Shown here one piece after another: positions 1 to 37,463 of a stretch of 37,463 nt of DNA. The stretch's first letter is position 1. The number at the start of each line of letters is the position of its first letter. The notes beneath the pieces are model-generated. The model searched no databases. It was not told the origin of the DNA and worked only from the letters and a program-made list of their open reading frames with translations. Source of the stretch: a virus; the IMG/VR virus record IMGVR_UViG_3300010334_000127, positions 1-37,463 of that record; one strand, given 5' to 3'. The position numbers and the translations under genes were made by a program.

Positions 1-1
1 A

Positions 2-2560
2 AATGTCACTCCGCAGCCCAATGTACTGGATCAATACAGCAGTTACACTTGGTCTGCCTCGGTGTACATAATGAACCTTGATCAGTATGCTCGATTGATG
101 ACGTCCAAGGTCAAAGCAATTGATGGTTACACTTTGTTGTTCCAAAGCGGTGGTGCCGGAGTCAGTGATGGTGTGATCAGACAAGCCACACAAACATTTT
201 CTGAAAATGACGGAACTGCCAGCACAACAGAACTTGATTACAAATCTGTAAATCGCAGTCCGTTTTTTACCAATGATTTTTATATTGATTCAGTAACACT
301 GGAACACCAATGCCTGGGCAAAGGCACCGGTGCTGCTCATCAAGTGTCAAATATCAAATTCACTGTGGTTGAACCACAAGGAATTACTCTGCTGGATCGA
401 ATGTATGCGGCTGTGGCCAACAACGAACCACGCGATGCCAGCAACAAAATAAATTACACCGCAGCAACATATCTCATGGTGCTGAGATTTTATGGCTATG
501 ACGCAGACGGTAATATTGTGTATCCTGTCAAAGGCGGATTAGAATCTCCAACCGGAACCAGTGATCCAACTGCTGTGGTAGAAAAATTTATACCATTCAA
601 ACTCAAACAGGTCAATTGGACCATAGGAACAAAAACAGTCAATTATGATTTTGAATGCAGTGCAGTTGGTCAAGACATCGGCGGATCCACAGCTCGCGGC
701 ACTATTCCTTATGATGTGCAACTGGCCGACAGCACCGTTGGCGGAATGCTAGGCGGCACAGTCAAGTATGTTACTCCTGCACCTGACACGCCAGGTAAAT
801 CTACCACAACCCCGGCTGCAACGCAAGCATCTGTGAGAGCAGTAGACAACGCCATTGACGCAGGAACTGCTCCTGCTCCTGCTCCTGCTAATGCCAACGC
901 CGCTAACTCTAAAAAGCAAATCACTCAAGGGTTGATGGGGGCCATGAACGACTTCCAAAAAGAACTGGTACAACAAGGAAAATATACTATTGCAGATGAA
1001 TATTCCATTGAGTTTGTGGGCATTCCGGGCCTGGCCAGTGCTGCAGACATCAGCGGTGCAAAAATACAATTGCCCAACGTCAAAAAAGACATGACCAAAA
1101 CACCAGCTGGAGAGCCAGCGACCAAGGATTCAAAAAACCTTGACCAAAAAACAATCCAAGCCGACACCGATAGTCGTACATTCAGCATCACTGCTGGACA
1201 ACAGATTTTACAAGCCATAGAATTGGTCATAAGAAATTCAGATTATATCAACAAACAAAAATTAGTGATAGAAAATCCCGATGGCAGCGAAGAGCCTGCG
1301 CAGGGAGGAAAGAAACCCTTGATCTGGTTTAGTATAAGCATGCATGCAGAAAGAAAGCCCGGCGGTATTGACCCCAAGAGAAACGACTATGCCTACAAAA
1401 TCAAATACATAGTGACTCCTTATTTGGTAAAAAATGTAGACAGCAAATATTTCCGGCAAAATCGTTTCACAGGAGTACACAAACGTTATCCATTTTGGTT
1501 CACCGGACAAAATGTAGCAGTCAAAGATTATCAAGAAACACTGAACACTACATTTACTGCCACACTAAGTGGATCAGGCCAAGGCACCAGCATCATAGAT
1601 CGATCCAATGCTGCTGCCACCAACACCTATCAAGATCTTGTGAGATACAACTACAGTCCTCGCAGCAACGAAAGTAGTTTTGGCGCCGACGGTAAAACCA
1701 ATGAGCCCAATGCCAACGCTGCTGAACTCATATACAATGCCAGTGACCTGGCCAATGCCAAGGTCAGAATAATAGGAGATCCGGCTTGGATACAGCAAGG
1801 CAGTTTTTTCAAACCCATAACCGAAGGAACCACATTGGTAAATGCAATAAAAACTGGGTTCAACTCAGACGGCACAGTGTCGTTTGACAGTCAAGACATT
1901 TTGTTTGAAATGTTGTGGCAACGACCTGAAGATTATGATCTGGCCACAGGACTGGCAGATCCATACAGCAGAACCAGTCAAGTTGATGGCGGCAAACGAG
2001 AACCGCTACAAAGCAGAGTGTATCAAGTCACAAAAGTCATCAGCGAATTCAAAGGTGGAATATTTGAGCAAACTTTGGAAGGCAGTATTTTCCGACTTCC
2101 GATTTATGCCAACAAATCTGCTCAAGATTCTTCGGCAGCTGATGCTGCCAAGAACAAGACAAAAGATACTGCGGCCAGAACTGGAGTCGATCTGTCAGGA
2201 AGAAAACAAGCTACCAGTTTTACAGATCCACGCAGTACACAAAGTTCAGATGGTGGCAAAGCTGCCATACTTGGTGCGCAGGGCGCATACAAGGCTGCAC
2301 AATTTGATCCCAATGTAGGGAGTGCTGCTTTTGGTAATCCTTCGATCACAAGACAAGGTATCACTGCAGGTGCTATACAAAACGCACCGCCGCCAAAGCC
2401 TGCTACTGATGGCGATGGCAATGTGTTGGATACCACATCGACGGAATCTGGTCCACCAAAATTAAATTCAATAATAGCAAGAAACAATGCAGCAGCCGCA
2501 GCCGCAGGTGCCAGAGGCCGTGGATCTCAGCCACAAAAAATTGCTGGTGATGGAGGATAA
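2..2560 (+). CDS. Baseplate/tail structural protein, 5' end cut by window
   Basis: The reading frame is open from base 2 to the TAA at 2560 (852 codons visible), so the gene begins outside the window. A GTG at 62 and an ATG at 71 lie inside it; the residues before them (NVLDQYSSYTW...) read as normal coding sequence and continue a motif (N-x-L-x-x-Y-x-S-Y-T) that I recall from large baseplate-associated proteins of T4-like environmental phages. Around residues 470-520 there is an aromatic-rich stretch (YIVTPYLVKN, then HKRYPFWFTGQN) of the same kind. The last ~150 residues are Ala/Gly/Pro/Gln-rich and look disordered. No signal peptide or membrane segment is visible. It sits directly upstream of the gp5-like spike gene, so a role in the central hub (gp27-like position) is likely from context, but I see no firm gp27 motif. 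Confidence 0.85.
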   Translation, partial: NVTPQPNVLDQYSSYTWSASVYIMNLDQYARLMTSKVKAIDGYTLLFQSGGAGVSDGVIRQATQTFSENDGTASTTELDYKSVNRSPFFTNDFYIDSVTLEHQCLGKGTGAAHQVSNIKFTVVEPQGITLLDRMYAAVANNEPRDASNKINYTAATYLMVLRFYGYDADGNIVYPVKGGLESPTGTSDPTAVVEKFIPFKLKQVNWTIGTKTVNYDFECSAVGQDIGGSTARGTIPYDVQLADSTVGGMLGGTVKYVTPAPDTPGKSTTTPAATQASVRAVDNAIDAGTAPAPAPANANAANSKKQITQGLMGAMNDFQKELVQQGKYTIADEYSIEFVGIPGLASAADISGAKIQLPNVKKDMTKTPAGEPATKDSKNLDQKTIQADTDSRTFSITAGQQILQAIELVIRNSDYINKQKLVIENPDGSEEPAQGGKKPLIWFSISMHAERKPGGIDPKRNDYAYKIKYIVTPYLVKNVDSKYFRQNRFTGVHKRYPFWFTGQNVAVKDYQETLNTTFTATLSGSGQGTSIIDRSNAAATNTYQDLVRYNYSPRSNESSFGADGKTNEPNANAAELIYNASDLANAKVRIIGDPAWIQQGSFFKPITEGTTLVNAIKTGFNSDGTVSFDSQDILFEMLWQRPEDYDLATGLADPYSRTSQVDGGKREPLQSRVYQVTKVISEFKGGIFEQTLEGSIFRLPIYANKSAQDSSAADAAKNKTKDTAARTGVDLSGRKQATSFTDPRSTQSSDGGKAAILGAQGAYKAAQFDPNVGSAAFGNPSITRQGITAGAIQNAPPPKPATDGDGNVLDTTSTESGPPKLNSIIARNNAAAAAAGARGRGSQPQKIAGDGG

Positions 2561-2563
2561 CAC

Positions 2564-4075
2564 ATGGTAGATAACGTACAACGCAGTCGAGGACGTCCGA
2601 GTAACTACAAACTAGACCGTGGTGGAGTACCATCAGAGTTTGGTCCATTCACGGGTGTGGTCATGAGCACAGTTGATCCCACTCGAGCAGGGCGTTTGCG
2701 TGTGTTCATCGAAGCATTTGTTGATGGTGGTGAAAAGGCCATGCAAGATGATTCCAAATGGACCACAGTAAGCTACATGCCTCCTTTTTACGGATCAACT
2801 CCGTCAAATCCCAGCAGTACAGGAGTTGGCACCTGGACAGACGGCAATCCCAATGCATATGGCATGTGGTTTACTCCTCCTGACGTGGGAGTGACAGTGA
2901 TGTGCGTGTTTGTCAACGGTGACAGAAACAATGGATTTTATATTGGTGTGGTGCCCGATCAAGGGCTAGGCAGCATGGTACCTGCCATTTCCAGCACTCC
3001 CAACTACGAAGTACAAAATCAAAATCAAGAAACATATTTCGCCAATGCTGCACGTTTGCCCGTGGCCGAAATCAATGTCAACAACATAGAAATTTTCAAC
3101 GACCCAAGATTTTTTGACCAAACCAAACCTGTGCAGGGTTATCTGGCACAGTCACTATTACAACAAGGACTCATTGACGACATCGAGCGCGGCACCATAC
3201 AAAGCTCAAGTCAGCGCGAAACTCCCAGTGCAGTATTTGGAATCAGCACACCTGGCGCACCCATCTATCAGGGAGGTATGAAACCCAATGACATTCGCAA
3301 AAAGTTGAATGCTGGCGAAATAACTCCCGGACAGGCTCAAATCATTGGTCGTGTGGGCGGACACAGTCTTGTGATGGATGACGGTGACCTTGAAGGACAA
3401 AACGCAATGCTGAGATTGCGCACCAGTCTAGGACATCAAATTACCATGAGTGATTCGGGAAACTTTTTCTACATCATTCATGCCAATGGACAGACCTGGC
3501 TGGAGTTTGGCGTAGAAGGCACAGTGGATGTGTATGCCACCAACTCAGTAAACGTGCGCACCAAAGGCGACATTAATTTACACGCCGATAGAGATATCAA
3601 CATGTTTGCTGGACGTTATTTAAAAATAAAAAGCAAAGAAGACATGCAGTTGGAAACTGACACGTTCATGAGCGTGCAGGCACAAGATGACATCACTCTA
3701 TACAGTAAAAACACAATCGGTGTCAAAGCCGATGGCACATTGACCCTGAACAGCGCATCAGGATCCTGGGGCGCCGGATCTGCATTGATATTAGAAGCTG
3801 GTGGTATTGACCTCAATGGTCCGGCCGCTGATGTGGTAACCAATCCGCAACCGTTGACCACAACCTTGTTGGATGACACAGAATGGGATACCAGCAAAGG
3901 CTGGATAGTCAACCCCGAAGCACTTGAAAGTATTGTGAGCCGGGCTGCCACACACGAACCTTATCCGTACCACAACAAAGGCGTGGACGTTGAAGTCAAG
4001 TTTGAAGAAGGCAAACCGTCACCGCCACCAGGCGCAGTTCCAGTTCCGGCTGGCGTAGAAATAAAGGCAAATTAA
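2564..4075 (+). CDS. gp5: gp5-like baseplate hub / tail spike without lysozyme domain
   Basis: This 503-residue protein is the likely membrane-piercing needle at the tip of the tail. Residues ~27-132 look like the gp5 OB-fold (FGPFTGVVMSTVDPTRAGRL, then WFTPPDVGVTVMCVFVNGD). Residues ~262-310 carry the gp5 C-terminal signature (GHSLVMDDGD, LRLRTSLGHQI, NGQTWLEFG), followed to about residue 400 by short repeats (VNVRTKGDINL, DINMFAGRYL, DDITLYSKN) that fit the triple-stranded beta-helix. The tail end is proline-rich. In T4 gp5 a lysozyme domain lies between OB-fold and helix; here that gap is only ~130 residues and shows no lysozyme catalytic pattern. The ATG at 2564 follows a strong GGAGG (2552-2556) with 7 nt spacing, and lies 3 nt after the preceding stop. 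Confidence 0.88.
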   Translation: MVDNVQRSRGRPSNYKLDRGGVPSEFGPFTGVVMSTVDPTRAGRLRVFIEAFVDGGEKAMQDDSKWTTVSYMPPFYGSTPSNPSSTGVGTWTDGNPNAYGMWFTPPDVGVTVMCVFVNGDRNNGFYIGVVPDQGLGSMVPAISSTPNYEVQNQNQETYFANAARLPVAEINVNNIEIFNDPRFFDQTKPVQGYLAQSLLQQGLIDDIERGTIQSSSQRETPSAVFGISTPGAPIYQGGMKPNDIRKKLNAGEITPGQAQIIGRVGGHSLVMDDGDLEGQNAMLRLRTSLGHQITMSDSGNFFYIIHANGQTWLEFGVEGTVDVYATNSVNVRTKGDINLHADRDINMFAGRYLKIKSKEDMQLETDTFMSVQAQDDITLYSKNTIGVKADGTLTLNSASGSWGAGSALILEAGGIDLNGPAADVVTNPQPLTTTLLDDTEWDTSKGWIVNPEALESIVSRAATHEPYPYHNKGVDVEVKFEEGKPSPPPGAVPVPAGVEIKAN

Positions 4076-4076
4076 A

Positions 4077-5690
4077 ATGGCTTCATTTACATTTACCAGC
4101 AGCGACGGAAAACCATTTACTTTGACTGGGCCCGAAAGCCTCACAAGAGAACAAGCAGAAGCGATCTTCAAGAAACAAGACGCCACTGGTGCCTTGGTAG
4201 GGTTTGAATCTGGACAGTCTCTTTCGGCAGCTACTCAGGCAGCAGATGGACTAGCTGGCGCACAAGGTGCCTTGCAGCAGGCACAAAGCAGCATTGTTGG
4301 TGCTCTTGGCAGTGCAGGAAGTGTTGCATCCATTGGTTCAGTCAGCACCGCCTTGGGAGCCGCAGGTGGTGCATTGTCTGGCTCTCTGGCATCAACTGCG
4401 GCTGGATTAACTGCCGCAGTGGGACCAGCAGTGTCAGCAGCATCTGGTGCACTGGGCGGATTGGGTGCCAGTCAAGCCGGCGCTGCACTAGTAGGGGCAG
4501 CCGGCATACAGGGATCAGTTGCAACAACTGCAATTCAAACAATCAACAAAACCATCACAGGTGCAGCAGTTACAAACCCTATCAACACCGCAGACTTTTC
4601 CAAGATTGCAGGTGGGCTAGCATCTCTAGGTGCAGTGGCCCCTATTGGTCCAATGAGCATACCCGAAGTCAATGGTGTGTTGGCTCAGGCAAAAAATCTT
4701 GTGGGACAGGGATTTGACAGCATCAGCAACAGCAAAGGCCTAGGGGGATTTGGACTGGATGTGGCACAGTTAGAAACTGCTGGCTATGTCAAACCAGGAT
4801 CACGTGCCAAGTTTGATGCAGCATCGTTTGCTGATTTAATAAAAAGCCCTGCCATATGGACCGGCAAAGATGGAATCAAAAGTGCCACAGATCTGTTGGC
4901 CAATGCCCCCAAGCAAAGTCAAATACAACAAGGACTAATGGCCAAGGGTGTGGCTGCCATGGGTGCAGTGGGCATTCCTGTACAAAATTTATCAAGTCAA
5001 GGCATTGCCGGCATGGCATTAAATGCTGCCAAAAGTTTGCCTGGTGCAGAAGCATTTGCCAAAGGGCTTCCCATACCCGGCGATGCCACAGGAGCAGTAC
5101 AAGCAGCCTTTAGTAGTGCTGTTCGTGATGGTGCATTTGCTGTGAACTTGGTAAACACAAAAATACCCACAGCATTTAAACAACAAGATACACCCATGCC
5201 GGCAGCAGACACAGTGAGTCGCGCCACAGTGGATGCCGCAACCACACGAGTGCTAGGAGATGCCAAGGTGCCTACTCCTGTGTATGTGGCCCCGGCCAAT
5301 TCTGCCACAGTGAGTGACTACGAAACCAAGGCAACAACTTATGTAAATGATTGGCTGCTGCCAACAGTGGAAAAATTACAAGCCTTGGACCCAAAATTGG
5401 CAGCTTTGGAAAATCAGCAGACCATCACACAACAACAATATGACGCACTCAACTCTGAAAGAGATGCAGTGCGCAACAACTACAATATCAATGGTATTGC
5501 TTTGCTATCGGAACTGATCAACTTGTACAACTCGCTGACAGAGGCTGACAAAAAAACAATCTCAGCTGGCACACTCACACCCAGTATTCTCAGAGACAGA
5601 AACAACCAATTGGCAGCATTTTCAAAGCAACAAAAAGAACGTCTATATGCATTGCAGCCCAAGATTGAAGGGCGCGGCGAGGGTGAATAA
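4077..5690 (+). CDS. Ala/Gly-rich putative baseplate or tail protein
   Basis: This 537-residue protein is not firmly recognised. Residues ~1-45 form an ordinary polar start (MASFTFTSSDGKPFTLTGPE, with EQAEAIFKKQ). Residues ~50-160 are low-complexity Ala/Gly/Ser with many small hydrophobic residues. A more globular part follows around residues 215-320, including the motif SPAIWTGKDGIKSATDLL. The last ~120 residues are rich in Gln, Glu, Leu and Lys and look helical or coiled-coil (VEKLQALDPKLAALENQQ). The helical Ala-rich composition would suit an extended internal tail or hub part. The start ATG is 1 nt after the upstream TAA and has AAAGG at 4063-4067, 9 nt away. It lies between the spike gene and gene 25, so it is almost certainly a late virion or assembly protein; it could be a hub-assembly factor rather than a structural protein. 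Confidence 0.8.
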   Translation: MASFTFTSSDGKPFTLTGPESLTREQAEAIFKKQDATGALVGFESGQSLSAATQAADGLAGAQGALQQAQSSIVGALGSAGSVASIGSVSTALGAAGGALSGSLASTAAGLTAAVGPAVSAASGALGGLGASQAGAALVGAAGIQGSVATTAIQTINKTITGAAVTNPINTADFSKIAGGLASLGAVAPIGPMSIPEVNGVLAQAKNLVGQGFDSISNSKGLGGFGLDVAQLETAGYVKPGSRAKFDAASFADLIKSPAIWTGKDGIKSATDLLANAPKQSQIQQGLMAKGVAAMGAVGIPVQNLSSQGIAGMALNAAKSLPGAEAFAKGLPIPGDATGAVQAAFSSAVRDGAFAVNLVNTKIPTAFKQQDTPMPAADTVSRATVDAATTRVLGDAKVPTPVYVAPANSATVSDYETKATTYVNDWLLPTVEKLQALDPKLAALENQQTITQQQYDALNSERDAVRNNYNINGIALLSELINLYNSLTEADKKTISAGTLTPSILRDRNNQLAAFSKQQKERLYALQPKIEGRGEGE

Positions 5691-5695
5691 TCTCC

Positions 5696-5703
5696 CATAA
5701 ATA
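5696..5703 (+). promoter_or_regulatory. T4-type late promoter element before gene 25
   Basis: CATAAATA matches the NATAAATA late-promoter -10 element of T4-like phages, which is read by the phage late sigma factor gp55. It ends only 4 nt before the gene 25 ATG. With normal T4 spacing, transcription would start at about the A of the ATG, so the message would be leaderless or nearly so. Confidence 0.6.
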
Positions 5704-5707
5704 TCAT

Positions 5708-6085
5708 ATGGCACAAACATTCATTGGATTCAACACACAAAATCAATACAAAAAGTTCACACTCACGGACTTTGCATTGATCAAACGTGACCTGCTTAAT
5801 GCGTTCAACATACGTCAAGGTCAGTTGCCTGGCCGACCAGCATACGGCACAGTGCTCTGGGACCTGTTGTTTGAGAACCAACTGGAAGAACTACAGAACG
5901 CAATTGTCAAAGAAGTGCAACGTGTGGCTGGCAACGATCCCAGAGTTTACATCAACGATGTGCAATGTTTCCCCCAGGAAAATGGCATATTGATTCAACT
6001 TGAGTTGACAGTTGTGCCAAGCACCAATGCTGAAAGACTGAGTCTTTTCTTTGACTTGCAACAGCGCAACGCCTCCTATGTATAA
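5708..6085 (+). CDS. gp25: gp25-like baseplate wedge protein (GPW/gp25 family)
   Basis: The 125-residue length is close to T4 gp25 (132 residues). In T4 this protein joins the baseplate wedge and starts sheath polymerisation; TssE is its type VI secretion counterpart. The N-terminus (FIGFNTQNQ, FTLTDFALIKRDLLNAFNI) and the middle (PGRPAYGTVLWDLLFENQ, then the helix IVKEVQRVAGNDPRV) follow the family pattern, ending in a beta-strand pair (GILIQLELTVVP). No Shine-Dalgarno sequence lies within 20 nt upstream; instead a late-promoter element ends 4 nt before the ATG. The start is still credible because family members commonly begin with a similar FIGF-type sequence. The next gene is gene 6, its usual wedge partner. 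Confidence 0.92.
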   Translation: MAQTFIGFNTQNQYKKFTLTDFALIKRDLLNAFNIRQGQLPGRPAYGTVLWDLLFENQLEELQNAIVKEVQRVAGNDPRVYINDVQCFPQENGILIQLELTVVPSTNAERLSLFFDLQQRNASYV

Positions 6086-6104
6086 AGCAGCCGTTTTTAA
6101 TCCC

Positions 6105-6112
6105 CATAAATA
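6105..6112 (+). promoter_or_regulatory. T4-type late promoter element before gene 6
   Basis: CATAAATA is again present, in the 47-nt gap between gene 25 and gene 6. The predicted transcript start near 6118 leaves a leader of about 15 nt holding a purine-rich ribosome site (GAGGCGAAG, 6120-6128) before the ATG at 6133. This is a normal late-gene layout, unlike the copy before gene 25. Confidence 0.72.
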
Positions 6113-6132
6113 AAAGATAGAGGCGAAGAAAA

Positions 6133-9100
6133 ATGGCAAAAACCACACGACAGACAGCGATATTTGGTGTTCAGGACTGGAAACAGATTTACCAAACCTA
6201 TCGCGAAGCAGATTTTCAAAGTTATGATTTTGAAACCTTACGCAAGAGTTTTGTCGATTACCTGCGCCTGAACTATCCCGAAACATTCAATGACTACATT
6301 GAATCCTCTGAATACATTGCCTTATTGGATGTGATTGCATTCATGGGCCAGGCCTTGGCATTCCGCACGGACATGAACACCCGTGAAAACTACATAGACA
6401 CTGCTGAACGTAGAGATAGTGTTGTGCGACTGGCCAACCTGGTCAGCTACACAGCCAAACGCAATATTGCTGCCCAAGGATTGCTAAAAGTATTTTCGGT
6501 GACCACAACAGAAAACGTTGTGGATTACCAAGGTGTGAACTTGTCAAATGTCACAGTGGATTGGGCGGATCAAACCAATCCAGACTGGCAAGAACAATTT
6601 ACTGCTATCATCAATGCCAGCTTGGTAGACACACAGCGTGTGGGTCGTCCTGGTAACCGTCAAACAATTCTTGGTGTTCGCACAGACGAATACGCCATCA
6701 ATCTGGTACCAGGTTATCTTCCGATTGTGCCGTATACTGCCACAGTGGATGGCGTGAACATGCCATTTGAAGCAATGACCTCAACATCTGTGGGCCGAGA
6801 TTATCTTTACGAGCCATCACCCAAACCGAATGTGCCATTCAATGTGTTGTTCCGCAATGATAGCCTGGGCTTCCAAAGCGCCAACACTGGCTATTTCTTT
6901 ATGTTCAAGCAGGGTGTGTTGCAAAACCAAGATTTTAATCTTGGTGAACGTGTGGCCAACCGCACAGTCAACATCAACATTGAAGGTGTCAACAACGAAG
7001 ACCGATGGCTGTTTCAACTGGACAATGTTGGCACAGTGAGTCGTGAGTGGGCCTACACAGAAAACATTTATGCAGCAGGTGGCGAGCAGGTGGCCACCAG
7101 CACTCGTCCCATATACTCAGTCACATCCAGAACCAACGATCAGATTACCATGGTATTTGGTGATGGTGTATTCTCTGAAATTCCTGTGGGTACATTCCGT
7201 GCTTATGTTCGCGCCAGCAATGGATTGCAATACATTATCAATCCAGAAGAAATGCAGGCTGTCAGTATTCCTATCAGCTATATCAGTCGTGCAGGAAATC
7301 TAGAAACAATAACCTTCACCTGTGGCATCACTCGTCCTGTGAGCAACAGCCAAGCACGTGAAAGCATTGATGCAATCAAGCAACGTGCACCTGCTAGATA
7401 CTACACACAGAACCGCATGGTCAACGGAGAAGACTATAACCTCTTTCCCTACACACAATACAACAGTATTGTGAAATCCAAAGCATTGAATCGTGCCAGT
7501 ATTGGCACAAGTCGTTACTTGGACTTGGTGGACAACACTGGCAAATATTCCAGCACCAACACCTTTGGCAGTGACGGCGGATTGTGGGAACAAAACATAC
7601 TGCCTACAATTTTGTTTTCCTGGACCAATCGAAATGAAATTGCAGATGCAATTACCAACCAGTTCCAGCCAAAGTTGGCTGAAACCACCAGCCGTCAATT
7701 CTACTATGACAACTTTCCTAGAGTGACCTCAACCACGTTGCCCGCATACGGTGGCACCACTTGGGTCACAGGCGCCAACTGGGTGCAAAGCACCACATTG
7801 GCCAACGAGACCACAGGCTATTTTAGAAATACAGTTTATTCTACCACTTGGCCAAACGGTTCTCCAATTCCAGTGGGATCCACAACCACCACAAATTTCA
7901 AATACGTAGCAGTAGGCAGCCTTATCAAGTTTGTGCCACCCACAGGTTATTACTTCGACAAGAACAACAAGTTACAGCAAGGCACACCGACCAGTGCAGA
8001 TCAAACATTGGAAATCTGGGCCAGCCCACTGGAGATCGTTGGGACCGGTTACAACAACGGGCTTGGCAATTTGCCATCAGGGGCAGGTCCAGTATCTCTC
8101 AACAACTTTGTGCCTACTGGTGCAATAGTTGACACTATTATTCCGTTGTTTGTGACTGATTTACCACAGTCCTTGGAATTGGCCATTGCTGAACAGATTT
8201 TATTGAATCGTAATTTTGGCATTGGGTACGACAACAATGGCGATATCACAGGCACACCGTACTCTTGGTATTTGATCAGTAGCACAAACCTTGCTGCTGA
8301 TTCTGCCTGGAGTCAGCAGTATGCTGGGAACACTTCGGGAACCAATTTGGATGCGTCATGGTTGGTTCAGTTTGTGGTACAAAATCAAAATTACACTGTG
8401 ACATTCCGCGGACTTGCTTATTATTTTGGAAGTGTATTACAAACACGGTTCTTCTTTTATGATGGCGCACAAGTATATGATTCACGCACTGGCACAGTTA
8501 TTCGTGATTTTATAAACTGTCTTGCAGTCAATACCAAGCCTGACTCCACTGATCACTTGCCCGGCGACATCTACATGACCATCACAGGACAACCTGTAGA
8601 GAGTGACGGATATGTTGATGATTTCCAGGTATTAGTGGGCTACCGTGACAGTGACAATGACGGTGTACCAGACAATCCAGATTTCTTCAACGAAATAGTG
8701 GCGCCAAGTACAAATCCAACACAAAAATATATCTATCTGCAAAAAACAGTGGACTTTGACAACCTGCAAAGATATCTGTTGGTCGAATCAGGTGTGGTTG
8801 TCAGCGACTACGCTACCTATAATCAACTTGAATTGGCGAAAAATGAATGGAGCCCAGGACAGGTATTTTACACCTACAGCGACGATGCATTTTATCAACT
8901 GTCCATAGGTGCCACTGGAATCAGAACCTTGGTTGATGCCAGTACTGATTGGATAGCAAGAACAGGACGCCAGCAATTGTATTATCAATACAGACACAAC
9001 AGTCCATTGACAACCAGAATTGATCCCGGCACGACCAACATCATTGATTTGTATGTGGTAACCTTGGCCTATTACACTTCATATCAAAATTGGATCAGAG

Positions 9101-9609
9101 ACACAACAAATACTGTGGTAGAACCCACCATGCCCAGTATCGATGAATTGAGCACAGCATATCAAGGACTTCAAGATTACAAAATGATCAGCGATAATAT
9201 TATTTTAAATTCTGTAGTATTCAAACCGTTGTTTGGCGAAAAAGCCGCACAAAATCTTCGCGCTACGGTCAAAGTGATTCGCGCTCAAAATTCTACTGCC
9301 AGCAGCAGTGAGATCAAAAGCAGTGTGGTAGCTGCAATGAACGATTACTTTTCCATCGACAAGTGGAACTTTGGTGATACATTTTATTTCTCAGAACTGG
9401 CCGCATACCTACACAGACAGTTGGGAACAATCATTAGTTCGGTGGTACTGGTTCCTTTGAATTCGCAAAAGTATTTCGGGGATCTATATGAAATACGATC
9501 AGCTCCCAACGAAATATTTGTCAATGGTGCTACAATAAACAATATCGAAGTTATTGAAGCATTGACCAGTACCAACTTGCGTACTGCCCCTGGCAGCGGA
9601 GTAATTTAA
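6133..9609 (+). CDS. gp6: gp6-like baseplate wedge protein, enlarged
   Basis: At 1158 residues this is far longer than T4 gp6 (660). In T4, gp6 dimers form the inner ring of the baseplate that holds the wedges together. The N-terminal ~120 residues match the gp6 pattern (FETLRKSFVDYL, YIALLDVIAFMGQALAFRTDMN, TAERRDSVVRLANLVSYTAKR). The C-terminal ~140 residues also match (VVFKPLFGEKAAQNLRATVKV, WNFGDTFYFSELAAYLHRQLG, ISSVVLVPLN). The extra length lies in the middle (about residues 520-980), which is beta- and aromatic-rich. That insert carries a calcium-loop-like motif, RDSDNDGVPDNPDFF (residues 838-852). The gene is preceded by a late promoter and a purine-rich ribosome site, and its TAA overlaps the next ATG (TAATG). 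Confidence 0.92.
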   Translation: MAKTTRQTAIFGVQDWKQIYQTYREADFQSYDFETLRKSFVDYLRLNYPETFNDYIESSEYIALLDVIAFMGQALAFRTDMNTRENYIDTAERRDSVVRLANLVSYTAKRNIAAQGLLKVFSVTTTENVVDYQGVNLSNVTVDWADQTNPDWQEQFTAIINASLVDTQRVGRPGNRQTILGVRTDEYAINLVPGYLPIVPYTATVDGVNMPFEAMTSTSVGRDYLYEPSPKPNVPFNVLFRNDSLGFQSANTGYFFMFKQGVLQNQDFNLGERVANRTVNINIEGVNNEDRWLFQLDNVGTVSREWAYTENIYAAGGEQVATSTRPIYSVTSRTNDQITMVFGDGVFSEIPVGTFRAYVRASNGLQYIINPEEMQAVSIPISYISRAGNLETITFTCGITRPVSNSQARESIDAIKQRAPARYYTQNRMVNGEDYNLFPYTQYNSIVKSKALNRASIGTSRYLDLVDNTGKYSSTNTFGSDGGLWEQNILPTILFSWTNRNEIADAITNQFQPKLAETTSRQFYYDNFPRVTSTTLPAYGGTTWVTGANWVQSTTLANETTGYFRNTVYSTTWPNGSPIPVGSTTTTNFKYVAVGSLIKFVPPTGYYFDKNNKLQQGTPTSADQTLEIWASPLEIVGTGYNNGLGNLPSGAGPVSLNNFVPTGAIVDTIIPLFVTDLPQSLELAIAEQILLNRNFGIGYDNNGDITGTPYSWYLISSTNLAADSAWSQQYAGNTSGTNLDASWLVQFVVQNQNYTVTFRGLAYYFGSVLQTRFFFYDGAQVYDSRTGTVIRDFINCLAVNTKPDSTDHLPGDIYMTITGQPVESDGYVDDFQVLVGYRDSDNDGVPDNPDFFNEIVAPSTNPTQKYIYLQKTVDFDNLQRYLLVESGVVVSDYATYNQLELAKNEWSPGQVFYTYSDDAFYQLSIGATGIRTLVDASTDWIARTGRQQLYYQYRHNSPLTTRIDPGTTNIIDLYVVTLAYYTSYQNWIRDTTNTVVEPTMPSIDELSTAYQGLQDYKMISDNIILNSVVFKPLFGEKAAQNLRATVKVIRAQNSTASSSEIKSSVVAAMNDYFSIDKWNFGDTFYFSELAAYLHRQLGTIISSVVLVPLNSQKYFGDLYEIRSAPNEIFVNGATINNIEVIEALTSTNLRTAPGSGVI

Positions 9610-12600
9610 TGGCAAAAATTCGCAGTGTAGATTTTTTACCAGAAATATTTCAAACTGATGCTAACAAACAATTTTTAGCAGCCACTCTTGACCAATTGGT
9701 ACAGGAACCCAGTTTTAAAAAGACACAAGGTTTTATCGGACGCACAGTCGGTCCCGGTATCAATCCCAATGACAAATATGTGGTCGAGCCCACTGCTACC
9801 AGAGCAAACTATCAACTTGAACCTGGCGTGGTCAGTTTGGTGCCTGATACTAACAAGATACAAAATGCCATCACCTATCCTGGAATGAATGATGCTGTGA
9901 CTTTCCAAGGTGGCAACGGCAGTCGTCCTGACCTATTGTACTCAAGCGATTACTATACCTGGGATCCGTTTGTTGATTTTGACACTTTTGTCAACTTCAG
10001 TCAGTATTTTTGGCTGCCAGCTGGCCCAGATGTGGTTGACGTATCTGCTACCACAATACCTACTACAGATAATTTTGTGGTCACTAGAGCCAATGGAACT
10101 TACACATTTTCGGGTGTCTCAGGTTCGGACCCAGTGATTGAATTGGTACGAGGCGGCAGCTACACTTTTCAAGTTGCACAAAACAGCACCACCGGAACCA
10201 GCCCACAATTTTGGATACAGTCAGCTCCGGGCATCAGCGGCACCCTGCCTTTCTCACCTAATATCAGCAGTAGAGATGTTTACGGTGTGACAAACAACGG
10301 CGAAGATCTAGGCACAATAGTGTTCAACGTTCCGCAAAAGACCGATCAAAGTTTTTATTACAATCTATCAAGTATCGGCACAGTAGATCTAATATCAACC
10401 TTGAGCTACGATGTGATCAACGGAAAACCCTTGATTGATTTTATTGTGGAATATGGCGGCATTGACGGCACAACAAACCTTGACACACGTACCTTGGTTT
10501 TTATCAATCAACCAGGCTATAACAACGTATATCAAATTACCTATACTACAATTGACAGCGTGGTCTACCTCCAGGTCAATGAAATAACCACAATTAATTC
10601 ATTGGAAAAATTTACTATTTTATACGGCACTACCTACAGTAACACACAATGGTACAAAACTCCAACGGATACAATACATCAAATTCCGTTGTTGACCGCA
10701 GTGCAAGATACCTTGTACTACCAAGACAGCACTGATCCAGAAATATTTGGTCGTATTAAATTGTTAGAGCCCAGCAGTAGTAGCATATTATACATAGATC
10801 AAATAGTTGGAGAAAAAAATTACACCAGCCCTAATGGTGTAGTGTTCACCAATGGACTCAAAGTAAAATTCACCGGCGATATAGAACCGGCCAGTTATAA
10901 ATCTGGAACCACAAGTTTTGCTTGTACACAAACTGAAATCAATACCAATTATATTACATCTTCTGCTGCTACTGATTTGTATGTTGGACAGCAAGTTTTG
11001 TTCTTGTCCCCTACACTTGGTGGTATCACAGCCGGGCAAACATACTATGTGAGATCAATTTCGGCCAATCGACAAAAATTTACCATAAGTTCAACGCAAT
11101 ACGGCCCGGTGGTACCATTGCAAACTGGCACCGGCAGCATGAATGCCATTGCCATAAGTGATCGAGAATATTATGTTAGCGGTGTTGGTGTAGCAATACA
11201 ATTGCTACCTGTTAGTGATTTTAATGTCTACGAACCTTATGCCGAAGACGATAACACAGCCACAATTGTGGTTGAACCTACAAAATTAGATTATCTAACA
11301 ATCAGTCGATCAAGTCGAGATCTCAATGCATGGACCAGAAGCAATCGCTGGTTCCACATTGACGTAATCAACGCCACTGCAGAATATAACAATACCACAG
11401 CCGTGCTTGACAACAACTATCGTGCCAAGCGCCCAATTATACAGTTCCGTCCTGGTTTGCGTTTGTGGAACATGGGCACCGAAGGAAAACAACCGGTAGA
11501 TATCATTGACCTGACTCAAACTGATGCATTTAGCAATGTGCAAGGATCAACCAGTTACACAGTTGATGGATATACATTTGTTGAAGGCACAAGAGTTATT
11601 TTTGCTGCTGACGAAGACACATCGGTTCGCAACAAAGTCTATATAGTGAGTTTTGCCACGCCAGACACAATTGCTCCGCTGATTGCAGAGCCAATTATCA
11701 CGTTGACATTGGCACCAGACGGCATTGTAGAAATTGATCAATGTACTGTTTGCTTGAACGGTACTGATACCGCTGACATTACATATTGGTTTGATGGTGC
11801 CAATTGGATAGAAGCACAACAAAAAACCAGCGTACAACAAGCACCACTCTTTAACATTTACGACGTGGATGGTATAAGTTTTGGCAACAGCACAAAATAT
11901 CAATCGACTAACTTTGCAGGATCAAAATTGTTTAGCTATGCTGTGGGTGATACCACAGTACTTGATCCAATACTGCAATTTCCCTTGAAATACTTGAACA
12001 TCAACAACGTTGGCGACATTGTATTTGACAACAATTTATATGTTGACACATTTGTTTATGTAGTAGACAATGTGAGTGTGACCAGTGACATAAGCACTGG
12101 ATCTACTAGAGAATACGCCAACAGAATCGGCTATCAAAAGCTGTTGGGATGGCAAAATGCTGTGGTACCACAGCAGATATATCAACAATTTAAGTTTACC
12201 TATAGTATTCCTACTCTCAAACTTGACATTGCAGTGAATGCCCAAACATCAATCGCAGTTCCTGTAATTAAAATATATGTAGGCAGCCAATTCTTGGACC
12301 CTGGCCTTTACACCTATACTGTCACCGCAGACAGCACCACAATAACATTGGCCAATGTGTATCTGCCAACCGATGTAATTGAAGTGCTAGTTCTAAGTGA
12401 ACAAACCAGTAGTGTGGGATTTTATCAAGTTCCTAATAACTTGCAAAGCAATCCTCTCAACGCCAACAGTCCGCTGTTTACACTGGGAACAATTCGCACT
12501 CATTATGAAAGCATTTGTCAAAACTTGTTGACCTTGAGCGGCAAGATCAACGGATCCAACAACACTAGAGATCTTGGTAACATTGTTCCTTATGGGTCAA

Positions 12601-15600
12601 TCATACTGCAACAAAGTTCACCGTTGACCTTGGCTGGGTATTTCATGCGATCGTCGTCCTATAATATTTTTGCCAGTTTGCAATACAACAGCCGCGAGTA
12701 TATCAAATACAAAGCAAGGATGCTGGACGCAGTGCTGACACAAGAAAATATTGCATATAAAAACACAGCAGAAATTCTTGACACAGCCATCAACGACGTC
12801 ACATTGGGCAAAGTAGACACACAGCCGTTTTACTGGAGCGACATGTTGCCATCTGGCACAACCTATGCCAGTAACACATACACTGTGGGGTACACCACTT
12901 TGAATACATTTGACACAGTACAAATTTATAATTTTACGTCGGCAAATTATCTTGGACTTTGTGTTTACTTGAATGAGGTGCTGCTGGAAAGACAACAGGA
13001 TTATATTGTATCTCTGACCGGACCCACAATAACTATTTTGGCCGATTTAACTCTAGGTGACAAGATCACCATAAACGAATACAATGCCACCAATGGAAAT
13101 TTTGTTCCCAACACTCCTACCAAATTGGGATTATATCCTGCATGGAGACCAGCAGTAGTAACAAGAGTCACCAGCAACGGAACTGCAAATTTTATTCAAG
13201 GTCACGACGGCAGCATGACTCCTCTGTTTGGAGACATACGTGATGCTGTACTACTAGAATTTGAAACTAGAATTTACAGCAATTTGAAATTGGATGGCAA
13301 CCCAGTTCCGATGACATTGGAAGATGTCATGCCGGGCCAATTTCGAAGTACTGGTTACACCTTTGAAGAAATCAACAACATATTTGCTGAAGACCTACTG
13401 AGCTATTGCGGCTGGAACAAGATAGATTATAAACAACAAGATTATAATGCTACAAATGAATTTACCTGGAATTACAGCAAGTCAAAAAGTCGTCTTGATC
13501 AACAACCTTTGTTAGGCGCCTGGCGCGGAATTAATAGATACTATTACGACACACAACAACCCAGTTATACACCTTGGGAAATGCTGGGATTTACTGTAGC
13601 ACCAGATTGGTGGGCAAGCACATACGGTCCAGCGCCCTACACCGCAGATAACTTGGTGTTATGGGATGATCTAGAAGCAGGTTATGTGGCCGATCCCATA
13701 GAACCGTATTATAAACCCAAATACGCTAGACCTGGTCTTTCAACAGTTATACCAACCGGACCCGAAGGTGAATTGCTGAGCCCGTTGAACAGCGTGGTTG
13801 GCGCATTGCCGCCAAACTATAATCTTGCCACCGAGTTTGCCAAAAGTTGGTCAATTGGTGACGGCGGTCCAGTAGAAGCATCCTGGTGGAATTCCAGTGC
13901 ATATCCTTTTTCGGTCATGCACGTATTGGCAGTCACTCGCCCGGCAAAGTTTTTTGCATTGTTTGCTGACCGAGACCTGTACAAATTCAATTTAGATTAT
14001 GATCAATACCTGTTCAATGATCGTTATAGATTAAATGCCAATGAGATAGAAGTGTATGGCAATGGCACCAGCAAAGCCAGTTACATTGATTGGATAGTAG
14101 ATTTTAATCGGCAGAGTGGTATCAACAGTACCAACGAACTCACAGCCGAGCTTAAAAATCTAGATGTAAGACTGTGCTATCGCATGGCCAGCTACTCGGA
14201 CAAACAATATATCAAATTGTTTACTGAAAAGTCCAGCCCTAATTCAACTAACACAACTTTGATGATTCCTGATGAGAGTTATGATATTGTGTTGTATAAA
14301 AATCAACCGTTTGAACAAATCAGATACAGCAGCGTGGCCATACAAAAAGTCACTGGTGGATATGCAGTATTTGGCTACGGAACCACCCAGGCCTACTTTG
14401 AAATACTGCAAAGTCAAGCCGTGGGAAGATTGCAAGAATACAGCTCTGGTGGAATTACTGTCAGAGTTCCTACTTTCTATACTGATACTGTGGTACAGGT
14501 ACCATACGGATTTGTGTTCAGCAATGAAACTGCGGTGAGCGATTTCTTGTTGAGTTACGGAAAACTGTTGGAAACTCAAGGATTAACATTTACTGACAGA
14601 GCCAATGGTTATGTACTAGATTGGCCTAGAATGGTAAATGAATTCTTGTACTGGAGTCAACAAGGCTGGAATTCAAATGCTATTATCAATTTGAATCCAC
14701 TGGCTGGCGGGTTGACTGTCACTCGTCCAGGTGCAGTGGTAGACAACATCACTACAGAAACTACAGAAAATTTATTGCTGGATCAAAATTCAAGAGAATT
14801 ACCTACTCGCACTTTGAATATTGTGAGAACAGGCAATACGTTCACAATACAACCATTGACCACTCAAAATATTAGTTTTATAGATTTAAGATTTACTAAT
14901 TTTGAACACATGATTGTGCTGAACAACAACAGTGTGTTCGGGGATCTGATATACGATCCTACCACCGGGGCAAGACAAAACAGATTGACCTTGATAGCAG
15001 TGAACACTGCTGACTGGAACGGCAGTGTGGACACGCCGGGATTTATCATGAACCGGGATAATGTGGAAGAATGGACAGGCCTGAGAACATACAGCAAGGG
15101 CGAAATTGTCAAATACAAAAACGTATACTGGTCTGCATTGAAAATTGTACAACCCACTGCATTGTTCAATTTTAGTGACTGGGTTCAAAGTGATTACACT
15201 CAAATTGAACTTGGATTGCTACCTAACTTGGCCAACAAGGCCAATCAATTGGCCAACAGTTACAATATTAATTCTGCCAACATAGAACTTGACAATGACC
15301 TGTTGAGTTATGGATTGATAGGATTTAAACCACGCCAATATCTAGCTGCGCTGAATCTCGACGATGTCAGCCAGGTCAATGTGTATCGCCAGTTCCTTGA
15401 TACCAAAGGAACCATTCTCAGTGCCGAGCTGTTCAAAGCAGCCAACCTGGGCAAAGAAGCCGCAGATTACGATATCTATGAAAATTGGGCAGTACAACGT
15501 GCGGTATACGGTGCCAATGCTAATCGTAGTTTCTTTGAACTACGATTAGATCGTGCGTTGTTGAGCTCTAATCCCAGTCTGGTGCAAGTTGTGGTACCGC

Positions 15601-18600
15601 AACAATCAAGCAGTGCTGATCAAGCAATATTATTAAGCAACGTTTGGAAACAAAGTTATAAACTTACCAGCCCAGAAATTCTTCCAACCACTACACAGAT
15701 TCCTACAGATACAGGATTGCCCACAGCAGGATATGTGAACTTGAACGATGCTGATGTCACAGTATTTGATATCACAAGCAACAGCAGTCTAAGCGCCAAC
15801 ATTGATTCTATTGTGGTTGGCAGCAGTATTTGGGTGGCCAAAGTCAATGACTATGACTGGAACATTTATCGAGCACAAGCTGTGCCTGGACAAATACAAC
15901 ACGTTTGCGATAACTTGAATGGCACCAGCCGTGTGATTTTTAATCAGAATCACGGCCTGGTTGCAGGGGCAAAATTGATCATCAAGTTCTTTGATGTTGA
16001 GATCAATGGTGTTTATCAAGTGTTGTCGGTACCAGACTTGACCACAGTGAACATTGCATTTGCATTTACCAGCAAGAGAACTGTGGCCAATGGCACCGGG
16101 ATCGGACTCACATTGCAGACCATGCGTGTGTCGCAGGCAAGTGATGTGGGCACTCTTCCTTATGCCAACGATTTGTTGCCTGGTGCTCGTGTTTGGGTAG
16201 ATGATAACGGTGCTGGACTATGGGAAGTACTGGAAAAAAATCAAGTATTCTCCAGCATTATTTCTTTGAATCCTGTGTTGCTTGATGCAGGCGAGCAATA
16301 TGGCGCTAGTGTGGCTCAGGCTCAAAATAAAGCAGCCGCCCTGGTCGGAAGCCCAAGATACGGGTTTGGTGCAGGTGTTGAAAAAGGTGCTGTTTATGTT
16401 TACATAAAAGGCTATGGCGATCAATATGTTCCTACCAGTCCATTGGGCGGCTCAGACGCAATACTTTCATTGGGCACAATTGGTGTTCGGGGATACGGTA
16501 ACGCAGTAGATTTTGGCAATCAAACCTGGGCAGTGGCCGGAGCATCCAAGAGCCTTGGGCCAGCAAGTCAGGCCAATAACGGATATGCCTGTGTGATCTA
16601 TCGAGATCCTGTACTGGGACAACCGGGCTCTATCCCTTACGATCAACATCAGCTGTTGACTCAACCCGGGACCACACCTAGTACCACACCGGGTGCTGGC
16701 GAATTTGGATACTCAGTTGCAATGAGTCTTGACGAACGCTGGATGTATATCAGTGCACCGGGACTGAATCAAGTGCATGCATACGGCTACGTTGATTGGC
16801 AACAGCAATTTATCAGCTTTCTCGGCAACGCAACAACCAAGACATACACATTTAACAATGTGGTACAGATCAATGACAGTTATCAAATCAAGGTAACACT
16901 GAATGGCCAGATACAAAACATTGGGGTCGATTATACTGTTGCTGGAGACTTCAGCACAGTAACTTTTACCACAGCACCGGCTTTGGGTGTGTTGGTAAAA
17001 ATTGAACGATGGAACGGTTTTCAGATACCCTACAGCACAACGTCATTTAACTTGGCACACAACGTTGATCAAGACGGCAATAAAGTGGGCTTGTTCCTGG
17101 CCACCAATATCTATGCATTTACTATCACAGTCAACGGAATTATACAGCGTCCCAATATCGATTATACCTTTGCTGGGACCACAGTTACCTTTGTGGTACC
17201 GTTGGGTGTGGCCGATATTGCAGTGGTCAAGTCCACTGGTTCATTCCTGTATGCAGGCACTATCACGGCAGCCGGACTCGGCGCATCAGACCGATTTGGG
17301 CAGTCAATTGCTTGCACCACAGATGGCCGACAAGTCATAATAGGTACCCCGTATTCCACAGTGAATGGAAATGTAGAAGCTGGCAGTGTTTATGTGTTTG
17401 ATCGAAATGTACAGCGGTTTGTGTACGGCGTAAATGCATCAAGCTCCAGTATCACAGTATTGGGCGGAGCCCCAACTGCGCCGGTGAGTGTGATTGTCAA
17501 CAATGAATTTTTAATCAATCAAACCAACAGCACAATTGGTGCACCAAATTCATTCACAGTGTCTGGATCCACGGTTACCATCAACATGACTTTGAAATTG
17601 GGCGATGTGATCGAAATTGAAACCAACCAATTTCAACAGATACAAAAAGTTGTTCAAAATACCGCGGCAGGATTTTGTAATTTTGGTCAGGCTGTGGATA
17701 TTTGTGTCAACAATTGCAGTTTGTATATTGGTGAACCACAAAGCAGCCAGCAGATTTTCAAAGGCGGTGTGGTAGAACGTTTTGTGAACCAAAGTCGTAT
17801 CTATGGAACAGTCACGTCCACTGTGGCCAATCCTGCATTGACTGCTGGCGCTACTGTTCGCGTCAACAATATGGATGTTGCAGTACCTGCTTATCCCAAC
17901 AACACTGTGACTGGCCTGGCCAATGCAATCAACAACACAGTAGAAAATGTGCTGGCAACTGTGAGCACCAGCGGGTATCTTACAATTTCAGTTAAAAACC
18001 CAGACTCAGCGTTACCGTTCAACAAAGTGCAAGTGGCACCCGGAACTGTTGGCACAGCATTTGCCACACTAGCGTTCAACACATTTGCTTGGACTCAAAC
18101 AATCGAAAGCCCGTACCCAATTGAATATGCTGGGTTTGGCAGCAGTCTAAGCATTGACGATTCGGCTGTAAATCTTGTGGTAGGAGCACCAAAAGGATCT
18201 CTATATCTTATCACTATATTTGATGATGGCACCACTTTCTTTGATGCTGGCAGTACCATATTCTTCTCGATATTTGTACAAAGCGGCGCAATTTATACCT
18301 ATGATTACTTGCCAAGCTCAACGTCGTCGATTTCAAATCCAGGAAAATTCATATTTGGACAACAGATTAATAATACAGAGGTAGCATCGTATGATGCATT
18401 TGGTACTGCGGTCAATTACACATCAGGTGTGCTTATGGCCGGTGCTCCAAAGAATGATGCAGGCGACAGTACCGCAGATTTTGGGGCGGTGTTTGTGTTT
18501 GAAAACAACACACAGTCACCGGCATGGAAAGTCACTCAAATTCAACAGCCCACAGTAGATATAAAATTATTAAATTCTGTATTTTTATACGACAGCATAA

Positions 18601-21600
18601 CTGGTGCAAAAACTGAATTTTTGGATTTTATCAATCCGTTGCAGGGCAAAATACTAGGTGCTGCAAGACAAAACATCGACTACATCGGTGCAATTGATCC
18701 TGCATCCTACAACATCGGGTCTGCCAACATTCGTGGCACCACCTGGTTTGCAGATCACATAGGTGAAATATGGTGGGACATCAGCACTGTGAGATTCATT
18801 GATCCAAATCAAGATAGTATCACATACGCAAGTCGCCGCTGGGCACAAGTGTTCCCGGGCAGTGTAATTGATGTATACCAGTGGGTGGTAAGTTCAACTC
18901 CGCCGGCCAGTTACACTGGAGAAGGCACGCCATTTAACACAGTATCTTACACAGTCAATACTCGTCTCACAAAAGATGGCACATTTGCCACAGAATATTA
19001 TTTCTGGGTAAGAGATATCACAGTGACTGCTACAGAACTTAACAAGACGCTGCCAATCAGCACAATAGCATCCTATATTGCTGATCCTCGTGCCAGCGGA
19101 ATACCGTACATGGCTCCCATCAATGCTAGCACCATTGCTCTTTACAACAGTGCAGATTACATACAAGCCAGCGATACCGTTGTCAGCATTGAATTTGATC
19201 GTGAACTCACAGACGACAATGTTCACGTGGAATATGAATTGATTCCACAAGATCGTGGAGATGGGTTTCTGAGCAATGGCTTATATCGAAAACTACAAGA
19301 TAGTTTTTGTGGAGCAGACACGTTTGGGAATCGAGTACCTGATCCTAACCTGAGCCCGGCTGAAAGATATGGTGTGCAATTCAGACCGCGACAAAGCATG
19401 TTCACCGATCGTTTCGCGGCATTGAAAAATTATCTCACACGAGTTAATGCAGTGCTGGCACAGTTTCCTATAACCGAAATGCGAGTGTTTAACTTGCTAA
19501 ACAGCAGTGAGCCGGTTCCGACCCAAACAGAAATCGTTGATAGTGTTTTAATCACAAATTGGAATTTACAAGTTTCTAATTTAGAGATTCTTGGATTCCA
19601 AAATATTTACACAGTTGCTTTGGGTTACAAATATCTTGTGACCACAGACAGCAGTAATCGTGGATTGTGGACAATCTACACTGTTGAAGCAAGTGATAGT
19701 GTGGTTGGTCAACGAATTTTAAAATTGTCAAAAGTGCAAGGCTACTACACTCCTGCATATTGGAGCTATATAGATTGGGTCAGAGTTGGATATAATTCTA
19801 GCACCAAGATTTTGACCGAAGTATCAACATATTCGGCCTTGGCAACTATTTCTGTACCTATCAGCAGCAGCGTCAAAGTCACTGCCAATGCCCAAGGCAA
19901 ATATGAAGTTTATTTGTTAACAGACACAGGATGGGAACGAGTGGTATTACAAGACGGTACTATTGAATTTTCTGCAGAACTATGGGATTATCAACTTGGT
20001 AGATTTGGATTTGATATTGAAGTGTTTGATGCGCAATACTTTGATCAAGAACCAGTGATCGAAACACGTAAAATTATTCAAGCCATCAATGAAGAACTGT
20101 TTATTGACGATCTGGCACTGGAGCGCAATCGTGCAATGGTGCTGATGTTTAATTTTATATTGAGTGAATTCTCTGCGCCTGAATGGTTGATCAAGACCAG
20201 TCTGATTGACGTAGATCATAGAATTCGTCAGTTGATACCATACCAAAATTATGTTCGAGACAATCAAGAATTTGTAAGTGATTACATCAACGAAGTCAAA
20301 CCTTACCATGTTAGTATTCGTGAATTCAATCTAAAATACAACGGTTTTGATGAATTTTTTGGAGACACTACAGATTTTGATTTGCCAGCATACTACAACA
20401 CAGCCCTGGAAATACCAAAGTATACCAGTCCGATTTTGTTGCCATATGCCCAAAGTGATGCATTTAATTCTTCATTGACCACAGCAAGTGATTTGGCATC
20501 AACAAGTCCTGTATGGGCCACCTGGCCATACAATCAATGGTACAGCAATTACTTGTTGAATTTGATCAGTGTTGATATCATTTCCGGCGGCTCTGGATAT
20601 ACTGAACCACCATTGGTTGTTATCACCGGCGACGCTGCTGTGTCTGCAGAGGCCGTGGCAACAATCAACAGCTCAGGGCAAGTATCTGGTATTGTTATAA
20701 CCAATCCTGGGTCAGGATACACTTCAACTCCAACTGTGACATTTAATGGCGGCAACGGTACCAGCGCTCTGGCCTATGCTGTCATGAACTATAACAAACT
20801 TCTCAATAGATATACCGGGCTAGCAAGAAGTATCAAAACAACAATCAAATATGATAGATTCCAGTATTTCTCTGATGTACAGGACTGGAATTCTTCTGGT
20901 ACCTATCAAGACGGTCAGTTGGTTCGTTACGCCAACTCAGTATGGCAAGCAGCCAGTGCTGATTCTACAGCAGTGGTAGGACCAAACTTCAATCTTGAAG
21001 ATTGGAATTTGATACCGGCCAAAGACTTGTCTGGAGTCAACCGTACCCGGGGATACTATGTGCCCGGGGTAAACGAGCCAGGCATTGACTTACCATTGCT
21101 AGTTGACGGAATAACCTATCCCGGAGTTCAAGTCTACGGAAATTATTTCTTGGATGATGCACTCACTGTTGACACAACTTATCGAAGCGAATTTACAAAC
21201 ACTGCGTTGGGAACATTGCCCACAGACATCAATGTTGACGGTGGCAAATTTATTGGGCTCTACGAAGGTCATGCCCCTGAGGAGTTGGTCAACGGTGCAG
21301 AATTTGACACTCTTGATATGCGTGTGTATACCCGTCCTGGCGCAGACTGGAACAGAGATGGGCATGGATTTCAGACTGCAAGCATTCGATACACATACAA
21401 TGCCGCGGTGACAAATACATTTAGCTGGACCGGAGTAGTAAGAACTCCTGTACAAGTGTTGGTCAGTAACATGACTACAAAACAAGATCTGGCACCAGGC
21501 ATTGATTACACTGTAAATTGGGACAGCGAAACCATAACATTACTCACAGTAGCCAATGGCAACACTATTAATATTTCCGTCTATGAGATCGGTGGCGGAA

Positions 21601-23720
21601 GCCAGTTGTTCCGTGGAAATTACATGGGAGAAAATGTCGGTAATTCAGTTGTGATCCCGGTCAATTCTGCTGAAATTTCTAGCCTGGCAATTTTTGTCAA
21701 CGGAAATGCAACCAGCGGTGCCACTTGGACTCCGTACATTGCCAGCACAGATTGGGTCATTACCAACAGCTATGTAAAATCAGACGTTGTCAACTACAGT
21801 GGCACATACTACCGGGCGCTTCAAGACACTATTCCAGGCATACTCATCACCAACTCCTTGTACTGGTTGTCCTTTGTGCCAACTGTGCAATCCATGGTAG
21901 ATTTTGGTGCCACCTATGGCACAGGTGATGGCATTTCTTTAACTGCATTTGGTGTATCAACCATTGATGCAGGATACTTTATTATCGGTAGACAGTACAC
22001 AATATCGTATGTGGGCTCTACTAATTTTACTGCTATAGGCGCAGCCAGCAATACTGTGGGAGTGCTATTTACTGCGACTGGGATAGGATCAGGAACAGGA
22101 AAAGCAACAACCAATTACAGTTGGAGTACCCCGCAAACACAATATGTTGTGGCCAATTCAACTACTGTATCTTCGAAAATTATTACGTTGACCAATAGCA
22201 TGCAAGGGTCTAACACGGCCAATATGGTAGTTACTCGTAATGGAGTAAGATTGACCCCGTATGCTGGGATTGAATGGATCGGGGACGACTCTAGTGTGAG
22301 TTTTGGACTACCGCAACGAATTACTATTAGTCAAAGTGAAATTTATGCTCCTACAGATATCACAGTTTGGGTTGATGGCGTATTGCAACCACAATCATTT
22401 GGATTATCTCCCGGCACCTACAGTGTAACACGCTATACTGGAAGTAATACTCCTGGCCGCCAAGTAATTTTTAATACACCTCCAGCAAGTGGCGCAAAAA
22501 TTTTAATTAGTGTGAGTACTCAAGCAGATTATTACGTGTCTCTCGGAGCCACTAATCAATTGTTCCTTAACATTGTAAACTTAAACGACATTTTTGCTAT
22601 CACAACTTGGAATGACACTTCGCAACAATATCCATTGACTTTGGTCTTTATTGGCCCAGTTTCGACCGGCGTGACCATCGTTGAAGGTTATGACAGCACC
22701 GATTATGATTCAGGTACAGTGAACAATTCCCCAGGATCTTTTGATTATTCTGCAGGTATAATTATTAGTAACAATAGCTTTTGGTTACAAAGAACCGGAA
22801 TTGAAGCCGGCAGATTGTGGGTAACACTTGACGGAAATCGACTGTTTGAAGGCCAGGATTTCACAGTTGAATATCAAGCCGAAACTGATACTACTCCTGC
22901 TGGAGATTATTTGATCTTGTCCAGCGGAACAATTGGTACAAATCAAATTCTAGCAGTTACAGAGTTCACAAACAGCGTGGTTCCTGATGCTATGACATTC
23001 CGTATATTCCAAGACATGCGCGGCGTGCAAGCCACATATAGAATCACCCCGGCCACTACCACAACACTTGCTCAGGATTTTGGTGACACTGACGATATAA
23101 TACATGTGACCAATGCATCTGCATTGTCCGAACCAAATCTGGAAACAGGCATATTTGGTGTGCTGACCATTGATGGCGAAAGAATAATGTATCGCTCAAG
23201 AGATATTGCTCTCAACACTGTCAGCGGTCTGCTGCGCGGAACCGCAGGCACAGCCGTTGCTGCCCATACCAGTGGAACAGATGTATATGATATGGGTCGA
23301 GAAAACTTGTTGACTGAATCTTTGCAAAATTATATAGTAAGCGATACTTCAACAGGCGACGGTAGTACCACAATATTTTATGCACCCAGTATTGATGTAG
23401 CAGACTTCAACGACAGCACAGCAGAAGTAGAATCCATTGAAGTCTATGTTGGCGGCATGCGTCAATATGCATACAGCGATACCACTGCAACAAGTCAGTA
23501 TCGCTGGGTTGTGAGTCAATTCAATCCTGTTGCTGTTGAGTTTGTGGTTGATGACACGCAGTACCCACCACTAGAAGCACCAGCAGCAGGTGTGGAAGTT
23601 ACTGTGTTGGTAAGACAATGCGCTACCACTTGGTACCAACCTGGATCTGGCACAGCCAGCGACGGAATAGCATTGCAAGATACCGATACGCAGGCCGCAA
23701 GGTTTTTGCGTGGCCTATAA
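9609..23720 (+). CDS. Giant 4703-residue modular virion protein (baseplate/tail)
   Basis: One uninterrupted frame of 14.1 kb takes up 38% of the window. The ATG overlaps the gene 6 stop and has GGAG at 9598-9601, 7 nt upstream, so it is translationally coupled to gene 6. The N-terminus (MAKIRSVDFLPEIFQTDANK, with YYTWDPFVDFDTFVNFSQYF) resembles the giant structural proteins found after gene 6 in cyanophage-like myoviruses. Modules seen in order: a TYYV/FTIS repeat motif (about residues 430-515); beta modules of the type V-x-V-N-G-x-x-Q...D-Y-T; a CBM5/12-like motif (1818-1860); seven FG-GAP-like blades (~2248-2968); a GSGYT pair (~3656-3720); two more CBM-like motifs (~3757-3802, ~4047-4090); an IGAASNTVGV motif (~4120-4165); and a GERIMYRSR...LLRGTAGT motif near the C-terminus. 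No signal peptide or membrane segment is visible. It probably forms an outer wedge arm or fibre-attachment part, standing in the map position of T4 gp7/gp8. That assignment is by position only. Confidence 0.9.
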   Translation: MAKIRSVDFLPEIFQTDANKQFLAATLDQLVQEPSFKKTQGFIGRTVGPGINPNDKYVVEPTATRANYQLEPGVVSLVPDTNKIQNAITYPGMNDAVTFQGGNGSRPDLLYSSDYYTWDPFVDFDTFVNFSQYFWLPAGPDVVDVSATTIPTTDNFVVTRANGTYTFSGVSGSDPVIELVRGGSYTFQVAQNSTTGTSPQFWIQSAPGISGTLPFSPNISSRDVYGVTNNGEDLGTIVFNVPQKTDQSFYYNLSSIGTVDLISTLSYDVINGKPLIDFIVEYGGIDGTTNLDTRTLVFINQPGYNNVYQITYTTIDSVVYLQVNEITTINSLEKFTILYGTTYSNTQWYKTPTDTIHQIPLLTAVQDTLYYQDSTDPEIFGRIKLLEPSSSSILYIDQIVGEKNYTSPNGVVFTNGLKVKFTGDIEPASYKSGTTSFACTQTEINTNYITSSAATDLYVGQQVLFLSPTLGGITAGQTYYVRSISANRQKFTISSTQYGPVVPLQTGTGSMNAIAISDREYYVSGVGVAIQLLPVSDFNVYEPYAEDDNTATIVVEPTKLDYLTISRSSRDLNAWTRSNRWFHIDVINATAEYNNTTAVLDNNYRAKRPIIQFRPGLRLWNMGTEGKQPVDIIDLTQTDAFSNVQGSTSYTVDGYTFVEGTRVIFAADEDTSVRNKVYIVSFATPDTIAPLIAEPIITLTLAPDGIVEIDQCTVCLNGTDTADITYWFDGANWIEAQQKTSVQQAPLFNIYDVDGISFGNSTKYQSTNFAGSKLFSYAVGDTTVLDPILQFPLKYLNINNVGDIVFDNNLYVDTFVYVVDNVSVTSDISTGSTREYANRIGYQKLLGWQNAVVPQQIYQQFKFTYSIPTLKLDIAVNAQTSIAVPVIKIYVGSQFLDPGLYTYTVTADSTTITLANVYLPTDVIEVLVLSEQTSSVGFYQVPNNLQSNPLNANSPLFTLGTIRTHYESICQNLLTLSGKINGSNNTRDLGNIVPYGSIILQQSSPLTLAGYFMRSSSYNIFASLQYNSREYIKYKARMLDAVLTQENIAYKNTAEILDTAINDVTLGKVDTQPFYWSDMLPSGTTYASNTYTVGYTTLNTFDTVQIYNFTSANYLGLCVYLNEVLLERQQDYIVSLTGPTITILADLTLGDKITINEYNATNGNFVPNTPTKLGLYPAWRPAVVTRVTSNGTANFIQGHDGSMTPLFGDIRDAVLLEFETRIYSNLKLDGNPVPMTLEDVMPGQFRSTGYTFEEINNIFAEDLLSYCGWNKIDYKQQDYNATNEFTWNYSKSKSRLDQQPLLGAWRGINRYYYDTQQPSYTPWEMLGFTVAPDWWASTYGPAPYTADNLVLWDDLEAGYVADPIEPYYKPKYARPGLSTVIPTGPEGELLSPLNSVVGALPPNYNLATEFAKSWSIGDGGPVEASWWNSSAYPFSVMHVLAVTRPAKFFALFADRDLYKFNLDYDQYLFNDRYRLNANEIEVYGNGTSKASYIDWIVDFNRQSGINSTNELTAELKNLDVRLCYRMASYSDKQYIKLFTEKSSPNSTNTTLMIPDESYDIVLYKNQPFEQIRYSSVAIQKVTGGYAVFGYGTTQAYFEILQSQAVGRLQEYSSGGITVRVPTFYTDTVVQVPYGFVFSNETAVSDFLLSYGKLLETQGLTFTDRANGYVLDWPRMVNEFLYWSQQGWNSNAIINLNPLAGGLTVTRPGAVVDNITTETTENLLLDQNSRELPTRTLNIVRTGNTFTIQPLTTQNISFIDLRFTNFEHMIVLNNNSVFGDLIYDPTTGARQNRLTLIAVNTADWNGSVDTPGFIMNRDNVEEWTGLRTYSKGEIVKYKNVYWSALKIVQPTALFNFSDWVQSDYTQIELGLLPNLANKANQLANSYNINSANIELDNDLLSYGLIGFKPRQYLAALNLDDVSQVNVYRQFLDTKGTILSAELFKAANLGKEAADYDIYENWAVQRAVYGANANRSFFELRLDRALLSSNPSLVQVVVPQQSSSADQAILLSNVWKQSYKLTSPEILPTTTQIPTDTGLPTAGYVNLNDADVTVFDITSNSSLSANIDSIVVGSSIWVAKVNDYDWNIYRAQAVPGQIQHVCDNLNGTSRVIFNQNHGLVAGAKLIIKFFDVEINGVYQVLSVPDLTTVNIAFAFTSKRTVANGTGIGLTLQTMRVSQASDVGTLPYANDLLPGARVWVDDNGAGLWEVLEKNQVFSSIISLNPVLLDAGEQYGASVAQAQNKAAALVGSPRYGFGAGVEKGAVYVYIKGYGDQYVPTSPLGGSDAILSLGTIGVRGYGNAVDFGNQTWAVAGASKSLGPASQANNGYACVIYRDPVLGQPGSIPYDQHQLLTQPGTTPSTTPGAGEFGYSVAMSLDERWMYISAPGLNQVHAYGYVDWQQQFISFLGNATTKTYTFNNVVQINDSYQIKVTLNGQIQNIGVDYTVAGDFSTVTFTTAPALGVLVKIERWNGFQIPYSTTSFNLAHNVDQDGNKVGLFLATNIYAFTITVNGIIQRPNIDYTFAGTTVTFVVPLGVADIAVVKSTGSFLYAGTITAAGLGASDRFGQSIACTTDGRQVIIGTPYSTVNGNVEAGSVYVFDRNVQRFVYGVNASSSSITVLGGAPTAPVSVIVNNEFLINQTNSTIGAPNSFTVSGSTVTINMTLKLGDVIEIETNQFQQIQKVVQNTAAGFCNFGQAVDICVNNCSLYIGEPQSSQQIFKGGVVERFVNQSRIYGTVTSTVANPALTAGATVRVNNMDVAVPAYPNNTVTGLANAINNTVENVLATVSTSGYLTISVKNPDSALPFNKVQVAPGTVGTAFATLAFNTFAWTQTIESPYPIEYAGFGSSLSIDDSAVNLVVGAPKGSLYLITIFDDGTTFFDAGSTIFFSIFVQSGAIYTYDYLPSSTSSISNPGKFIFGQQINNTEVASYDAFGTAVNYTSGVLMAGAPKNDAGDSTADFGAVFVFENNTQSPAWKVTQIQQPTVDIKLLNSVFLYDSITGAKTEFLDFINPLQGKILGAARQNIDYIGAIDPASYNIGSANIRGTTWFADHIGEIWWDISTVRFIDPNQDSITYASRRWAQVFPGSVIDVYQWVVSSTPPASYTGEGTPFNTVSYTVNTRLTKDGTFATEYYFWVRDITVTATELNKTLPISTIASYIADPRASGIPYMAPINASTIALYNSADYIQASDTVVSIEFDRELTDDNVHVEYELIPQDRGDGFLSNGLYRKLQDSFCGADTFGNRVPDPNLSPAERYGVQFRPRQSMFTDRFAALKNYLTRVNAVLAQFPITEMRVFNLLNSSEPVPTQTEIVDSVLITNWNLQVSNLEILGFQNIYTVALGYKYLVTTDSSNRGLWTIYTVEASDSVVGQRILKLSKVQGYYTPAYWSYIDWVRVGYNSSTKILTEVSTYSALATISVPISSSVKVTANAQGKYEVYLLTDTGWERVVLQDGTIEFSAELWDYQLGRFGFDIEVFDAQYFDQEPVIETRKIIQAINEELFIDDLALERNRAMVLMFNFILSEFSAPEWLIKTSLIDVDHRIRQLIPYQNYVRDNQEFVSDYINEVKPYHVSIREFNLKYNGFDEFFGDTTDFDLPAYYNTALEIPKYTSPILLPYAQSDAFNSSLTTASDLASTSPVWATWPYNQWYSNYLLNLISVDIISGGSGYTEPPLVVITGDAAVSAEAVATINSSGQVSGIVITNPGSGYTSTPTVTFNGGNGTSALAYAVMNYNKLLNRYTGLARSIKTTIKYDRFQYFSDVQDWNSSGTYQDGQLVRYANSVWQAASADSTAVVGPNFNLEDWNLIPAKDLSGVNRTRGYYVPGVNEPGIDLPLLVDGITYPGVQVYGNYFLDDALTVDTTYRSEFTNTALGTLPTDINVDGGKFIGLYEGHAPEELVNGAEFDTLDMRVYTRPGADWNRDGHGFQTASIRYTYNAAVTNTFSWTGVVRTPVQVLVSNMTTKQDLAPGIDYTVNWDSETITLLTVANGNTINISVYEIGGGSQLFRGNYMGENVGNSVVIPVNSAEISSLAIFVNGNATSGATWTPYIASTDWVITNSYVKSDVVNYSGTYYRALQDTIPGILITNSLYWLSFVPTVQSMVDFGATYGTGDGISLTAFGVSTIDAGYFIIGRQYTISYVGSTNFTAIGAASNTVGVLFTATGIGSGTGKATTNYSWSTPQTQYVVANSTTVSSKIITLTNSMQGSNTANMVVTRNGVRLTPYAGIEWIGDDSSVSFGLPQRITISQSEIYAPTDITVWVDGVLQPQSFGLSPGTYSVTRYTGSNTPGRQVIFNTPPASGAKILISVSTQADYYVSLGATNQLFLNIVNLNDIFAITTWNDTSQQYPLTLVFIGPVSTGVTIVEGYDSTDYDSGTVNNSPGSFDYSAGIIISNNSFWLQRTGIEAGRLWVTLDGNRLFEGQDFTVEYQAETDTTPAGDYLILSSGTIGTNQILAVTEFTNSVVPDAMTFRIFQDMRGVQATYRITPATTTTLAQDFGDTDDIIHVTNASALSEPNLETGIFGVLTIDGERIMYRSRDIALNTVSGLLRGTAGTAVAAHTSGTDVYDMGRENLLTESLQNYIVSDTSTGDGSTTIFYAPSIDVADFNDSTAEVESIEVYVGGMRQYAYSDTTATSQYRWVVSQFNPVAVEFVVDDTQYPPLEAPAAGVEVTVLVRQCATTWYQPGSGTASDGIALQDTDTQAARFLRGL
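15060..15185 (+). other. CBM5/12-like motif 1 in the giant protein
   Basis: Residues ~1818-1860 read E-E-W...TYSKGEIVKYKNVYWSALK...SDW. This is the W, Y-x2-G-x-x-V-x-Y, W-x-A, W spacing of chitin-binding-type CBM5/12 modules. Sugar binding is inferred from the pattern only. Confidence 0.5.
16350..18510 (+). other. Seven FG-GAP-like blades in the giant protein
   Basis: Seven segments share the pattern F/Y-G-x-x-(V/I)...(V/I)-(G/A)-(A/T/E)-P...G-x-(V/I)-(Y/F)-x-(F/Y). Examples are GFGAG...GAVYVY, FGYSVAMS...ISAPG, RFGQSIAC...IIGTPY...GSVYVFDR, FGQAVDI...IGEP, FGSSLSI...VVGAPKG and AFGTAV...MAGAPKN...GAVFVFEN. Beta modules are inserted between blades 3 and 6. FG-GAP repeats form seven-bladed propellers in integrin alpha chains and in many extracellular adhesins. 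Confidence 0.6.
20876..21013 (+). other. CBM5/12-like motif 2 in the giant protein
   Basis: Residues ~3757-3802 read QDW...TYQDGQLVRYANSVWQAAS...EDW, with tryptophans at 3760 and 3799. The spacing is the same as in motif 1 at residues 1818-1860. The module directly follows the GSGYT pair. Confidence 0.5.
21748..21875 (+). other. CBM5/12-like motif 3 in the giant protein
   Basis: Residues ~4047-4090 read TDW...SYVKSDVVNYSGTYYRALQ...YW, with tryptophans at 4049 and 4086. The inner aromatic before R-A is Tyr instead of Trp. This is the third copy of the same layout. Confidence 0.45.
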
Positions 23721-23724
23721 TTAA

Positions 23725-23732
23725 GGTAAATA
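23725..23732 (+). promoter_or_regulatory. Weak late-promoter-like element
   Basis: GGTAAATA differs from NATAAATA at one position, and the following AAAAG resembles the sequence after the element before gene 6. It lies 7 nt upstream of the ATG at 23740, too close for a normal leader. It may be a degenerate promoter or chance A/T richness. Confidence 0.25.
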
Positions 23733-23739
23733 AAAGACC

Positions 23740-23889
23740 ATGCCAAATACACAGTCAAAACACACAGTTGAGCCTGAAAAAGAGAAAAAAGCTCGCAAGC
23801 CCAACGAAACTGGATCTATATCAGTGCAAGCTCACATGAGAATTTTTGATCCAAAAACACAAAAAACTTATGTGGAGGGCAGAGCATGA
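23740..23889 (+). CDS. Small basic/charged protein, 49 residues
   Basis: The frame ATG 23740 to TGA 23887-23889 encodes 49 residues. The first ~25 are polar and Lys/Glu-rich (EKEKKARKPNE) and look disordered. The last ~18 (MRIFDPKTQKTYVEGRA) resemble the start of the next protein (VKIHDPVTGEVLVDKKNAI). The stop overlaps the next ATG (ATGA), and the strong GGAGGG of the next gene lies inside this frame, as expected for coupled genes. Its own ribosome site is poor (TTAAGG, 13 nt away). Gene-like composition, tight packing and the shared motif support a real gene. Function is unknown; an adaptor or chaperone for the next protein is one possibility. Confidence 0.65.
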   Translation: MPNTQSKHTVEPEKEKKARKPNETGSISVQAHMRIFDPKTQKTYVEGRA

Positions 23890-24491
23890 TAACTCCTGGT
23901 TTGTGCAAAATTGAAGGATTTGTCAAAATCCATGACCCTGTCACAGGCGAAGTTCTTGTGGACAAAAAGAACGCAATTCATTACGAAAACATATCCATTG
24001 CCATGGCTCAAACGCTGAGTGATCGCAACCTGGGATATATCTATCAAATGGCATTTGGCAATGGTGGTTCCAGCGTGGACCCCACAGGCGTTATCACATA
24101 CCTGCCGCCAAACACCACTGGTCAAAATGCCGACCTGTACAATCAAACCTATGCCAAAGTAGTTGACGATAATTCAGCAGCTGACACTGATCCTGAATAC
24201 AACAAAATGACAGTACTGCACACATCGGGCAATGTTTACACTGATATTTTGGTAACTTGTTTGTTGGACTATGGCGAACCCCCGCAACAACAAGCATTTG
24301 ATAACTCGACCAATTTCAATGGCGAGTATGTGTTTGACGAATTGGGTCTCAAATCCTGGAACGGCTCAGCTGATAATTTAAGATTGATCACTCATGTGAT
24401 TTTTCACCCAGTACAAAAAAGTCTGAATCGACAAATACAAATCGATTACACACTCAGAATACAGACATTGAGCAACATTAATGCTGTATAA
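23886..24491 (+). CDS. Putative virion structural protein, 201 residues
   Basis: The start has GGAGGG (23874-23879) 6 nt upstream. The N-terminus holds an I-x-D-P-x-T-G-E-x-L-V motif (KIHDPVTGEVLVDKKNAIHYEN). A Gly-rich core (YQMAFGNGGSSVDPTG, then ITYLPPNTTGQNADLYNQTY) follows, and the C-terminal half is beta-rich (FNGEYVFDELGL, LRLITHVIFHPV). I recall similar proteins near the tail fibre genes of T4-like marine phages, usually annotated only as structural proteins. It has no signal peptide or transmembrane segment. Lying between the giant protein and the tail fibre, it may link baseplate and fibre; this is inferred from position. Confidence 0.82.
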   Translation: MITPGLCKIEGFVKIHDPVTGEVLVDKKNAIHYENISIAMAQTLSDRNLGYIYQMAFGNGGSSVDPTGVITYLPPNTTGQNADLYNQTYAKVVDDNSAADTDPEYNKMTVLHTSGNVYTDILVTCLLDYGEPPQQQAFDNSTNFNGEYVFDELGLKSWNGSADNLRLITHVIFHPVQKSLNRQIQIDYTLRIQTLSNINAV

Positions 24492-24494
24492 ATA
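24487..24494 (+). promoter_or_regulatory. T4-type late promoter element before tail fibre gene
   Basis: TATAAATA is a perfect match to the T4 late-promoter -10 element. It overlaps the stop codon of the preceding gene. Expected transcription start is near 24500, leaving a leader of about 18 nt with AGGT (24507-24510) as the likely ribosome site before the ATG at 24518. Confidence 0.78.
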
Positions 24495-24517
24495 TAAAAT
24501 AGAAACAGGTAATTAAC

Positions 24518-26539
24518 ATGGCCGCATATACAATTAATCTTACCGATGGCAGCGTTTTTGCTACCATCCCCGATGGTACTGTCAACCAGTCAAGTAGTGT
24601 AACTCTAGTGGGTAAAAACTTTGCTGGATACGGAGAATTTTTAGACGAAAATTTTATCCAGATGTTGGAAAATTTTTCAAAATCTACTGCGCCAGCTTCG
24701 CCCTTGACAGGTCAACTTTGGTGGGACAAAACCAACAGCCTGTTAAAAGTCTACAACGGTACACTGTTCAAAACTCTTTCATTTAGTACTGCCAGTTCCA
24801 CACAGCCCACAAGCAATGTGACTGGCGATTTATGGTACGATACCACAAACCAACAGCTCAAAGTTTACACTGGATCCAGCTTTATTGTGGTGGGCCCAGC
24901 ATACTCAAGTGCAACAGGAACCGCAGGTGCTATTCCTGAAACAATCAACGACAACGGAGCCACTCCGCACTATGTGACATCCTTGTATGTGGCCAACACC
25001 AGAGTTGCAATTTTTAGTACAGACTCAACATTTACTGCCGCAGCACCTGTCAGCACAACATTTCCCACAGTTTACAAAGGTGTGACATTTACCAATGCCA
25101 GCGGTACAAACATGGCAGGCAATATCATTAGTGGTAGCAATGTGGTTATCACTGCCGGAGGTGCAACCACAGCAACCATCACCAGTACCGGGGCCAACGT
25201 CACTGGTTACACCACAGTCAGTGGCAACATCACTGCTGGCAACGTGTTAACTGGCGGACTTGTCAGCGTTGCTGGCAATGTCACCGCCGCAAACTTCTTT
25301 GGCAATGTGGTCTCGCCTGCAGGTAGTAATGTCAGCACAACTGGTAACGTTACTGCTGGTAATATTTCCACCAGCGGCATAATATCTGCTGGTGGCAACA
25401 TAATTGGTACAAATCATCTGGGAACAACAGTTTCTGTCTCAGGCAATGTGACCGCTGGCAACGTACTATATGGCGCAGGCATAGTGTCGGGAACAGGTAG
25501 TGTTCTGGGTGGTATTGTGTCAGCCAGCGGAAACATCACTGCTGGCAACGTTTTGACCGGTGGCATTGTAAGTGCAGCTGGTAATATTTCTGGCAGCTAC
25601 TTTCAGGGCAACGGGTCACAACTCACTGGTTTGAGTTTGGGCGTTAGTGTCAGCAAAATCTCGTCTGGCAACAGTTATGCCAACATTGCAACGCCCGATG
25701 GCAACTTGGTAATTGGTGTTGCTGGTACTGCTGTGGTCACAATTGACAGCACAACAATTTATGGTACCAACGTCAGTGCCACAGGAACTATCAGAGCAGC
25801 CACAGTCAATGCTGCCACAATTGGTAATGCAAGTGCAGTACATAACGGAGCCACAGTAAGCATCACTGGTACTGTGACAGCAGCCACAGTCAATGCTGCC
25901 ACAATTGGTAACACTGGCGCCGCTGTCACAGCAGCCACAGTCAATGCTGCCACAATTGGTAACTCAAGTGCATCGTTCACCGGCGGCACCATCAGTCTAA
26001 GTGGTAACGTAACTACTTCTGGTGTTCTCTTGGTCAACAGCGGTGGTAACCCCACAGCCATTGTGAACAGTGCGGGCAACGTGACAGGTAATATTGGTTC
26101 GTCGACCGGTTACTTCAATCGAATCTTTGCTCAAGCAACCACAGCACTTTATGCTGACGTTGCAGAACGCTTTGCTGCCGATGAATTACTTGAAGCAGGA
26201 ACTGTGGTTGAACTGGGCGGCGCAGCAGAAATTACCAGATCTCTAACTGAATTGAGCGAAAATGTGTTCGGTGTGATAAGTACTCATGCAGCCTACTTGA
26301 TGAATGGCGGTGCAGGCGCAGACGACACACACCCTCCAGTTGCAATGACCGGACGTGTCCCAGTTAAAGTAGTAGGTGTTGTACACAAAGGCGATAGATT
26401 GGTCAGTGCAGGCAATGGCATTGCCAGAGCTGCGAAACCAGGCGAAGCAACATCATTCAACGTGATCGGACGAAGTCTGGTTGACAAACTCACCCCTGAA
26501 TCAAGTACAATTGAAGCTATTGTGACTATCAAGAATTAA
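24518..26539 (+). CDS. Tail fibre protein with repeats and C-terminal peptidase_G2-like domain
   Basis: This 673-residue protein has three parts. Residues ~1-90 are a conserved-looking attachment region (YTINLTDGSVFATIPDGTVN, then FLDENFIQMLENF and GQLWWDKTNSLLKVYNG). Residues ~200-530 are a low-complexity shaft of repeats around S-G-N-(I/V)-T-A-G-N-V-L-x-G-G and TAATVNAATIGN, fitting a trimeric beta-structured fibre. The last ~130 residues start at LYADVAERFAADELLEAGTV and include FGVISTHAAYLMN and VPVKVVG. That resembles the C-terminal domain of many phage fibres related to Peptidase_G2, which helps trimer folding and may cleave itself. I have not identified catalytic residues. It is probably a host-recognition or side fibre; the late promoter just upstream suits high expression. 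Confidence 0.85.
   Translation: MAAYTINLTDGSVFATIPDGTVNQSSSVTLVGKNFAGYGEFLDENFIQMLENFSKSTAPASPLTGQLWWDKTNSLLKVYNGTLFKTLSFSTASSTQPTSNVTGDLWYDTTNQQLKVYTGSSFIVVGPAYSSATGTAGAIPETINDNGATPHYVTSLYVANTRVAIFSTDSTFTAAAPVSTTFPTVYKGVTFTNASGTNMAGNIISGSNVVITAGGATTATITSTGANVTGYTTVSGNITAGNVLTGGLVSVAGNVTAANFFGNVVSPAGSNVSTTGNVTAGNISTSGIISAGGNIIGTNHLGTTVSVSGNVTAGNVLYGAGIVSGTGSVLGGIVSASGNITAGNVLTGGIVSAAGNISGSYFQGNGSQLTGLSLGVSVSKISSGNSYANIATPDGNLVIGVAGTAVVTIDSTTIYGTNVSATGTIRAATVNAATIGNASAVHNGATVSITGTVTAATVNAATIGNTGAAVTAATVNAATIGNSSASFTGGTISLSGNVTTSGVLLVNSGGNPTAIVNSAGNVTGNIGSSTGYFNRIFAQATTALYADVAERFAADELLEAGTVVELGGAAEITRSLTELSENVFGVISTHAAYLMNGGAGADDTHPPVAMTGRVPVKVVGVVHKGDRLVSAGNGIARAAKPGEATSFNVIGRSLVDKLTPESSTIEAIVTIKN
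25796..25962 (+). repeat. Three identical 32-bp repeats in the tail fibre gene
   Basis: Exact 32-bp copies lie at 25796-25827, 25880-25911 and 25931-25962, starting GCAGCCACAG and ending ACAATTGGTAA. Each encodes AATVNAATIGN. The last two are 51 bp (17 codons) apart and the first two 84 bp, both multiples of three, so copies can be gained or lost in frame. Confidence 0.9.
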
Positions 26540-26550
26540 TAGGGATAAAA

Positions 26551-27552
26551 ATGACATACTCCAGCGGCAGCCTGATTCAAGCAACAGATTATAATGGATT
26601 TGTAAGCACCACCTCTGGCGCCAACTTGAATGACATCTGGGGCACAGGTTCTGGGGACAAAGGCTGGGGACAAACTCCACTGGCCACAGTTGCCGCTGGT
26701 ACCGACACAGTCACAGCCACACAATGGGCTGGCTTGGTCAACAACTTGGCCAGCGCCGGCAGTCAGACCAATACTGCAATCACAGCAAGAACTGCACCCA
26801 CTACCGGGCAAACTGTTGGCGTCTTATCTGCACTCAACACTGATATCATCAACTGTACTACCAACCGTGGTAACACACCGGCTCAAAGCGCACGAGTACT
26901 GGCCTGGACTGGTAGTGTATCAAAAACCACAACCACAGGCACAGGCAATGCTGCCTGGAGTATCACATGGACACACACTGTGGATTTTGGGACAGCTAAT
27001 CAGGCCAGATATTTTTGGAACGCAGGCGGCACCGTGGTCATGTACATGAACAAAACATCCACTGGTCTAGACAGCGATCCAGATTGGAACGCATTTGTCC
27101 CCCCTGTGGTTGGACAATTGACCATGGCCGGCAGAGTCAACAGCGCCGCACAGACCATCGCTGGGGTAAGTCAGCCTGGATTTACCAGAACAGGCAGCGG
27201 AGGAACCACCACCATTGCATCAAACACAGGCTGGTACTCGCTCACAGCCGGTGCAGCAGCCAGTCAAATGTTTTTGTGTTATGATACAGCAAGTCCTTAT
27301 ACAGGTGATTATGTACAAGTCATGGCCGCCAAAAATGCTGGATCCACAGCGTTAACTTTTACAACATATTGGGTCAGCACTGCCAGAACAGGTGCTGGAC
27401 AGAACACTCAGATCTCAGGCGGTACAGCTACCTCAAGTCCATACTCGGCTTGGGGCACAGCACCTGCGGTGTTGGTAGGATACTATCCGCCGGCAACTAC
27501 ATACCTAAGCGCCAGTTGGGGCACACCTACTGTCAGTGCCACAGTGGCCTAA
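26551..27552 (+). CDS. Fibre-like virion protein, 333 residues
   Basis: The ATG has AGGG at 26541-26544, 6 nt upstream, and lies 11 nt after the fibre gene stop. The N-terminus (SSGSLIQATDYNGFVSTT, then LNDIWGTGSGDKGWGQ) and the following helical stretch with TATQWAGLVNNLASAG resemble virion proteins found beside tail fibre genes in T4-like marine phages. The rest is beta-rich and Thr/Gly/Ala-rich (ITWTHTVDFGTANQARYFWN, FTRTGSGGTTTIASN). Cysteines are few and there is no membrane segment. It is the last gene before the terminator. A fibre tip, adhesin or decoration protein is plausible, but no binding motif is recognisable. Confidence 0.8.
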   Translation: MTYSSGSLIQATDYNGFVSTTSGANLNDIWGTGSGDKGWGQTPLATVAAGTDTVTATQWAGLVNNLASAGSQTNTAITARTAPTTGQTVGVLSALNTDIINCTTNRGNTPAQSARVLAWTGSVSKTTTTGTGNAAWSITWTHTVDFGTANQARYFWNAGGTVVMYMNKTSTGLDSDPDWNAFVPPVVGQLTMAGRVNSAAQTIAGVSQPGFTRTGSGGTTTIASNTGWYSLTAGAAASQMFLCYDTASPYTGDYVQVMAAKNAGSTALTFTTYWVSTARTGAGQNTQISGGTATSSPYSAWGTAPAVLVGYYPPATTYLSASWGTPTVSATVA

Positions 27553-27566
27553 TTGGCTAACCTGGC

Positions 27567-27595
27567 AGGTAAAAGGTAGACTTTTACCTTTTTTT
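27567..27595 (+). terminator. Strong intrinsic terminator ending the structural block
   Basis: A perfect 9-bp stem (AGGTAAAAG at 27567-27575 pairing with CTTTTACCT at 27581-27589) has a 5-nt loop (GTAGA) and runs into a 7-T tract (27589-27595). It lies 15 nt after the fibre-like gene and separates virion genes from the glycosyltransferase/radical SAM cassette. Confidence 0.88.
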
Positions 27596-27605
27596 CCTGT
27601 ACAAT
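27577..27605 (+). promoter_or_regulatory. Possible sigma70-like promoter for the cassette
   Basis: TACAAT (27600-27605; five of six match TATAAT) lies 17 nt after TAGACT (27577-27582; four of six match TTGACA). The -35 overlaps the terminator stem. The predicted start falls at about the ATG at 27612, which has no Shine-Dalgarno sequence, so a leaderless message would result. This is weak on sequence alone. Confidence 0.3.
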
Positions 27606-27611
27606 AATCTT

Positions 27612-27920
27612 ATGAATACTGATGCACTAGTGGCTCACGCACGAGCCAGATTTGATCACGCTGCTGCCCGACGCACCCTGCGGGAAAAATACGAAGCACG
27701 TATGTTGTTTGCTCATGCAGGTGGCATGTGGCGAGCTGGACCTGATCTGCAATGCACCTTGTTGAGTTGTGCCCAGGACAAGGATGTGATATTATTAGAC
27801 CTGTACGAAACCCCAATTCGTGTCAACGTACCCGAACTGTATGCTCAAGCACACAGCCACTGGCAGGAGCAAATGAATGCCTGGTTGATAGAATACCAAA
27901 AATTAAATCAAAACAGATGA
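27612..27920 (+). CDS. Small conserved-looking protein, 102 residues
   Basis: Function not recognised. The first half is a basic helix (LVAHARARFDHAAARRTLREKYEARMLFAHAG has this character), followed by MWRAGPDLQCTLL, a strand-like VILLDLYETPIRVN, and a final helix with HWQEQMNAWLIEYQ. I recall similar small proteins beside tail fibre genes in marine T4-like phages, without a known role. It is the first gene after the terminator; there is no Shine-Dalgarno sequence before its ATG, while a weak -10-like box lies 6 nt upstream. Its TGA overlaps the next ATG (ATGA), so it is coupled to the first glycosyltransferase-like gene. Confidence 0.78.
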   Translation: MNTDALVAHARARFDHAAARRTLREKYEARMLFAHAGGMWRAGPDLQCTLLSCAQDKDVILLDLYETPIRVNVPELYAQAHSHWQEQMNAWLIEYQKLNQNR

Positions 27921-28720
27921 CCACAGGCGCACTAATATTTGCTTTCAACAACGAACAAACAGATTACATACGCATGGCCTCTTGGTCAGCTCGCAATATA
28001 AAACGGCATTTGAAAATACCAACCGCGGTGGTTACCAATGATCCGGACCGTGCAAAAAAATATCGATTTGATCAGATCATAGTGGCTGAATCAGAGTCAG
28101 GTGGCACAAGATATTTTGATGATTATGCTGATTCAGTGACCTGGCACAATGCCAACAGAACAGATGCGTATACACTATCTCCTTGGGACAGAACCCTGGT
28201 ACTAGACGCAGACTATGTGGTAGCCAGCAATCGACTGAAAATTCTATTAGATTGCAATCAAGATTTTTTGGCACACAAACTAGCGTATGATATTGTGCAC
28301 CAAGACAATTTTGCAGAACTAAACAATTTTGGAAATTACAGCATGCCCATGAGTTGGGCCACTGTGATGATGTTTCGCAAGAGCCAGCATGCACAATTGA
28401 TATTTGAAGCCATGCGCATGATCAAAAACAACTGGAAACACTACACAGATTTATATCAGATTCGTACTGCCACCTACAGAAATGATTATGCACTGGGCAT
28501 GGCACTGGGCATCATGAGTGGACAAACATTTGATTATCCGATCATACCCTGGGATCTGGCCAGCGTCACGCCCGAACATGCAGTCACCTGCATTGGCCTG
28601 GATCACTATCGTGTGGACTATGCAGACCAAGAACAACGCCCAAAATGGATTACCATAAAAAATCAAGACTTCCATGCCATGGGCAAACGACATCTGGAGA
28701 ATATAATTGAAACCCGTTGA
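27917..28720 (+). CDS. Glycosyltransferase-like protein (GT-A type, DxD motif)
   Basis: This 267-residue protein starts at the ATG overlapping the previous stop; the frame is open further upstream, but that part only shadows the preceding gene. The N-terminus has the GT-A look (GALIFAFNNEQTDYIRMASW, SARNIKRHLKIPTAVVTNDP). A DxD-type motif follows a typical strand (WDRTLVLDADYVVAS, about residues 92-106); DxD binds the metal and nucleotide-sugar phosphate in such enzymes. Later aromatic motifs (YSMPMSWATVMMFRKS) and the conserved-looking NDYALGMALGIMSG suit an acceptor side. The donor and acceptor sugars are unknown. It opens a run of glycosyltransferase-like and radical SAM genes. No membrane segment is visible, so it is probably cytoplasmic. 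Confidence 0.8.
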   Translation: MTTGALIFAFNNEQTDYIRMASWSARNIKRHLKIPTAVVTNDPDRAKKYRFDQIIVAESESGGTRYFDDYADSVTWHNANRTDAYTLSPWDRTLVLDADYVVASNRLKILLDCNQDFLAHKLAYDIVHQDNFAELNNFGNYSMPMSWATVMMFRKSQHAQLIFEAMRMIKNNWKHYTDLYQIRTATYRNDYALGMALGIMSGQTFDYPIIPWDLASVTPEHAVTCIGLDHYRVDYADQEQRPKWITIKNQDFHAMGKRHLENIIETR

Positions 28721-29492
28721 AGAACAAGGCTACTTGATAGTGGCGTCGAACACAGCAGACACAAACTATGTGAATTGTAGTGAGACCTTGGCCAAAACAA
28801 TCAAGTACTGGCATCCAGCAGCAAAGATCTGTTTGCTGACCAACCAGCAGGTGAGCACAGGGCCGCTGTTTGACTATGTACATGAATTCCCGTTTGCATT
28901 CAACAATGACAATCCTTATGCCAACGACTGGCAAGTGTTCCATGCCACACCATTCAGAGAAACTATCAAACTGGAATCAGACATGTTGATTACCAGTCCC
29001 ATTGATCATTGGTGGACTATGTTGCGACATCGAGACATTGTGGTCAGCACAGGCTGCAGGGACTGGCAGGATCGGCGTGCTCGATCAAGACATTATCGCC
29101 AGGTGTTTGATGCCAACAATTTGCCCGATGTCTATAACGCTATCACATACTGGCGACTATCAACTGCTGCGCAACAGTTTTTTAACACAGTGCATGATAT
29201 ATTTGAAAACTGGGATCGATTCAAGACAATGTTAAAATATCCAGAAGATACGCCCAGCACAGATGTGGTATATGCCATGGCTGCAATTGTTGCAGGACCA
29301 GAACATTGTACCATGCCGTTTGCTTCGTATCCTACTATTGTGCATATGAAACGTCATATCATTGCAAGCCAACGAGAAAATTGGTCAGAAGAATTGTTAT
29401 GGGAATACAACAATTACCTGCTGCGGGTAAACACACATGTACAACATGGTGCTGTGCATTACAATGTCAAGGATTGGCCAAGTGGACGCTGA
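28707..29492 (+). CDS. Glycosyltransferase-like protein with TTG start
   Basis: The best start is TTG at 28707, because GGAGA (28696-28700) lies 6 nt upstream and no ATG fits. This gives 261 residues and a 14-bp overlap with the previous gene. The fold pattern is GT-A-like: YLIVASNTADTNYVNCSETL at the N-terminus, then ICLLTNQQV, and an acidic motif after a strand (IKLESDMLITSPIDHWW) where the DxD would be. E-S-D in place of D-x-D still offers acidic metal ligands. Later parts (NAITYWRLSTAAQQFF, YAMAAIVAG) parallel the neighbouring enzyme's FNNEQ-type partner, suggesting a distant paralogue. Substrates are unknown. Confidence 0.72.
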   Translation: MKPVEEQGYLIVASNTADTNYVNCSETLAKTIKYWHPAAKICLLTNQQVSTGPLFDYVHEFPFAFNNDNPYANDWQVFHATPFRETIKLESDMLITSPIDHWWTMLRHRDIVVSTGCRDWQDRRARSRHYRQVFDANNLPDVYNAITYWRLSTAAQQFFNTVHDIFENWDRFKTMLKYPEDTPSTDVVYAMAAIVAGPEHCTMPFASYPTIVHMKRHIIASQRENWSEELLWEYNNYLLRVNTHVQHGAVHYNVKDWPSGR

Positions 29493-29814
29493 TGAGTTTT
29501 GGTCAATCCTGCACAACATGCCTGCGCCCCAGCCGGTGTTGTTTCGATTGTATTACGATCAAAATGGTAAACCAATTCAGTACAGCCACCAAGACTTGCC
29601 AGGTACATACATCGACGTTGATCCAAAGGACTTTGGCAGCATGAATGTGCAGGTGCAAGATGGCCGATTGATTCGGCTTGCAAACAAAACAACAACCAAG
29701 AAACTGGTACCCGGCGACGCCGGCACGCCGTGTCATCCTGACAATGTGGCCATAGTGGTCTCGGAGTCTGAACCACATCAACGATGGAAATTAAAAACTT
29801 ATGAAACAGATTGA
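29482..29814 (+). CDS. Small unknown protein between glycosyltransferase genes
   Basis: The frame is open from an ATG at 29437, but most of that overlaps the previous gene. I prefer GTG at 29482, giving 110 residues, because AAGGA (29469-29473) lies 8 nt upstream and the overlap is then only 11 bp; ATG 29464 (116 residues) is the alternative. The protein reads VDADEFWSILHNMPAPQPV, FRLYYDQNGKPIQY, DLPGTYIDVDPKDF and ends NVAIVVSESEPHQRWKL. It looks like a compact alpha/beta or beta-sandwich protein. The segment GTPCHPDNVAIVV carries the only cysteine. No known family is claimed. Overlaps on both sides show it is an integral part of the cassette. Confidence 0.7.
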   Translation: MDADEFWSILHNMPAPQPVLFRLYYDQNGKPIQYSHQDLPGTYIDVDPKDFGSMNVQVQDGRLIRLANKTTTKKLVPGDAGTPCHPDNVAIVVSESEPHQRWKLKTYETD

Positions 29815-30724
29815 CATAGCAGACCTAGACTGCATCTTTTTGACCTATGATGAACCACAACGTGAAGAGTTTTGGGTCAAAGTTAAAAACATGGTACCTT
29901 GGGCTGTGCGTGTGGACGGAGTAAAAGGATCTGATGCTGCACACAAGGCCGCTGCTGCTGCCAGCACTACCGAACGCTTTGTTCTAATTGATGGCGATAA
30001 CATGCCTGACCCTGAGTTCTTCAACAAGACTCTGGTCTACTCTACTGAACAGCACGAACAGGCAGTTTATCGTTGGCGAGCAAGAAATCACATCAATGGA
30101 CTCATGTATGGCAACGGTGGCTTGAGCTCTTGGACTCGCACATTCGCTGACCGCATGCGCACACACGAAGCCACCGACGGTCGAACAGAAACACAAGTGG
30201 AGTTTTGTTTTGATCCCTTGTATTGGCCCATGTACGATTGTTACTCAAATACCTATCCCAACGGATCCCCCTTTCACGCCTGGCGTGCTGGATTCCGCGA
30301 AGGTGTCAAAATGTGCCTGCAACGTGGTGCCAAACCCACTGTGGCCGAATTCAAAAATCAAGTGTTGCGCAACCTAGATCACATGACCATATGGCACAAC
30401 GTGGGTGCAGATGCAGAACACGGTGAGTGGGCCATTGCTGGTTCCAGGCAAGGCACCTACATGACCATGCTTACAAATTGGGATCACACTCTGGTCCAGG
30501 ATTTCAATGCCTTGGCCGAATTATGGCTAACAGTGAAAGATTCCCAACCGCGCATGCTGAGCAATCAACTGGGTCCTGAACTGGGTCAACAGTTGGACCT
30601 GCCTGTGGCCATATTGGAATCAGAACAAAGTGCTTTTTTTAAATATCACTATCGTTCAAACTGGCACAATCGTGGTGTCATGATCCGAGAAATAGACGTT
30701 ATTAGACAACAAGAAGGCTGGTAA
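29801..30724 (+). CDS. Glycosyltransferase-like protein with DGDN motif
   Basis: This 307-residue protein overlaps the previous gene by 14 bp. A beta-alpha start (DCIFLTYDEPQREEFW) leads to the motif FVLIDGDNMPDPEFFN (residues ~66-81), in which D-G-D after a hydrophobic strand is a GT-A style metal/nucleotide site. The middle has RWRARNHINGLMYGNGGLSSW and a Tyr/Trp-rich block (FDPLYWPMYDCYSNTYPNG) that could bind sugars. The region around HAWRAGFREGVKMCLQRG is helical. It differs clearly from the two preceding glycosyltransferase-like proteins, so it is a separate subfamily. It could also be a nucleotidyltransferase-like enzyme; the donor is unknown. No signal peptide. Confidence 0.75.
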   Translation: MKQIDIADLDCIFLTYDEPQREEFWVKVKNMVPWAVRVDGVKGSDAAHKAAAAASTTERFVLIDGDNMPDPEFFNKTLVYSTEQHEQAVYRWRARNHINGLMYGNGGLSSWTRTFADRMRTHEATDGRTETQVEFCFDPLYWPMYDCYSNTYPNGSPFHAWRAGFREGVKMCLQRGAKPTVAEFKNQVLRNLDHMTIWHNVGADAEHGEWAIAGSRQGTYMTMLTNWDHTLVQDFNALAELWLTVKDSQPRMLSNQLGPELGQQLDLPVAILESEQSAFFKYHYRSNWHNRGVMIREIDVIRQQEGW

Positions 30725-30753
30725 AAGTAGTAATTAACAAGCCAGACCCTCCA

Positions 30754-32139
30754 ATGACAGATTCAAATAAAAGTAAATTCCTTTCGTCGGCTGAACAAAT
30801 GAAACAGGACCTGGGTCCTGCACTGTGTTTGGCCAAGTGGAAACAGGTCAGCTTACATCTGACCACAGGACTCAACAACTCTTGCTATCATCCGCCCTTG
30901 CACATGATAGACCCTGAAGCAATCAAAACCAACCCTGCTGCTCTACACAATACTTGGCACAAAAAAGCACAGCGAAAAATAATGCTTCAGCAGGAGCGTC
31001 CCACTGAATGTTCCTACTGCTGGAACATGGAAGACCAAGGCAAGCTGAGTGACCGACACTATCGTTCGGGCGAACCCTGGGCCGCAGTGGATTTTGAAAA
31101 GATAAAGAACTCAACCGGAGATGAAGATGATATTATCCCTAGTTACGTGGAAGTTAATTTTAATCATGCTTGCAATCTGCGGTGTAGTTATTGCAGCCCT
31201 CAGTTTAGTAGTTCATGGGCAGATGAAGTGTCTAGACTTGGTGCATATCCTACCTTGGTGCCTCATAATGCTCCTGAGCATTTTACTGGGAGCCGTCGCC
31301 CTATACCTGTCCGCGAGCATAATCCCTATGTAGAAGCATTTTGGTCATGGTGGCCCACGCTGTACCCCGAACTGGTACACTTTCGCATGACTGGTGGCGA
31401 GCCCTTGATGGATCGTAACACCTATCGAGTGTTTGATTATGTGTTGGCCAATCCCAGTCCTCGGTTGCATTTAAATGTAACATCAAACTTCAGTGTAGAA
31501 GATGAACTGTTTGAAAAGTATTTGAACTATGTCAAACAGTTGTGTACACCCAACATAGAACACTTTATGCAGTATGTTAGCTTGGATTCAGGGCGCGGCC
31601 CACAAGCCGAATACATTAGACACGGTATGAATGCTGACCGTGTGGTACGCAATGTAAATCGTTATCTAAGTGAAGTTCCCAATCGGAACAGTCTTACATT
31701 CATTATTACCATGAACAATCTCAGCGTCACAGGCTTTCGTGACTACATGGAATGGATTTTGCACCTGCGCCGCACACACAGCCATACCTATCAACGTGTG
31801 TGGTTTGATACTCCTGTACTACGAGAACCTGCTTGGCAAAGTCTACAAACCCTGCCCGAAAGTTATGCGCAACAACTAGAACAAGCACGTGATTACATGC
31901 TGGAGAATCTGACCACTGAAGCCAATCCCTTGCACGGATTCAAAGACTACGAAGTACAACGCCTGGAGCGTGACATTGCCTGGATGCGTAGTGCTCAAAC
32001 ACAGGATCATTCGGTTACCCGAGCAGACTTTTATCGTTTCTTTGCAGAACATGACCGCAGACGCGGTACCAACTTCTTGGAAACTTTCCCAGAAATGAAA
32101 AGCTGGTGGGCAGAATGTGAATATCATGCCAAACAATAA
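30754..32139 (+). CDS. Radical SAM protein with N-terminal twitch-like domain (copy 1)
   Basis: This 461-residue protein has CNLRCSYC (C140, C144, C147), the CX3CX2C site for the SAM-cleaving [4Fe-4S] cluster, and GGEP at residues 214-217, which binds SAM. An EYIRHG motif follows around residue 290. Cysteines before the barrel (C25; C44 in SCYHPP; C86 and C89 in CSYCW) suggest an auxiliary iron-sulphur cluster in an N-terminal twitch-type domain, as in the phage family annotated as N-terminal twitch radical SAM proteins. The C-terminus has DRRRGTNFLETFPEMKSWW. No clear Shine-Dalgarno sequence precedes ATG 30754; ATG 30799 is possible but would leave less N-terminus. It is a paralogue of the gene at 33250. 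Substrate unknown. Confidence 0.9.
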   Translation: MTDSNKSKFLSSAEQMKQDLGPALCLAKWKQVSLHLTTGLNNSCYHPPLHMIDPEAIKTNPAALHNTWHKKAQRKIMLQQERPTECSYCWNMEDQGKLSDRHYRSGEPWAAVDFEKIKNSTGDEDDIIPSYVEVNFNHACNLRCSYCSPQFSSSWADEVSRLGAYPTLVPHNAPEHFTGSRRPIPVREHNPYVEAFWSWWPTLYPELVHFRMTGGEPLMDRNTYRVFDYVLANPSPRLHLNVTSNFSVEDELFEKYLNYVKQLCTPNIEHFMQYVSLDSGRGPQAEYIRHGMNADRVVRNVNRYLSEVPNRNSLTFIITMNNLSVTGFRDYMEWILHLRRTHSHTYQRVWFDTPVLREPAWQSLQTLPESYAQQLEQARDYMLENLTTEANPLHGFKDYEVQRLERDIAWMRSAQTQDHSVTRADFYRFFAEHDRRRGTNFLETFPEMKSWWAECEYHAKQ

Positions 32140-33262
32140 ATTGATACTGGATGCTTCTTGTGAAACACACCAGTACATACATCAACACGCAACAGATTTC
32201 TTTCACGATTTTGCAAGTCACGACATTGATACAGATGCTGTGTATGTGATCGGACGAATACAATTTGCCAACAACAAAGTCAAAATTAGAGAACTGATAG
32301 AGAATCACAATCTACGAGTGGTGTTTTGCAATCCGTTTGAAGGTTCTGAAACATTGAGAATGCAGATGCTGGCACACGGATTTGAAGACCTGGTGCTGGC
32401 CAAAAAACTGCTGATAGTCAGTGGAGGAGATCTAGAGCCTGGTTGGACCTACATGCTTTATGATTTTTTCCTGCCCAAGATTCACGACTTTGACGAAAAC
32501 CAACAGGCCTGTGCCAGAGCTGAAGAAATATATTCAAACACTGCCAAACCCTACAAGTTTCTGTTTCTAAACGGACGCGGACGCAGTCACAGAAAATGGA
32601 TGACCGAATACCTTGGACACAATCAACTGCTAGACTCGGCTGTTTGGTCCTGGCTGGATCCCAGCAGTAGAATGGCCCGCGGATTACACTTGATGGTAGA
32701 CGGCCACAATCTCATGGCCCGTGAGCGGGATCTAAAGTTCCTGGCGCCAATGTACGAAATACCAAGATACCATAAAAATTTAAATGTACCACCTGGCACA
32801 GTATTTGCCAAATACGAACTGTTTGATCGAGAATGGGGAGAAATATATATCAATGCCAACTGCTATATAGATACCTATTTCAGTGTGGTCACCGAAACGG
32901 TGTTTGAATATCCTCACAGTTTTAGAACAGAAAAAATATGGAAACCCATTGCCATGGCTCATCCTTGGATAACTGTGGCCAACCGTGGGTTTTATCGAGA
33001 CATGCACAATCTGGGATTCCAAACATTTGGACACATAATTGACGAAACATTTGATCTGATTGACAACAACCAGGATCGAATCGAGCGTGTGGGTGCTGTG
33101 ATAAAAGATTTGTGCCAGCAAGACCTTGCAAAATTTCTCAATGAGTGTTATACTGTATGTAAATATAATCAGCAACATCTTCTGTCTATCCGCGAACCTG
33201 TAAAAAATGCATTTGCTGATAGATTTCTAACCTTTCTTAAAAACAATCAATGGATGACTTGA
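32117..33262 (+). CDS. Glycosyltransferase-like protein (GT10/exostosin-like C-terminus)
   Basis: This 381-residue protein starts at GTG 32117, preceded by GGTGGG (32105-32110) at 6 nt; ATG 32126 is an alternative. The middle has KPYKFLFLNGRGRSHRKWM, a basic motif common in GT-B-like sugar transferases. The C-terminal third has FRTEKIWKPIAMAHPWITV followed by LGFQTFGHIIDETFDLI; the TEK-x-W...P pattern is characteristic of the nucleotide-sugar site in fucosyltransferase-like (GT10) and related enzymes. It overlaps both neighbouring radical SAM genes (23 and 13 bp). The incomplete protein at the right edge has a related motif (KFFLLLMNQKRDNRDQLL). The sugar is unknown; fucose is not implied by the motif alone. 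Confidence 0.78.
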   Translation: MNIMPNNKLILDASCETHQYIHQHATDFFHDFASHDIDTDAVYVIGRIQFANNKVKIRELIENHNLRVVFCNPFEGSETLRMQMLAHGFEDLVLAKKLLIVSGGDLEPGWTYMLYDFFLPKIHDFDENQQACARAEEIYSNTAKPYKFLFLNGRGRSHRKWMTEYLGHNQLLDSAVWSWLDPSSRMARGLHLMVDGHNLMARERDLKFLAPMYEIPRYHKNLNVPPGTVFAKYELFDREWGEIYINANCYIDTYFSVVTETVFEYPHSFRTEKIWKPIAMAHPWITVANRGFYRDMHNLGFQTFGHIIDETFDLIDNNQDRIERVGAVIKDLCQQDLAKFLNECYTVCKYNQQHLLSIREPVKNAFADRFLTFLKNNQWMT

Positions 33263-34581
33263 CCTTCAAACACACAATATTAGACACCAAGTCAGCAAGT
33301 TTTTGTGCAGCAAAATGGTACAACGCTACCATCTGGCTGGGTTCAGGCATGACCACGTCGTGTCACCACCCGCCGGCCCATTTGGTGGACATTGATAAAG
33401 TCCGGTCCAACCCTAGGCTGTTGCACAATACTGATCAAAAGAAAGAAGATCGCAGAAAAATGATTGCGGGCGAACGCCCAGCTGGTTGTGAATACTGCTG
33501 GAAAATTGAAGACATGGGACGTGATGCTGTATCAGACCGTGTGTACAAATCACGAATATTTCCTATAAAGGCACTAGATGAAGCATACCAAACTCCGTAT
33601 ACCGAAGACGTCAATCTTCGCACTCTTGAAATCGCATTTGACCGTACTTGCCAATTTGCTTGTAGTTATTGTAACCCTGCTTTCAGTAGCACATGGGTTA
33701 ACGATATCAAACGAAACGGTCCATATGTCGATTTGGTGTCAGATGGGCGTAATCACTTTACTCACACTCACGATAGTGCTCAACTATACAAGTTTGGTGA
33801 AGTTAACCCGTATGTTGAAGCGTTCTTTGACTGGTGGGAAAGTGACCTACATAGCACACTCCAAGAACTAAGAATTACCGGTGGTGAACCGCTCATGTCA
33901 GGCTATACTTGGAAACTGATTGATTGGTTTAAAACAAATCAAGGCAAGAGCAAGACCAAATTGGCCATTAATTCTAATCTTGGAACTGAAGTGGACATTG
34001 ATAGATTGTTGACCAGCATCGATGGCATGAACATAGACCTGTACACGTCAAATGAAGCGGTCAGTCTGCAAGCAGAGTACATACGTGATGGCCTGATCTG
34101 GGACGACTGGGCCAACAATGTAGAACGTTTGCTTGATAGCAACAAGTTCCGTGGCATACATGTGATGTGTACTGTCAACGCATTGTGTTTGGATAGTTTA
34201 GATAGTCTATTGGATTGCATATTGAACTGGAAACTGGAATATGGCAAACAAGCCATCAGCTTCACCTTGAACATTTTGCGTTTCCCTAGTTTTCAAAGCC
34301 CGTTGATACTGCCTGCAGAATTAAAAACACACTATAAAAAAGTGTTAGAAACTTGGCTGGCACAAAATGGCAGCAATAGATTTTTACACGAGCATGAAAT
34401 AAACCATTTGCAAAGATTAATTGATTATCTAGATGTGGTCAAAACTCCACATTCAGAAGCATTTGAGCAGCCCAAATTGTTGAATGACTTCAAACAGTTT
34501 TATACACAATATGACCAACGCCGCGGTAAAGATTTTGGTCATGCGTTTCCCAATTTAAAAGCATGGTACGATTCACTGTAA
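33250..34581 (+). CDS. Radical SAM protein with N-terminal twitch-like domain (copy 2)
   Basis: This 443-residue protein is a paralogue of the gene at 30754. The SAM cluster site is CQFACSYC (C134, C138, C141) and GGEP is at 211-214. N-terminal cysteines are C19, C38 (SCHHPP) and C80/C83 (CEYCW), in the same layout as copy 1. Shared blocks include AKW near residue 21, the SC-x-HPP motif, GERPxxCxYCWxxED, SDR-x-Y, EYIRDG and the final DQRRGKDFGHAFPNLKAWY. The ATG overlaps the preceding glycosyltransferase gene by 13 bp and has no Shine-Dalgarno sequence, so it probably depends on translational coupling. Substrate unknown; sequence divergence from copy 1 in the middle suggests different substrates or a heteromeric pair. 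Confidence 0.9.
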   Translation: MDDLTFKHTILDTKSASFCAAKWYNATIWLGSGMTTSCHHPPAHLVDIDKVRSNPRLLHNTDQKKEDRRKMIAGERPAGCEYCWKIEDMGRDAVSDRVYKSRIFPIKALDEAYQTPYTEDVNLRTLEIAFDRTCQFACSYCNPAFSSTWVNDIKRNGPYVDLVSDGRNHFTHTHDSAQLYKFGEVNPYVEAFFDWWESDLHSTLQELRITGGEPLMSGYTWKLIDWFKTNQGKSKTKLAINSNLGTEVDIDRLLTSIDGMNIDLYTSNEAVSLQAEYIRDGLIWDDWANNVERLLDSNKFRGIHVMCTVNALCLDSLDSLLDCILNWKLEYGKQAISFTLNILRFPSFQSPLILPAELKTHYKKVLETWLAQNGSNRFLHEHEINHLQRLIDYLDVVKTPHSEAFEQPKLLNDFKQFYTQYDQRRGKDFGHAFPNLKAWYDSL

Positions 34582-35841
34582 ATGAGCTACAACTACAATT
34601 CCACAGACCTTAACACGCCAACAGAACTCACTGAACATGAGCAGTTTCTGCTGCATGATTCAAAGACATTCTGCATGTATCCCTGGATACATTTGCATGC
34701 ATATCCCACAGGAGAAGTACATCCTTGCTGCCATGCTGAATGGAAAGAAACACCGTTGGGCAATGCTCGTGAAAGCACACTAGAAGAAATATGGCATGGG
34801 CAACCAATGGCACAGCTTCGTGCCGACATGCTGAGTGAAACTCAGCATCCATCCTGCACACGTTGTTATGAACAAGAAGCAGCAGGGTTCTTTAGTGGTC
34901 GTAAATCGGCCAACAAGCATCACGGACATAACATAAAGAAGCTGAAGTCTGCACCATTTGAAATGACCTACTGGGACATACGTTTTTCAAACCTATGTAA
35001 TCTACGTTGCAGAACCTGCGGCCCCACATTCTCATCACAGTGGTACCAGGATCAAGTGCAGCTGGTCGGACCCGAATGGGGCAAACACAATCGTGTGCTG
35101 AACATAGCAGGCAGCAGCAAAGATGACATGTGGCAACAACTACAGCCGCACCTGGACCATGTGGAAAAGATATACTTTGCTGGTGGTGAACCGTTGCTGA
35201 TGGACGAGCACTACAATATACTAGACGAGCTGGTGCGCAGGGAAAGATTTGATGTAAGGTTGCTATACAACACAAACTTCACGCACACACAGCTGAAGGA
35301 TAGATCAGTATTTGAATACTGGCGACTGTTTAAATCTGTTTCGGTGGGTGCAAGCCTAGACGATCAAGGTGCCAGAGCAGAATACATACGCAAAGGCACT
35401 GAATGGGATATTGTGGTACGCAATCGTCAAGAAATGTTGCATGTATGCCCGGGAGTAGACTTTTATATCAGCCCCACACTAAGCATAATGAACGCTTTGA
35501 GTTTGCCCCAATTTCATCGCGACTGGGTGGCACAAGGGTATATCCGTGCCCAGGACCTTAATGTAAACATCTTACAGGATGGCGCACACTATCGCATAGA
35601 CATAGCCACGCCTGAATACAAAACACGCATACAGCAGCTATATCAAGAACACCTGGAATGGCTGCGCCCGCAAGACCACTTGCAACGTGCAACAACAGGA
35701 TTTGAATCTGCTATCAATTTTCTAAACGCCACAGACAACACACATCTATTGCCTAAATTTTGGCACAATATGGCACAGCTTGATGCCATACGCAGTGAAG
35801 ACATATTGACTGTTATACCTGAATTGCAGGCACTGAAATGA
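34582..35841 (+). CDS. Radical SAM protein with N-terminal SPASM/twitch module (copy 3)
   Basis: This 419-residue protein starts directly after the previous stop (TAA then ATG) without a Shine-Dalgarno sequence. The SAM cluster site is CNLRCRTC (C139, C143, C146) and GGEP is at 201-204. The N-terminal part carries a SPASM-like pattern, CMYPWIHLHAYPTGEVHPCC (C31, C49, C50), followed by SCTRC (C92, C95). In most SPASM enzymes this module follows the barrel; here it precedes it. SLDDQGARAEYIRKG is shared with the next gene (SIDDLGQRFEYQRSN). The C-terminus has LDAIRSEDILTVIPEL. SPASM/twitch enzymes commonly act on peptides or on sugars; which applies here is unknown. Confidence 0.9.
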   Translation: MSYNYNSTDLNTPTELTEHEQFLLHDSKTFCMYPWIHLHAYPTGEVHPCCHAEWKETPLGNARESTLEEIWHGQPMAQLRADMLSETQHPSCTRCYEQEAAGFFSGRKSANKHHGHNIKKLKSAPFEMTYWDIRFSNLCNLRCRTCGPTFSSQWYQDQVQLVGPEWGKHNRVLNIAGSSKDDMWQQLQPHLDHVEKIYFAGGEPLLMDEHYNILDELVRRERFDVRLLYNTNFTHTQLKDRSVFEYWRLFKSVSVGASLDDQGARAEYIRKGTEWDIVVRNRQEMLHVCPGVDFYISPTLSIMNALSLPQFHRDWVAQGYIRAQDLNVNILQDGAHYRIDIATPEYKTRIQQLYQEHLEWLRPQDHLQRATTGFESAINFLNATDNTHLLPKFWHNMAQLDAIRSEDILTVIPELQALK

Positions 35842-37049
35842 ACATACCACACCCTAAATTTTGTGTATTGCCCTGGGTCAGCTTGGAAGCCAGCCCAATT
35901 GGAACTGTACGTCCATGCTGTCTAGCCGATGACGAAATCGTTGACAACAATGGCGACAAATTTGAATTGCATACTGCCAACTTTGGCGACATACAAAACA
36001 GCCGTCACATGCAAAGCATACGACAGCAGTTTCTAGCAGGTGAACAACCCCAAACATGTCGCAAGTGCTGGAATGAAGAACGCAGTGGCCGCACCAGCAA
36101 ACGCATGCATACTCTGGACAGAATGAAGCACATGGGAATTGACTCGGAATGGACAGCAGAAGCTAAACCACTCATGTTCTTGGATCTGAAATTGGGCAAT
36201 ATCTGCAATTTAAAATGTCGCATATGCGGATCCTGGAGCTCAAGTCAATTCGCGTCAGAAGAGATTGCACAATTACCGCCGGAACAAAAGAAAAAATCAC
36301 ATGCCTATACCATGCTCCGGGCCGGAGCCTGGCCACAAGAAAACCAGCAGTTTTGGACCGAAATAGACAGTGTGTTGAATGATATTCGCTATATTGAATT
36401 CACTGGCGGAGAACCATTCATGATTGACGAACACTTTGATATGTTGCAAGGCATCATTGATCGTGGCATCGCTCATCAAGTTGAAATACACTACAATACC
36501 AATGGCACACAATACCCTGCCAGAGGGCAAGAAATTTGGTCGCATTTTAAAACTGTGGAAGTGGCGTTCAGCATTGACGATCTAGGCCAAAGATTTGAGT
36601 ATCAACGCAGCAACGCAGACTGGGCAGTGGTACTGGACAATATCACAAGTTTTCAATACCTTCAAACTCAGATGCCCAACTTGCAGTTGCAATGTTGTAG
36701 CACCGTGAATGTGTTTAACATACGCTATATTGATCAACTGGCCCAGTGGATAGAGTTGCAAAAGTTTGACTTTGTGTACTGGAATATCATGCACGATGCC
36801 TGGTACTTCAGTGTTGCCACACTGCCAGATTTGGCCAAAGCTGAGATCTCTGAACATTTACGTTCCGCAGCGGTACCATCTCAGTATCGCAAGGAATTTG
36901 ATCGCATCATCGATTTCATGAACAACGGTGCCTCCACAGATGGCTTTATGTTGCGAATGAAAATTGCTGACCTAGATCGCAAACGACAACAGGATTTAAA
37001 TTCAGTAGAGCCAGAGTTTGCTAAATTGATTGACTATCAAAAATCATGA
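35838..37049 (+). CDS. Radical SAM protein with N-terminal SPASM/twitch module (copy 4)
   Basis: This 403-residue protein begins at an ATGA overlap with copy 3, with GCAGG 7 nt upstream. The SAM cluster site is CNLKCRIC (C123, C127, C130) and GGEP is at 190-193. The N-terminal SPASM-like pattern is C9-VLPW, then G-TVRPCC (C27, C28), then CRKCW (C74, C77). It resembles copy 3 much more than copies 1 and 2, especially in the CxxPW...PCC block and the SIDD...W motif. The C-terminus has LDRKRQQDLNSVEPEF, matching the common end motif of all four. A cytoplasmic enzyme with oxygen-sensitive clusters is expected. Substrate unknown. Confidence 0.9.
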   Translation: MNIPHPKFCVLPWVSLEASPIGTVRPCCLADDEIVDNNGDKFELHTANFGDIQNSRHMQSIRQQFLAGEQPQTCRKCWNEERSGRTSKRMHTLDRMKHMGIDSEWTAEAKPLMFLDLKLGNICNLKCRICGSWSSSQFASEEIAQLPPEQKKKSHAYTMLRAGAWPQENQQFWTEIDSVLNDIRYIEFTGGEPFMIDEHFDMLQGIIDRGIAHQVEIHYNTNGTQYPARGQEIWSHFKTVEVAFSIDDLGQRFEYQRSNADWAVVLDNITSFQYLQTQMPNLQLQCCSTVNVFNIRYIDQLAQWIELQKFDFVYWNIMHDAWYFSVATLPDLAKAEISEHLRSAAVPSQYRKEFDRIIDFMNNGASTDGFMLRMKIADLDRKRQQDLNSVEPEFAKLIDYQKS

Positions 37050-37463
37050 AACCCAAAATTTTATATACCAGTATTGCTCCATTTCAGCCCTGGATGATGC
37101 CACTGTGGCAGGATCATGTTGACGTAGAACCTTTTGATCCTGACAGGACTTATGATGTAAAAAATTGCATGGTCATGATTGACGATCGCTACGATAAACG
37201 GGAATTGTATCAAACTGTAAAATCTCAAGGATATAGAACAATACTAGACTATACCTGGGATACCAATCAAGGCGAATCATATCAAATCACAGACAGTGAA
37301 CTGGTTTTAAAGTCAAGTGAATGGATTCGTATTCACGAGCCCTTGATGTGGCGGCATAAAAATTATCATGTGCCACGAGAACAATGCTGCCCAGACAAAT
37401 TTTTCTTGTTGTTAATGAATCAAAAAAGAGACAACAGAGATCAACTGTTGAACGCCGCAACTC
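37046..37463 (+). CDS. Glycosyltransferase-like protein, 3' end cut by window
   Basis: The ATG overlaps the previous stop (ATGA) and the frame stays open for 139 codons to the right edge. It begins MKPKILYTSIAPFQPWMMPL, continues VMIDDRYDKRELYQTVKSQG and TILDYTWDTNQG, and reaches CCPDKFFLLLMNQKRDNRDQ. The last block resembles KFLFLNGRGRSHRKWM of the protein at 32117, so the two are likely to be of the same broad glycosyltransferase-like family. The diagnostic C-terminal TEK-x-W region would lie outside the window. It continues the cassette, which therefore extends further to the right. Confidence 0.75.
   Translation, partial: MKPKILYTSIAPFQPWMMPLWQDHVDVEPFDPDRTYDVKNCMVMIDDRYDKRELYQTVKSQGYRTILDYTWDTNQGESYQITDSELVLKSSEWIRIHEPLMWRHKNYHVPREQCCPDKFFLLLMNQKRDNRDQLLNAAT

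Follow-up and report, generated by a model that had tools for sequence, protein, structure and literature searches.

A conserved set of radical SAM and glycosyltransferase-like genes behind the tail-fibre genes of giant freshwater viruses of bacteria

The viral DNA analysed in this study (IMG/VR record IMGVR_UViG_3300010334_000127; 37,463 nt, hereafter the window) carries two tail fibre-like genes, fibA and fibB, followed by eleven consecutive open reading frames on the + strand (27612-37463; Table 1). As claimed in the initial annotation, this island codes for two small proteins, five glycosyltransferase-like (GT) proteins and four radical SAM (rSAM) enzymes, with uneven support for the glycosyltransferase label. 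The tight packing described there was also confirmed: eight of the ten junctions are overlaps, one is abutting (34581/34582) and the remaining one is a gap of 29 nt. Alternation of the two enzyme classes, however, is only partial and had been overstated, the order after s1 being GT, GT, small, GT, RS, GT, RS, RS, RS, GT. No membrane segments were predicted in the island proteins, all of which look soluble, and a search of INPHARED with s1 returned no match. The end of the window falls within the island, which in relatives goes on with RS5, f5 and a carbamoyltransferase gene.

Table 1. Fibre genes, putative transcription signals and island genes in the window
Feature	Position	Strand	Description
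T4-late-promoter-like element TATAAATA	24487-24494	+	before fibA; sequence match
fibA	24518-26539	+	tail fibre-like protein of the virion; candidate acceptor of the modification
fibB	26551-27552	+	second fibre-like protein; candidate acceptor
Terminator hairpin	27567-27589	+	T run present; lies between fibB and s1
Sigma70-type promoter	27577-27605	+	TAGACT-17-TACAAT; -10 ends 6 nt upstream of s1 ATG
s1	27612-27920	+	102 aa; adjoins fibre genes in every case
GT1	27917-28720	+	GT-A/GT8-like via invariant D97-A-D99; GT2 relative
GT2	28707-29492	+	TTG start; GT-A/GT8-like, invariant E90-x-D92
s2	29437 (ATG) or ~29482 (GTG) to 29814	+	~113-125 aa; in 45/56 loci
GT3	29801-30724	+	GT2-family-like; ~76% conserved
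RS1	30754-32139	+	N-terminal-twitch radical SAM enzyme
GT4	32117 (GTG) or 32126 (ATG) to 33262	+	GT-B-type fold, GT10 (fucosyltransferase)-like
RS2	33250-34581	+	N-terminal-twitch radical SAM enzyme
RS3	34582-35841	+	N-terminal-twitch radical SAM enzyme; SPASM match 9e-15
RS4	35838-37049	+	N-terminal-twitch radical SAM enzyme
GT5	37046-37463	+	5' part of second GT4-family protein; open at window end

Judging from sequence, the island is predicted to have separate transcription signals, namely a terminator and a sigma70-like promoter of its own just before s1. The hairpin between fibB and s1 is present in nearly all relatives, and TAYAAT lies 5-7 nt upstream of s1 in 37 of 40 distinct loci; the s1 promoter thus appears to be of a leaderless design. 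The TATAAATA element before fibA has a single match in the window, against 1.1 expected by chance, and ATAAATA-type elements precede fibA in seven of the eight loci listed.

The island is a conserved set placed directly behind the tail-fibre genes of giant freshwater viruses of bacteria. The order fibA-fibB-s1-GT1-GT2-s2-GT3-RS1-GT4-RS2-RS3-RS4-(GT)-RS5-f5-carbamoyltransferase recurs in 56 distinct IMG/VR contigs, in which an amidinotransferase gene on the opposite strand comes after the carbamoyltransferase gene; the largest contigs bearing the island reach 353 kb. Each of RS1 to RS5 was found in 53-56 of the 56 loci. Using the structural gene g23886 as an independent anchor, and taking the contigs with 9 kb of downstream sequence, we detected fibA in 52/52, GT1 in 51/52, GT3 in 52/52 and RS1 in 50/52; overall, the cassette is present in 50 of these 52. 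The same gene order and identity also occur in marine contigs binned with bacteria. Because order and identity recur both in 56 distinct viral loci and in these marine contigs, the island is not a chance assembly. Our neighbourhood comparison supports the earlier view of a dedicated system of non-structural enzymes, which is conserved and goes with the fibre genes. A lack of co-occurrence in related phages, named in the initial annotation as a refutation, was not observed. The size first given to this system was too small, as it includes five core rSAM enzymes together with a carbamoyltransferase and an amidinotransferase. We found no sign that the island belongs to the same lineage as moraphage (PMC12619734), whose text does not mention radical SAM.

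RS1 to RS5 are, by their sequences, predicted to be N-terminal-twitch radical SAM enzymes with intact cluster motifs. RS1, RS2, RS3 and RS4 match the NCBIfam model NF033640 (N_Twi_rSAM) over their full length with 315, 292, 387 and 333 bits, respectively, the curated cut-off being 170 bits; RS5 was assigned to its type with an rSAM profile built for this analysis. The five enzymes are distinct types, essentially single-copy and each ~70-75% conserved. Moreover, both the four twitch cysteines and those of the CxxxCxxC motif that follows them are 100% invariant in the 51-57 aligned sequences of each type. The five types also have an extra invariant cysteine (RS1 C264, RS2 C313, RS3 C289, RS4 C287, RS5 C260), a possible H-atom donor if it faces SAM. 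The island differs from the subfamily at large in that five orthologous types make up a conserved phage set alongside GTs. The twitch part of RS4 gives a weak profile match (E 0.003) to BtrN, a twitch/SPASM rSAM enzyme of aminoglycoside-type pathways that acts on a cyclitol. Both have a twitch auxiliary cluster domain, which is C-terminal in BtrN but N-terminal in the island enzymes. In bacteria, N_Twi_rSAM genes are located close to genes for GT2 enzymes, carbamoyltransferase, NDP-hexose 2,3-dehydratase and DegT.

The evidence for the transferases differs from one protein to another. The initial annotation had allowed that structure comparison might show them to be no glycosyltransferases, and this was not upheld for GT4, the sole one modelled. 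The GT4 model (pLDDT 94.4) has a GT-B-type fold, and its best PDB match is the GT10 fucosyltransferase 2nzw (E 1.8e-3, prob 0.99, TM ~0.4), so that GT4 is predicted to be glycosyltransferase-like on account of its fold. The GT4 family did not match PF00852 in three relatives, its hhalign alignment to GT10 was weak, and PDB sequence searches with GT1, GT2 and GT4-family profiles returned nothing. GT5 may be regarded as glycosyltransferase-like through its membership in the GT4 family alone. GT1 and the GT2 protein are homologous to each other (hhalign E 5e-16), and their DxD-type residues are invariant. The GT2 protein matched the GT8 family in a single hhalign comparison (E 4.5e-4), GT1 did not, and GT2 also matches PHROG 1903 (unknown function). 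GT3 reached E 0.025 with Glyco_tranf_2_3, below the Pfam cut-off, and E 0.003 by hhalign with the GT2 family. Since Pfam scans of GT1 to GT3, diverged marine relatives included, gave no significant match, the designation is only moderately supported for these three: in GT1 and GT2 by motifs of DxD type together with a weak relation to GT8, and in GT3 by a weak relation to the GT2 family.

The genes that follow in relatives add further predicted enzymatic activities. The carbamoyltransferase has both Pfam domains above cut-off (PF16861, 4e-47; PF02543, 1e-34). The amidinotransferase matches AGAT with E 7e-19, catalytic H188 and C327 being aligned, and gives profile matches to AGAT, StrB1 and SxtG. 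Variable slots hold genes for epimerase, GDP-mannose dehydratase, FkbM, methyltransferase and SGNH proteins, among others.

At this same fibre site, sister jumbo phages carry different rSAM sets, together with JmjC or Asp-hydroxylase genes. FibA has homologues in Agrobacterium phage Atu_ph07 (E 1e-66), Sinorhizobium phage Phosso (E 4e-73) and Paride (E 1e-62). In Atu_ph07 and Phosso, the site behind the g23886 and fibA homologues likewise contains several rSAM genes in alternation with non-rSAM genes, one of which codes for a fibre-like protein with terminal CHxS repeats; the CHxS scan covered TCN serine codons only, and its counts are therefore lower bounds. Unlike the island enzymes, these rSAM proteins have a C-terminal SPASM domain and are PapB/DynA-like, a JmjC/cupin gene is present, and GT1 to GT3 are not recognisable there. 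Atu_ph07 gp166, gp169 and gp170 were compared with GT1 and GT2, and a relation was rejected. Elsewhere in a related contig, a YadA-head protein adjoins two rSAM genes.

Altogether, we give an about even chance to a pathway in the cytosol whose product, a glycan that is radical-modified and carbamoylated or amidinated, ends up on a fibre of the virion; glycan product, fibre acceptor and sequence of steps are all inferred. GT1 to GT3 (GT8-like and GT2-like) would start and lengthen a sugar chain to which GT4 and GT5 (GT10-like) would attach branches. RS1 to RS5 might abstract hydrogens from defined sites of the glycan or glycopeptide as it grows, leading to epimerisation, dehydration, oxidation or coupling. 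Final groups, added by the carbamoyltransferase, the amidinotransferase and the products of the variable genes, would yield a version specific to each phage. The acceptor could be FibA, FibB or a neighbouring fibre, and its decoration may adjust how the fibre binds receptors or protect the virion. We favour a sugar because of the proximity of GT4 to GT10, the links of GT2 to GT8 and of GT3 to the GT2 family, the carbamoyl- and amidinotransferase, and the epimerase, GDP-mannose dehydratase and FkbM genes, as well as the weak BtrN match of RS4 and the sugar-type genes near bacterial N_Twi_rSAM genes. A fibre acceptor is suggested by the sister rSAM sets at this site, the CHxS-ending neighbour and the YadA-head protein beside rSAM genes. 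Counting against a fibre glycan, several other N_Twi_rSAM genes in these genomes lie among helicase genes, away from fibres. N-glycosylation sequons exceed shuffled sequences in FibA (21 vs 13.4 +- 3.0) and not in FibB (2 vs 4.9), and were therefore given no weight. FibB has a conserved C-terminal motif, PP.TTYL..SWGTP.

Fibres and the host surface are both possible targets. Early remodelling of LPS core, O-antigen or capsule sugars, which would exclude rival phages or prevent virions from sticking to debris, seems to us rather unlikely. Surface glycans often involve carbamoyl, methyl and GT10-like functions, and a sigma70-like promoter of the island's own before s1, distinct from the late-type element of fibA, would also fit early expression and action on the host. 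Moreover, the GT cassettes of the pelagimyophage host recognition cluster have been read in this way by their authors (PMC7029224). Against this, the island lies within the fibre module in all relatives, and PF02397 and PF00953 (lipid-linked sugar initiators) and PF01943 (flippase) were found in 0/10 large relatives (contigs of 178-353 kb), although the acceptor might yet be an LPS core supplied by the host. The evidence leans toward fibres, because sister rSAM sets occupy the same fibre site, a lipid-linked start and a flippase were not found in these contigs, and the island proteins are predicted to be soluble.

A further reading, in our opinion improbable, is that the rSAM enzymes act on the fibre polypeptide, introducing RiPP-like cross-links or epimerisation, and that the GTs, acting independently, add sugars to this fibre as well. 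Among the structure neighbours of RS4 are enzymes with protein or peptide substrates (anSME, SkfB and SuiB), but also viperin and BlsE, with nucleotide-type substrates. The resemblance of the rhizobial jumbo phage enzymes to the peptide maturases PapB and DynA, beside a CHxS-tailed fibre-like protein, would fit a peptide substrate as well. However, a motif search of FibA, FibB, s1 and s2 revealed neither a Cys-rich nor a repeated core, and candidate RiPP-type precursors beside rSAM genes were found by motif search in sister phages only, with none in the window or the N_Twi loci; the carbamoyl- and amidinotransferase and the NDP-sugar enzymes point to substrates that are sugars or small molecules. 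Production of a diffusible glycoside-like small molecule, or modification of phage DNA, is very improbable given the location of the island in the fibre module. Amidinotransferase, carbamoyltransferase and rSAM enzymes do co-occur in aminoglycoside- and guanidine-type pathways, in line with the matches to StrB1 and SxtG. Phage GTs are known to modify DNA, as cited in PMC12619734, but a thymidylate-synthase-family base hydroxymethylase (PF00303) was found in 0/10 large contigs.

For mycobacteriophages with glycosylated virions, PMC12619734 cites phage-encoded GTs that decorate virion proteins, as proposed here; to the extent described there, the targets are capsid and tail tube, and radical SAM chemistry is not known. 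The pelagimyophage cluster is a variable island that lies beside the tail fibres and contains GTs as well as radical SAM cassettes (PMC7029224). It was described as non-syntenic, whereas the present island has a fixed order and five core rSAM genes and belongs to another, jumbo, phage group. In our literature search, we found no viral many-enzyme chemistry line of such kind described. More tentatively, a five-enzyme viral radical SAM line may rewrite a fibre glycan or glycopeptide, which would represent a new class of virion decoration with separate rSAM toolkits exchanged at this site among jumbo phages. If fibres bear radical-modified glycans, phage receptor recognition would not be wholly encoded by the fibre sequence, and this would matter for host-range prediction.

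The N_Twi_rSAM subfamily of radical SAM enzymes is widespread; it has no known substrate and, to our knowledge, no known function in any organism. The fixed partners, the candidate fibre acceptor and the cultivated relatives Atu_ph07 and Phosso make its chemistry testable.

Our results indicate that the island behind the tail fibres is a real, conserved and fibre-linked set of enzymes. The window is a linear fragment held as a separate IMG/VR record, and its eleven plus-strand ORFs are tightly packed, with overlaps at eight of their ten junctions, direct abutment at another and a gap of 29 nt at the remaining one. Upstream lie jumbo-myovirus tail genes, encoding a baseplate hub/lysozyme, baseplate wedges, a 4703 aa protein, the structural protein g23886 and the fibre-like proteins FibA and FibB. 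The 4703 aa ORF is probably ordinary for its phage group, since giant virion proteins hold the matching position in the phages Atu_ph07, Phosso and Paride.

Features discussed, with their positions
Feature	Position	Length	Remark
Wedge protein	window 6133-9609	1158 aa	31-35% identity to counterparts in Atu_ph07, Salicola SCTP-2, Phosso, GAP32-type phages and Paride
4703 aa ORF	window 9609-23720	4703 aa	behind baseplate wedge gene
Island	window 27612-37463		eleven ORFs, + strand, to window end
CHxS protein (Atu_ph07 gp170)	L087:21122-22009		
YadA-head locus (L334)	G013:131500-146000		related jumbo phage
Bdellovibrionia locus (L099, L111)	G007 C1:745513-774880		
Tryptophan-halogenase-family gene	L045:18475-19719		PF04820; also in L048
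Repeat protein f14	L042:19765-21252	~500 aa	family 14, 21 loci

Our initial locus scan was anchored on the radical SAM (rSAM) gene RS3, so rSAM presence there is given by construction, whereas the presence and order of other genes are free of that bias; further scans anchored on the glycosyltransferase-like (GT) gene GT1 and on g23886 remove it. Among g23886-anchored loci with 9 kb of downstream sequence, we found GT1 in 51/52, GT3 in 52/52, RS1 in 50/52 and RS2 in 49/52; because these loci are nearest relatives, related by descent, the counts show linkage within one lineage and not independent events. Diverged copies that keep the order are also present in contigs of marine origin assigned to bacterial bins (L092-L094, L141, L146, L152).

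The gap between fibB and the small gene s1 carries a hairpin with a T run and then TAYAAT in nearly every locus, the latter 5-7 nt upstream of the s1 ATG in 37 of 40 distinct loci. In the window, a -35 element of TTTACT/TAGACT type stands 17 nt from the TAYAAT-type element. Because these elements put transcription initiation on the ATG or directly beside it, the s1 transcript of the window may be leaderless. T4-late-promoter-like ATAAATA-type elements precede fibA in 7 of the 8 listed loci; the single one within the window is not above chance expectation.

RS1-RS4 are full-length members of the N-terminal-twitch subfamily N_Twi_rSAM (NCBIfam NF033640), up to about a dozen of which exceed the cut-off per large contig. 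The four are not recent copies, because their pairwise identity is only 20-32%. Together with RS5, which lies past the window end, each is found in 53-56 of the 56 distinct loci, as a rule singly (RS2-RS4 have a few extra copies), with median identities of 71-75% to the window or, for RS5, to L005. In all five, CxxxCxxC and the four twitch cysteines are invariant, as is one additional cysteine whose position differs between enzymes; in the RS4 model (pLDDT 89.5), C287 lies within strand 282-290. The closest solved structures to RS4 are viperin, anSME, SkfB, a sactipeptide enzyme (5why) and BlsE. Since their substrates are mixed, nucleotide-type and protein, the fold gives no pointer to the substrate. 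As for the transferases, the GT4 model is confident and best matches a GT10 fucosyltransferase, followed by other GT-B enzymes, and GT5 groups with GT4. GT1 and GT2 are homologous and both retain DxD-type residues. Single profile comparisons connect GT2 with GT8 (E 4.5e-4) and GT3 with the GT2 family (E 0.003), neither connection being strong.

N_Twi_rSAM proteins are common in Bdellovibrionota and occur in other bacteria too. Genes near them in bacteria encode, among others, GT2 proteins, carbamoyltransferases, NDP-hexose 2,3-dehydratase, DegT aminotransferase, Asp hydroxylase and, in L099, an amidinotransferase, and this gene company points to sugar-type pathways for the subfamily. One Bdellovibrionia genome (G007; L099, L111) holds 33 N_Twi_rSAM matches; over a dozen of them crowd into a single 30 kb stretch, and amidinotransferase and Asp/Asn hydroxylase genes lie nearby.

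The best reading, on which we are evenly balanced, is that the island decorates virion fibres with a radical-modified glycan. Six GT1-anchored loci without RS1 and RS2 retain fibA-fibB-s1-GT1-GT2-s2-GT3; other rSAM genes come next in at least L196, L198 and L201, an Asp/Asn hydroxylase standing beside one. In Atu_ph07 (Agrobacterium) and Phosso (Sinorhizobium), rSAM genes of PapB/DynA-like type lie behind g23886 and fibA homologues, a JmjC/cupin protein is additionally present at the Atu_ph07 site, and both phages carry a fibre-like protein of ~300 aa that ends in DFCHSSCHASCHNSRSRR or DYCHTSCHASCHSSRSRR. Paride has fibre homologues, and our in-house profiles found no rSAM gene within its fetched region. 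Thus, at least three predicted rSAM toolkits hold one fibre-adjacent site, and mainly because of this comparison we lean towards the virion as acceptor. The main rival, remodelling of the host surface by the island, seems rather improbable to us. No cassette protein of the window has a hydrophobic segment of membrane-span length. Bac_transf, Glycos_transf_4, Polysacc_synt and thymidylate synthase matched none of ten contigs (178-353 kb, records possibly incomplete), uniformly, while controls gave matches. Pelagimyophage host recognition clusters combine GTs and rSAM cassettes beside fibres (PMC7029224), and one jumbo phage of Burkholderia carries genes for cupin, rSAM and 2OG-oxygenase proteins (PMC8066314); no paper of the mostly open-access literature searched brought radical SAM and GT together with jumbo phage and tail fibre.

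Phage proteins ending in CHxSCHxSCHxSR[GS]RR, mostly ~170-300 aa, adjoin an rSAM gene of 345-380 aa. Across Atu_ph07 gp170, L088 and 73 IMG/VR stretches (L360-L432), the C-terminal motif occurs in 57 ORFs, some being chance repeats, and an rSAM-like ORF lies within 4 kb for 36 of the 57; scanning used TCN serine codons only, making these counts lower bounds. Fully read loci have fibre genes and additional rSAM genes close by, one of these loci also having an oxygenase-like gene, and the CHxS-ending protein looks like an unnamed virion protein whose tail is RiPP-like. In L334, from a related jumbo phage, two N_Twi_rSAM genes and a weak SGNH-type family match come shortly after a YadA-head repeat protein.

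Past the window end, relatives continue with RS5 (54 loci), a gene termed f5 (49) and a carbamoyltransferase (48), and on the opposite strand with an amidinotransferase (31), more GT4-family genes and then f14 (21), the later counts being limited by the extent of the fetched flanks. Genes in the variable slots encode an NAD epimerase, GDP-mannose dehydratase, FkbM methyltransferase, AMP-binding enzyme, SGNH proteins and a tryptophan-halogenase-family protein. The f14 protein, which matches no meaningful Pfam family, contains repeated YVFGNQW...PGATE.KYM units and marks the far-side end of the island in many relatives.
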